Translations under genes and position numbers: made by a program | In this document: positions 1 to 64,000 of the stretch, one piece after another | How positions within the stretch are numbered: position 1 is the first letter of the stretch | How the letters are laid out: every line of letters starts with the position of its first letter | Assembly: GCA_963971425.1 (NCBI GenBank) | Contig: OZ020515.1 | Location: 22,130,637-22,194,636, forward strand | Reading direction: 5' to 3' | Length of the DNA: 64,000 nucleotides | Source: Bryoerythrophyllum caledonicum | Lineage: Eukaryota > Streptophyta > Bryopsida > Pottiales > Pottiaceae | The notes under the pieces: generated by a model | Seen by the model: only the letters and a program-made list of their open reading frames with translations | The model's database searches: none | Told to the model about the DNA's origin: nothing

Positions 1-39
1 GCACCGAACTACGTAGACGTATTTGGTGGAGCACCGAGG

Positions 40-760
40 GTGACATCACCACTCTTGTCCAAGGAGAAGAAGGAGGTAGGCACGAGCACGATGGAGGATA
101 TGATGCAGCCAGAGGGACTCGTAAATCATCCACATCCATTCAATTCCGCCGTCGGATTCTTTGTGCAATTCCACAAAGACTATCAAGGACAGGGGGCCAA
201 TAAGATGAAGGCCCTTCGTTCCTTCACACGTGGAGGTGATGAGTCTCTGAGAGAGGCTCATGTGAGATTAAAGAGACTAATCTCAGTCACTTACGGAATT
301 ACAGAACAAGGGACTGTGCAACAATGGTACAGTATCCTGGACAAGGAGTTGAAGACCTTAGTTCGCAATGAGACATTGCGATTGGGAGTGCCAACCACAC
401 TACGGTTTGTTTTTGAAACCTCGGAGCGGATTGAGATAAATTTACTGGAAGAGAAGGAAGCCATGGGATTTCTCAAACGTAAAGAGAAGGCCCCGGAGAG
501 ATGTGGCTATTTCTTCGTATACCGTAGACACTGGTGCCTTGTGTTTCAAATGTGGGAAGCTAGGACAGCAGAGGAAGGATTGCAAGGAAGGTAAGACTTC
601 CACACGCCAGGCTCGAGGTTTCTGCTCTGGTTGTGGTACCAAGGGGCACGTAGAGGCCAGCTGCTGGAAGCTTCATCTGGAGTTGAAGTCCACCGGGAGC
701 AAGGGAGCCAAAGGAGGAGGAAAGGAGAAGGACTACAAGGCCACTGGAGGGGAAAAGAAG
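40..760 (+). other. gag part of the DNMT-bearing Ty3 fossil
   Basis: Gag-like segment of the Ty3 fossil. A capsid-type helical stretch precedes a cysteine-rich nucleocapsid region, with a CX2CX4HX4C zinc knuckle at about 623-664 (reading CSGCGTKGHVEASC) followed by a lysine-rich tail. Gag proteins form the virus-like particle and the zinc knuckle binds the element's RNA. The part is broken and its 5' limit lies before or near the window start. Confidence 0.7.
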
Positions 761-1379
761 AGCTAGAAAGCCAAGTTCGCAGAGTTGGAGGCCAAAATGG
801 AAGCAAAGAATGCCAACACTCCTGTGGTAGGTGGCAACCCTTAGGTTACTCCCAGTTTCTATGCTCGGGCGGTTTTAGTTCCGTGGATGATGAATTTAGA
901 GACTTCATGTTGAGTGGCATGGAAAGGATATTCCATGCCATGGAAAGGATATTCGACAAGCAAGGTTGCCACAATCCTTCACGTTGAAAAAGATGGTGCT
1001 CACGTCGTCCGTGGTGCCTCCACCACAACTAGTGATGACATCTACACGAGCCTCACCACGAGCTGGAGGACTCATAGGAGGTTTTGGAGCACTTATGGAG
1101 GCAACAACTTCTATATGGGAAGCCTCTTTATTTTCTGCTGAGATGTTGTCACAAGATGGCTTTAGTGTGGCACAGGTTTTCAAGACTGTAGCCTCCATGT
1201 GTGAGTTGGGCAACTCCACGGGTATTAATGTATTGAAGACGGAGATAATTAATGCAGAGGAGAGCCAGAGTGACAACGTGGAGGGGCTACTTTCAGCAGC
1301 CATGGGTGTGAAGACAATGGCCACCAGACCTACGATTGAAAGATCATCCATTACCCCTGGTGTCGTAGTGGTTGATAAT

Positions 1380-1687
1380 TTTCAAAGCATTTTCCAACTT
1401 GTTGGGCATAAGGGGAAGGTTTTTGTACCTCGACGTGTGCTTTTGGATTCAGGAGCTCAACCTTTGATGCTGGGAGGGTCCGCTATTGGAGGGTTGGGTT
1501 TAACTGGGGATACCTTGGAGAAGTGTCCCTGGACAATTAGCACATCCGTGGGGGGTACAGAGCACGCTATAGGGATCAGACAGGCTGAGTTGGTGTTACA
1601 ACTCAATCAAAGTAATGTAGCAGATGTCTGTTCTATGAAGGTGAAGGCAATAGTCACGGAGGCCAAGTCATATGATATCTTGGTGGA
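1380..1687 (+). other. aspartic protease part of the DNMT-bearing Ty3 fossil (continues at 11938)
   Basis: A retropepsin-like segment with the catalytic-type motif LLDSGA near 1441-1458 and a following beta-rich stretch. This enzyme family cleaves the element's own polyprotein. Solo LTR B is inserted within this part. The sequence resumes immediately after the duplicated CTCGG, at about 11938-12080, with the reading LYPMGFTLDLW. Confidence 0.7.
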
Positions 1688-1692
1688 CTCGG
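1688..1692. repeat. Target site duplication of solo LTR B (CTCGG), left copy
   Basis: CTCGG directly precedes the TG end of B. The identical copy lies at 11933-11937 directly after its CA end. Confidence 0.85.
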
Positions 1693-1849
1693 TGTCGTAC
1701 CACAAATTTTCAATTTTTTTTAGTTAAGAGGTTAACTATGATAATCCCAGACTAACTAGTGCAGGTTTTAAGTTAATACTACTCTAGTATAGTTTATTAG
1801 ATAGGTTAGAGAAAGTGATTAATAGTAATTGTTAGGATACCCTAAAACC

Positions 1850-2130
1850 ACCAAGCCCGGACCCCTGGGACCCTCGCAGCCCTAGCCCGGAGCCCAAGCC
1901 CGGACTCCAAGCCGGCCAGCCAAGGCCGGGCCAGCCCAAGCCCGGGACCCCCGAGATCCGAGCCCGCCCAAGCCCGGACCCTCGGAGCCCAAGCCCGGAC
2001 TCCAAGCCGGCCAGCCAAGGCCGAGCCAGTCCAAGCCTGGACCCCTGGGACCCGAGCCCGGCCCAAGCCCGAACCCTCGGAGCCCAAGCCCGGAGCCCAA
2101 GCTGGATACAGCCAAGGCCCGAGCCAGCCC
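1850..2130 (+). repeat. GC-rich tandem repeat in LTR B (AAGCCCGGA type)
   Basis: Repeated AAGCCCGGACTCCAAGC and CCAGCCAAGGCC units, strongly G+C-rich, located just after the AT-rich start of B. Apparent proteins through it are low-complexity and not credible. Confidence 0.8.
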
Positions 2131-2324
2131 AAGCCCTGAAGATTAAGTTGGACAAAGAGACAAGCGCAAGTTAGAAAGCGAGGATCAAATTGTGCCGAGC
2201 TCGGAAAGATATCTAGGACGAAAGGAAGGAACATGGAATCTACAACTGCTCCCCGTTGGAATCTTCCCCTTAAGTCCGGGTCAACTACTTAACCAACTCC
2301 ACCTGACGTCTACATCACGAGGAT

Positions 2325-2475
2325 TAGAGAGCGAGGTGAGGACGAGCTGAGCCAGGAGCCGAGGTGAGGACGAGTTGAAGCCAGGAGTGAGGTAAAGACG
2401 AGTTGAAGCCAGGAGCGAGGTGAGGACGAGCTGAGGGAGGTGAGGACGAGCTGAGCTAGGAGCCGTGGTGAAGAC
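2325..2475 (+). repeat. Tandem repeat in LTR B (GAGGTGAGGACGAG type)
   Basis: Variants of GAGGTGAGGACGAGCTGA with CCAGGAGC spacers repeat about six times. It forms a second block of the repeat region that precedes the ORF of B. Confidence 0.75.
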
Positions 2476-2499
2476 GAGGTCGAGTCCCGAGGCGCTGTA

Positions 2500-3152
2500 A
2501 TTGTCAAGCCTGGAGGCACCTGCACTTACGAGCCCGGAGGCACCATTCATTACGATCCCGGAGGCACCTACACTTACCAGCCCGGAGACATCGTTGAGCC
2601 CGGAGGCATTGGCATCGTCGAGCCCGGAGGCACCTGCACTTACAAGCCCGAAGGCACCCCTGCTGCGAGCTTCAGCAAGGTAAGCCCGAAGGCACGTCCA
2701 CTTACAAGCCCGGAGGCACCATTCCTTACGAGCCCGGAGACATCGTCGAGCCCGGAGGCACCTGCACTTATGAGCCCGGAGGCACCATCACCCCCTGCTG
2801 CGAGCTTCAGTAAGGTAAGCCCGGAGGCACGTTCACTTACGAGCCCGGAGGCACGTTCACTTACAAGCTCGGAGGCATGTTCACTCACAGCCCAGAGGCA
2901 TTGTTCACTTACAAGCCCGGAGGCACCTACAGTTACAAGCCCGGAGGCACCTGCACTTACCAGCCCGGAGGCACCCCTACTGCGAGCTTCAGTAAAGTAA
3001 GCCCGGAGGCACGTTCACTTACAAGCCCAGAGGCACCATTCGTTACGAGTCCGGAAGCACGTTCGCTCACAGCCCGGAGGCACCATCACCCCCTGCTGCG
3101 AGCTCTAGCAAGGTAAGCCCGGAGGCACGTTCACTTACAAGCCCGGAGGCAT
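2500..3152 (+). repeat. Tandem repeat in LTR B (GCCCGGAGGCACC type), left of A
   Basis: Units of about 24-27 bp built on AGCCCGGAGGCAC followed by TTCACTTACA. The array is split by solo LTR A and continues at 8163-8480. Confidence 0.9.
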
Positions 3153-3364
3153 TGTCGTAGTACGTGTTGGCAAGTATTCACATCTTAACACAAAGATACC
3201 CTTAAGGTAATCGTTCCCACAGAGAATCACCGAGAACTACAACAACTAACAACCAAACCAAATGTACACAATGTTACCTATATCACAATAATTACATCAA
3301 AGGAAAGAAAGGAAAAGGTTAGAGTACAACGCCGGAGCGTTAACTACATCCACTACCCCGCTCT

Positions 3365-3580
3365 CCGTACGAGTACTTTCCCTGGGTAGGGACCTACTTC
3401 GTTCGGAAGGTAGGGACCTTCGAGTAGGGACCTACCTCGCTTGGAAGGTAGGGACCTTCGGGTAGGGACCTACCTCGCTCGGAAGGTAAGGACCTTTGGG
3501 TAGGGACCTACCTCGTTCGGAAGATAGGGACCTTCGGGTAGGGACCTATCTTGCTCGGAAGGTAGGGACCTTAGCCGGTT
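3365..3580 (+). repeat. Tandem repeat near the 3' end of LTR A (GGTAGGGACCTTCGG type)
   Basis: About five to six units of a roughly 38-bp repeat with GGTAGGGACCTACCTCG and GGAAGGTAGGGACCTTCGG. B has only a short related tract (GAGGTAGGACGTAC, about 11670-11700), so the array expanded in one copy. Confidence 0.85.
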
Positions 3581-4609
3581 AAGGGAGGGGGGATTATCTT
3601 TACAGCTATGCACACTATAGACATCCGGAGTACACGAGTACCCGGATAAAGATTATATCACCACGGACGGTAGTCCGTGGACTTACAGAGATTTTAATGT
3701 TTGACACAAGCAACAACTACTATTCCTCCCATTCTCTCCTTCTAACTCTACTCACTCACTTGGATGGTTATGGCGTCACTGAGATCCTCCGAAGGGGGTG
3801 TTAGACCCGTGTTTCCAAAACTACGAGTGGCGTGATGTAAGTGAGCAAGGGGCCTACCCGCCCACTATCCGTCCTCCTCCTAGTCTCCCTCCACATCCGA
3901 TGCGGCTGGAGGTAAGATGTTTTAGGGATCGACCCGAGCCCTCACAACCGACACCAATCTGACGCCAGAAGGTCATTCAAGACTCGCTAGGACCCTTACA
4001 CATCCGTCACTCCCCCCTCGTCCTTCCCTAGACACGTACAATCTCACCCAGGTGTTATTCCCATCCACCCAACTAATCTACTTGATGGAACAAGGAAACA
4101 ACTGTACTGTTAGAGTTGGAGTCACGCCCCTACTAGCTATCTTCTCACCTCACCTGTTATTCCCATCCACCGGGACTAATCTACTTCATGGAACAAGGAA
4201 ACAATGGTTAGACAATTAGTATAGACTAAAGGAGTGGACTACTTGAAATGGCACTCACAATCATGTATGGAATCCGAGCTCTCCAACCATCGAAGGTTTT
4301 CTGAGAGCGTAGATTTAGAATTTAACTGAAAGCAAATACACACATCAAGTAGTGAAGAGAGGTGCCACGAGACTCTTCTCTTATACTGCCAAGGAGTCAC
4401 ACAAGAGTCCAAATTCAAACGATACCTTCTAATTAAAGGTAGCGCATTAACTACTCTTGGCGGCGGTGGCTACCACTCCACACGACGTGCACCTTCAGAA
4501 GGTAACTTATTACACAAATTCCAAGGCAAAACCAAGTCAAATCCCAAAGTCATCGTGGGGCCTAGTCCACGAATGAACAATGACCTACCAACTAAGATTC
4601 TGACCCTAC

Positions 4610-6605
4610 TTCCGGGTCAACTCCTCAAGTCTTCTCTTCTCTTCCCTCCTCTTGCGCTTTTTTAAACTCTTGCTTGAAGTCGGGTGCGCCGCAGCCTTGC
4701 GAGTGTGACAAGTGGTGATAACAGATCCGCAGATGAAGAGGGTGCCGATCTGGCCATGGATGACCGCAATAATGCCTCCATCGAAGTCAAGGAGGCATCC
4801 GGACCACACGGAGTGAGTAGCATGAAAGTCGTACTTCGGTGGGGCTCGAATCGGGACGCGAGGGTCGGTGCGAGGCTAGGAGTCCCAATGAAGGCCTCCG
4901 GTACGGAAGTGTGTCCCAACTTGACCTCATGCCGTACTGGAAGGTGCAAGTAAGCCGAACTCTCACTCGTGGTCTTCCCAAAAGGAGCTATACCCTGCAA
5001 AGGAGTAACCGTCGGTGTTGCGCGAATGGGGTCTCCAAGGGAAAACTGACGAAGGAGAGTCGTGCGCAGAGGCTCCATCGTCGCATCCAAGCTATCTTTC
5101 CTTCCACTCTGTACCTGCATGGTGAGATCTGAAGGGGAAGGACAAGCGATAACTTCCACAGGGGGAATTCGAGAAGGAAGGACAGGACTATCGAGATCAA
5201 TCACTCCCTTCCCATTCGGGGTTCCTTGGTCACCCGAGTCTTGCTTCTCCGAATCCTCTTCAGAACCCGAGTCACCATGCTTATCCGAATCTTCTACAAA
5301 CTTGGGCAGGATATGGGTGAGGTTGCTTACCAACAACCTCATGTTAGCATATGCCTATTCGATCTTCACGGTTTGCTCCATCATGAAAGCAATTACCTTC
5401 TTGCTTGAAATGTGGCCATCCTTCTCTAACCTTGCATCAAACATCTTCGCTTTCATTACTACCTCCGTCGGGACGTGCAACGCCTCCTCCACTTGCTGCA
5501 ACGCCGAGGTCGATGCATTGGCTTGGAGAAGGGCCTCCTTGCAACTCCTCTCTGCCTCCAAGGCCCGGCTCTTCATCTTGGTCACATCCAAAGTGAGCTG
5601 GTTCACCTTCTGTTCCATAAGGCGGAGGTCACCGACTCCTCCCATCTTTTCCTTTGCCGCCGCGACTAAACCTTGGTAAGAGGTATTGCCGAGCAAGCTG
5701 CCCAACTGACCCAAGGTCTTGTCCACATCGTCCACATACACCCGAAGAGCCTCTACCAACTCGGAGGCACGGTAAGTCTTCCCTCCGAATTGAGCTAAGC
5801 CTATAGCGGCTGCTCGGGCAGCAGCTCGAGTTCGGGTGGAAGGTGCTCCTCCCTGTGTCGGTCTTTGGCGCTTAGGAGGGGGGAGTGCTTCTCCCTCCGA
5901 CTGCGATGAGCTACTCCCTCCTTCTGATTCAAGCTCGGACTCCGACTCCGTCCCTTCGAACTTCTTCATCATCAATTACGTGCCATACGCCATGGCCTCC
6001 TCCGGAGTGGTCTCTTTGAAGTGATGATAGAGGTGGATGAGGTAAGGGCAAATGGGCGAGCGCCTCGTGCTATTGACGCTCTTCGTCAACCTCATCACTA
6101 CCTCCTTCACGATAAGAGCTCAATTCACCACCCGCTCTCCCAGATAGGCACCATACAAGGTGTTTGCCATTGTGATCGTGACTCGGGTTGGTTTCTCCGG
6201 GTGCAAGATTGATACGAGGAATGCAAAAACCCTCTTCGCCCGAGGATCTTGGCAATCTTGCAATGCATAGCCATTCTTGGCATCCTTCGTACCAAAGAGC
6301 CCCTTGGCGTACTCCTCCTTCTTCAAACTCGTGAAGCCCGCCCCCTGTTGCGGGAAACCGTACACCTCCTGCCATCTTCCCATGGTCCAACGGTCCGCGC
6401 AGGCTCGGATGCTACTCCCCTCTAGCTCTGGAAGCGGGTCTTGCCGTAGTTCTTGCACAGTTGAATCCACACAGAAGCTCCAACAAAAGTCTAGGAGGGA
6501 GAGACAACCCATTCGAAGAAGATCCTCCCTTAGTTCGGTGAGCTCGAGTGGATCTCTGGGAATGGTGGGAGAGATGTCCTTCGTTAGAGAAGTCGGGATG
6601 GTCAT
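4610..6605 (-). other. Coiled-coil ORF inside solo LTR A (retroelement fossil)
   Basis: A long coding-like stretch within the LTR. It has a conserved N-terminal domain (motifs RWTMGRWQEVYGFPQQG, HPEKPTR, YGAYLGERVVN), then an acidic and serine-rich hinge, a coiled coil rich in Ala/Glu/Lys (ALEAERSCKEALLQA) and a proline/serine-rich tail ending in basic residues. The N-terminal domain resembles the plant transposon-protein domains of unknown function often found in Ty3 relatives, but I cannot name one. The same protein is encoded in B and C. Broken, with a handful of breaks. Confidence 0.65.
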
Positions 6606-6709
6606 GCTTCTTACTTGCTCGTTAAAACCTCGTCCCTCGGTCTTGATGATGCTCGTACTCGGGGTGCCCCTGCTCTGGCCCTTCCTCTTGTCCCCGCGGT
6701 CTTAGTTTA

Positions 6710-7450
6710 GCATGTGCAAACCTCCCGTAGCTTTCCCCTGCAGCTGGTAAGTGCGGACCTCCCTTAGCTCTCTCTGCAGCCGGTGTGGGAATGGTGGCTC
6801 CCTCGTGGAGGAGGTGTCTTGTCTTCTCCTGCAGCTCGGACCTACCTTGTCCCTGCAGCTCGGACCTACCTCGTCCCTACTACAGTCTCCCTAGATGCTG
6901 GTGGTGTGCGTGCTCAGGGTCGTTCCTTTGTGGGCTGCAGTCGTGTCCTCTTGATCACGTCGTCTTGTTGCTGTGGTCGTGTCCTGGTCACGTTGTCTTG
7001 TGGTCGTGGTCGTGTTCCTGGTCACGTCCCTATGGTCTCAACTTAATATGGGCAGACCTCCCCTACAGCTGATAGGCGCGGACCTCCCTCTGCAATTGGT
7101 GAGTGCGGTCCTCCCTTAGCTCTCTCTGCAGCCGGTGTGGGAATGGTGTCCCTCGTGGAGGTGGTGTCTTGTCTTCTCCTGCAGCTCTGACCTACCTCAT
7201 TTCTACAGCTCGGACCTATCTCATCCCTACTACAGCCTCCCTAGATGTTGGTGGTGTGCGTGCTCAGGGTCGTTTCCTTGTGGGCTGCAGTCGTGTCCTC
7301 TTGATCACGTCGTCTTGTTTGCTGTGGTCGTGTCTTGGTCATGTCCTCGTGTGTCTCCGTTTGCATGCCCGGGCCTCCCATAGCTCTCTCTGCGGCCGAT
7401 GTGGGAATGGTGGCTCCTTCGTGGAGGTAGCGTCTTGTCTTCTCCTGCAA
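6710..7450 (+). repeat. Long-unit tandem repeat in LTR A
   Basis: A unit of about 260-360 bp beginning around GCAGCCGGTGTGGGAATGG recurs near 6779, 7131 and 7392, each followed by TCTTGTCTTCTCCTGCA and GCTCGGACCTACC. It lies upstream of the ORF of A, in the place of the GCCCGGAGGCAC array of B. Confidence 0.8.
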
Positions 7451-7609
7451 CTCGGACCTACCTCGTCCCTTGGCTCGGACCTACCTTGTCTCTGCTCCAA
7501 CCTCCCCTGGTGCTTGAGGGTGCACGCTTCGGGTCGCTACCTTGTGGTGCTATAGTCGTGCTCCCGTGATCACGTCCTCTTGGGTCTCAGTTAGCCTGCC
7601 CAAGCCTCC

Positions 7610-7800
7610 GTAGCTCGTATGTGAGGACCTCCCTGGGCTTGCTCTCCTGCTCGTATGAGGTCTTCTCCAACTCGCCCTCCAGCTCGTATGTGGTCCTCTC
7701 CAGCTCGTATGTTGTCCTCTCCAGCTTGCTCTCCAGCTCGTATGAGGTCCTCTCCAACTCACCCTCCAGCTCGTATGCGGTCCTCCCTTTGCTCGCTCTC
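7610..7800 (+). repeat. Short tandem repeat in LTR A (CTCGTATG type)
   Basis: Repeats of AGCTCGTATG(A/T)GGTCCTCTCC with CTCCAGCTCG spacers, about eight units of 20-30 bp. Confidence 0.8.
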
Positions 7801-8162
7801 CAGCTTGGATACTCGGACCTACCCGTGGTTCGGGCTTTATACTAGGGCTTAGCTCGCAGCTTCTTAGTTGTAGCTTCCTTGTCGGTGCTGGTGGACCTTC
7901 CTTGTCGGTGCCGGTGGACCTTCCTTGGGTAAGGCCCCTCCAAGTTCTCGGTCTACCCGTTTGACAAGGGTGTGTTAGGATCCGGTGTTAAACCACTACT
8001 TATCCCGTTTAGCACCTATCTAATGTCTGTGCATCCTTCCTACTCTAATTCCCCCCAAAAAGCTAATCTAGGTGGATACTCACCTCTAAACTTTGTAAGG
8101 TGGTACGGTAATACCTTTCCTAAGTAACAAATTTTAAAAAATTAAAAATTCGTGGTACGACA

Positions 8163-8480
8163 GGCACCATTCCTTACGAGCCCGGAGACACCTGCACTTA
8201 CTAGCCTGGAGGCACCATTCCTTACGAGCCTGGAGGCACGTTCGCTCACAGCCCGGAGGCACCATCACCCCCTACTACGAGCTCCAGCAAGGTAAGCCGG
8301 AGGCACGATTCACTCACAGCCCGGAGGCACGTTCTCTTACAAGCCCCAAGGCACTCTTCCTCACAGCTCGGAGGCACCTTTCTTTACAGCCCAGAGGCAC
8401 CTTCACTCACAGCCCGGGGGCGCTGTTCACTCACAACCGGAGGCACTATAGTGGCCAAGCCCAGAGGCACCATCACCCCC
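8163..8480 (+). repeat. Tandem repeat in LTR B (GCCCGGAGGCACC type), right of A
   Basis: Continuation of the array at 2500-3152 on the far side of A. It shows that A landed inside the array. Confidence 0.9.
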
Positions 8481-8625
8481 TGCTGCGAGCGCTAGGGAGG
8501 TCCAGCTCAGAGCACGGGACTTGAGGAATACAAGAAGGCAAGTCGGTACTCCAAGGTAGTCGACGAGGGAGCAGCCGGTACCCACAAATTGAAGGAAGTG
8601 GAACGAGGAAAGTAAAGGGGGGGGT

Positions 8626-10596
8626 CATGGCCTCTTCCAACCTAGTAATGGCCTCGGTCAAAGCCATTTTCCCCGCCATCCCCAAGGAATCCTTTGAGCT
8701 TACTGAGCTCAAGGAGGATCTCCTCCGCATGGGATGCCTCTCCCTCCTCAAATGTTGTTGGAGTTTTTGCATTGAGTCCACTGTATAGGAGATAAGGCAG
8801 GATTCGTTGCCGGACTCTGAGGGAGATAGTATCCGAGCTTACCCAAGTCGGTGGACAATGGGAAAGTGGCAAGAGGTGTACAAATTTCCTCGGCAGGGTG
8901 CAGGATGGACGAGTTTGAAGGAGGAGCATGCCAAGGGACGATTCAGCACCAAGGATTCCAACAATGGTTACGGTCTGAAGGACTGCATAGACTCTCGAGC
9001 CCGACGGGTCTTTGCATTCCTCGTACTAATTCTACACCCTGAAAAACCTACACGGGTCATCGTGACTCTTGCCAATACCGTGTATGGATCTTATCTAGGG
9101 GAGAGGATGGTGAATTGGGCCATCATTGTGAGGACGTGGTTCTCCGATTGACAAAGAGTGTTACCAACGCCAAGCGATCTCCTCTTTGTCCCTTCTTGAT
9201 CCACCTCTATCATCACTTCAAGGAAACGACGCCGGAGAAGACTACGGCGTACGGGACTCATTTGATGATGAAAAAGTTCCAGGGGATAGAATCGGAGTTT
9301 GAGTCACGCTCTAAAGGAAGAAGCACTTCCTCCCCATCAGAAGAAGAGGCACCTCCACCCCCCAAGCGTCAGAGAAGGAGAGATGGAAGAATCCCTTCCA
9401 CTCGAACCCGAGTCGCTTTCCGCGCAGCAGTTACGGGACCCGCACACCTCGGAGACAAGACATACCGGAAATCTGAGCTAATTGAGGCCCTTCGTGTGTA
9501 CGTAGAAGACACAGACAAGACATTGGCACATGTGAGCAGCTTGGTGGGCAACCCACCAATCGAAGGACTCGTCACTACGATCAAGGAACGTATAGGAGGA
9601 GCGAGTGACCTCCGTAGTATGGAACAGAAGGTCCACCGGCTCACCCTTGAGATGACCAAGATGAAGAGTCGAGCCTTGGAGGCAGAGAAGAGGCAGAAGG
9701 AGGCTCTTCTCCAAGCCAATGCCTCTGCGGAGGCATTACAGCGAGTGGAGGATACTTTGCACCTACCTGCAGAGGTTGTACTCAAGGCCCGAATGTTGGA
9801 CGCTAAGTTGGAGAGAGATGACCACATTTCGAGTAAGAGGGTGATTGCATTCATGATGGAGCAAACCGTAAAGGTTGAGGAGGCTTATGCCAGCATGAGA
9901 CTACTGGTAAGCAACCTCACACACATCTTACCCAAGTTCGTGGATGACTCCGACAGCTCATGCAAGGACGGAGATTCGGACTCCGACACGGAAGATCGCG
10001 GCACGGGCAACAACAAGGGGAAGACCGTGGTGGACCTTGACAGTCCCACCCCTCTCGTACGACCTGCAAGTGTTCCTATAAGACCATCTCCTTCAGAAAT
10101 CACCACCCAGACATAGAGTGGTTGGAAGGAGAGCTCCGATCAAGGGGTGGAACCTCCACCTTTGATTCGTCATCGCCAGCCACCCCGTAGCGATACCATT
10201 CGTGCTGCGCCAGTTATGGTCCCATTATCGAGTGTCTTTCCCCTAGAAAAGACTACCAGTGAGAGTTCTTCTCGCTGGCAACTCCCGGTCCTTACCTCCA
10301 GCCCGGATATCATTACGACGACTCCGAACCAGGTACCAATTCCCCCAGCTAGGTCAGAGTTTCATCCGGTTCCGGTCTCTCTGCCAGTTACCTCCACCGG
10401 AGCGGGCACTACTTTCTCTGCAAGAGAAATTGTGTCCCGTCCGTTTGCCACTCCGACTCAGTCCGCGGATGCCACTTTGGCACCCTTGATGACACTTGCT
10501 ACGGCCGCACCGACCCCTTCTTCAAGCCGAAGCTCCAAGAAGCGTAGAAGGAAGGAGGAGAAGAAGAGACTCGAGGAGTTGGCGCAGGGTAGGTAG
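8626..10596 (+). other. Coiled-coil ORF inside solo LTR B (retroelement fossil)
   Basis: Counterpart of the ORF in A. N-terminal motifs include RWTMGKWQEVYKFP, HPEKPTRVI and YGSYLGERMVNW. A serine/acid-rich hinge follows, then a heptad-rich region (ALEAEKRQKEALLQA) and a Ser/Pro/Thr-rich tail ending in KKRRRKEEKKRLEEL. Three copies keep the same domain order although they differ widely in sequence, which suggests the product was once under selection. Broken, with a handful of breaks. Confidence 0.65.
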
Positions 10597-10828
10597 AAAC
10601 TTACGTCTGTAGGGTAAGGATCTTGGTTCATAGGTCACTGTTCATTCCGCGATTAGGCCCCCGGTTGACCTTGGGTTTTGACTTAGTTTTGCCTTGGGAT
10701 TTGTGTAATAAGATACCTTCCGACGGTGCACGTCGTGTGGAGAGGCAACCACCGCCGCCAAGAGTAGTTAATGCGCCGCCTTTAGTTAAAAGGTATCGTT
10801 TGAGTTTGGACTCTTGTGTGAGTCTTTA

Positions 10829-10845
10829 GCAGTATAAGAGAGGAG
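10829..10845 (+). promoter_or_regulatory. TATA box of LTR B
   Basis: GCAGTATAAGAGAGGAG occurs about 230 bp after the ORF of B. A matching minus-strand TATA lies at about 4378-4390 in A. Conservation between copies fits the start of LTR transcription, placing the ORF upstream, in what would be U3. Confidence 0.5.
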
Positions 10846-11932
10846 TCTCGGGGCAGCTCTCTTCATTGCTAGATGTGTGTATTTGCTTTCAGTTTAAGTC
10901 TAAACCTACGCTCTCAGAAAACCTTCGATGGTTGGAGAGCTCGGATTCCATACATGATTGTGAGTGCCATTTCAAGTAGTCCACTCCTCAAATTCGTACT
11001 AACTATCAACTCATTGTTTCCTTATTCCATCAAGTAGAGTTAGTCCGGGTGGATGGGAATAACAGGTGAGGTGGGGAGATAGTTAGTAGAGGTGTGACTC
11101 TAACTCTAAACACTTACAATTGTTTCCTTGTTCCATCAAGTAGATTAATACGTGTGGGTGGAAATAACAGGTGAGGTTGCAAGTGTCTAGGGAAAGACAA
11201 GGGGGAGTGACAAATGTGTAAGGGTCCTAGCGAGTCTTGAGTGACCTTCCGGCAACCGATTGGTGTCGGTTGTGAGGGCTCGGGTCGATCCCTGAAACAT
11301 CCTACCTCCAGCCACATCGGATGTGGATGGAGACTGAGAGGAGGGCGGATAGTGGGCGGGTAGGCCCCTTGCTCACTTACATTACGCCACTCACAGTTTC
11401 GGAAACACGGGTCTAGCAGTCCTTCGGGGGGATCTCAGTGACGCCATAACCATCCAAGTGAGTGAGTAGAGTTAGAAGGAGAGAATGGAAGGAAGAGTCT
11501 CTGTTACTTGTGTCAAATACTAAAATCTCTGTGAGTCCTCGGATCACTGTCCGTGGTGATAAAACCCCTGTCGGGTACGCATGTACTCTAGATGTCCATA
11601 TTGTGCATAGGTGTAACTATAAGCCCCAGATAATCTAAAGTTTGAGTAATAAAAGTCTTTCATACCCGTGCGAGGTAGGACGTACGAGGTAGGACGTACG
11701 AGGAGACAACACGCGTACGAAGAGCGGGGTAATTGGTGTTATTAACACCTAGGCTTTGTGATCTGAACCTTTATTCCCTCCTTTCTTTTGATGTATCTAT
11801 TGTATATTTGACATTTTATAGATTTTGGCTTGTGGTTAGTCGTTGTAGTTCTCGGTGACTCTCTGTGGGAACGATTACCTTAAGGGTATCTTTGTGTTAA
11901 GATGTAAATACTTGCCAACACGTACTACGACA

Positions 11933-11937
11933 CTCGG
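11933..11937. repeat. Target site duplication of solo LTR B (CTCGG), right copy
   Basis: Right copy of the 5-bp duplication. The protease part of the Ty3 fossil resumes here. Confidence 0.85.
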
Positions 11938-12394
11938 CAGTGCTATACCCAATGGGATTTACCTTGGATTTATGGGAGGAGTCAGCAAGCTATAGACCAG
12001 GATGGCAAACAGGAGAAGGATGAAAGGCTTAGCTGCCAGCTTAATTTGTTCGAGTTCTCACTGGTAACTTTGCTGACGTGTTTGCCTTCTCTAGAGGTAT
12101 GATTATGAAACGTTCATGGTTTCAGGCAGGTTTTGAGAATCCTTCTATGGTTGACCACACTTTAGAAAAAATGGATGTCTATATGGGCAACATAAGTGGT
12201 GGAGAGGAAGAAGGATTTCATCCTAGGATTGAGGCGGCGTGGAGCAACATCATCCAGTTGAGGGAGGCCGTGGAGTTAGCAATGGAAGAAGCATGGCAAC
12301 ATTCTATGCTACCACAGATGCAACAGGAGCCTGGAGTTGACCAAGATCTAGGGCCTCCATTAGACACTGCTACCATCCATTGGAAGGCACCAAC

Positions 12395-13290
12395 GGATGG
12401 CATCGTGTTGTTGGAGCTCTTTGAAGGCATTGGCACAGGATTAGCAGCCGTTTTACAAGCAGGGATCAAAGTTAAGCGCTATATTTACGCGGATGTGGAT
12501 GAAGCAGCAAGGCATGTGGCCGAACGTCACTCACGTAGATTGAGGACGCAATTCCCCGACTTATTGGCCACTAGTGCCATCAAAACTTCTTTCTCTACAC
12601 TTGTAGGCGATATTTCCTTGCTGTCAGATGATGACATTTACCGTGTGGGTCATGTGGACCTTGTCATTGTAGGATGGCCTTGCCAAGGCATGTCTGTGGC
12701 AGGCAATCAGAATAAGTTAAAGGACTACCGTTGTTCCAAGTTCTTTGATATAATTCGAGTACTTCCGTTGCTTCAAACTTCTCAGAGGCAACCGCCTGGT
12801 TATATTGTAGATAACGTGCCCGTGGTGAGCAGTTCGAGGTCCAAAACGCACGCGAGTATGCACAGAATTCATCAAACACTTGGTTTGCCGGTGTTAATTG
12901 ATGCGCCTGCAGTAGGGTCCAGAGCACATAGACCACGCTTGTGGTGGACATACCTGGCACGAGCAGAGTTGCTATAGTCTGCGGTGGGTCGCATTAAACG
13001 CCCCAGATGTGTATGTGAGTGATATTCTAGACCCTCACAAGACACCACGGCGCGTGTATTACGATGACTAGGCACCATTAGCGGTGGTTAACCGCAAAAG
13101 GGAACCACGTAGAGCCTTGCCCATGTTGGTTAGCTTTGCACGGTCTTATGCTTTCAAGGATAATGGACCTAGTCTTGTGTGGGATTCCTTGTCCCAGGAG
13201 ATGGTGGAGCCTAATGCAAATAAGCAGGAGAGAGCCATGGGCTTTTCCACTAGCACCACCGATGTACCTAGGATTTCAAAAGCCTAGGGA
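12395..13290 (+). other. C5-cytosine DNA methyltransferase part of the Ty3 fossil
   Basis: This part shows hallmark motifs of the C5-cytosine methyltransferase family. Motif I, the S-adenosylmethionine site, reads LELFEGIGTGLAAVLQAG at about 12411-12465. The catalytic PCQ loop reads GWPCQGMSVAG at about 12672-12700. A motif VIII-like stretch RAHRPRLWW lies near 12920-12950, and ERAMGF, a motif IX-region signature, lies at about 13228-13245. Spacing and wording (GI.TGL..L...GI, and an RCSKFF.I.RVL-like stretch after the PCQ loop) look nearer to DNMT3 than to MET1/DNMT1, but only a phylogeny can settle that. It sits between protease and reverse transcriptase on the same strand, so it belongs to the element rather than to a host gene. 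It is part of a broken element and not expected to be active. Confidence 0.85.
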
Positions 13291-13309
13291 CAATTTTTAC
13301 TTGGTCGGG

Positions 13310-13750
13310 CAATGGATTTAAATTGCCTGACTTGGATTGTGTCGTTAGCGGTTGCTGAACAGAAGCGTTTAGCTTCTAGTTTGACGAGTTACGTGGGTTA
13401 TTATGAGTTGCGGGCGGCAGGAAAACCACTTGCCTCTATCAGGGTGACAAGCAAAGTGGTTGGGGGTGAGAGGGCCCTTGCACCTCATCCATGGAATATG
13501 TGGGATACCCCAAATATTTTTGAGACCACCAAAGCAATAAATCATTGCTATGGAAGGGAGAACTGGAGTGAAGGAATCAGATTGGTTCACCAGAGAATAG
13601 ATTTGGAAGATATTGTAGAGAAGATCTTCTTGGAAGAACACACAACTCTTGACATGGAAGAAATTGACAAACTTGGTCAGTTTGAAGGACTTGGGAATAT
13701 TATTGGAGAGGAAGGAGAGGAGTCTCCTTTATAGGGGATTCAAAAGCAGC
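13310..13750 (+). other. linker between methyltransferase and reverse transcriptase of the Ty3 fossil
   Basis: Plus-strand coding-like sequence joining the DNMT part to the reverse transcriptase, rich in acidic residues toward its end. I recognise no domain in it. It may be the end of the methyltransferase region plus a tether. Confidence 0.45.
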
Positions 13751-13859
13751 TAAGGGTGGAAAATCCTACTTCAAAGGAACCGAAGGAGGTGGTGACTAAG
13801 GACACTTGGAAACCAAGAGTAGGCCTAACGGATGGAGCAGTGGAGGTGGAGGAACATGA

Positions 13860-14660
13860 GTTCCTGAAGGAGTATTTAGATTTTTTTGCTTTCAGTTTAC
13901 ATGATTTGGGAGTGTTGAAGGGGCAAGAAGTGCATATTAACTTAACCAACGAAGCACCAATTTACCGAAAGCCATACAAGTATAGCGAGATGGAGCGAAA
14001 GATGATTCGTGTTCGCACAAAAGAATTGATGGCTGCAAGGTTGGTGGAGTTGGCTCCACCAGATTGTGAGTATGCATCAGCAACGGTTATGCCATCCAAG
14101 AAGGACATTTATGGTAATTGGACTGAGAAAAGGATGTGTGGTGACTATAGGAGAATTAATAAATTCACTAAGTCAGACCGTTATGCCATGCCAACTCTGG
14201 AGGAGAACTTTGAGGCCATTGACTATGCCACAATATTTAGTACGTTGGATTTATACTCTGGATACCACCATATTGGATTGAGAGATGAAGACAAGGAGAA
14301 AACCACGTCCAAGGGCATTGACAGAGATGGGAAGGACTAGTTGTTTCAATGGAAGTTTTTACCGTTTGAATTGAAAAATGCTCCAGCAGAATTTCAAAGG
14401 GTTATGGACAGAGTATTCTAGGGGTTGGATTTCTTGAGATGCTATATTGATGACATTATTGTCTTTAGTAGGAATCGAAAGCAACATAGACTACACTTGA
14501 TGGAGGTTTTTGCTAGATTGAAGCTCCATGGATTAAAGTTGCACCCTGATAAGTGCAAATTCTACTTTAATCGCATTGAGTATTTAGGCCACATTATTTA
14601 TCCAAGTGGATTAGGTATGGTAGCTAGCAAAGTGGAAGTAGTGATGTCTATTCTTAGACC
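13860..14660 (+). other. reverse transcriptase part of the Ty3 fossil
   Basis: Ty3-type reverse transcriptase motifs are readable in order: the fingers segment with KRMCGDYRRIN, the FSTLDLYSGYHHI active-site motif, the FLPFELKNAP motif and the YIDDII catalytic motif near 14440. Copies element RNA into DNA in the living family. Broken, as in the rest of the element. Confidence 0.9.
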
Positions 14661-14799
14661 ACGAGATGTTAGTAGGTTGAGAGCATTCTTGAAGTTGTGT
14701 AACTATTATAGAAAGTTTGTTAAAACTTTCAGTGCTATTGTCAAGCCATTAACCACGTTGATAAGGAATGATCAACCTTAATCTTGGGAGATGAACAAG

Positions 14800-15200
14800 A
14801 GGCGGCCTTGCAACAATTGAAAGACCGTTTGGCATCAGCACCAATACTTCGGAGGCCTATAGTAGGAAGGACGTACCAGCTACACACAGATTGGAGCTCG
14901 TTGGGGATTGATGCAGTATTGACGCAAATGGATGATGATAGCAAGGAATTTGTGATTGCATATGCCAGCCGGTTCAACAACAACGCTGAGGCTCAGTATA
15001 GCTCGTATGAAGGGGAATGTTTGGCTGCCATATCGGCAATTGCTCATTTTTGGTGTTATCTTTATGGTAATGAGTTTCTGTTAGTTACTGATCATCAGCC
15101 CTTGAAATGGTTGATGGAGTCTGATAAATTGATAGGAAAACTAGCACAGTGGGCCTTGATATTGATGGAGTATGACTTCTAGGTGGTTCATAGGGCAGGT
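14800..15200 (+). other. RNase H part of the Ty3 fossil
   Basis: RNase H motifs typical of Ty3 elements: a TDWSSLGIDAVL-like first strand, YSSYEGECLAAI with the acidic catalytic position, and VTDHQPLKWLM. It follows the reverse transcriptase directly. Element C is inserted a little downstream. Confidence 0.85.
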
Positions 15201-15399
15201 TTGGTAAATATGGATGTTGATGGCCTTAGCCGCAATCCAATTCCAAACCAAGAGGATGATACAGGTGCTAGGTGGCATACTCAGGGTGAAACCAACCCAT
15301 TGTCAGGTTGGCATTATTCGTTCTTTCTGGGGATATTGGCATTGAATAGAGACACCATCGGGGAAGCTACTGTGGCCACAGTAGATGAGGATGGAGGTG

Positions 15400-16641
15400 A
15401 AGAGTCTGGCCTTCCAGTTGGGTTCCGGGGTCTGGCCATTGCTTGTAACCCTCTCCCCCTTCCGTAAGTGGGTGCGATATGATACACGGGCACTATGTCC
15501 GGTTCTTCCTCCTCGAATTTTGCAGTAGCATAGAATATAGTCCCCTCTTCGTCCACAAACTGAACTCGTTTAGGGGGGAGAAAGGGACACTCGTTCGGGT
15601 AATGATCGGGTTGTCCACAGCGGGTGCACCAGACGTTGTTCCGGACCATCGGAACGCTCGTCTCGGCTTGTGACAATCCACCAACTGCACTTTGATGGCG
15701 GCCAGGCTGGTCTGGATGTCCTTGATCATTCGCCGGTCGCTAGGCGTTTCTTCCTTGACTTTTATCGCGACTCGATCTCGTTCCTTCCGATGTTCCTTGG
15801 AACTAGAGGATCTCCGGGGAGGACTGAGTTCCTCAGAGTCCTCGTCTTCACTAGACTGGCTCTCCGTGGGGCTAGAACTACTAGATCCGGATTTGGAACT
15901 TGAGCTTCTTATGTTCTTCCGGATCTGCTTGCCCCGCTTGGAACTAACGGATGTTGATCTGGAGCAAGATTGACAGAGGGACTGCTTGGAATTTTCATAG
16001 TTTTGTGGAGCCTCCATTGCTTCTTGCAAGGACTGAGGTCGAGCTTGACGGATGTGGAATCCCATCTTCTCCGGAAATCCTACCACATACCACTCGATTT
16101 GCACACTTTGTGCAATGTCCGGGGTTAGTTTGGGAATAAGACTCCGGACTCTCTAGCCATACCTCCGGACGGATTTATTCGTCTCCATCTTCATCTTGCT
16201 GAGCTTGCCCAGCGTCCATGCTTCTCCACCAACCTCCCGGAAGGTACGGAGAAAGGCTGCCGTAAGCAAGGTCCAATCGGCTCGGGTAGTTTCCGGAACG
16301 TTCTGATACCATTGCAAAGCTTCGCCTTTCAGAAGTCCTTGGAACAATCGGAGTTTGGTGGCGTTCTCCTCCTGGTTTGCTGTGGCGGTGGCGTTGAACT
16401 TACATAGCCAGTCATCTACGTCGTCCCGTCCGTCTCCTTTAAACTTCCGGTACTTCAGGCGAAAGGTAGGTTGTGGCAGCGCCATCCCAATAGCAACGGT
16501 CACCGCGGGTTCTTCGGTCTCCGATCCTGTTCTACTCAGTGATCTTGGTGGAGTAAGAGATCTGCTTCTGGACCGACCAGCAGTGGTTCTCTTCCGGGCC
16601 GATCTGCGAACGCCTTCACTCCGATGCGCACTTTGATTCAT
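15400..16641 (-). other. Ty3 gag part of element C
   Basis: Starts about 100 bp after the primer-binding site. It has a basic N-terminus (RRSARKRTTAGRSRSRS) and a retrotransposon gag domain with FKGDGRDDVDDWLCKF and LLKGEALQWYQN. A Ser/Glu/Lys-rich linker follows, then a CX2CX4HX4C zinc knuckle (CTRCGQPDHYPNEC). Broken, with a few breaks. Confidence 0.8.
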
Positions 16642-16740
16642 ACAGTTTTGTCTTTACAGATCGTCTAAACGGAATAGATATATTCCATATTACTATCACT
16701 AGTGTTAGTGTTCTAAGGATACTGGGAAAAAGGAAATAGG

Positions 16741-16762
16741 TCCCCGGCAGCGGCGCCAAAAT
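16741..16762 (-). other. Primer-binding site of element C
   Basis: Minus strand reads TTTTGGCGCCGCTGCCGGGG, nearly the same as the primer-binding region typical of plant Tat/Ogre-type and related Ty3 elements (TTTGGCGCCGTTGCCGGGGA). Confidence 0.8.
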
Positions 16763-19700
16763 TGTGTTGCAGTTCGTAGAGACAGTATCCCTCCGGAATG
16801 CATCCAATTGTCACTAAGTGCTTTCCAGAGTAACCACTCTGGTTTCGTTCCCACAGAGACCTAATGTTCTTTCTCCAATATTCCAGATTACTAAACTTTA
16901 TCCCAGCAATCCGTTTATGAGTTAGCTATAGTCATTACTTACGTAGGATAGATCCGGATCCTTCCGGAGTCCGGATTATGTACAATGATTTCCGGCAAGT
17001 AATTTCCGGAAGTCTAGAGGGTAGTTTAATTTATCTTTGTTCCTCTTCAGAGAGTCTCTTGGAGTTTTTAAACGAGTGGGCGGAGTCCACTGACCCTATT
17101 TTGTGTAAGTGGTTGGGTTTCCCACTGCTCGGTGACTTTAAGTGGCAAGGCACCCACTGTCCGGAACTTATAGTGACCGAACACCACTCTCCCTACTCTG
17201 CTAACTGGTAATTTGATTGTTGCTGCTAGACGTCGGCTCTCACGACATCCGGAAGGCCTTCCAGATGCCGTCACACAGAGACTAACCCGGACTACAACGA
17301 CATTCCGGTGGGTATGGTTGCAATTCTCCGGAATAGAGGCTCACTATTTCACTATGGTTATTCCGTCTAGGTATTGGTGTCAGGGTTTTTCCTATCATAG
17401 GGGAGAACTCCGGTATTGACCGGAATCCAGGTTTGTACGGTTCCTACCGTGAACTAGAGATTACCAGGAACACCTCTACAGTTCATCTCTTCCCCTCCTA
17501 GCTACTTCCGGACCCTGGAGACTACCGGGAACACCTCTACAATAGCTCTCTCCAGCTCTCCCGGGCGATCTCCTAACACCGACCTTAATGGCTTCCCCCT
17601 CCGGCGAAACAGTGAGATACACTAACCGGAAGATATACTCAGGCAACCCTACCCACATGAATGGATCCGACACCCACGAAGGTCCACACACCACCGACAT
17701 GCACGAGATAGCAAGACTGGTCCAAAAGAGTAGTGTGTATTACTAAGTGAGAATACAAGATAAAGGTTTTTGCCCAAAACCCCACTACTAAGTACTCACT
17801 AAGTTCTGTATAAACTTAGCCTTCCTCCTAGCCATCTACGGGAAGTCCGCTAGATCTTATCTAAAAGATCCGAGAAATCCGGAAAAGTTCCAGATCGGAT
17901 CTCAGATCCAGAAATCACGGAACAGTTCCGTCTCCGAAATTCCTACACTAACTAACAAGCCTGGCTATTGATTCCGGCAGCAGCCGGGTGCACTTGGGGC
18001 CCCATCGTTAGTCGCTGCTGATCCGGACTCTAACCCTGAGAAAAAGAAGAAAAAGAAATATAAAGTCTAACTAATCCTAAGTTGGAGCACCTGGGCCCCG
18101 ATTTCTCCCACTCCGGCGGGAGGAGGAGATCTCCATCGGAACGCACGCCTTTCCCTTCGCCTTCTTTGACGTTGCCGGTGAAAGGTTGGTCTTCCGGGTT
18201 GATGGTCCGACTGTTGGAAGAACAGCCGCCACCGGAGTACTAGCATCCGGCGGTGGAGGGGGTTGTTGCGGAGATCCTTCCGGAACCGGGGGTGCTTGTG
18301 CATCCGCAGCGAAAGCTGACCTAGTTTCCTGGACCAAGTCCCTGTAGCTTCCGGACGGGCTCCTGGGTCCGGGCGCCAACCTCCGGGACACGGACCTTGG
18401 TGGCACCGGGAGGCCGCCTCCCGCCGGAGGATCTGGCAGACGCATGTTGAGTGGAGACAAGATATCCGGAAGCTTCTTCAGGATCTCGCTTGTACTCGGG
18501 TTGGGAAGTACGATACCCTCCGTCGGTGTCTGAGGCGACGGAGTATCGAGAGACTCCGGATTTGCTGAGGTGCCTGGAGTTGGAGTGGTCTTGGTCGGTG
18601 GTTCCGGAGGGTTTGCCGTTCGTGTTGTGGTCGGGGTGCCTTCCGGACCAGGTGCTGGAGGTTCTTCTGGAAACTCCACGACGATGTTGTCGACCAGCAG
18701 CTTCATCTGTTCCCAGGTCCGTCCCATCTTATCCGCCTAATCGAGGAGGAATCGGATGATGTTGGCCCGGGTGACCTTCCTCTTCTTCTCCACCAATTCG
18801 GTGAAGAGCCGGCTCCGGTTGACCACGTCAACCGGAATATCCAGGGTTGCCCGAACCTCAAGCAATGCCGCTGCAGAGGCGTTGGCCTTCTCCTCGGCCA
18901 ATTTCCGGGCCGTCACCGCCAAGGCTGCCTCCGCAAGGTATTGCTTCATCTTCCGCTCCATCTCATTACTGGCCTGGTACAGAGAGGCGATTTGGGTGTG
19001 CAGCGCCTTCGTGCCCACCTCCCGGCTCTGGAGTTCCTCCACCCTATTGATGGCGTCCTCCAGCCGTTCCACGCCCAGGCTCCGGAAGATCTGCTCCACG
19101 CTGGTGGTGATTATGTAGTTGGTCTCCTTAAGGAGACCAACCCTCCAGCCAATGTTGCGGGTGAGCTCATCCATCAGCTTGAGCTGACCCTTGAAGTCGT
19201 CCCGGTCCACCTTCCTCTTCTTCCGGTTGGTCCCCTCTGAAGGTCCGGACTCGTCTTCTCCGGACGACGCGGAGGAGCTGCGGATGCCCGGACTCTCCGA
19301 CTCGGGTTCCTTCCCCCGAGGTCTCTTCGGGGCCTTCCGGCCTTCCGGAGTGCTGGTGGTTGCTGCTTCCGGAGCTGGCTCCTCCTCCCCAGATTCTTCC
19401 TCTTCGGAGTCGTCCCCTCCGTACTTCTGGAAGTTGAGTACTATGTCGTACTTCCGGACTTCCGCCGGAGTGAGCTACTGGTGGTGCGCATAGAGGTGCA
19501 CCACATAGGATGCCAGGGGTGTTGCCGTCTTCTTGACCCTCTAGAGGTTGGCTACAAGACGGTTGATCATGTCCGTCATGAGCGTTCCCCAATCCACGAC
19601 TATCTTCTCCCGGAGTGCCCCAAGGAAGATGCAGGCCCATTTCGCCACCAACCGCTTCGGCTTTTCCGGATGGAAGATAGGGTTTAAAAACCCTAGCACA

Positions 19701-20642
19701 AGTTGGGCGTCCAGGTGCTTAAGGTCCTACAGGTTGTAGCCGTCCTTCGGGTCCGCTGGTCCGGCAAACTCGTCCGTCAGGAACTCGTCCCGCCGTTCAA
19801 CTACCTTGGTGCGGCCGCCCCGGAAGTCATATGCTTGGGACCACTCCGGGACTCCCCAATTTTCCGGATGGGCCCTCAACAACCCCTTGTACTTCTCGTC
19901 CAGGTTGCCTATGAGTTCCCGAACGTAGACCTCCTCCCGCATGCCCCATGGGACTTTGAGCAAACCCTCGCAGCCCATCGTCTTCAACCTCGACTTCAGC
20001 AGATTAAACTCCTCCAGGTCTTCTGGAATGTCCGGGAGGACGCGGGCCAAGGGAGGGATCGCAACAGCCGGTTCTTCGTCTCTCCGGCCGCGCCCGTCTC
20101 TGTCCGTTCTCTTCTTGTTGGCCATCGGCACAGACTTCATGGAATCAGACTATCACCTCACTATCTCTCGAGGTTGTCCCTGCACGCACCGTCCTCACAA
20201 AAGCTCTCCCTAACGGACGCACGTCCGTTCTAACCGTCTAAGCTTCAAACCCTAACGGCTGGTGGTTAGAAAACTGTAAGAGAAAATAAGGGAGAGAAAA
20301 AGAGAAAGCCCTAATGCAAAACTCCGTACGCGAGGACGAAATGAGGAAGAAAGAGTTTTCCCCCCGAACCCCATCCTTAAGTAGTCCGGCCGTTAGTACG
20401 GAGTCATGATGACAGTTGATGGCAACGGTTCCGGCTGACAGTTCCGGTTAATTAACTACCCCGAAATTTCGGTAACTGCTCCAGCTCCGATTCTAACAGC
20501 TTTTGGCTTAATTAGGGTTTGCAGTCTCGTCCATCTGCCTTTATTCTAACCTGAAGACTATAGGTTGTATCCTAGCGTGGACTATCATAACTGTTTAACT
20601 AATTTTTTTATTTTAGTTGGATTTTAAGGTTAACTTCCGGCA
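16763..20642 (-). repeat. 5' LTR of element C
   Basis: About 3.9 kb. It contains an ORF, then a U5-like 3' end followed directly by the primer-binding site. This adjacency is the key evidence that the ORF-bearing unit is an LTR. It lacks the GCCCGGAGGCAC arrays of A and B. Confidence 0.65.
18077..20140 (-). other. Coiled-coil ORF inside the LTR of element C (retroelement fossil)
   Basis: Homologue of the ORFs in A and B: an N-terminal domain with WSQAYDFRGG, DPKDGYNL and HPEKPKR, an acidic serine-rich hinge, a coiled coil (EMERKMKQYLAEAAL) and a long proline/threonine-rich tail. The tail is much richer in proline than in A or B. It has a few breaks. Confidence 0.65.
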
Positions 20643-21250
20643 TCATGTGGGAACGGAGTCCCACAGTCGCTTTGGAGCTCCAGCAGAGGTACTCACAGAC
20701 CAAGGGAGAGAATTCTTGGGTGAGTTTCAAACGTTGTGTGAGCAAGCGATGATTGATCATCGCACTACTTCGAGGGATCATCCCGAAGCAGATGGATTGG
20801 CGGAGCGCATGGTGCAAACCATCAAGAAGGGGCTCTGGAAGTACAGCTTGAAGAAATGACACCATCAGGATTGGGATTTGCAACTACCCTGGATAGCAAT
20901 GGGCTATCGGTTCAGCAAACAAGCGTCCTTAGCGTTTTTTTCACCTTACTATCTATTGTTTGGAAGGCACTCGGTTTTATCGAAGGCCATTCAAGCAGAT
21001 GTTGATACCGTGTTGGCTAACATGGACAATCCAAATACGTGGGCTCAAATGTGTGAGCAACGTGCAGACTTGTTCAGAAGGGTGATGCCTATGGCATTGG
21101 AGAACCTCTCCATTGCTCAACATCGGGATACGTTGCGCTATGCTACAATACGGGGAGGTGGTTATCGACCGCACGTGCGGCGTTTCACGCTTGGAGACTA
21201 TGTGTACATGCAGCAAGTAGCGCCCACCACCTTGGATGTGACAGCAGGAA
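20640..21250 (+). other. integrase part of the Ty3 fossil
   Basis: Integrase core motifs are readable: VLTDQGREFLGEF, then HRTTSRDHPEADGLAERM, the characteristic D...D,35E region of Ty3 integrases, followed by a C-terminal stretch RFTLGDYVY resembling the GPY/F-type module. It resumes on the far side of element C. Integrase inserts the DNA copy into the genome. Confidence 0.85.
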
Positions 21251-21416
21251 GGGGTTCTTGAGAGTTCGTGAGGTGAAGGACTCAGGGGTGTTAGTGTTGG
21301 AGGGTCGTGATAGCAAGATGTGGAAGGATCATATACGCAATTGTGCGCCTTGCCACTTGCCACACATTGATGGGACAGTACACCCTGGTCTCTCTCACAT
21401 CTCTGCTCAATTACGT

Positions 21417-21551
21417 TGTCGGTTGTGTGGTAGTGCCAAACGGGCAGCCACTATGGTTATTTGTGACTTATGTTCTACGGGGTGGCATTTTGAATGCTTA
21501 ACTTTACCTCTTTTGGAGGTACTAGTAGGTCAATGGTCTTGTCGTGAGTGT
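21417..21551 (+). other. PHD-type zinc finger at the integrase C-terminus of the Ty3 fossil
   Basis: The spacing is CX2C-X11-CX2C-X4-HX2C-X14-CX2C, with the tryptophan two residues before the final cysteine pair (QWSCREC), as expected for a PHD finger (C4HC3). PHD fingers usually read histone H3 tails. In chromoviruses a chromodomain at this place steers integration, so a PHD finger here could do the same job. That role is inference. Confidence 0.8.
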
Positions 21552-21748
21552 TTAGCACGTTGAGGGTCTGAGAAGACAAAGTCCAGTATTAAAAATGTGT
21601 TAGAAGCGATTAACAATGGGGCTTTATTTACACCCAGCCTACCCTTTGTTTGTTGAGTCTTTTAGCGTCTTTTCATGTGGACCACATTGATTCTATGGTT
21701 TGAGAGGTTTTTATTTACGGTAATTTGAGAGTTGAGACCTGCCTAGAA

Positions 21749-24520
21749 CTATTGTCCATCTACAGCGTATCTTGGCTTGATAGCCATCCATTCTACTATG
21801 GCCTCATTGATGAGAAAACTCTCCAAGTTCCAAAACTTGTGCGTGTACATTTGTATACACAAAGCCATGTGGTCTGTTAGTTTATTTCGGACTTTGCTCT
21901 TTACAAAGCCAAATATTGAAAATGTTCGCTCATCTTCGACGCAGCCTAGAACGAGTATAGTTGCAATCTCAACAAGTTTGAAGTATTCGGGAAAGCCTGC
22001 TAGCAAGATGCTATTTGGCCTAAGCTGCTGTGATGTTCTCGTCAAAGGATTGATGGTGATGGGCCGAGCCATGGCAGTGGACCAATTTGCCTTCATTGCC
22101 AAGCGAAACATTGCGCTTTGAGCATCAAGGGCGTGGGCAGATAGGAGCCCTGCCACACTTACATCACTTCGGTCCGGCCATCCCGTAATGCTCTTGGCCT
22201 CGCATAAATGTTGCTTCAGCACTGCAAGGTGCTTGAAAAAAAACTCATCAGCATGCTCATCCCTCCAAAACTGCGGAAACACTACTCCCAGAGCATCCAT
22301 GATAGGCTGCGAAGGGAATAAAAAATGCACCTCTATAGCAATGGAGCGGGCAACACCTACAAGGGACAACAACGAGTGAAGTCAGATTGAATTCAGTGCG
22401 AAAAGACGAGTGAGAACAATGCAGCTCTGAAATTATCAAAAACATGGAATGCTAATGGTTTAGAATACTGACTTACCCGTGACTGCGTCCTTTGTCGGAG
22501 CAATGGCAACGGCCCATACATGTCGAGTAACCATAGTTTTGGCACGAGTCACAAAATCAGTTTTGTAAAGCCAGACGTTGTTTGAGACCTCTGAGCTTGT
22601 AAAGGCAAGGTGCTCTAGGTCGGCATGGTTTAGGTCACCGACTCACTTCAGACGGATGGCTGGAGAGCATGTCTCCTTAAGCCCGTGCAACAAATCAAAA
22701 TGGTCTGATTTGAAGGCCGATTTAGGATCCAGGAACATGGTGCCAATTTGCAACCGGCACTCCCTAAGGGCGGCTACAAAATCACACACATATACATCCC
22801 TGGCTTGCACGAACTCCATCATGCAGTCAATGACCTCCATGAGCAGAATCAAGCATGCAAGCCCAAGCAGGGTCTCAATGTCCGTGAGAGAGGCCAACAA
22901 ATTTTTAGAGATAGTGTCCTTCGAATCATCTAACTCCATCTTCATAACCAAGGTGCGGTACTCACTAAGTACACGCTGAGAGAGTAGAAGCAAGCTCAAC
23001 CACCGGGTTTTGATATGCTTCAAGATCTTTCTTCCCTTTGTTTCCATAATGTCAGCTAGTTTCGTGAACTCCAAATGCCTCTTAGATGACTTCAAGAAAT
23101 ACTCGTAGACTTTCTGTATGAGGACTTCAGTCCGGGCTACAAGATAAGTACCAGACATGGCCTAGACAACCAAGTTTGTCCGATGAACTATGCAATGAAC
23201 ACCTATAAGGTGCGGGGCATACTTGTCTTGAATTTGAACTGTAACACCGTTTCTACAACCTTAAAACACATTGTGTCCGTCAGCGCCAAATAAGACCAGC
23301 CTCTCCATGGCTTGCTCCTCTGTAAGACCACCAGGCCCTAAAAGGGCTACCATAACGACCTTGGTAATATGGTCGCTTCCAGCCTTGCCAATGGCAACAA
23401 CTCTCTCCAATGCCAATTGTAAGGGCACTCTCACATTGTCCACAACTACATACGCATGAATAGAGATCTAGGAAGCATTATCAAGAGAAGTAACCTCATT
23501 GGCTGACATTGCAATGAAACGAGCAAAAAGTAAGAAGGACTTCACTTTCATGCGGAAGACATGATGCATTGCCTCTGCCAGGCCCCACGCCGATGACAAG
23601 CACCAGTGCTTCTTGGAACAAGAAACATTCAGAAAATTGAAGAGCTGCAGAGCAACAGGGTAGTCCTTCAACGGTCGGCCGTTACTAAAGAGCCAGAAAA
23701 TCAGAGTAAATTGCTCTAGTTTTTTGTGCCCGGCTGTTGGATTGTCCTTCTAGAGGATGTCAAGAATAGTGTCACGCCCCAAGGCTGCAAACAGCCTCTC
23801 ATTCTTGAAGTGTTTGTTATGGCGGTCACGGTACCACTCTCCTTTCATCACTCCCTCCTTCGACATACTTCTGGTTGCACATTTCTAGCCAGCATGTTTG
23901 TTGAGATTGTCATTCTTCATAAAAATGGTTGTAACCCGCTTTTCAATCCTTGTACAGATTATACACTTCACCATTTGCGCAACTCCAGCATCATTGTAGA
24001 CAGGCTCGGCCCAAGGAAAGGAGGCAGCCCAAGAGGGTTGGAACTTTCGAACATAGCCTCTGGAGCCCCCTTGGGAGGAGCTCTCACCCATAACCTCTGA
24101 ATCAGACAACAACAAAACCAAATCAGAAAACAAGGGACCACAAGCAACCTTCTTTCCAACCTCGGCATGCGGGGGCATTGGCTTTAATTCTGAGAGGTGG
24201 ACCACCTTGCAGGGCTTGAAGGCAGTGCTTCCGTCACTCCCTTCCTGTCTCAAATCTCCCGAAACACCCTCAGACGAAACAACCCAAGCAAGGCGCACGA
24301 GGCTATCAGACACATCGCACAAACTAGGCAACGACTCTTTTGTGCGAGATTGACACGACCTTAATGAAGCAAGCACCCCCCTCCCAGATTCAAAAATCTT
24401 TGCACGATACAACGTGGGGAGCATACCCTGCACATGTTTCTTCCCTCGAAACCTTACTTGAGAAGCCATCGCTCCCACCTCGGCAAGCAGTGGAGACACC
24501 GAATTACTTCTAAACACCAC
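21749..24520 (-). pseudogene. hAT-superfamily DNA transposase relic
   Basis: On the minus strand an N-terminal segment with a C2..H zinc-finger-like motif (KCIICTRIEKR...KHAG) is followed by the DUF4371/hAT core: VLFGADGHNVF, a VHRTNLVV stretch and KHIKTRWLS. The C-terminal hAT dimerisation region reads CVEDERTFSIFGFVKSKVRNKL. It looks closest to the KIAA1586/ZNF862-like hAT group. One intron is well supported at 22357-22476 (GTAAGT...TTGTAG), and removing it keeps the frame. Several stops (for example near 23462 and 23750) and frame changes elsewhere show it is dead. I found no convincing terminal inverted repeats or 8-bp duplication, so the outer limits are those of the coding relic. Confidence 0.75.
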
Positions 24521-25397
24521 ACTAAGAATGATATAAAAATCGCTAAATCCAAAGCGATGAAGTGAATGACAAAGACAGACATCCGCTGTGAATTTAAAGG
24601 GGACTCATATACCTGTGTGAATTTCTTGCAATTTGCGAGTCTGCGCCGACTCGATCATCAACAAACACCAATTTCTGCCATCGCCGCCTTCCAAGTTCTG
24701 GAGTGTTAAACGCAGACACATCGGAAACTTTCCATCTTCAAACCTCTGGCCTAGGTCCCTGACAAAGACGACGCTTCAGAACCCAAAAAAAAACGTTGTT
24801 GAGCTGTCTGCAAAACAGCGCAAGCAGGCCGCAGCAATCAAGCAAGTAAATCAACATCAAATTCACTGGACGCCAAGATCGACACAAGAAAGGAGAAAAT
24901 TACACTACAGTCTACATGCACAACAAAAAAAACGACAGCCTAGAGGTGCGACTCACGAGAAGAGTCTGAGCATAATGCATTGGCTAATAATAGCTCCAAG
25001 TTGTGTGTTTCCCAGCTGTTGGTGTGAATTTGGAGGGGCAAGATTGGCGACAACCCTGTGAATTGCCAATCTCGACGTCGACAACCTATGGCGCCGTAGG
25101 TGCTCCACTCCGCGCCACTATGTCTTCCTCATCAATCTGATTTTGTCAGATCATTCACATCATGCTCCAGCGGAGACACGACGTTCGCTTCTCTAGTGGG
25201 ACATGGGCTCGGGGCAGGTTTTCACGTTGTGGTTGAGGCTCAGGTGCGTTTCGTACCCGTGGATATGAGGCGATGTTCATGTTTTATTTCTTACAATTAT
25301 TGTGTATCAATTCGCAGGGGTATCTCACTTGTAGCAAAACATCAAAAATTCAAGCAAAACAACTTCGCTAGAGATACTTATATTATTATTTTTCAAT
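24521..25397. other. Unassigned sequence upstream of the hAT relic
   Basis: No credible ORF or known motif. It may hold the 5' leader of the hAT transposase and the missing end of that element, and perhaps the 3' remains of the DNMT retroelement, but nothing decisive is visible. Confidence 0.4.
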
Positions 25398-25671
25398 GAT
25401 AGCCAATAGAATTACAGTTCCAACCCAAGTGATTTCATATATTTTCGATGAAAACTGAATTAGTTATGAATTTTCAAAGTGTGTGGTCATGTTTAGTGGA
25501 TGGCCAACAGTAGGTAACCCCCATAACCAACGACCAAAAGTAAGGGTCTTGAATAATAGCAAACCTCCATTTGGAGCTCACTTGGTGGTAATGGGATGGA
25601 AGAGGGTTGGATATACCTCAATTTTATAGGCGTTGGCTATGGGTTTTTATTGGTTATGGAGAGGCTTACCT
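25398..25671 (+). repeat. Dispersed 270-bp repeat, copy 1
   Basis: Direct match (about 88-90 percent by eye) to 42828-43101, starting GATAGCCAATAGAATTAC and ending GGTTATGGAGAGGCTTACC. The inner part has imperfect inverted arms (CCCATAACCAACGACC near 25520 against the complement of ATTGGTTATGG near 25650), so it is probably a MITE. Confidence 0.8.
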
Positions 25672-27593
25672 TACTTTAGGGCTGCTTTGCACCCAGCCGA
25701 GTCGAGAGTCCGTCCGTCAAAGTTTTTGCCCAAACTATGGCGAGAGTCCAAACTTTTGGATATAAAAAAGACATTAAAATATACATGTTGAAGCCTTTGG
25801 GCGGTTGTGGTGTGAAGCCCCAAAGCCCAATTCCAAAGTCCAAACCCCATATCATTTGCCAAGATTCCACTCACTTTTTACTACGTTGTTAACCGGAGAT
25901 TTAGGCTTATTGTAAAGTCCCGGTAGTAATTTTTTGAGTTACTAAGTAGTTTTATTGGTAAAAAGTAACCAGTGGATGAATCTGGACAGTGGATGAAACT
26001 GTCCAGGATGACAGTGGATGAAATTGTATGGACTTTGGATGAAACTGTCCGGACATGGATATCATCCATCCGGACAACTTTCATCCATTGTGGACGATTA
26101 GGGTTTGGAGGGGTTAGAGAGCCACGCCCTAGGACTTGACACTCTCTTCTTTTTCGGGGTGGATCTCTCTTAGTGTGTGGGAGCTAGAGTGTGTAGGAGA
26201 GTTAGGGAGCTAGGAAGTAGACGTATGGGATGAATCTTGAGCTGTATGGACTATGGAAGAGGTTTATGGAGGTTTGAGGAAGTAAAGCAAGACTTGAGTA
26301 CTATCAATTGTGTGTTTGTATTAGTATTGTGAATGTGTGAGTAGATTTTGTGGTTAGAAGCTCAATTTGAGTGCCATTTGGTTGTGGGTATTATAGATCC
26401 GGCTTGAATACACTAGATCTATTATAGATCTAGCCCGATCTGCAAAACCCTTACACCTTCTTAGTAGGTTAGAGTTAGAAACAAGTCCAGATTTGTTGTG
26501 GGTATGGTCTGATTTGCGGTAATTGAGTGCGGAAACTTCAAATCTGTAAGGTAAACTTAAGCAAAATAGTAGAAACGCAATTCTAACTAACTCTAGATTC
26601 AGATCTAGATTCAGATCTAGATTGATTTTGGAGTTTTAGACCCAGTAAAGGTCCGGATCGGGACTTTTGTCTTATTGCCCTGAACTGCACTTTGAATGAG
26701 CGTAGAGACAATTGTTCAATTAACCTTGAGGTGAAATCCTCCCTTTAACATACGTGAATGGATTAATTTTTTGAATTTTTCTTCTCTCATTCTTTTACCA
26801 CGGATTCTAGAAGGGAATGTATTTTTGTTCTACTTTTGGTTTTTATGGTAATGAAATATGTTATAGTAGGCATTTTGGCATTGCAAAAACTTGCAATTTT
26901 CCTATATGTCAATTCCTATGCAACCCATGTGTCAATTCCTATGCAAAAAACATGAAAAAGATGAGTGAAAATGCTCGAAAACAGCCTTGAAAAATCAATT
27001 TTAGCACACTTTGGGAAGCTCAAAGGAAAACTGTAATTGCATAAAAGAAGGAGAATGAGGCATTGGACATCAAGGAAGGATGTAGGGTTCGGTGGAGAGT
27101 GTGTTGGTTGAATCGAGGGAGACTAGGGCTCAAATCCCAGCGCCTACGTCCTTCATGTCCTCGCAATGTGGGGAAAGGGGGGCTGTGGTAATAATGAGGC
27201 CCAATTTTACACCAAAAAAATCAGCAAAAAAATCAGCCAAAAAATCAGCCAAAAATTTGGTCTCTTTCATCTAACGGTCTAGATCTTGTCAGATTTTGAT
27301 TATTTTATTGAAAAAATCAAAGGACTCTCGAAGGAAGTTTGGGTCAACTAAAAACGGCTACCCAAGTTTTGCTCAAGTGATCGTCGCCTTGGCGCCAAAA
27401 CTCTCCAAAAGTATTGCCATGTAGGCACATTGGAAGACGACGACCTTTGGATTTTGGCCTTTGGTGTAAAGGCTGAGAGGCCGGACTTTGGCCATTCTAG
27501 CTATCTCATTGGTCGAAACCAAAGGACTCTCAACCTTGGATGTGGTGTGAAGCGGCCCTTACCCTACTACATATTGGTCACTTTTATACATAT
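25672..27593. other. Intergenic sequence without a recognisable gene
   Basis: AT-rich, no credible coding region. Holds short local repeats only: GTGGATGAAACTGTCC variants with an inverted pair around 26040-26080 (GTCCGGACATGGAT against ATCCATCCGGAC), ATTCAGATCTAG repeats near 26600 and AAAAAATCAGC repeats near 27215-27255. Confidence 0.6.
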
Positions 27594-27597
27594 TTAA

Positions 27598-27795
27598 CCC
27601 CTCAAGGCCCAAGTGTCCATTTGGGGGACAAATTATTTTTCTTTTATTGCAATGGTTAAAATTATCTTTTTTATACCACATCATCTTATATAACTTCGGA
27701 AGAAGATCCTATGATTACATTCTCAAAAAGTTAAACCTGAAAGTTATTAATCAATGGAGTAGAGATTCTTCTAAAGTGCCTTGGTCCTTTGAGGG
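27598..27795. mobile_element. Probable TTAA-type MITE
   Basis: Ends CCCCTCAAGGCCCAAG and, inverted, CCCTCAAAGGACCAAG. Left flank TTAA (27594-27597), right flank TTGA, so one side has one mismatch. Same end style as the TTAA family near 49-54 kb. Confidence 0.55.
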
Positions 27796-27812
27796 TTGAA
27801 CTCTTTAATGTT

Positions 27813-27910
27813 GGGCTAGCTATGGCGCGACCATCATCTACGAGCGTGATAAATTCTGAAACTTAACAGTTACTACACTTGTAGATTGATGGTCCTGCCA
27901 TAGCTAGCCC
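27813..27910. repeat. 98-bp hairpin (foldback MITE-like)
   Basis: Arms of about 40 bp starting GGGCTAGCTATGGC on both strands, about 80-85 percent complementary, with almost no loop. No clear target duplication. Confidence 0.7.
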
Positions 27911-30786
27911 GGCGTGAAAGGATTCATTTAGAGTGGAGAATGTCTCAGTTTTTAGAAGAAAAAAATCAAGAGATTTGTCTAGGTGGTGCCCATGTAGTGA
28001 TAGGGTGATACATGTTTATTACCTATTGTGTCCAAACCACCATGATTTGAAAAAATAAATAATTCGGCACGGGAGGTTCCAAAACTAACCAATACGTATA
28101 GTAATTCACAAACTCTGGGTCCTTGCCGCTAAACCTTTTCTTACTACAATAGGTTATCCCTTATGCTCATACCATCAATTCATGATAGGAGGATGGTTGC
28201 CTTCACCATGAACGTCTACATTAGAAGTGTCATCCATTTGGCACATGTATCCTTGCTGCATTTTTCATCAGTGTTTCCATGCCTTAGACAAATTTTGAAC
28301 CATTCAAGGAAGGAAGTGTCACATGCTCTAGGTTGTAAGGGGAATTAACATGCTCTAGAACTTGTGGTCAACACACTAAACCTTTGCCAATAAACCTTCC
28401 TATTGGTGGATGTGAAAATCCTCATGGAAAATCCTACTTACATAGTCTTGTTTACACAAAGTTTTGTGGGGATAGGGCTTCAGCAATTGCAATATTATTT
28501 CCCTCGTGGATCAAGGCATTGTACACATCTATATTAGCTTCCATGGTGGCCAAACTTGCGGTTTTTGCCACCTACTAGTACAACTTGTTGCAGACAACAC
28601 ATTTATTATTGATTGCCGGATCGCCTTGCCTCACTCAACCATGTATTTGTGCGTATTTGGAACACAAACAAGCATGTATTCCGTATTTAATAACCTTGAA
28701 CTACAGGTCCCACACTACAATAATAGTCTCCTCTAGCTCACACCAACTTGCACATCAACATTAAATCCTCACGATGAATACAAGTACGTACAGATGATGA
28801 GCCTCAAGTGTGAGACCTGGATAATCCCTCCAAAAAAAATTGTACTCTTGTCCATCCTCGCAAAGTCGGATCAAAGAGTACAATGATTTTTAGGGAACGT
28901 GCAAACTGTCAACTTGTGCTGGCCATAAGAACACTTCAGACATACCATGTTCGGAATTATGAGTCATTGTCAAACTCAGCAATGGTCAAAAGAGACTTTG
29001 TGTGAAACATGGAATTGTTGACACTAATGTCAACCGTGTTCAACATGGAACACTGTTATTTATGTTAGAGTTATCTGTTAAGTCACCGGAAGTTTCAATA
29101 AGATACTCACTCTTTTTTTCTTTTTTTCTTTATACTACTCTTTCCTCACTCGCAAGAGATTCCATCTTTGTTTTAAGATGTTGAAGAAAACTCTACTAGA
29201 TCAAATTATGGATGAGGTTGGTGGTCTTTAATTAAGAGTAAGCCAACCCAAACTAAAAGGGGAAAGCTATTTTTGAAGGGTAGCAGTAGATATCGCATCA
29301 GAGGGTGGTTGTCCAAATCAACCCTGTGATCCCCATGTGTTCCACATTTGCCTTTTCCAATTTGGTTTTGGCTGGTTAAATTGGCCGGCCATAGCAATCC
29401 GTTGTCCTTAAAGGATTAAATTCAAATTAGAACAAATTTTAGCTATCTCTGAGAAGGAAGAAGTGATTCACATCATGTTGCACCATGAACATTAGCCGCC
29501 TTTTAAATTAATGGAGAGATTCATTAAAGGTTGATTTTATTGATTTACAATCATGAGGAAATAGGTCAAAAAACCTTGGTATCATTGGCTTAGTTTACAA
29601 ACAACACTAATGTATGAAACTATTTATGAATAACAAAATTCCAATTCAACCAGCTCCAAATGCTTTGTGATACCATGATTTAGTCCTAGAACACCAAAAG
29701 GTGCCATAGGTGGCCACAATACTCTACATGCATTGTATCGTATTTGAACATGACAAGGTTCAGTTATTGGAATGACCTCTAAATGAAAGATGTTAGTTGA
29801 AGAACCTTCAATCCAAAGGTGAAAGTCTTGCTAAACTTCAATACATTTTCTGCATTAAAATACATATGGTTCCTGGTGTCTTTGAAGGGTTAAAGACACC
29901 AGATATGTTTGAACACCTCAAACTCAGCTTGCAATTTTTGAAAATAATGAATGCAAATGAAGCTCCACATTTGGGATAACTTATCCTCAAAATAGGTAAA
30001 TAAAACGAGCGTCAATTTCTGCATAGCAATTCATTGTACTGTACATGTTCCAACACCATCAAAAAAAAAAAAGGAATTCTACAATGGCCAATAACAGTGA
30101 TGATGACAATAATAATACTCATGTGCTGTACATACACATCCTAATGTCAACCACATCCTTGGAAACGCTCATACATCAAATCCATGTATTATGCATGAAC
30201 CTGTGGGAAGCCAACCCATTAACACATCCATCGCTACAACATACTACACAAACATCAAAGGATCATATCCGATTACCAGATAAACTCTGGATCCGGTCCC
30301 GGTCCGGACGCTGCAGCTCAAGATCGTGCCCCCTCGCCCTTCCTTCTCTCTCCATGCTGAACCCAATCAATACATGTTGCATTCAATCAATCATCATCAA
30401 AAAAACTGAAAACCAATCTCATCCAGATCCAAAAAACCAGTCACACAAGGCATGAAAGAACCAACAGGAGATGAAAAGGGACAGAGAAAACAAACTCTCA
30501 ATAAAAGAACAATGGAAAACAGGAGATGAGAATCCAGGACAAGAAAAGAGAAAGGGTACAAAAGAGGAGAAAAAGCATGGAAAAAAGCAAGTCTCTCAAC
30601 ATGGAAGAAAGGCGGCACTTGGTTGGCAGCCAGGAACAACTCTTATTAAATAAATTGGGGTAAGGGTAGGGCAGTGTAGAAATACACTACCTAGAGGGGT
30701 GGGGTGGGGGAACTATAGTACAAAAGGGTAGGAAAAAATGAATGGGGGAGGGGGATACTTATCCAAAAAAAAGAGGGGGAGAACAA
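27911..30786. other. Intergenic sequence and 3' flank of the flippase gene
   Basis: No credible gene. AT-rich to about 30280, then a moderately GC-rich tract that lies downstream of the minus-strand flippase stop and probably contains its 3' UTR. Confidence 0.5.
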
Positions 30787-33700
30787 TCAAACGCGTCTAA
30801 AATTAATGAGGGGGCTCTCGAGAAGATCAACATGCCTCGGCAACGAGTTCTGGTCCGGGGCCGGGTGGTTGCCGTCGCCGTAGAAGCGCTGCTTGGTGTT
30901 CTCCATGCTCATGCTGGCCTGCACGCGCGACGAGACGCCCTGGTGCGTCTTCTGCACCGCCTTCTTGCGCTCCTGCTTGTACATCTCCGGCTCGGTGATG
31001 TGCTTCTGCAGGTAGTGGATCTCCTGGATGAGGTGGTGGTCCATGGGGTGGAACATGCGCTGGTATCCCTGGTACACGCAGTAGGGGAGCACACAGGCGA
31101 TGGGGACGAGGATGGTGATGAACCAGTACATGGGCGAGTCCACCAGCGTCTCCACGAGCACCTTGTACGCCGTGGTGGAGAGGGTTGGGTTCATGGAGCC
31201 GTACACCACTAGGAAGAGGTACCAGAGCGCGATGCTCCCCCAGATGAAGACGTGCTGGATCCACGTGAAGTAGCTCAGCGCCAGCGCCACCTGGACGTTC
31301 ACCACCCACACCACGCACGTGTACATGGCCGCGCCCAGCTCCTCCATGCCCGCGATCTGCCCGTCCTTGCGGTACGACTCGATCTCGAAGGCCGCCAGCG
31401 TAAAGAAAAACGCAATCACCGAGCTGTACACGCCGTTCGCCATCCACCCCAGGATCCGCGTCCATGTGAAGAACATGTTCTTCGGACCTTGCTGGTACAG
31501 CGCTGGAAACTACACGCACACGGAAAAGGAGGTTTTGTCATTCCCAAAGGGAAGAGAGACGGTAGAAACTACTTTGAATTGAGTCTAGAGACCACCAAGC
31601 TCTTGCGTTGACTGAACTGAAGGATGAGGCCACCAAGCTCTTGTATTGATCTAATAACTGATTAGAGTGAAGTGCAATACATCAAAAAGACGGGGTGTCT
31701 TATTGAAACTTTGGGTGACTCCACAAAGAACGAGCAACTGATGAAATGGTGCAAGGGAAGACATGTTACCTGCAAACAGACTCGTGATGAGACGTCTTGT
31801 TCAAACACACCCAATGCAATGACGGGTAGGGACGTGAAGAAGACGTTGAAGAGCGACGTGTACCAATCGTTGTAGGCAGTTTGCCCAGAGAATGTGGTGT
31901 ACGCCTCATAATAAAAGAGAGTAAGTCCGAAAGTAATATTCTTGTAGAAGAAATAAACAATCTGCAAAGAGAGAAGCTGCAAGTTAAAACACCTGGGACT
32001 GATCCAAAGTTCCGGAAAGGGAGTTAGTTGAGAAGGATTTGTACCATCAAAGCAATACGCTTGTAGCACCAATGCCCATGCACAATGAGCAGACGCTCCA
32101 AGAATCGAAACTGTGCAATCGAAAAATCACTGGCCATGACGGCCTGCATGCCTTCAACTCCACTGATTCCCACACCGATGTCCGCCTCCTGGATCATGCC
32201 AACGTCGTTGGCACCGTCTCCAATCCCGAGGGTGGCCTTTCCTGTTCCTTCCTTCACAAGCCGTGTAATCTGGAAAGAACTCGGTAAAATCAGTTATCTG
32301 ACACTCGTTTCCGGCATCTACATTCTGTTGAAAGGAAATTCATACCAGAGCCTTTTGCTTGGGAGACACGCGACAGCAAATAACGGAAGCACACTGAGTT
32401 GCCAGTTTGAGCAGGTCCTGCTTCAAGCCGTCTTCAAGCGCGTACATCAGAGACTTTCCGTCAATGATTAGAGCGTGAGGGTTGTCATCTTCGGTATCCA
32501 AGGTGATCTGATGGTGACCGGATGCGAGTTGCTGCGTGATGCTCTCTCGCGCTGCCTTCGCGATCTGGCTCTTGTCTCCGTTCTCCTCGATGGCTTTCAT
32601 TTCGGGTGTCTCCAGACCTATGATGATCTGGTGCATTCCTTGCCGCAATAAACTGCACGCAAATCTGCATACAGGGAATAAAATCACAAATGGTCAGAAA
32701 AATATGCCATTTTCAACCCTCAAATAAGTGTTCAAGTGAGCTCATACATAGCAACTCACCCAATGTTGATAGCGGTTTCTTGCTTGTCACCAGTCAAGAC
32801 CCAAATCTTCAGACCCGCCTGAGCAAGTCTGTCGATGCATTCTGGGACCTGCAACACACCATGAGTCAGCCTCGAGATCAATTCAAAATCTATCGGTTGA
32901 GTTATTTGTGAAATGAGGCAAAGATACCAAGAGTTTTGACCTCTGTCCTCGTAGAAAATTAATAAAATGAGCCCTAAATAGCTCTAAATATCTGTAATCA
33001 AGGAGGAAAAAGGCGGCTAAGATTCATGGCCTCTCCTTCTTCCTTCTCAACCTAGTTTTACCTTGAGTTTAGAGACCACCAAGCTCTTCTATTGATCTAA
33101 CAGCTCCCGTACTAAGAGTGGACAAATAGTAGTATTAAAATCAAAAGTGGGAGTATCTTATTGAAACTTTGGGTGACTTTTCAAGTAACACTAGCATCAT
33201 AACGTGTTCCTGGATGCACTAACTTACCCCTTGCTGCAGTTTATCCTCGACAGCCGTAGCGCCAACAAGGATAAGATCCCTCTCAATCAACTCCGAGGCC
33301 TTGTCAAGCAAGTCATCACGGTCCGGGCCAATTGTAGTCTTGGCCTTGGTGAACGTTTGGTTCCATTGCTCATACTCAGCCTCCTCCAGCCTCCGGTACG
33401 AGAGAGCCAGCGTCCGCAGTCCAGCATCGCCGTATTTGGCTAGATGCGCTTTGGTGGCATTCCAATACCCCTTTCCATTCCTACCCAGTCTATCATAAAT
33501 AATACTGCATAACCACCAACAAAATGATAGCCGATCAGCAAAGAGGACAGTAGATGAAACAACACACAAGCATGTGGAAAATGATAGATCACGCACCTAT
33601 CAGCACCCTTGCACATGAGCAAAATTTGGCCAGATTCGTCTCTCACAACCACAGACATCCGCTTCCGTGTGCTGTTAAACTCCAGCAGTTGCAGGATTTT

Positions 33701-36580
33701 GTACTCCCTGCAGTTGAGTAAAGACCATCAGATGAGCCACACATTCTAGAACCAAGAGGATTCCTAGATGAGCTTGAACCAAACTGGAAGAGACTAACAT
33801 CAAAGGGAAGAAAAAGATGTATGTCGGTGAAGAAATAAATCAACAATGATTTTAACAACCTAAGAATTGGTTCTAGAATGTTATGAAACAAACATTCATC
33901 AAAGGAAGTGTGTAGATTCTTACCGTTGCACTGGCACTCCATTGGGTCCCGGTTCCTGGACAAACACACTGCTCTGGGTGCGCTTCAAAAACTCAAACCC
34001 AAGCTCCCTGGCCGCCACCACAAAAGAGGCTTCATCAGGCGACTCAGCCTCATAAGTCATGACACCCGTTGCTTCGTCCACCTCGGGAATGGCCGTGTGA
34101 CAAACCGCAAGAATACGCAGGAACATGCGGATCTCCTCCGGGTTGGGCTGGTCCACCCAGCGTCCGTTCTGCAGCCTCTCATCCTTGAGATTGAATCCCT
34201 TGACATGCGGCTTCTCCGACATGGGCCTCATTTCGATGTCAGTCACGGAGCCATTCATGGAGCCGTGGTTCACAGTGCTTTCTCCTTCCTCGGCAATGGT
34301 GGCATCTTCCAGCGAGCGCGGGTCCTTTCCCAGCCTCCGAGCAGTGGCCTTCTCCACTTCCGTGACGCCGCGGCCGTAAGGAGTCCCTGCAATGGAACAC
34401 TTGATGAACTCCATCTGGTTGCACGTCAGAGTCCCGGTTTTGTCAGAGAGAATGGTGTCGATCTGGCCGAGCTCCTCGTTGAGGTTGGACGTCCGGGCGC
34501 GCGCCGGCTTGTCGGTCTCCGCGTGGTACATCTTGATGTCGTTGTTAATAAACCGCGCCTGAAGGACTTTGACGAGCTCAATGGAGACGTAGAGAGAGAT
34601 GGGAATGAGGTAGCCATAGAGGATCAAAGCCGTCACCAAGTGCAGCAGCCCTGACGCCACCGCTTGATCCGGGTCGTAGTACATGGTGGTGTCGGTAGGG
34701 TACAGGTACCACCAGTCGGGCATCTCGAACTTGGTGCGCACGGCGAAGCCGATGGATCCAACCACCGAAATCAGCAGCAGCACGGCGAACAGGAAGTAGA
34801 TGATCTTGTCCATCTTGCGCTCGATTCGGCTCCGCTTCGACGGCGGATCGGTGGCATTCTGCATCACCTTCGTCTCGTGTCCCGCAAATATCACCACTCC
34901 ATAGATGAACGGCGTGTTGCGCAGCTTGGAATCCCGCAGAAGCACCTGCTGCGGCCCAAGCGGCAGCGTCTCGTCATTGTACTCCAAGTTTCCGACGAAC
35001 GTGTACAAGCTCGTGTTGGGATCCTCGCACCGAATCTTGCCCTGGAAGTTGCTGAATTCCTCGTCTTCGTCCAGCTCCACGGTCCGCTCCAGGGATTTCT
35101 TCAGTTTCAAGTTCGTCTCCCCGTCCAAGTTCATGGTCTCCACGTAGCACACGCCGTCGGGGAAACTTGAAGAGAGCATCAAAAGATCTGCAGGGAAGAA
35201 GTTGTCTTTCTCCACCTTCACTACGTCTCCCACTCTCACCTTCTTCCATTCCCGCCCCTCAAACTTTCCCTCTCCTACGTGCACCTGTACCTTCCTGCTG
35301 TTTATCTCGTTATCCTAAAACACCCACATACAAGTCATGAGATTCCTGGCGCATAACCAAACAGTGAACCAAGCTTCGAGGAAAACGTTACAAGCCTCAT
35401 CCCACATGCTTAATCAGAACAGTGAGAACCAAGCATTCCTCACAAACAAAAGGACCTTCTCCTAAATTTATAGAAAGAATAAAATCCCTTCGTATGCTCT
35501 TGAGAAGGTGCTGTTCTCAAAAACTTAGAACACCCTCTGGGAACTAATTAAAAAAAACACTGCAATGCTTACTCAGAACAGCAAGTGCGCTTCAGGAGCG
35601 AAAATCACACCTGCACAACATTAAGAATGAGATTCTAATACTCCAGAAGCTAAAAAACTCTGGTAATTAATAACGCAGCTGAACTAAAACTTGAGGTTAA
35701 TAAGCCGTTAAAGCCAATTTAATAAAATCCACAAAAACGGTGGGGGGAGGGGGGAAAGAAGAAAAAAAAAACGTTTGAGATAGCACGATCATCACCAAAA
35801 AAAAAACTTAAAAAGGGACCTATCTCTTCAATCATAGAAGTCCTGAAACTCTTATGTTCCTGAAAGCTGCTATTACCGAAGATCTCTGGAAATCGATAAA
35901 AACAATGCAGCTGAGCTAAACCTGAGGTTAATTAGCAGTAGAAATCTGATTAATGAGATCCACAAAACGGTCACATAATTAGATTTGCAATAAGAGAAGA
36001 TTAGCAAATCAGGATTCGTTTTGAAAACGCTTACCTGGAGATTCATAAAAACATTGTTGTTAGAGTGGAATTGAGGAAATCCATCCACAAAATGATGGAA
36101 TTTTCTCTTAAACTGAAAGCGGATTTTGCTTAAGAAGAAAAGTAACACGATTTAGCTTTGAGAATTGTGTCTGACCTGACGAAAGCGGCGCCAATCTTCG
36201 AGGGCTTCCTTGCACATACTGACGCCGACGACGAAGACGAGCGGCGCGATGAGACTGGCGGCGGAGTAGGGCGACACGGGCGTGAGCGCTAGGATGGCGG
36301 CCAGCAGGAAGTAAAGATTGGCGACGCGGCGGAACTGCTCGAAGAGCGCCTTGGGCAGGAACGAGAGCACATTGTACTTGGTGGTGGACACGTAGTTGCC
36401 CTTGTAGCGGTACTGCTTCTGTTGCACGTGCATCTCGGCCTTGTTGCAGAAGACGACGCGGGAGAATCCCGGCCCGCCCACCGACATGGACTGCTGCCGC
36501 TCCAGCGGCGTCTCCGGCCGGAAGCATCCCGCCCATGTGTAGAGCTTGCTGAACCGCAGCCTGTTCTTACCCCTCGCCAT
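30787..36580 (-). CDS. Phospholipid-transporting P4-ATPase (flippase), ALA4-7 type
   Basis: Flips phospholipids to the cytosolic leaflet of secretory or plasma membranes; family members work with a CDC50/ALIS beta subunit. Nine exons with GT-AG introns, minus strand: 36176-36580, 33924-35314, 33597-33707, 33228-33504, 32760-32848, 32346-32664, 32045-32269, 31770-31961, 30787-31509. They join in frame to 1243 aa, a normal family length. Start [10 protein letters not shown] resembles the MARGR... start of Arabidopsis ALA4-7. Motifs: DGETNL (about residue 199), PISLYVS (about 373) on membrane helix 4, phosphorylation site DKTGT (about 426), [19 protein letters not shown], and a C-terminal set of membrane helices with [18 protein letters not shown]. 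All key residues look intact, so it is probably functional. Intron 1 is the longest (861 bp). Exact exon ends are my reading of splice sites. Confidence 0.95.
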
Positions 36581-36790
36581 CGCCTCCCAACTCAACCCTA
36601 AATCCTTTCCCAATCCTCAGATCTCCCTCTCTCTCCCTCTCTCCCTCTCTCTCTCTCTCCCTCACTTCACTCCGTCACTCCCTTCACACTCTCTCTCCGC
36701 CTCGTCCGCCGTAGAACTGCAGCTGGGAAGCTCCTCCTGCTCGCCGCCACTCTCCAACATCTTCACCGCCAGACCATAGATCTGCCCTCC
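36581..36790 (-). promoter_or_regulatory. 5' leader and pyrimidine-rich promoter patch of the flippase gene
   Basis: Plus-strand CT-rich tract at about 36622-36675 (CTCTCTCCCTCTCTC), that is, a GA-rich run on the coding strand just upstream of the ATG. CT/GA patches at transcription starts are common in plants. CpG-rich sequence continues to about 37570. Confidence 0.5.
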
Positions 36791-37570
36791 CTCCCCCCGG
36801 ATCTATCTACCCGCAAAATCCCCCAAAACCCAAACTCAAAAATGCAGCGAATCCCCCGAAGAAACACAGAAAAAGTTCTCGCTCACTCACGCGTCGACGC
36901 AACAGTCGAGATTTTCACATGGAGAGAGAAGGATGGCGCGTTCTCAGACCTTTCCTGCTCTTCTGGAAGGAAAAAAATTGCGGGATCGGGAGGGAAGGTC
37001 GCGGTCAAGCGGGGGTCGCCATGACGCCAATCTCTCCGCTGCTGCTGCTGCTGCTGCAGCGACGGCGGCACACAACTGGCCTCATTCGCCCGCTGCTTCT
37101 GCTGCAGTGCGTTGCGCGCTGTGTCTCATCTCGTCGTCGTCGTCGTCGTCGTCGGCTGCGAAGACTCTTCAGCCAGCGTCTCCGTCGTCATGGGGCCCTT
37201 CTCGTCGACCGGAATTGGACGTTGGTCGAAGTTGGAAGTTCTCGTTCGTGATCGTTTGCCGCGTGAGCGCGTGGCCGTGGAATGTCGCGTGGGGGCGCGT
37301 TTTGGTAGATTTTTGGGTGGTAATGTTCGCCTGGGGTACATTCGGGGTTCAGGTTTCGTAGATTTGGCGGGGCCAGGGCGCCAAGCTTTGTCGCCCCCGG
37401 AGTTACCCTTGCGTTGTTTTTGGTGTCACATTCTCCTTCTAGAAGTTATCTCTTTCTTCTTTTTCTTTTTTCCCATTGACTGCTTTTGTGTGAAAGGGGA
37501 AAGATGGTTTGGTCGTCTGGGGCTGCGAAATTGCACATTGGAGGGCTTGGGCGGAAGTCATGGCTAGTGA
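36791..37570. other. CpG-rich upstream region with trinucleotide repeats
   Basis: GC-rich stretch with (GCT)n at about 37038-37058 and (TCG)n at about 37131-37154. Plus-strand open frames here are repeat-driven and have no recognisable domain. Probably the distal promoter or a non-coding first exon of the flippase gene. Confidence 0.4.
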
Positions 37571-37736
37571 GTTGAATATTTGGATATTTTTGGAAAATCT
37601 ATATAAATTTTGAAAAGATATAGATTGTTGAAGAAAAGAAGAAGAGCTCCGGTCTCCATTGGGGACCGGCGTGAATATAGTGTTTGTTCATTCTTTTCAC
37701 GAAGCCTATGGTCACTGGACATAGGGTAGTGTAATA

Positions 37737-37964
37737 GAAGTACACTAAATATCACTTTTAGTGCAGTGCCCAGTAAATGACTTGTAAATGCAATAAGTTT
37801 TTACTCTTGATGCCAATTTTTACCAAGAGCACAACTCTCTATAGTATTCAAATAAAAGGATCATTATTAACATAGTTGGTAAAAATATTCACCTAAAGTA
37901 AAAACTTATAGCATTACAAGTCATTTACTGGGCGCTACACTAAAAGTGATTTTTACTGTACTTC
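37737..37964. mobile_element. Foldback MITE, 228 bp
   Basis: Both ends read inward as GAAGTACA(C/G)TAAA followed by ATCACTTTTAGTG and CCCAGTAAATGACTTGTAA, giving arms of about 65 bp. A related locus around 47975 lacks the insertion. Relatives occur at 41452-41628 and as a fragment at about 39185-39310. Confidence 0.8.
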
Positions 37965-38014
37965 CTCTTTTCAGAGGTAAACACTTTTCTACACTAAGTG
38001 CTTCTCTTCACTAA

Positions 38015-38941
38015 AGGTCGGTTTATACTTAGGGTTGGATTGAGGGCCGGCCGGAAATCTACAAGTTTCAACCGGTAGGGTCTTTCAATCTCTCAAAATC
38101 TAACCCAAGAGCTTTATACTTGGGGCTCGCCGGAACTACATTTCATCCTACGTGTCGCCTTAGGTGGCATGGTTTTGGTGCCAAACCTTCCAATCCCAAG
38201 GGAGCAATCGGGACGAGGTTTGGGGTGGCCCAAACTCCCATCTAGGGCCGGATTCCATTACTCCATGGGATCCTTCAAATCTCTACCATCAATTAATTAA
38301 AATTTTATTTTTTACTTTTACTTTTTATTTTTATTTTGAAAAAGTAATTTTTAATTTAATTTAATTTTAATTCTCGAAAAAATAAAAATACTCCTTTCTT
38401 TTGGATATGCATCCAAAAAAGGGATTTGGTCAAATAAAGTAAATAAAACTCTTTTTTCCAATAGTCAAAATAGGAAGAGAAATATAAAATTTCAAAAAAA
38501 ACTCTCTTTTATTTTAGACCTATAAAAAATAAGAGAAAAGGGAAAAAAAAATGAAAATAGAAAAAACACTCTTATTTATTTTTTAATTTGAAATGTAGTA
38601 AAGAAAGAAAACATATAAAGTATATATATGAAACCTATTTTTCTTGAAACTAGGAAAGAAACAAAGACAAAGGCTTGACATATGTGCTTCTATGATTTTT
38701 AGTTGAGCCTTATGAAAATCCAAGACACTTAAAAATTGGAAATTTGGCCCTAGAATCCGGCCCCAATACTTTACATTGACTAAGGCCAAGATGATGAATT
38801 TGAAATCTGGATCTAGAATCCGGCCTCAATGCCTTACATTATTTGGGGCCGGATGGAAGAATTGGGGCCGGATTGAAGGCCAAATTGAAGGCAAATCCAG
38901 CCGGCCTTCCACCCAACCCCAGGCCTAATGTAAACCGGCCC
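38015..38941. mobile_element. PIF/Harbinger-like MITE, 927 bp
   Basis: Ends AGGTCGGTTTATACTTAGGG and, inverted, GGGCCGGTTTACATTAGGC, then both reach GGCCGGC. Flanked by TAA on each side (38012-38014, 38942-38944), the 3-bp duplication typical of PIF/Harbinger. The related locus near 48030 has a single GAA at the matching place. No transposase. Confidence 0.75.
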
Positions 38942-38944
38942 TAA

Positions 38945-39135
38945 GTGCCTTGGAGACAACCAACATGTCATCCCCCAGGGGTTTTTGGGTACCCATACAA
39001 CGAGGTCTCAAGACCCACCACCATAGTTGGTTGGAGTATGGTGATAGGCACCACACTGTTGTGGGGACTAGAACCCACAACCACCTCACCGGTGTGCCAT
39101 GACTCAAACCACTACACCAAGGCCATGGTGCCTTA
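38945..39135 (-). mobile_element. tRNA-derived SINE
   Basis: The minus strand has a polymerase III-type head: box A-like TGGTGTAGTGGTTTGAG (39119-39103) and box B-like GGGTTCTAGTCCCCAC (39076-39061). A body ending near GTCTCCAAGGCACTTA follows. The tail matches 48030-48105. Resembles plant Au-type SINEs in head wording. Confidence 0.65.
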
Positions 39136-39873
39136 TGATCATTGAAAATATAAACTACACTAGTCATGTCATTTGGTGCATCCACGTGAATTGATTTATA
39201 AATGCTATAAGTTTTTTACGTTTTATGAATATTTTTACCAACTATGTCCACAATGATCCGCCTTTTTGAGTAATGTTACATAATTGTCATCAAGGTAAAA
39301 AAATTCATCAAAAGAATTAAACTGTAGTACTTTGAAATCATATAGTTTAGATGCACTACAGTGTCATTTTTAGTAGTGAAGAATAAGGGGAGGAAAACTT
39401 GGTGAAAAATCATTATCATATAGATGTTATGACCATTTGAAGTTTGTATTTTTGTATTCTATGTGATTTCAAGGTTAACCATTCTCAAGCAATTGATACA
39501 AAACATGTGACAATAGATTTTTCATGTGACAATGGAATTCAATAGAATGAAAGGGGTTGTTGTGCACATCATCTCCTACTTTGTGGTCTACTATTAGTAA
39601 CTGGGACCATATGGACAAGGTGACTTCCTTTGGAAATTGTGCAGGTCATTTCGTTTGGACAATTATTTGAGAACTTAGGGTACTATGGAGGAGCTATAGC
39701 TTGCATTGGATTGGTCCCAAGAACATTGATTACCATTCTCAAAAGAATTGTCTCAGCGATTTTATAAAGGGAGTAAACATTCCTCTAATACGCCTTGGTC
39801 CTTTAGGGGGTAAATATGGTCTAGTAAATTCCAAAGTGCTACAAAAAAAATGTCACCGAACTAACTATTTACT

Positions 39874-40152
39874 GGCGCGGATAGGAAACCCCCCAAGCTC
39901 GGGCTTACCCGAGATGGGGGCCCGTCTTAATTGCATGGGCTCATTTTTCTGGCCCTCCCATTTTGGGGGGGTCAGAGGCTTTTTTTGGCTTTTTTTTACG
40001 AAATTGGGGCCTACGGCCTTAGTTTAGTCTATAGGTCCCCCTTAGGATAAATTTAGGGCCCCATCCAAAAACAAAATAGGGGCCAGGTTTTGGCCCCACC
40101 ACCTCCTCCCCCACCTAGTAAGTCTGAGCGTGGGGGGTTTCCTATCAAATCG
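39874..40152. mobile_element. Mutator-like MITE, 279 bp, with 9-bp target duplication
   Basis: Inverted ends share GATAGGAAACCCCCCA followed by GCTC and CTTAC. Flanked by perfect 9-bp direct copies CTATTTACT (39865-39873, 40153-40161), the size expected for MULEs. No coding sequence. Confidence 0.8.
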
Positions 40153-40161
40153 CTATTTACT

Positions 40162-41451
40162 CAAGGCTAATTACTCCTTACCTTTTTAACAACTAGACTA
40201 AAAGAGAAAGACAAGAAACAGAAACTATCGGTCACGTGAATTTTCTATTAAAAAATATATATTATTATCATATTGAAGCTGAATCAAATTTTGAATTCAA
40301 TGGGTATAATAATATTAATTAATGGATGATAACGTTTTATTTTATACATAAAGTGGTTTATAATGGGATTGCAAATAATTGTGGGACCATTGGAGTAAGG
40401 TTTAATTTGGGGTACCTACTACCAAGGGCATGGCCCACGGCATGGAATGAGTTCATTCATATTTAGGTTTGGTATTATTTATTTTCTCTTCAAATTTTAT
40501 AATAATTTTTAAGTTTCATCCGAAGGCGTTCATGGCTAAAACATCATTCCTTGTTTTGAGGACCGTTATGTAGAAAAATTAACCCAGAATTTAGTGAAGT
40601 GGTGGATTTGGAAATTAAAAAAAACTCTGAGTTTTGACCAGAGAGGGAAACAGTCATTTTATAACCCCACGGTAAATAAGGAGACCTCGCTACAAGTATA
40701 AAGCGTCAAATTGTTGGAAATTTTTCAAAATTTTAAATTCCCTGTTTGTGTGATCAACAAAAATGATAGATGAAAAGAATGTCCATTGACAATAGTTATC
40801 AATGAAGGATTTTGTGGATGGAGGATTTTGTTCATTTTGTTCTAGTGTATGGATGGTTGGTCATCTAGGGGTTAACTAGAGTTTGCTTCTCAAAGAAGGC
40901 TCCTTCAACAACAACAAAAACAAAAATAAAACCAAAAAGAAAAAGAAAAAGTGAGAGGCCTAATTTTTGAACATATTAAATTAACCCTTTTAGGCGTAAC
41001 GATCTTTTCCAATCATTGTAGTGTTGAAAAAAAAGAGTACCACAAGCCAAAGAACAATCGTAATCTAACGTATCCTTTGAATTGACCATATCATGAGATG
41101 CGTCCTTACACTCAACTCGGGCACATGCAAATGGTGGTCCATAATTTTATCAGTAAATGGTGACAGTGATGCCTCTTTCAAGTACATAATGGAGTGATTA
41201 TCATCAAAATGTGAGAAAAACCCGAGTTGTTTGTTGAACTTGCTCATGGTGGCAATTTTGGCATTAGTTAAAAATTGGCAATTTTAACATCTTATAGTTA
41301 AAAATGGAAACAAATATTTGTCTCCATTTCCAATCTATAAATAAGATCAGGCAATATCAAATTGTGTGTTTGTAAAATAGTCATGAGCTTTATGGGTTAA
41401 AAAGGCCTTTCACTTGCTCTACAATGTGTAACAATTAACATTGATGTACCC
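40162..41451. other. Intergenic AT-rich sequence
   Basis: No gene or clear repeat recognised. Confidence 0.5.
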
Positions 41452-41628
41452 AATATCCACACTACATGAAGTGCTATAATTTTTTTTACATTTGAAGAAG
41501 ATTTTCATTGAGAGCACAACCATCTATACTACTCGAAGAGGCGGTCCGGATCATTGTGAACATAGTTTGTAAAAATATTCATCAAGAGTACAAACTTATA
41601 ACATATATAAATCAAGAAGTGTGGATAC
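41452..41628. mobile_element. Foldback MITE relic
   Basis: Left ATCCACACTACATGAAGTGCTATAA against right complement of TTATAACATATATAAATCAAGAAGTGTGGAT. The interior (GAGCACAACC...TTTGTAAAAATATTCA) matches the foldback MITE at 37737-37964. Confidence 0.6.
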
Positions 41629-42827
41629 GCTAAACATCATTTTAAGACAACATGAGATAAGTAGTGTGACTTGTTTTATTCATTGAGAATTTTGGACACA
41701 CCATGTATCTCATAGAAAGTGAATTATCTACAACGTCCATTAAGCATGAAAGACTTGTTGCATCCACAATGAAATTCGGGCATATAGTATACCCTTTTTA
41801 AAACCATTCCACTTGCATGAGTGTGGTATAATATGTGGTGTCACATCCGCGAGGACCACTTCACAAGACTTGGACTTTCAAGGACATTTTGTAGTTAGAT
41901 GGTTGGTTTCTGAGTTCACACAAATAGCTTTGCAGTACCCAACATAAGATCCCACACCTACTTATTAGGTGTCAAAGGTTGGTGAAGACTTGCCATTTCT
42001 ATAATAACCAATAAAGTCTCACTTGTCTACATCTCAAAAGTATTTGTACTGAGGAAGTTCGAAGTGAAGACATGGCATGACGCTTGATTGAGCTGTACGA
42101 CCTGACACGGGTGAATTAAAACAGAAACGGAGAACACAACATGATGCAAGCACAACGCTTGATTGAGCTTCAAACCATGCTTTTACTTCGTGGAATGACC
42201 AATTGACCCTTTAAAGTTGATGAGTTCACAAGGAGAATCTAGGAGTGTAATAGATCATGCATAACAACATCTACATATAGGGTTAATTTCATCATGACCC
42301 CACTTCACAAAAATTCCTGTAGCTCACCAAATGCTTGCATCGGTTTTGGTGGTGCTAGTCCCCGTAGAAACTCATCTCTAAATTTCCCTTGGAAGTGGTG
42401 CGTAGCACTTGCTACAGAGTTTAACGTGCCCAAAAATTTGACGTTAGGCCTCAAAGGGTAAAGGTATTAGATACCATTTGTGTTAGTTTAAACCAACAAT
42501 AATGATTTCTGCAACACTAAAAATATCCACACATAGAACTTTGAGTGACAACTTGAATTAATTTTTTTAATTTACAAAAAAGAACATATTATCTAAATGA
42601 AGTAATTATTTGTAGGTCATTTGAAATTGTCAGGAGAGTATTTCACTCTGTACTCATATCACCCATCAATCAATTGCCAAAGTTTGATGATGTATCAATC
42701 CATGATCAAGAACAAGATAATTGGAACATGAGCTAAGGAGTTAGATATAAGGTAAGCCCCCCTAAAACGGACAAGTTAAGGAATGTGCACATATGGAGAG
42801 AGGAGATAATTATACTATTAGTTTCAG
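41629..42827. other. Intergenic sequence with a TTAA-family relic
   Basis: No gene. About 42205-42470 resembles the TTAA-type elements near 52-54 kb (ends CCCTTTAAAG and GGCCTCAAAGGG) but lacks TTAA flanks. Confidence 0.4.
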
Positions 42828-43101
42828 TGATAGCCAATAGAATTACAATTCCAACCCAAGTGATTTCATATTTTTTCAATGAAAACATAATTAGTTATGA
42901 ATTTTCAAACTGTGTAGCCATGTTTATTGGGTGGCCAGCAGCAGGTACCCCGCACAACCAATGACCAAAAGTAAGGGTCTCGACTAATAGCAAACCTCCA
43001 TTGGAGTTGAGTCGATGGTAATGGGATGGAAGAGGGTTGGATATACCCCAATTTTATAGGCGTTGGCTATGGGTTTTTGTTGGTTATGGGGAGGCTTACC
43101 T
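42828..43101 (+). repeat. Dispersed 270-bp repeat, copy 2
   Basis: Second copy of the repeat at 25398-25671, same orientation. Confidence 0.8.
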
Positions 43102-46100
43102 CTTATGTATTTTTAGGAGACCACTTCATGTACCACACAAAAAGTAGTATCCTCCAAGTTTGTAGATTTTAGTGTATACCAGATATTGGCAGATGTCATA
43201 AAACTGAGAAGAACACATTGTACGGAGAACGCGTGTGATCAATGGCGGACCTTCTGCAGTGGGTCGTATTTGGAGCAACTTTGCATGCACGACTTCTAGG
43301 AAATGGTACGTCGCGACTAAAGGACACATGTTGGATGTTTCCCTTTATTCTTATCTGGCTGCTGGGGAGATATTCTACAGCGTTCCTAGCAATTCTAGCT
43401 TTCTAACCAATTATTTGATTTGAAATGAAACTGATTGTAATTTTGATGGGAGGACCCATCTAGGTTTAAAATTGTAATTGCACAATGAAAAACCGAAGGT
43501 TTCGAGTGAGAATGAGCTTGAGAATGATGTGAATCAATCTGCTAAAGATGTTCACAATGCCATGAATATGTTAATCCTATGCGGCCATGAATATGTTAAT
43601 CCTATGCGGCCATGAGTATGTTTCTCCAAAACCACTCCAAAACTGCTTTTCTAAGATGAGACCTCATGAAACTCACTGTAACATCTTTTGATTGGTTTCA
43701 ACTTATTCTTATAAGAAGACACTCAAAATATCTTGTAAACTTTGACCACACGGAGCAAAAGATACATGCATTTTGATGTGTGCACTAACTTTTTGTTTTC
43801 TTTCCTGCGTAGATAGGGTCAACGTACTTGACTCAAAAGAATGGCATATTTTCCCACTATACATTGGAAACTCTTCATGGAACTGTGGTCTACCTTGTGT
43901 TAAGTCATTTCATGCCAAAAATCATAGAAATTGAGTATTTCAGGATAAGGAAAACGGTCATGCAATGACTAGGGGTATGACACGCAACTATTCTCTTAGC
44001 ATAGCAATTTTAACTTTATATTGAATAAATAATTTCTGGATCTAAAATTCAACATCCTAATAAATGGATTTTGAATAAATACAACATCATGTTTTATTTA
44101 CTTAAAGAAAAAAAAAACTGAAAAAAAATGATTCATGGTTTTTGTACATTTTAAAATCAAATTAATGGAGGCCACAAGGAACTTTCTTCATTGTTGCCTC
44201 CCTCAAAATACTGCACTTTATACTTCTACAATAGAACAATGTACTATTTACTTCTACAATAGATCACTGTACTATTTACCTCTACAATAGTACTATTTAG
44301 CTCTATAGTATACTACTTAGGTACCTAAAAATCCAACTTTTGATGTTTGATGTGCCATAACTTTCTCCTTGTAAATCCAAAAAATAATTTAAAAACACTT
44401 TGTTGAAGCTTAACAAGGTTTCTATCATGAATTTAAAATTTAAAAAAACGCATTTAAAACAATTTGTTTAGGAACCTACCCAAATCACAATTTTCCCTTG
44501 AATGGTCACTTAATATTTTAGAGGTTAAATTCATACCATATGAAAAAAATATATACCATAAATGTTTGATTCAATAGTATATTAACTAAATTGCAACCAC
44601 TTCACACGTAACTAAATAAATATGTCTAGTTGTTAACGTGAGCACTTGGTCAAATTTTGTTGATGCTTGATGGTCTCCAAATGGCACTATCACACAATCT
44701 TCTTAACATTATTAACCCTTTGGACTTGCCTAAGAGACTGAAATATCATCTTTGGGATGTGTTCAATCATATAGAATTCATGAGGGGGTAGATTGCATAA
44801 TTTAAAGTTCAGACTTGTATACACACCCTCCACGTTCAACAATTTTAAAGGTAACTTTAAACACTATAATTCATTTCAAAAACCATTGGATGCTATGCAA
44901 ATTTTCCCCAATGTTTAAGTCTTGGATTAAGTTCAATATTGTAGGATTATATACTAAAATTAGACATTGTATTTCCATCAAAGTTCGTTCTAAAAAAAAT
45001 ATCTTGGTTTTGCAAAAACATGCCTTACTAGGCACTAAAGCATTAACAATTATAAACTATAGGTAGTAGCTTTGATGGTTCTAAAATGATAAAAGTTGCC
45101 TTATTTTAACTCACAACCTAACTCCTAGTCCTTGCCATCAAACATTTAACCTGCACTTTTTGACTTGCACTAAGATAATTCTACAAAGTATGGAGGAGTT
45201 TGGTTGTGAGACTAATTACATTAACAACAATGGTTGGTACGCATATGACAAGTATATACAATATTCAACATCTATCAACATCTATGACAAATTTTATGGT
45301 CCTTAAATAATAAACTTTGTCATCTCCTATTAACTCACATTCAAACTCCAAGATCCCATCACTCATAACTCCTTATCATGAAAAGGAATATCTATATTTT
45401 TGTTCCTATTAAATTCTTCATCTCAAAAGTGCCTCTACCCTTGTAATCCTATGTCAATGGTCTCGGGCCTACAAAGTAAAGGAAAAAGACGCTACATTTA
45501 CATAGATCACCTATCCTTTGAACAACAACGGGTACCAAATTAAATGCAACAATTTTTTTTTAACTATCTACGAAGTATCAATCAAGGCTCGTCCACACTC
45601 GCTTGCAACTCACACACTGATTGCAGTTTCCTGGTTAAGTTCTTGCTAGTTGGATTGTACCTTCAGCTATTTCAAACTCTTTGCAAAATCCACCGCCATT
45701 GTTAAGGATCCTTGTATATTCCCCTTCTTCTCTATTTTGTTAGGTGAGAAAACCCAAAATCGACCAACGACCAAATAATATCCCTCCTCTCTATACCCAT
45801 CGTAGATTCTAGGAAAGAAATACAACACAACTTGGCATGACTTATGCATTGACCAATGAATGTATAAGTGATGTAATGACCAGCTACATCTCCTCTCTGA
45901 TATCTAGGAAGGGTGTAGAAGGGAGCAATATTGGATCGCCGGTCAATTTTGGATTGTCCTAAGTTACCTTACCTTACACATGACAAGGGCTCCGGCGCGA
46001 AGAATTCACCTTGCCACATGGCAACACGTAGAGCATGTACTACGATGAATGTGTTTTCCAAGCAACATTGTCAGAGACTTGTCAGAACTCTGTCAGGAAT

Positions 46101-47650
46101 ACTGGCAAGATCCTGACAAGTCATGTGTGTGGAGGTGTGAACGGGGTCCGATTTGTTGGTGGATAAATGGGTTCAGTGGACTCACTATTTCCGTTTCCAA
46201 CTAACGAATCGTGAAATTGATTCTCACTTCGTCAACTGAATCTGATTCATTCCAGGACTTAAACCGTGCCTTATGCTTCACCAAAACCACCTCAAAACTG
46301 CCACTTTGAGATGAGATATTATCAGATTAATTCAAACAGTTGTTCACTATTTTCAACCGTAGGATCTTCAAGCTAAGAACTACAAGAAGGCATCTAGAAC
46401 ATTTCGTAAACTTTGATCGTGTGGATTGTAATATACATGCATTTGAAGAGTCCAAGATTGGTTTTTTTTCTTTCCAATGTGACAAACGTACTTTGGCTCT
46501 AGATAATGGCATATTTTTCCACTACACATTACAATTGTTTTTGGATCTATGTTCCAACTTGTGTTAGGTCATTACAAGGCAAAAATCACATACAATGGAG
46601 ATTAAAGCATGAGAAAGGTGGACATGCCACGACTAGGGGTGTAGAAAGTGGGCCTTTACTTTGGAAAGTAGTTTTATTTTTTGAATAGAGAAATAATTAT
46701 TGGACCTAAAATCCAAACGGTGAATGTCATTATTATGAGTTGTTCTAAAAAGAAGGGAAAAATAAGTGAACCTCCAAATTTCCTTGACAATTTCACACCA
46801 AAAACACTTCAAAATTTTGATTCTATTGTAACAAGCGGAGAAGAAAGTTACAAGTCGTAGTTCTATTTCTAACCATGTTATCTAAATACAAACTTCAAAT
46901 ATAAAATGCTCGGGAAGTTTCATAATCTTTGACCGCACATATTGAAAGATCATAGTATTTGATGTAGAGAAGATGGTTCATTTTCTTCCATGCGTTGAGT
47001 GGATCAACAATATTTGACTTCACTGAATGTCAATGTTTGCACTACACAAGGTCTAAATTCATTGCCATCATGTTGATCGTGATATTAGTTCCTTGTACAC
47101 CAATTTTTGGTCTAGTAGGGGTGTAGCATATTCAAAATAATTGTGCAAAGAGTAGTGGTTCAAAAAGTGCCAATTGATGTTTTATTTATTTATAGCTTTT
47201 ATGTTTTAGAACAATAATCCAAATGGCTGATAAGAAGGTTTACAACACATCTTGTAGTGGAAGAAATAAAAAGTAAAAGTATGAAAATCTCTAACTTTAT
47301 GTGGAAAAAAAAGTTTTTTGTTACCTTGCCCAACAATGAGTGAGAATATATATATTTTTAAATTTCTCTTTTCCACTAAAGACAATAATGTTTTTTAACA
47401 ACATGAAAGAAGATAATATTACTTGCTATTTCTAAAAAACTCACATTTGATGGAGTCTCTTAGGAAACGATATTAGAGTAGCCCGACGTGTCCACACTTG
47501 AGAAGATGGCATTATTTTTCTCTATGATATGTTGAATGAGAATAAAAATGATACTCCCATGTAGTACCCTCTTGTCTTCTTTCATCTCTTTACAATATCT
47601 CAAGAATTGTAAGAAGAAGAACTTTGGTCTCCGACGAAGGATTTGCCTAA
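43102..47650. other. Intergenic AT-rich sequence
   Basis: No credible gene. Small local repeats: a 26-bp direct repeat near 43562-43613 (CCATGAATATGTTAATCCTA) and TACTATTTA/CTCTACAATAG repeats near 44220-44310. Two stretches near 43620-43960 and 46270-46600 share wording (CCAAAACCACCTCAAAACTG and following), suggesting another old dispersed repeat. Confidence 0.5.
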
Positions 47651-47653
47651 ATA

Positions 47654-47891
47654 CCCCAGTCGAGCGTTGCACCAAGCCTCAGGTTTGGAAGGGTGGGGGA
47701 CGGTAGGGACAAAACCAACCACTATTTTTATGTTAGAGGGGGGCCCTCTTTGATCCGTAGGGAGGTTGTTGGGTGCTTTGGGGCCGCATGCCTTAAATTT
47801 GGCCAAAAAATTCCACTAGGATCCTAAAACGGGTAGGGCCAGAAAAATGGACTCACCCAAGGCTGAGGTTTGGTGCAACGCTCGACTAGGG
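47654..47891. mobile_element. TIR MITE, about 238 bp
   Basis: Both ends read inward as CCC(C/T)AGTCGAGCGTTGCACC followed by AA(G/A)CCTCAG, about 30 bp. No clear target duplication. Confidence 0.7.
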
Positions 47892-47909
47892 TCAAGAAGG
47901 AGATCCTCT

Positions 47910-48110
47910 GACGAAGATCGACATGATTAAAGTGTTTGTTCATTCTTTTCTCTAAGCCAATGGCCACAAGACATAGATTCCTTTCAAGGATAAACACTTT
48001 TCTAAACTAACTTGTGCTTCCCTACACGAAATGCCTTAGAGACAACGGACATGTCATCCCCCCAAGGGCTTTTTGGATACCCATATAACGAGGTCTTAAG
48101 ACCCTCCACT
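47910..48110. repeat. Second copy of the 37.6-39.0 kb repeat, with SINE tail
   Basis: Matches 37670-37720 (GTGTTTGTTCATTCTTTTC), about 37980-38014 and 38945-39015, without the two MITEs found there. It therefore acts as an empty-site reference. Confidence 0.7.
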
Positions 48111-48963
48111 ATAAGGTCCACCCACATGAGTCCCATCTCCCAGATGTGGGAGCGTTGCGCACGGGTTGGGTTGTTCAAGCCCAGTTGGAGTAGACCACAC
48201 AATCCGGTGCAGAAGCCGGGCATGGAGGCTATTTATGGTAAAACTAAAAAAACTTTTTAGGGATGGGCGGAGTAAAATTTAAAAAAGGAGCCAAGCCCGA
48301 TGCCACATCACCTGCATGTGTGTCCCATGGTGAATAGATCTGGCCCCATCGTTGGGACCCACCACCGCCCATCCCGCAGCAAATCGGTGCCCATACGGAG
48401 CCATGTGCATCTACTTATAATTGGATGGACTACGGTGGTAGGCACGACACCGACATGGGCTCAAGAATTGTAAATAAAAATTGCAACTATAGGCGCGTGT
48501 GCGAGATTTGTCATTTATGGGTAAAAAATATGCGTGATTGTACGAATACCTTAAATTTTATTTTTTTGGGAAGCTAATAAACTTTGAATTCCAAGTGTTT
48601 GGGAAACTCCAAAGAAAGCAGGGAGACGTTCTGGAAGCCAACACGGAGTGGCTCCAACACCCCTTTAGTTGTTGCTAGGTGCTCAACTTATGGGGCCCTT
48701 CTAGACCTTTGGGTGCCAATTGCATGACCATTTCCCCACAACCACGCCACTCCTTCCACAAACCTTTATAATCATTGTCGGAAGGGAGAAGTTAAAACAT
48801 TGAAAAAGTCATTTCCATTATTCTTTTCCACGGTTTGAAAATGATGGCGAGGGTACCGAAGTATATGCATTCAGTATATACCGAACGGTTACAGGGTCAG
48901 ACAAAATCAGATGTTCTATAACCACCAACTTGATGAACAGCATGAAATTTCCAATAGCCACAT
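48111..48963. other. Intergenic sequence
   Basis: No gene recognised. Around 48400-48470 a stretch (GGTGGTAGGCACGACACCGA) resembles the middle of the SINE at 38945-39135. Confidence 0.4.
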
Positions 48964-49001
48964 AAGGTAGAGGCACCCAGTTCCGATCACTTCACCCTTA
49001 A

Positions 49002-49841
49002 CCCCTGAAGTCGAAAGCCCTCAAAACTGCCAAAAACCCTCAAAATTGCCCTCTTTCAAAGCAAGGTGAAATTTTTTAACTTTTGACAAATTTTCAAGTA
49101 AGTAACCGTAAGATCTAGTACCTAACTTGTACATGTACATGCATACGGAATCTTAGATTCAAATTCCTCACCAATTGTGAGATCGTAATGTTCAAAGTTG
49201 CAAAAAAATATTTTTTCCTTGTTGTAGAATGGAAAACTACTGTTTTGGGGGCTAAAAAAACCATTTTTGAAAGGAAATTTGACATGAGGCTCTTCAAATT
49301 CTTGTTCCTATGTGAGTAAGGAATATGTCCATATAATTTTTACCCTCATAGGACCTATAAGACCTAAAGAAATGCTTAATTTTTCACATGGAGGCATGCT
49401 GAAATACAAATACAAATGCCCACTTTCAACAATTAAAAAGGCATGTAAAATTTATTGGATTGAAAATCTAAACGGTGAGATCATGCTTTACTACCTCTTT
49501 TACATGTATGAAAAACAAAATTCGAAAAAAAAAAAAATCTCAATTTTTGGTGAATTTTTGAAGTTACTGCGATCTAATTGATTTTGGGCAGATTATGAGA
49601 ATAAATGAGCATATACCGCAGTTTTGGGCAGATTTCAGCATGCCCTAACAGTGTTTTCAAACTTTGACCGTGAATATCTCCTAAAGTATGAGGAATTTTG
49701 AAGCATGAATGGTGTCATTTTAAAGGTATGGGAAAACTCTACAACCTTCCAAAAGTTGAACTTCATACGATCTAAATTTAGTAACTGAGAGCCTGACCAG
49801 AGTCAGATCGACCACATTCTGGTCGATTTCGACTTTAGGGG
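49002..49841. mobile_element. TTAA-flanked TIR element nested in E1, 840 bp
   Basis: Ends CCCCTGAAGTCGAAA and, inverted, CCCCTAAAGTCGAAA, with TTAA on both sides (48998-49001, 49842-49845). Confidence 0.7.
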
Positions 49842-50592
49842 TTAAACGCCAAAGCAGCCAGAAATTGGCTTCTCGGATGACATTGTTGGATGATAATCAA
49901 CGTGAACAACTATTTTTCATCCATTTAAAAAAAAAGGAGAGTTCCTTGTATGTACAAGCATTAGATGATGATGAAACTGGCCTCATTGAGGTAATCATGT
50001 TTAAATCTAAGAAAGAAAATGCTTGTCACACGAATGTCAATGCAGTGAAATTGAGAAGCTTCTAGCTTTAGCTCTAGATTTGAATTCAAGCCATCAAAAT
50101 TATATTTTATGAATTTGAGTCCAACAAATGAAATGAAGCTAATGATGTCTAGTTTTCATACCATTTTGAAAATAATAAAAAACACGTAAAATTGAAAAAG
50201 TTATTGCAATTTGAACTTGGGCCTATAACCGTGGTTCTAATTTTAGCCAAACATGGAACTTTCATTTACACCACAAGTTTTGGCACTATAATGTCCACCT
50301 TTGGTGAAATTTTCAGAATTTTTTACCATAATTTGTATTTAATATGAATTTTCTTCAAATTTTCTTCAGAAAATCACAATAAATTCAAATTTCCACAAAA
50401 AAATCTGTGATTTTTGTAACATAATTGAGACATATGATCTCATCTCTGAATTTTTAAAAAAAAAATTCCACTTATATTTGATGAGAAACTAGAGCATACA
50501 GTTGATTGAAAATTGAGATTGATGCCACGGTCATAGGCTCCGTCGTTTAAGGGTTATGCCAATTCAAGACTCAAATGATATTGTATGCCAAA

Positions 50593-50595
<3 letters not shown>

Positions 50596-50648
<53 letters not shown>
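50596..50648. repeat. (TA)n microsatellite
   Basis: About 26 uninterrupted TA units; self-complementary. Confidence 0.98.
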
Positions 50649-50652
<4 letters not shown>

Positions 50653-50830
50653 GAAAGATGTGGAATTAGGAATGAAACTCAACAAATATTTTTTCAAGTT
50701 TAATCACAAAGATTTGGAATTGATATAGAGTTTAAAAGCCCAAAAACCACCAGAGCCCATAATCAAAGTGTAGAGTAGGTGAGATTTGGTGCCCTCCTTT
50801 GCCCAATGCCAATAAGCGAGAGTGAGTTAA

Positions 50831-51045
50831 CCCCTAAAGTTCCTTGACAATTTCCCTCAAAAACTATAAGTGGTACTAACTTTCAAACCACAAATCCAAA
50901 AAATAAAATAAAAATATGTCCACGAAGCTCTTATCAAAGGCAATCTAGAATAAAAATTTCAAAGCAAATTGATTTTTTTTAAAATTTTAGGAACCTGCCC
51001 AAAAATTAAAAAATCCCCCCGAAAGAGACTCTGGTCCTTTAGGGG
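50831..51045. mobile_element. TTAA-flanked MITE nested in E1, 215 bp
   Basis: Ends CCCCTAAAGTTCC and, inverted, CCCCTAAAGGACC, with TTAA on both sides (50827-50830, 51046-51049). An inverted relative lies in E2. Confidence 0.7.
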
Positions 51046-51748
51046 TTAAAAGAGAGAAGATATGCTATGGATAACCAACTCATGGAGGGTACCCAATGCC
51101 GATCATTGAATGTGTTCGACTTTCGAGACAAGGCCACCGATGAGAGCTCAATTGAGGTGGAGCAACCCAAAATTGCACACTTCATGATTCAATGTCGATA
51201 ATGACTGGTGTTTCCAGATTTTGAGTTATCGGTTTTAGGTCACTTCATGCACCATTTCATGCATTTGCCATTTCCATGCACCATGCCATGCATACTCTTC
51301 TCATCGGAATTGGGTGGCCGATTGGAATTGGGTGCCTCTACCTTACATGAGAAGAAACTAGAGAATAAGGTTCCAAAGAAATATGATCTTTGGGGAATCA
51401 TATCCTTTACGACGAGGTAACATAATTCTGAAACTCCCATTCCATCCTAAATCCCAAGATCAATCAATGGACTCCTCTAAAACCACCCAAAGTGGTGCTC
51501 ATTTTAACAAACATAATTTCTTAATGATTGGGGACTTTTCTACAAACCAATGAACTTACACATCAATCCTTCTACTATGGATATTACACCCGTGGTTGCC
51601 CATTTTCAATCCTGAAGGAATGGGAAATATGGCACTTCTCCCATGAACAACAACCATTTATTCCTTGAAGAAAGAAAGGAATGGGCATTCTTCATGATTT
51701 CTTAAGGTGAAAAATGGGTGTGGTGTACCAATTTCCATCTTCTTTTAA

Positions 51749-52090
51749 CCCTATAGTGCCGAGGTGGTCGTTTTTGGGTCGATTTTGGTGCTTTCCGGGG
51801 TGTAGCTCCTTCTATGTGAGTTAGATGCACTTGTTGTTGTTGTTGTTGTTAGAAACATGTCTATCACTACTTTATACACTTCAATGGTACAATTCCTGGG
51901 CGCATAGGTGCAAGCATTGGAGAGCTACAATGATTTATGTGAAGTAGGGTCAATGTGAAATGCACCCTATGTGCAAATACTATTGTGCAATATCCACTAG
52001 CTGGTGTGCAATATCTACTAGTTGTTGTGCATGACCTAGTACTCTCGTGGATTCTCCTGTGCCCCCTATGAAGACTTCGACACTAAAGGG
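51749..52090. mobile_element. TTAA-flanked MITE, 342 bp
   Basis: Ends CCCTATAGTGCC and, inverted, CCCTTTAGTGTC; TTAA at 51745-51748 and 52091-52094. Confidence 0.7.
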
Positions 52091-52094
52091 TTAA

Positions 52095-52685
52095 TCCTTT
52101 GAGGACAAGAGGCCTATAGGTGGTCACTTTTGGAGTAATTTGCAAATTTGATGAACCAATACTTCATCTCTATTTGATTCACGGCCTAAACTAAGTTCCT
52201 TGGATCTGTGCACTTCCAATGATTGTGGTGAGAATGTGCACTGGAGTCTGACTAACAAATTGTAGTGATGTTTGTAGTGACCAATCGGGATGAAATGTAC
52301 CCAATTTCTAGATGATGTTGAAATCAGCTGTGATGGATTGTATCCACTCGTGCATTCTCCTAGGCCTGGTCACCGCGTCTTCCTTAACACTTCAAGGCTA
52401 ATGAGGTATTATGGCCGGAGAGAATCTACAATCATTCTAGATCATGCAAAATGACATTTACGCATTGGGTACATTACAGCATGAAGAATCTACGATTGCA
52501 CTTCACAGAAATCATTGTAACTTGTTGATGCTTGCACCAAATGTTCTGGGGATGGTCCTAATAGATGCCCATCTTCCTCCACCTCCAAGTCATGGTGTAT
52601 TTTTACCTTCGAGGTGGCCTGTAACGCTTGCTACAAAGGTTCTTGTGTCAAAACGACCCATGCATGCTCGTTAGGCCTTAAAGGA
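52095..52685. mobile_element. TTAA-flanked TIR element, 591 bp, sharing a TTAA with its neighbour
   Basis: Ends TCCTTTGAGGAC and, inverted, TCCTTTAAGGCC; TTAA at 52091-52094 and 52686-52689. Body matches 53623-54198 (CCCATCTTCCTCCACCTC...AAGTCATGGT). Confidence 0.7.
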
Positions 52686-52689
52686 TTAA

Positions 52690-53370
52690 GCAAAATGTCC
52701 ATTTCCAACCATTGTCAATACTTTAGTCATATCATAATTAAGAATGGAGAAAGGTTCCCATCGCACACCAAAAGCCCTCCCACCATTCCCAATCTTCACA
52801 TAATCTTTCTCATGCAAATGGTATGACAACCCCACATAAAATGATTCCTCAGCCGACAAGGATACATCGCATACCCATCACCACATCCTCTCTCTACCAT
52901 ACATTTTGGCACATGGTACAGTGCTCTGGATTGAATGCTGTCATTAACAACCGTGGTTGTCCATGCCCGACAATCACTTTGAAGATCATGGCGTGTGTAC
53001 ATCACAGACACACTCCAATAGTCCCTCCAACTCATTGCGTCTTCCATCTTGAGCTCCTTTTCTGTAACATAACTATATTCATGAGGTTGCATCAGTTCAA
53101 AGTACGCTGAATTATCCCGGAAACAGGGAATCACACCTCATTGGAGAGATCATATGGCATCACTACCGTTACCTGACTTTGAAAGCAAAAAATTAACTTG
53201 TCAATCAAAGTTTCAACACATAATCAACATGAGCTTAACCCTTCAACCCGATGAGAATCCACAAGTGTAATAGACCATGCACATAGGTACATTTCATTGA
53301 TGAACCCACTTCATAGAAATCATTGTAGCTTGCTAGTGATTGCACCAATGCGCACACAAATTGTTCCATT
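52690..53370. other. Intergenic sequence with a TTAA-family fragment
   Basis: No gene. From 53239 (after TTAA 53235-53238) the sequence matches the TTAA family (ACTTCATAGAAATCATTGTAGCTTG) but no partner end is found. Confidence 0.4.
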
Positions 53371-53499
53371 AAAACCCTATAAGGACAAGGCCCGGAGCGA
53401 CCATGGGCAGAAGCTACAAGGGTCGTAGATGTTGCTATATGTCACAAAGGCAACATGCACACTCCGTCCATGGTTGCTCTAGGCCTTGTCTTTAAAGGG
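53371..53499. mobile_element. Short TIR relic of the TTAA family
   Basis: Ends CCCTATAAGGACAAGGCC and, inverted, CCCTTTAAAGACAAGGCC. Flanks are no longer TTAA. Confidence 0.5.
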
Positions 53500-53622
53500 T
53501 ACTCACTAGTGCTAGATACATTGTGATTAAAAAAAAGTGCATTTAATTTAAATACAAGGAGCTATAACAGGAATTGCACCCAAATCAATCGAAGAACAAC
53601 CAACCCGACGTTAAAGGATTAA

Positions 53623-54198
53623 CTCTTTAAGGCCTTACAAGGTCCTCGGAAGGTCGAGTTTGGTGCTCTAAATGTTGTAACTTTTCTCATGATTGGTTGT
53701 AGTCGTCGTGGTCTTCAGAATGCATGTCTATCTTAGCAACAACTTTCCAATATATCTCCCACATCTTGAGTTGATGCATGCATTGATGAACTACAATGAT
53801 TTCCATGAAGTGGGGTCACAATGAAATATATCCGTTGTGTAGATGATGCTCTAAAAAAATCTACAACACTCATAGATTCTCCCAGGCCTCGCCGGTCCAA
53901 TTAGACCTTAACTATTTAGTGCTGATGAGCTTTTCTAGCCTTTGAGGACCTACAAGGGTTCTAGATCATGGAGAATGGCATCTACACGGCACGTACATTT
54001 CAGCACAAAAATCTACAAACTAATTTCACAAAAATGATTGTAGCTCACCAATGCTTGCACCGGTTGCGGTGGTGAAGGTCTCAACAAAGACCCATCTTCC
54101 TCCACCTCTAAGTCATGGTCTATTTATTCTTTAGGGTGGCTTGTAGCGCTTTGTTTTGTCCCAAAACGACCCGTATATGGTCAATTAGCCTTAAAGGG
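53623..54198. mobile_element. TTAA-flanked TIR element, 576 bp
   Basis: Ends CTCTTTAAGGCC and, inverted, CCCTTTAAGGCT; TTAA at 53619-53622 and 54199-54202. May be a composite of two family members. Confidence 0.65.
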
Positions 54199-54539
54199 TT
54201 AAAGGGTTGATGTGTAAAAACAAAAATTAGGATATAGAATCATGGAGCACTAGAATGAGCAGGGATGCAAAAGAGCAGTTCAATGATCAATCTAGAAGCA
54301 GATTCCTCCATGAACTCTGAAAGCCAAAGAGGGTGAAACACACTGCAATGAAAGTCTCACACAATCAATGCCAAACTTCATGTTTGTGAGCAACTTACTC
54401 CATGGACCTTGAAAAGCAAGAAAGTGAGGTTAAGAAGAAGCACAACCGGAGCCCCACACACAATCAATGTCAGCAAATTCCTCCATGAAAGCCAGAAATG
54501 AAGGTTCAGAAAAAGAAGAATCACACAAAGCAGAGCTCA

Positions 54540-55930
54540 ATGAATGTCTCACACAATCGATGTGAGCTCAGTCAACATGAGAGCAGATTCCTCCATGGAC
54601 TTTGGAAGCAAGAAGTCTGGGTTCAGGAAGAGAAGAACGAGATGGATCATGAAGCACAAAGGGTAGACCAAGTCATGCAATCAAAAGGTGTGAGGGAGGA
54701 CTCCTCTATAGTCTATGAAAATAAGAAATCAAGGTTCAGAACAGAAGAGCAGAGAAGAATCATGAAGCATAAGCAAAAAGGGTTGAGGAGCGAGAGAACA
54801 ATCATGAAGCATAAGAACGAGCTGCATCAGAGCTCACGGAAATTCTCACACAATCGATGTGAGCTCCGTGTTTTGTAAGCAGATTACTATACACAACCAC
54901 CGCTGACCCTAAACACGAATCCTAGTCGCAGAGAGAATGCAAATCGGCGGAGGATTCGGGAGAGATCAATCAGCATATCATCAACAGAAGAGCAGAGAAG
55001 AATCATGAAGCATAAGCAAAAAGGGTTGAGAAGCAAGAGAACAATCATGAAGCATAAGAACGAGCAGGGTTGCGCATCAGAGCTCAAGGAAATTCTCACG
55101 CAATCGATGTGAGCTCCGTGTTTTGTGAGCAGAAACTACACAACCACCTCTAACCCTAAACACGAATCCTAGTCGCAGAAAATGCAAATCGGTGAGGAAT
55201 TCGAGAGAATTCAATCACCATATCATCAAACACAAATCCTAAATCATATGCATTAGCATACGAGTTGAGAAGCCAGAGAACAATCATGAAGCATAAGAAC
55301 GAGCAGGAATGCGCATCAGAGCTCAATAAAGTTCTCACACAATCGATGTGAGCTCCATGTTCTGTGAGCAGATTATTTTACACTGAAACTACACAACCAC
55401 CTCTACACGAATCCTAGTCGCAGAGAATGCAAATCGGTGAAGAATTCGAGAGAGATCAATCAGCATAGAAGAGAAGAGAAGAATCATGAAGCATAAGCAA
55501 AAGGGTTGAGAAGCGAGAGAACAATCATGAAGCATAAGGATGCGCATCAGAGCTCAAGGAAATTCTCACACAATCGATATGAGCTCCGTGTTTTGTGAGC
55601 AGATTACTGTACACTGAAACTACACAACCACCTCGAACCCTAAACTCGAAATCCTAGTCGCAGTGAAGGATTCGGCAGAGATCAATCAGCACATCACCAA
55701 CAGAATCATGAAGCAGAAGGAAAAGGATTGAGAACCAAGAGGACAATCATGAAGCATAAGAACGAGCTGCATCAGAGCTCATGGAAACTCTCACACAATC
55801 GATGTGAGCTCCGTGTTTTGTAAGCAGATTACTATACACAACCACCGCTGACCCTAAACACGAATCCTAGTCGCAGAGAGAATGCAAATCGGTGGAGGAT
55901 TCGGGAGAGATTAATCAGCATATCATCAGA
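54540..55930 (+). repeat. Degenerate tandem array, unit about 220-300 bp, six copies
   Basis: The landmark CAATCGATGTGAGCTC recurs near 54553, 54851, 55099, 55339, 55572 (one variant) and 55795. Each is followed by GTGTTTTGTGAGCAGATTA, ACACAACCACC and AATCCTAGTCGCAG. AAGCATAAGAACGAGC-type purine-rich stretches lie between. It runs to the 3' end of the DUF427 gene. Open frames within it are low-complexity. Confidence 0.85.
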
Positions 55931-55993
55931 GACACACATCCGAGTCACAGAGGAAGCAGATTGACCTGGGTTTTAGAGGAGATGAGGAATCGG

Positions 55994-56804
55994 TCACCAT
56001 CCCCACGAGCCTGGTCCTCCCTTGAAGGGCCCCACGACCTTGTCCGTGACCCAGCCCCCGTAGAACCCCCCGGGCTGCGGCTGCGCGCGCTCAGCGCCCA
56101 CGAAGCACGCGTCCATGGGCGCGCAGTAAAACGCGAGGTGCCCCTGGATGGCGCGGAACGGCGCCGTGGGGCTCTCGTAACTCCACCCAACCTTCTCCGC
56201 GGCGCGCCCCTCCACCTCCACTGTCCAGTAGGTCGCGTCGCCCTTCCACTCACAGAAGGAGCTCCCCGGCGCGCGGCGGAGGAACTCCATCTTGATATCC
56301 TCTTTCGGAATATAGTAACCTGCAGAAAAAAGCAGAAGGAGAGGATTAGGATAGGATTGCGAAATTCTATCTTACAGATTATAGCACTGCAGTGTGTGAA
56401 ATTCGGAAGAGATGGAGCATGAGGGCTGCAAAAGGGTTAACTACAGTTCATGGGTAGTGAACGCAACACATTAGAATGAGTAGGGTTTGAAGCGCACCGG
56501 GGGGATGACTGGTCTCCAGGACGCGGTAGGCGCGCGTGGTGTCGGCGATGGTCTGGGAGTTGAACTCGATGCGGACGCGCTCCGCCACGGGCTCCAGCGC
56601 GGGCGGCCGCGGGTAGTCCCACACGGACTCCTGCCCCGGCCCCGGTTTCACTCGCTCCTGCCTGCCATTGCCACCCATAATCGCCCTCACACTCACACCT
56701 CTCCCACCCCTCACACACCTCACACCTGCAATCCAAGGAATGAAGGTCGCGGGCCGCGGACAACTTGACAGGGAGAAGGTAGCGAGTGCAGACACGGCTG
56801 CCAT
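55994..56804 (-). CDS. DUF427 domain protein, probably plastid-targeted
   Basis: Two exons, 56498-56804 and 55994-56319, joined by a GT-AG intron in frame to give 210 aa. The N-terminus (MAAVSALATFSLSSCPRP, then arginine-rich) looks like a plastid transit peptide. A DUF427 core follows, beginning VRIEFNSQTIADTTRAYRVL in exon 1 and continuing YYIPKEDIKMEF, CEWKGDATYW and a tail rich in Phe/Gly/Trp (GGFYGGWVTDKVVGPFKG). DUF427 proteins are small beta-rich proteins of unclear biochemical role, found in bacteria and plants. An in-frame ATG 41 codons upstream exists, but the MAAV start gives the normal transit-peptide form. Confidence 0.85.
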
Positions 56805-57338
56805 GGTTTTGAGAGGCGGATCGAGAAGCGCATCATGTTTGCGGAGGAGCACGGGAAAGCTCAGGTTGACGGTGTGCCATGTGGAGGCAACGTCGTCGTC
56901 CAGCAAGAAGCCATAGCTGGTTTTCACGTCTATTCTGGCAGAGGCGTGCTACGAAGTTCATTCCTTTTCTGTGAGTGCATGCGAAGTGGTTGCCACCAAA
57001 ATTGCGTGTGAGACGTCACAATCTCTGGGGTACAGCACTAAAAATTCCTTTCTGTGACATGCTTTGAGAGAAAGAAGACTGGAGAAAGCGCATTCGGGCG
57101 ACTGGTCTGAGAATAAATGAGACGTCGATCTGGACTATACAACAAATGCGATTATTCACCATTGCAATGGAAAAAGTGTGGACATCTGGAGCACCGACTC
57201 CTGTTCGACTCCCTGATCTTCAGATGAGCGAGTGCTTCAATTTACATGTTAAGAATCGAGCTGTAATCTACAGGTAAGAGGAGCCGCGACAAAATTGGAG
57301 GCGAGAGTTCTCTTGGTTGATATGAATGGGAGGTGGAG
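56805..57338. promoter_or_regulatory. Upstream region of the DUF427 gene, 3' flank of the AlgH gene
   Basis: 534 bp between two minus-strand genes. No clear TATA box seen. Expected to hold the DUF427 promoter and AlgH 3' UTR. Confidence 0.4.
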
Positions 57339-59113
57339 CTACTTGGCGCGTTTGGCGATGTCGGAGTAGGGCGGGCCCATGTGCTCCATGACTTCGTTCC
57401 AGAGCGGCTTCGGCAGCTGTATGCACTGCTTCAGCACGAATCTCGTGCTGCACGAGGCGAGGTACCACACCCCGGCCTCCACTTCCTGCTCCAACTGGCC
57501 TGGCCCCCATCCTGCAAAGCGGAGGAACCAGCGGAAGTCGTTGGGAGTGCTCTTGCCGCTCCTGATGCTGTCCTTGATGCTCGCCGTGCCGCCCATGAAC
57601 ACGCCGTTCATGATTTCCCGGCTATCCGCCAGGCCTGAGACGCCGTGGATGACCTGGGTGCACTCGGGGCCCACGTCCCCTCCGAAGTACAGCGGGCAAT
57701 TCGAAAGCTCCGGCATCAGATCCTTGAACTCCTCCAACTGCCCCAGCAAGTACTGCGTTGGTCTGCCAACCGCCATGCCAAGAAAAAATCCCTTCAGCAT
57801 TGGGAAGACAAAAACACACAGACGAAGATGATGGAAGTGAGGTAGGGAAGTAACCACCTGTTCAGGATTACGCCGGCGCTGCCACCTGCACTGTTGGAAA
57901 GACACACAAAGTTAGAGAATTCGGTTGATTAGAGATACAAATTAAGTTCAGAAACAGGGTTAAAACGTGTAGAATTCAAGTTTCAAGCTAAAAAAAAATG
58001 GTTACGAATCGGGATCACAAGGTTTGCAAACAGTGCTGCAAGGTCTAGAATCATGGATGCATTCTCTTGAATCAGGATTGCAAGCTCTAGAATCAGGGTT
58101 GCTATGCTCAGAATCATGGCTGCAAAGTAGAGAATCATGGTTTAGAATCATTGATGCGTTCTAGAACCATGCTAGGAAAGGTCTAGAATCATGGTTGAGA
58201 GGTTTACAGATGCAAGGTCTGATTGCAAGGTTCAGAAACAAGGCTCAGGACTACTTGTGGGCGAAAATGGAGATGACGACGCGATTGATTGGAGAATCTA
58301 GCAGTTTTGTTGAGATCATTAGGGTTGCGAGGTTCAGAATCAGACACATACTCGTGGGCGAAGATGAAGATGACGACGCGGTGGAAGTACTGCTGGCTAT
58401 CGGTGAACGCATTGGGATGCGCGATGAGCACGCACCCGGCCTCCGGCTTGACAATCGGGTGCGCCCAGAGCTCCCGATCCTCGTCTGGCACCACGTCCAG
58501 GCCCCCCGTGCCCAGCCCCGAGCGCACCAGGCGCGCTCGAAACGCGCGCCAGTCGGCTTGCTCAACCTGGCTCACAATTCCCGACTCGTCGTCGTCCTTA
58601 CCGTCCTCACCACCGCTCGCTGACGCCTCGCCCTCTTCTCCTGATGCGCGCACAGTGAAACTCCGCCTCGAGCTCGTCACGCGCAAAGGTCTACATACAA
58701 GGTAATGCGATCACAAATTTGAGCAAACAATTCATCAAGGTGAAGAAGAGGAAGACGATGAAGAAGAAGATAATAAAAAAGATGATGGAAGAAGATCACA
58801 ACAACAGCAGCTGATACGATGACGAATTCAAGCAAAACAAATTCATCACGAAGGTAGTAAAGAAAAAGGCCACATCAACAACAACAGTTATTATGATCAC
58901 GGGTTGAAGCAAACATTTCACCGAGAAGGAGAAGAGAATTACATCAGCGAGAAGAGTCACGACAACACAATACCTGGCGTCACGCCCGAAGATTTGTCTC
59001 GAGGATGTGAGCATGCGCTGCGAGGCGGAAGCCGAGACGTGAGAGTGAAGCGACAGCCCTCGCGTGGCGACGTTGCACGCGTTGTACGAAGGCACGGCCA
59101 TGGCGGTTACCAT
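57339..59113 (-). CDS. AlgH/DUF179 (UPF0301) family protein, plastid-type
   Basis: Four exons: 58974-59113, 58352-58690, 57858-57890 (33 bp micro-exon), 57339-57762. They join in frame to 311 aa. The N-terminus (MVTAMAVPSYNACNVATR...) is Ser/Arg-rich, as in a transit peptide, and an acidic glycine-rich linker follows. The DUF179 core has GCVLIAHPNAFTDSQQYFHR, VVIFIFAHDAGGSAGVILNRPT (split across the exons), CPLYFGGDVG, FRWFLRFAGWGPGQLEQE and WYLASC. The micro-exon encodes the conserved GGSAGVILN turn, which supports the splice choice. Bacterial relatives are AlgH/YqgE; plant members are plastid proteins of unknown activity. An alternative start is the second Met, 4 codons in. Confidence 0.9.
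58214..58330 (-). repeat. Duplicated exon-2 end with a second splice-donor-like site in intron 2 of the AlgH gene
   Basis: The stretch around 58229-58284 is a diverged copy, 102 bp away, of the end of exon 2 (58331-58386): both hold GATGACGACGCG and TGTGGGCGAA or CGTGGGCGAA on the plus strand. The copy has its own GT after CACAA on the minus strand. Flanking intron sequence is a degenerate tandem of AGAATCATGG(T/C)TGCAA units. Confidence 0.7.
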
Positions 59114-59671
59114 CGCTGAGGAAATCCCTCAAAAATCCAAATACCCTTCGTCCAACGTAGCCCTGTCTGTCATCTCTCCCGAAACCCACCTCGCATCTCC
59201 TCACAACTTGACGAAAAAAAGCCCTAAACCGCAACCACCATGAAAGTAGCGGCGAGACAAGCCACGTCGATGGCACCGAGAATTCTCGGTGCAAGCAGCA
59301 CTCTAGATTCCGAGATTCGATGGCGTCTCAGTCTCTCATCCAACCAAACTGAAAGAGAAGATAAAATCTGAGCACGCCCCATCCACAAGCGCGTCATCTC
59401 ACTGGCGGAAGCATTTATCAGCCAATGAAGCGCTTTTCATCGCGTGGATTGGTTTCTGATCGGACGATCGACATCCCAGATTGGCCCGTCCGTAGATTTC
59501 CACAGTGTTTTTGTGGTTTTCGGAGTTTGTGGTTGTGGATATTTGGGTCGTTCTCTTCTGTGAGCGGTCCCCATATCATTGCGCCTCGAGGTCCATAGTT
59601 TCCATCGCTCCGCCTGCCCTCTCCACCACCATCGCCACACGCATCCATATCGTCGACTCAATCCTCAAGCG
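59114..59671. promoter_or_regulatory. Shared upstream region of the AlgH and psbX genes
   Basis: 558 bp between divergent start codons. CCAAT-type boxes at about 59420 (GCCAATGAAG) and the reverse ATTGG at about 59447; an inverted GATCGGACGATC at about 59458. No clear TATA box. A bidirectional promoter is plausible because both products are predicted plastid proteins. Confidence 0.5.
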
Positions 59672-60644
59672 ATGGCGTGTGCTGCAATGACCTCCACCAC
59701 CGCGGCCGTGGCCTCCCTGGCCCCGGTTGCCGCCGTCGCCAAGGCGCCCGCGCACAAGAGCCTTTCGCTCGCTGCGCCTCTGTCGAAGAAGGCGACCGCC
59801 CTCGCCGTCTCCAACGGCAGCCGCGTCTCCATGAGGTCGGTTTCCTTAACTCCCCTCATCCTGTATTCCATGGCGTAACCCACCCGTGAGAGCTCATTGG
59901 TTTGATGCCCTTGTGCTTTCAGCTCTTGTCCCTTCGTGTCTGAACGCTTGCCTCTGGTGCCTTCTGGAGCTCGTATCTCTGCATGCTCGTCTCTCCTGTT
60001 AAGGTCTTTTCTCCGCAGCTTTGTCTACAGAGGCTCCTGCACCTCTTGTGTTTGCATGCTCTTGTTCCTGGGTTGGACTTCCATAGTTAAAGGCCTTGTC
60101 TCTGCGCCTTCTCCCTCTGTGGTTTCACAGTGTGAGGAAGTGTGGGTACTTAGCGAAGTATATCCAGCTTTGAACTTGTTCTGAGGATACGACGATACGA
60201 AGCTTTACATGGAAGCTGATGTTTGATATCGATTGATGCATCTCAGAGGCTCTGTCTTGGTGATGTAATTTTGTTTCGGTACTTCGTCATGTCTATCTAG
60301 ATGCGAGGTTCCTCCACCCTAATCATCGAGAACCGATGTGTCGAAATGCACGACGGTGACCTCGTGATCCGTTGGTGTGAGTGTGGTGGTGATTCTGGGT
60401 GTTCTCGACTGACAGTTTTGGTTATTGTGGCAGCGCTGCGAAGGAGCACAACGTTGCCGGCCTCACTGCCTTGGCACTCACTGTGGCCGCGGTGGTGCCC
60501 GAGATCGCCGAAGCCGCGCAGCCGGGAGTGTCGAACTCGCTGCGCAACCTGCTTCTGAGTGTGGTCGCGGGAGGAGTGGTGCTGACCGCCATCGGCGTGG
60601 CGATCGCCGGCGTGTCCACCTTCGACCCCATCTCGAGGCGGTGA
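59672..60644 (+). CDS. psbX: Photosystem II reaction centre protein X precursor
   Basis: Two exons, 59672-59835 and 60434-60644, with a 598-bp GT-AG intron, give a 124-aa precursor. Residues 1 to about 60 form an Ala/Ser/Lys-rich plastid transit peptide. A second hydrophobic signal ([18 protein letters not shown], about 65-82) targets the thylakoid and would be cut after AEA. The mature protein is about 42 aa with one membrane helix (about 94-115) and the family C-terminus [11 protein letters not shown], close to GVSNFDPVKR in Arabidopsis PsbX. PsbX sits at the edge of photosystem II near cytochrome b559. Intact and probably functional. It shares its upstream region with the AlgH gene. Confidence 0.93.
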
Positions 60645-60967
60645 AGAAGACGAAGAAGAAGCACGTCGATCCCTTTGTGAGAGTATGATAGTATTTGCTA
60701 GGATGATGTTTTCTGTATAGTGCTCTACCATCTGCCGACATTCATACGGACGTATTGGTTGTATGATTCTGAAAGGGAAGCACTTGTTTCTCGTTTTGAA
60801 GCCAGCTTGATTCCACCTTCGTTGTCGTCCCCATGAGCTCCGCCTTTGTCTTCACATGTTGTCTATTATGTCACCTGAAATGGTTGCATGACCTCAAAGA
60901 TACTACTTTTAGTTTTTTGTGGCCATTCATTGTGATTTGGAGCATGTCAAATGTGAATTGGTGAAGT
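60645..60967 (+). other. 3' flank of psbX
   Basis: Probable 3' UTR of psbX, then AT-rich sequence up to the start of element E2. No other gene. Confidence 0.5.
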
Positions 60968-61144
60968 AAGGTAGAGGTACCCAATTCCGATCACTTAAGC
61001 CAGTTGGGGGACTCAAATGACGTATGTGGAAAACATTTATGTAGAAAGATGCCGAAGTAGGAACTTAACTCATCGAATAATTTTTCAAATTTAATCTCAT
61101 AGATTTGCAATTGATATAGGATCTAGAAGCTCAAAACCCGCCTG

Positions 61145-62304
61145 AGTACTGAACCCCTAAAGGACTAGTCTCCTTCGGGGGGATTTCACATTTTGGGCAA
61201 GTTCCTAAAATTTGAAAAAAAATCCTTTTCTTTTTAAACTTTTATTTTAGATCGGCCTTGATAAGAGCTTCGTGGACATATTTTTAAATTTTTTTTTGGA
61301 TTTATGGTTTGAAAGTTAGTACCACCTATTGTCAAAAATGGGGAGGATGGGCAGCCTGGGCACCCCTGGGAACCAATGAAAATCAAGTGTGAAAGAGGGG
61401 CAGTAAGTAGGGGTACAAAGGGTGGAGGGAGGGTGGGACAACCCAAATCAAGGGGAAGAATAGTGGAAGGGAAGACCCCACAAATTCCAAGAAAAGGGAT
61501 AAATAGAAATTAAAAAAAATAGCATAGCAGGGGCTGTGGCGGGGCCCGGGTACTAAAAGAGATGGCATGTGTGAAGGAAAAAAAAAAAAAAAAAAAACAC
61601 CGCCTTGCATTGGCGGGCCACCCCCGAGGAGCTGCGTGGGTCCCGCACAGGGGAGTGGGTGAATGACGTGGCCCTTCATTTCTTGAAGGATCCCCATTTT
61701 GATGCCCTGCCTTCACCTATAATATTTGAATAATTCAATAAGTTCATTAAAATTAGAGATTTTACCCGTATAGGAAGAAAAAAATCTCTAAAATAAGTAA
61801 AAAATTAAATTCCACATTTCAACCGTAAGATTTCTAAATTTGTAAATTCATATTTAGCAAATAATTTCTCACTTCATTTGTAGTCATTTGCATTGTTTTA
61901 TACCCCCTTTCACTAAAGTATTTATTTGAGCATGATGAACCCCTCGAAATGACCTCAAATTTTGCACACACTTAGCTAACATCATATTCTTTACATTGGT
62001 AATGGTTTCCAACACAATGTACCATAAAAACTAGAAGATATGCTTAGTCAAAGTGAGCTGACTTTGTCGGGCAAGAGGGGAAAAAAACTACTTCTTGCAC
62101 TTCAAAAACTATAATCTTCACATCCGTGCAGTGGATTGCAACTAAAATTTTACAGGAGTATTATACATGAGTCTAGTTTTAGATCTTACGGTTAAAAGTT
62201 GAGAATTCTTCTAAAAAATGTGATTATTGCGGCTATGTTTGACTATAGCAGTTTTGGACTAGTTTTGGACTAGTTTTGGACAGAAATTGTCAAGGAACTT
62301 TAGG
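61145..62304. mobile_element. TTAA-family element inside E2, inverted relative to that in E1
   Basis: Ends CCCCTAAAGGACT and, inverted, CCCCTAAAGTTCC. Right flank TTAA (62305-62308), left flank TGAA. About 61145-61330 is the reverse complement of about 50870-51045. Confidence 0.55.
61332..61703. mobile_element. Possible small TIR insertion with poly(A) tract
   Basis: Moderately GC-rich block with ends TCAAAAATGGGGA and, inverted, ATCAAAATGGGGA, inside E2. An A run lies at about 61570-61597. Only short ends and no duplication, so tentative. Confidence 0.35.
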
Positions 62305-62647
62305 GGTTAATCAAACTATGGAGTAGGTGAGATTTGGTGCGTCCTTTGCCGAATGCCAATAAATGAGTGAGTAAAAAGAGAGAAGATATGCCATGAATAA
62401 CCAACTCATGGAGGTTTCCAATGTTGATCGGCCTTGTTTGACTTTTGAGGCAACGCCACAAATGAGAGCTCAATTGAGGTGGAGGAACCCAAAATTGCAC
62501 ACTTTGTGGCCCAATGCCTATAATGACTGGAATTTTCAAATTTGAGTTATCGATTTTGGGTCGCTTTTTGCACCATTTCATGCATTTACCAATTTTATGC
62601 ACCATTCCATGCATACTCTATTGATCGGAATTGGGTGCCTCTACCTT

Positions 62648-64000
62648 ACTTCGGATATCATTAGATTGTTGTGTGTTTAATATTCTTGTGTCTACTTACA
62701 TCGTCTACTCTAGGTATTGTTTCTACACTCATCCCTCCTACAACTTATACCTCTACTTCAACTAAATCCATAGGCTCTATAGTTTGGTATTTTGATTAAA
62801 TCTATTAGTATTTTAACTTCTAAGTCCTTACCACCTTCGTCTACTCTTGTCATATTTTGCTATGGCTTATGGAAGGGGTGAGTGTGTATTTTGGTGTGCC
62901 AAGATATGCACGACTTATAGGAGGGGGGTGATTGTAAATTTTGGTCTGTCGAAAGTCTGGTTGAATGTAAACGATGTAACTTTTGGGGAAGTGAAGATAC
63001 ACAATAGGACAAATTGCACCTTCTAAACTTCAAAATTTCTAGAATTAAGAGTTCAAAAGGAAGAACTTTGTTTTTAAATTTAATCATAAGATGTCGGAGT
63101 TACTGAAATAACATGCTCACAAAATTTTATAAACTTTGACCGCATGGATTGGAGGGTTACAATTTTTGGAGTGAAGAAGGTTCTTCTTGGCTTTGTTGAG
63201 AGGATTAGTAGACCCGACGTCATAAGGTATCAAATTTTTGTAGTACACAAGGTCCAAATGATAAGCCATCATATTAACTTGTTGTACACCAATTTTTAGG
63301 GGTTGACAAAGGATGTAGCATATTCAAAACAATTGTAGTGGTTCAAAACTTGCCTTTACCACATCTTGTAATAGGACAAATAAAATCCTAAGGTCTCTAG
63401 GTTATAGGTTGAAAAGTAGAAATTTTTGGTACCTTTGTCTAAGATCGTGTAAAAAAGTTTAACTTGTGTTCAAATTGAATTTTTATAAAAAAGACATAAT
63501 TTTTCTTGACAATTTTTCAAGAAAAAATACTTAGGGTCTATTTGCACTTAAAGGTACGTACTTGCCACTTGTGGTCCCTATCTTCATAAAATAGTGAAAC
63601 TCACAAATCTATTTACACTGGTTAACTGAGAGTTGGATTAAGTTGTTTCCATCCTTTGCTGTAAGGTGTGGTAGGAATGATCGCTTTTGCAGCTCGACCA
63701 CTATTTGCCCGCTCAATAGCTATTTTCATCTACTGAATAGATTTGAATTTTTGGGCAGATGGTGGCCTCAACGTAAAGTCTATAGGCCACACCTTAGACG
63801 TCTTGTCCTTCTCCCTACTCTGATCTTATTGCCATGTCTCCTCCATGCCCCAAACCCTAAATCTAACTAGAGCGAAAGTATGTGAAGGAGCTGAATCTAC
63901 AATGGGAGGTGCCATTGTTCAAGACAAGTCGAAGGGTAAGGAGGAGGCGTAGATTGTAGAGGAGGATGAGAGGTTAAAGTCAGAGCACAACGAGGAGGAG
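62648..64000. other. Unassigned right end of window
   Basis: AT-rich with no recognisable gene. The last 300 bp become more purine-rich and coding-like on the plus strand (GGTAAGGAGGAGGCG), which could be the start of a gene or of a gag-like sequence beyond the window. No domain seen. Confidence 0.4.

Follow-up and report, generated by a model that had tools for sequence, protein, structure and literature searches.

The window, the whole 64-kb stretch of DNA analysed here, opens within the gag end of a Ty3/Gypsy retrotransposon on the forward strand. Its Pol region can be followed across a later insert to RNase H, with a C5-cytosine methyltransferase (DNMT) domain lying ahead of the reverse transcriptase (RT); past a second interruption stand an integrase and a PHD finger that probably belong to the same element. 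Separate, probable host genes lie further along on the reverse strand.

The Ty3/Gypsy element from gag to RNase H

The first part of the element comprises the following features.

1–680 (+), gag end running off the start of the window, with a capsid-like stretch (frame 1) and a zinc knuckle
623–664 (+), CX2CX4HX4C zinc knuckle, by eye, in a frame that differs from that of the capsid-like stretch
1370–1692 (+), retropepsin-like protease region, LLDSGA ... SYDILVDS, motif by eye, truncated at 1692 by the insert
1693–11932, later insert of 10,240 bp with TG..CA ends, foreign to the Ty3 element
11938–12398 (+), protease-to-DNMT linker, in the frame of the protease region and of DNMT motif I; stops at 12021, 12030 and 12042
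12399–12974 (+), N half of the DNMT3-type C5-cytosine methyltransferase, motifs I–VIII
about 12420–12440 (+), motif I, FEGIGTG
12672–12689 (+), motif IV, GWPCQG, with the catalytic Cys in PCQ
within 12399–12974 (+), motif VI, DNV, and motif VIII, AHRPRLWW, from alignments
12997–13350 (+), C half of the DNMT, motifs IX–X region, ERAMGFSTSTTDV...LLGRAMDL, in another frame; stops at 13069 and 13285
13351–13734 (+), DNMT-to-RT linker, in the frame of the DNMT C half and of RT; stop at 13732
13735–14778 (+), Ty3-type reverse transcriptase, YIDDIIV; stops at 14338 and 14419
14772–15316 (+), RNase H and tail, in a frame that differs from that of RT, RT_RNaseH 1.7e-30; stop at 15180

The gag end matches Retrotrans_gag at E 0.025 (15.2 bits, under the Pfam cut-off of 24.1). 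There is no Pfam match for the protease-like region; we take the LLDSGA motif to mark 1370–1692 as a retropepsin-like protease, a putative assignment based on this motif, on position and on frame contiguity with the sequence from 11938 onward. The two RT pieces match RVT_1 at 1e-4 (under the cut-off) and 3.1e-13, and the top PDB match of the second is the Ty3 RT (PDB code 4ol8, 5.2e-16). The order RT–RNase H–integrase is that of Ty3/Gypsy elements, with an interruption ahead of the integrase.

The insert is flanked by a 5-bp target duplication, CTCGG (1688–1692 and 11933–11937), and of the 160 × 100 cut pairs tested, no other combines TG..CA ends with a duplication of 5 bp. When it is left out, the protease-like region, the linker and the DNMT N half all fall in one frame; the short flanks joined across it read SYDILVDSAVLYPMGFTLDLWEESASYRPGWQTGEG, followed by the DNMT frame past the stops at 12021, 12030 and 12042. 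On the other side, the DNMT C half, the linker and RT share one frame, interrupted by TAG stops at 13069, 13285, 13732, 14338 and 14419. As judged from these reading frames, the DNMT lies in the Pol of a Ty3/Gypsy LTR retrotransposon and the region from protease-like sequence to RT is contiguous. A preliminary description of this DNA had set the enzyme between the protease and the RT of one Ty3 element, on the same strand; that order stands, but the protease is no immediate neighbour, given the 10-kb insert that intervenes.

Within the insert, 3153–6569 and 8672–11932 are inverted copies (aligned pieces 71–84% alike) of a family whose long ORF, a charged coiled coil, has no Pfam match above cut-off.

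This copy of the element is dead and cannot make the enzyme. Its seven coding pieces hold 13 stops (8 TAG, 3 TAA and 2 TGA), of which those beside frameshifts (592, 12975 and 14779) may not be true in-frame stops, and the frame changes inside the DNMT, at the passage from RT to RNase H and again downstream of the integrase core, in addition to the two interruptions. Any function would thus belong to relatives of this copy. TAG accounts for 8 of the 13 in-frame stops against 83 of 259 off-frame (Fisher p 0.036; 7/12 and p 0.11 with other bounds). A genetic code that reads TAG as Gln was considered, and decay is likelier, as there are also TAA and TGA stops and frameshifts.

The methyltransferase domain and its origin

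The ORF at 12045–12974 (+) carries motif I and the PCQ loop. It matches DNA_methylase (PF00145, E 4.8e-10, 39.8 bits, above the cut-off of 22) and, in NCBIfam, dcm (TIGR00675) at E 2.8e-10 with 40.3 bits, under the latter's cut-off of 100.65. The best PDB match of the N half is DNMT3A (E 2e-9), and ranks 1–29 of the 56 PDB sequences at E ≤1 are all DNMT3A, 3C or 3B. Lower in the ranking are HhaI (from 4.3e-4), DRM (from 6e-4), HaeIII and DNMT2, the last far weaker at E 0.014–0.015; no DNMT1 chain is among the 56 sequences found with the N half. None of 500 shuffled N halves reaches the real score against DNMT3A, and a chance match is ruled out by the Pfam, PDB and shuffle results together. An AlphaFold (AF2) model of 12345–12974 has a mean pLDDT of 62.9 and a pTM of 0.63, from an input alignment of 30 rows in which all 29 besides the window row are viral. 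Foldseek with this model gives DNMT3A as the top PDB match (1.9e-12, query TM 0.63), and DNMT3-family structures make up 50 of the 50 matches listed, of 290 at E ≤0.001.

The frame shifts near 12975–12997, inside the domain. Alignment of 12997–13485 (stops as X) with the last motifs of DNMT3A sets ERAMGFSTSTTDV...LLGRA against ERVFGFPVHYTDV...LLGRS, with z 5.8 and 0 of 500 shuffles reaching the score, and on repetition z 6.5 and 0 of 5,000. The other 12 of the 13 compared sequences give z from −0.6 to 0.9, two of these 12 being DRM stretches without the motif IX–X region; phmmer with the C half finds no match in the PDB. Since the C half aligns to the last motifs of DNMT3A, the domain reaches about 13350. 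The motif order is linear (I–VIII, then IX–X) rather than rearranged, so the domain is not a DRM. By its motifs and matches, the segment encodes a DNMT3-type cytosine methyltransferase, which stands nearer to DNMT3/DRM enzymes than to Dcm, DNMT1 or DNMT2.

The Glu of ENV (motif VI) has a catalytic role in C5-methyltransferases. ENV is found in 7 of 7 phage rows and in DNMT3A, and motif VI here is DNV. This may be the state of the family or a product of decay; an ancestral DNV may have left the enzyme with little or no activity.

Enzymes of this type are common in viral contigs, at least 482 of 600 pattern-matched viral-contig stretches encoding DNMT relatives. With tblastn at E ≤0.01 the DNMT has matches in 560 of 50,697 phage records, the first row at 31% identity and 4e-14, and in 102 of 72,556 plasmid records. 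The viral comparison set consists of the best 80 of at least 482 loci from IMG/VR.

A 14-row tree was built with the window row, DNMT3A, DRM, seven phage rows and three Dcm-type rows, and no DNMT1 or DNMT2 row. It sets the window row on the side of DNMT3A, DRM and the phage DNMT3-like enzymes with 100/100 support against the three Dcm-type rows, which rules out a Dcm-type origin. Grouping of the window row with DNMT3A and DRM has 52/60, the end branch of the window row is 1.9, and p-AU is 0.22 for the window row with DNMT3A alone and 0.19 with the seven phage rows. A 93-row tree, which took in 79 of the 80 viral rows (the best 80 of at least 482; one of <140 aa was dropped), gives an end branch of 6.88 and p-AU of 0.88 and 0.82 for the DNMT3A and phage placements. 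Its bootstrap had not settled, and both trees in which rows were held together outscored the free one, so the free search was poor. The trees, from a comparison set without plant or algal DNMT3, appear compatible with either placement.

The motif I and PCQ loop reported earlier for a C5-cytosine methyltransferase on this strand are in place (PF00145 4.8e-10, DNMT3A 2e-9), and the DNMT3-like look that they were given is borne out by the PDB ranking, by Foldseek and by the 100/100 split from the three Dcm rows. The domain does lie in the reported segment, 12395–13290, but it does not end at 13290; it runs to about 13350, with its C half in another frame. A phylogeny of the domain, as suggested at that time, likewise sets it apart from the Dcm rows (100/100) and is compatible with a place beside DNMT3A or beside the phage rows.

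These data bear on whether the element acquired its methyltransferase from a prokaryotic or viral DNMT3-like enzyme instead of a host DNMT3 or DRM, which we regard as rather doubtful though the foremost alternative. PCQ occurs in 78 of the 80 viral loci (best 80 of at least 482), against PCN in DNMT3A and both DRMs; the loop is shared with phage DNMT3-like enzymes and would speak against a host DNMT3 or DRM having simply been captured. The N half also fits the viral enzymes (best 80 of at least 482) with a median z of 31.9, above the 23.6 for DNMT3A. The C half reverses this preference: DNMT3A at z 6.5 stands above any of 75 viral ORFs (≥260 aa, from the best 80 of at least 482; median z 0.02, best 4.6). 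The p-AU values are similar for both placements, and PCQ may be ordinary in plant or algal DNMT3. Pieces of gag, protease, RT, RNase H, integrase and PHD finger have matches near 0 of the 80 viral loci (best 80 of at least 482) at E 0.01. Scans of viral contigs (IMG/VR) and prokaryote assemblies found no relatives of the element; these collections would hold one by accident only, and nearly all the scans used exact short peptide patterns of one protein, with which only close relatives are detectable.

Integrase, PHD finger and surroundings

RNase H is followed by the second interruption and the remaining parts of an integrase.

15317 to about 20600, second interruption, ends unsure, with reverse-strand gag and LTR-like material (by eye); the N-terminal part of the integrase is missing
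20632–21258 (+), integrase core, TDQG and DGLAER, 34 residues from Asp to Glu; stop at 20857
21255–21416 (+), C-terminal region of the integrase, by eye, in a frame that differs from that of the core
21417–21560 (+), PHD finger at the C terminus; TGA stop at 21561

Retrotrans_gag is matched on the reverse strand in 15317–16760 (1.4e-6), where a zinc knuckle is also seen by eye, the whole forming an oppositely oriented LTR element; TTGGCGCC at 16740–16760 is, by eye, a primer-binding-like site in that element. No TG..CA ends with a target duplication were found for the second interruption. The integrase core matches rve at 9.1e-5 (23.1 bits, under the cut-off of 32.6) and PDB integrases from 1.3e-4; the second Asp and the Glu of a DDE integrase are present and the first part is missing. 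The PHD finger passes its cut-off (PF00628, E 6.1e-9, 36.2 bits, cut-off 24) and matches PHF12 (1.5e-9), DPF3 (1.9e-8) and KDM5B (2e-8) in the PDB, with 79 sequences at E ≤0.1. The Pfam matches of the two pieces that cover the integrase C terminus include no chromodomain. An AF2 model of 21255–21560 is poor (pLDDT 44.5).

Integrase and PHD finger probably belong to the DNMT element: they lie on the same strand, in the expected order, and no piece of the element has a second copy within the 64-kb window at E 0.01. It is unlikely that they are instead part of another Ty3 element, brought alongside through nesting, a reading that draws on the 5.3-kb interruption with its reverse-strand gag after RNase H, on the missing N-terminal part of the integrase and on an interruption for which no TG..CA ends with a target duplication were found.

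Elsewhere in the window, a P4-ATPase flippase is encoded at 30790–36616 (−) in separate open stretches, as expected of the exons of a eukaryotic host gene (PhoLip_ATPase_N 9.8e-25, PhoLip_ATPase_C 2.9e-40 and 2.3e-25, E1-E2_ATPase 5.5e-7). DUF179/AlgH-like (4.8e-26) and DUF427 (3.6e-5) matches at 56451–57911 (−) probably mark further host genes. ORFs at 21752–24604 (−) resemble a hAT/BED-type transposase by eye, with a Pfam match in 0 of 3 tested pieces. A 301-bp direct repeat (25371–25671 and 42803–43101) is 89% identical over 17.4 kb of separation, and 54724–55941 holds a tandem array with copies 225–250 bp apart and aligned pieces 77–95% alike. Neither a tRNA nor an Rfam match at gathering scores was found in the window. 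CAG and CTG are depleted window-wide (Markov O/E 0.69 and 0.66), most clearly in 40–50 kb (0.48 and 0.47) as against the gene-bearing 30–40 kb (0.83 and 0.88), and CCG/CGG is not (1.1). The depletion would agree with methylated CHG sites having been lost in a plant-like host; taken with the flippase exons and the DUF179 gene, it makes a streptophyte host plausible.

Proposed reading and known systems

We favour, with some reserve, a decayed and nested Ty3/Gypsy element whose Pol reads protease–DNMT3-type methyltransferase–RT–RNase H and probably then integrase–PHD, and whose intact relatives would mark and target themselves. In such a relative, the protease would cut the polyprotein and free the methyltransferase, which may act de novo, in a CG or non-CG context, on the cDNA of the element or on the DNA at a new insertion. 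By binding the tails of histone H3, the PHD finger on the integrase might direct integration in the manner of chromovirus chromodomains. A new copy would then arrive pre-marked as silent chromatin, where it would do little harm to the host and would not be treated as foreign.

It is improbable that the enzyme modifies RNA (the genomic RNA or the tRNA primer) instead of DNA. RNA methylation was raised by the authors who described retrotransposon DNMTs, for a LINE version, in the available text of their report (PMC5890265); against it stand the DNMT3-type motifs and fold found here and the far lower score of DNMT2, which acts on tRNA. The least credible account is the chance arrival of a methyltransferase gene or retrocopy in an old Ty3 element, with no fusion and no family trait. 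A single decayed locus fits it, as does the fact that no piece recurs in the window at E 0.01, but such an arrival would rarely keep the protease-like region, linker and DNMT N half in one frame and likewise the DNMT C half, linker and RT in one frame.

We advance more tentatively, as a possibility, that the favoured reading extends to a streptophyte lineage of Ty3 elements with a writer (a phage-like PCQ DNMT3-type enzyme, perhaps not host-derived) and a reader (the integrase PHD finger) in one polyprotein, found beyond Klebsormidium and possibly in land plants. If so, the element would choose its chromatin and then mark its own DNA. Transposons are the normal targets of DNA methylation, and an element with a de novo methyltransferase of its own reverses the roles; together with a probable histone reader, it bears on the question whether being silenced can be of use to the parasite. 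A second Gypsy case, with a PHD finger, would mean either spread or renewed origin of the trait, and offers an architecture to seek in streptophyte genomes.

The preliminary description had pointed to DNMTs in retrotransposons of Klebsormidium and dinoflagellates, and both are indeed documented in the available text of de Mendoza et al. 2018 (PMC5890265). There a Gypsy element of Klebsormidium nitens is described as carrying a Dnmt3 in its Pol ORF (Ka/Ks < 0.2), and methylation of retrotranscribed cDNA is proposed. In the yeast test given in the same text, DIRS enzymes methylated CG de novo; the Klebsormidium Gypsy enzyme gave none, a result called inconclusive there (PMC5890265). The available text of a 2025 paper (PMC12344493) notes some DNMT3s in streptophyte and dinoflagellate retrotransposons, named as LTR Copia and DIRS. 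According to the available text of another paper (PMC6338049), land plants such as tracheophytes lack transposons of this kind, and a function directed against DNA viruses is proposed there. In open-licence literature, the 2018 report (PMC5890265) was the sole one found for DNMT-encoding Gypsy retrotransposons.

KnitGypsy-Dnmt3 from K. nitens is, by the available text, likewise an LTR Gypsy element; the DNMT3-type domain in its Pol ORF is intronless and not rearranged, and its host is a streptophyte, as is probable here. 'PHD' occurs 0 times in the main text as available and a legend calls the domain composition typical of Gypsy (PMC5890265), whereas the present element probably ends in a PHD finger; the legend of Fig. 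4, in the portion available, gives a DIRS-like repeat arrangement (PMC5890265). The window copy differs from it in being dead and in having DNV as motif VI, the two being likened by published description. SymbioDIRS-Dnmt3 from dinoflagellates, which its authors consider a separate capture, likewise joins a DNMT3-type domain and RT in one Pol ORF according to the available text (PMC5890265), but is a DIRS element with a tyrosine recombinase, unlike the Ty3 element seen here with its probable DDE integrase. Chromoviruses, in the available text of two papers (PMC6317226, PMC12786077), carry a histone-reader-like module, the chromodomain, at the integrase C terminus, where a PHD finger stands here; the available text of the chromovirus paper PMC6317226 contains neither 'methyltransferase' nor 'PHD' as a whole word.

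Phage DNMT3-like enzymes (for example, of Roseobacter phage CRP-603; 31% identity, E 4e-14) share DNMT3-type motifs and PCQ with the present enzyme, but are phage genes and not domains of a retroelement Pol. A PHD finger in CR1-like non-LTR retrotransposons was reportedly described by Kapitonov and Jurka in 2003; these elements resemble the present one in having a PHD finger in a retrotransposon protein, but are non-LTR. Within the open-licence literature, as far as its text was available, no description of a PHD-bearing Ty3 element was found. A methyltransferase in a Gypsy Pol has a precedent and is still rare; the new points at this locus are the PHD finger and the demonstration of contiguity.
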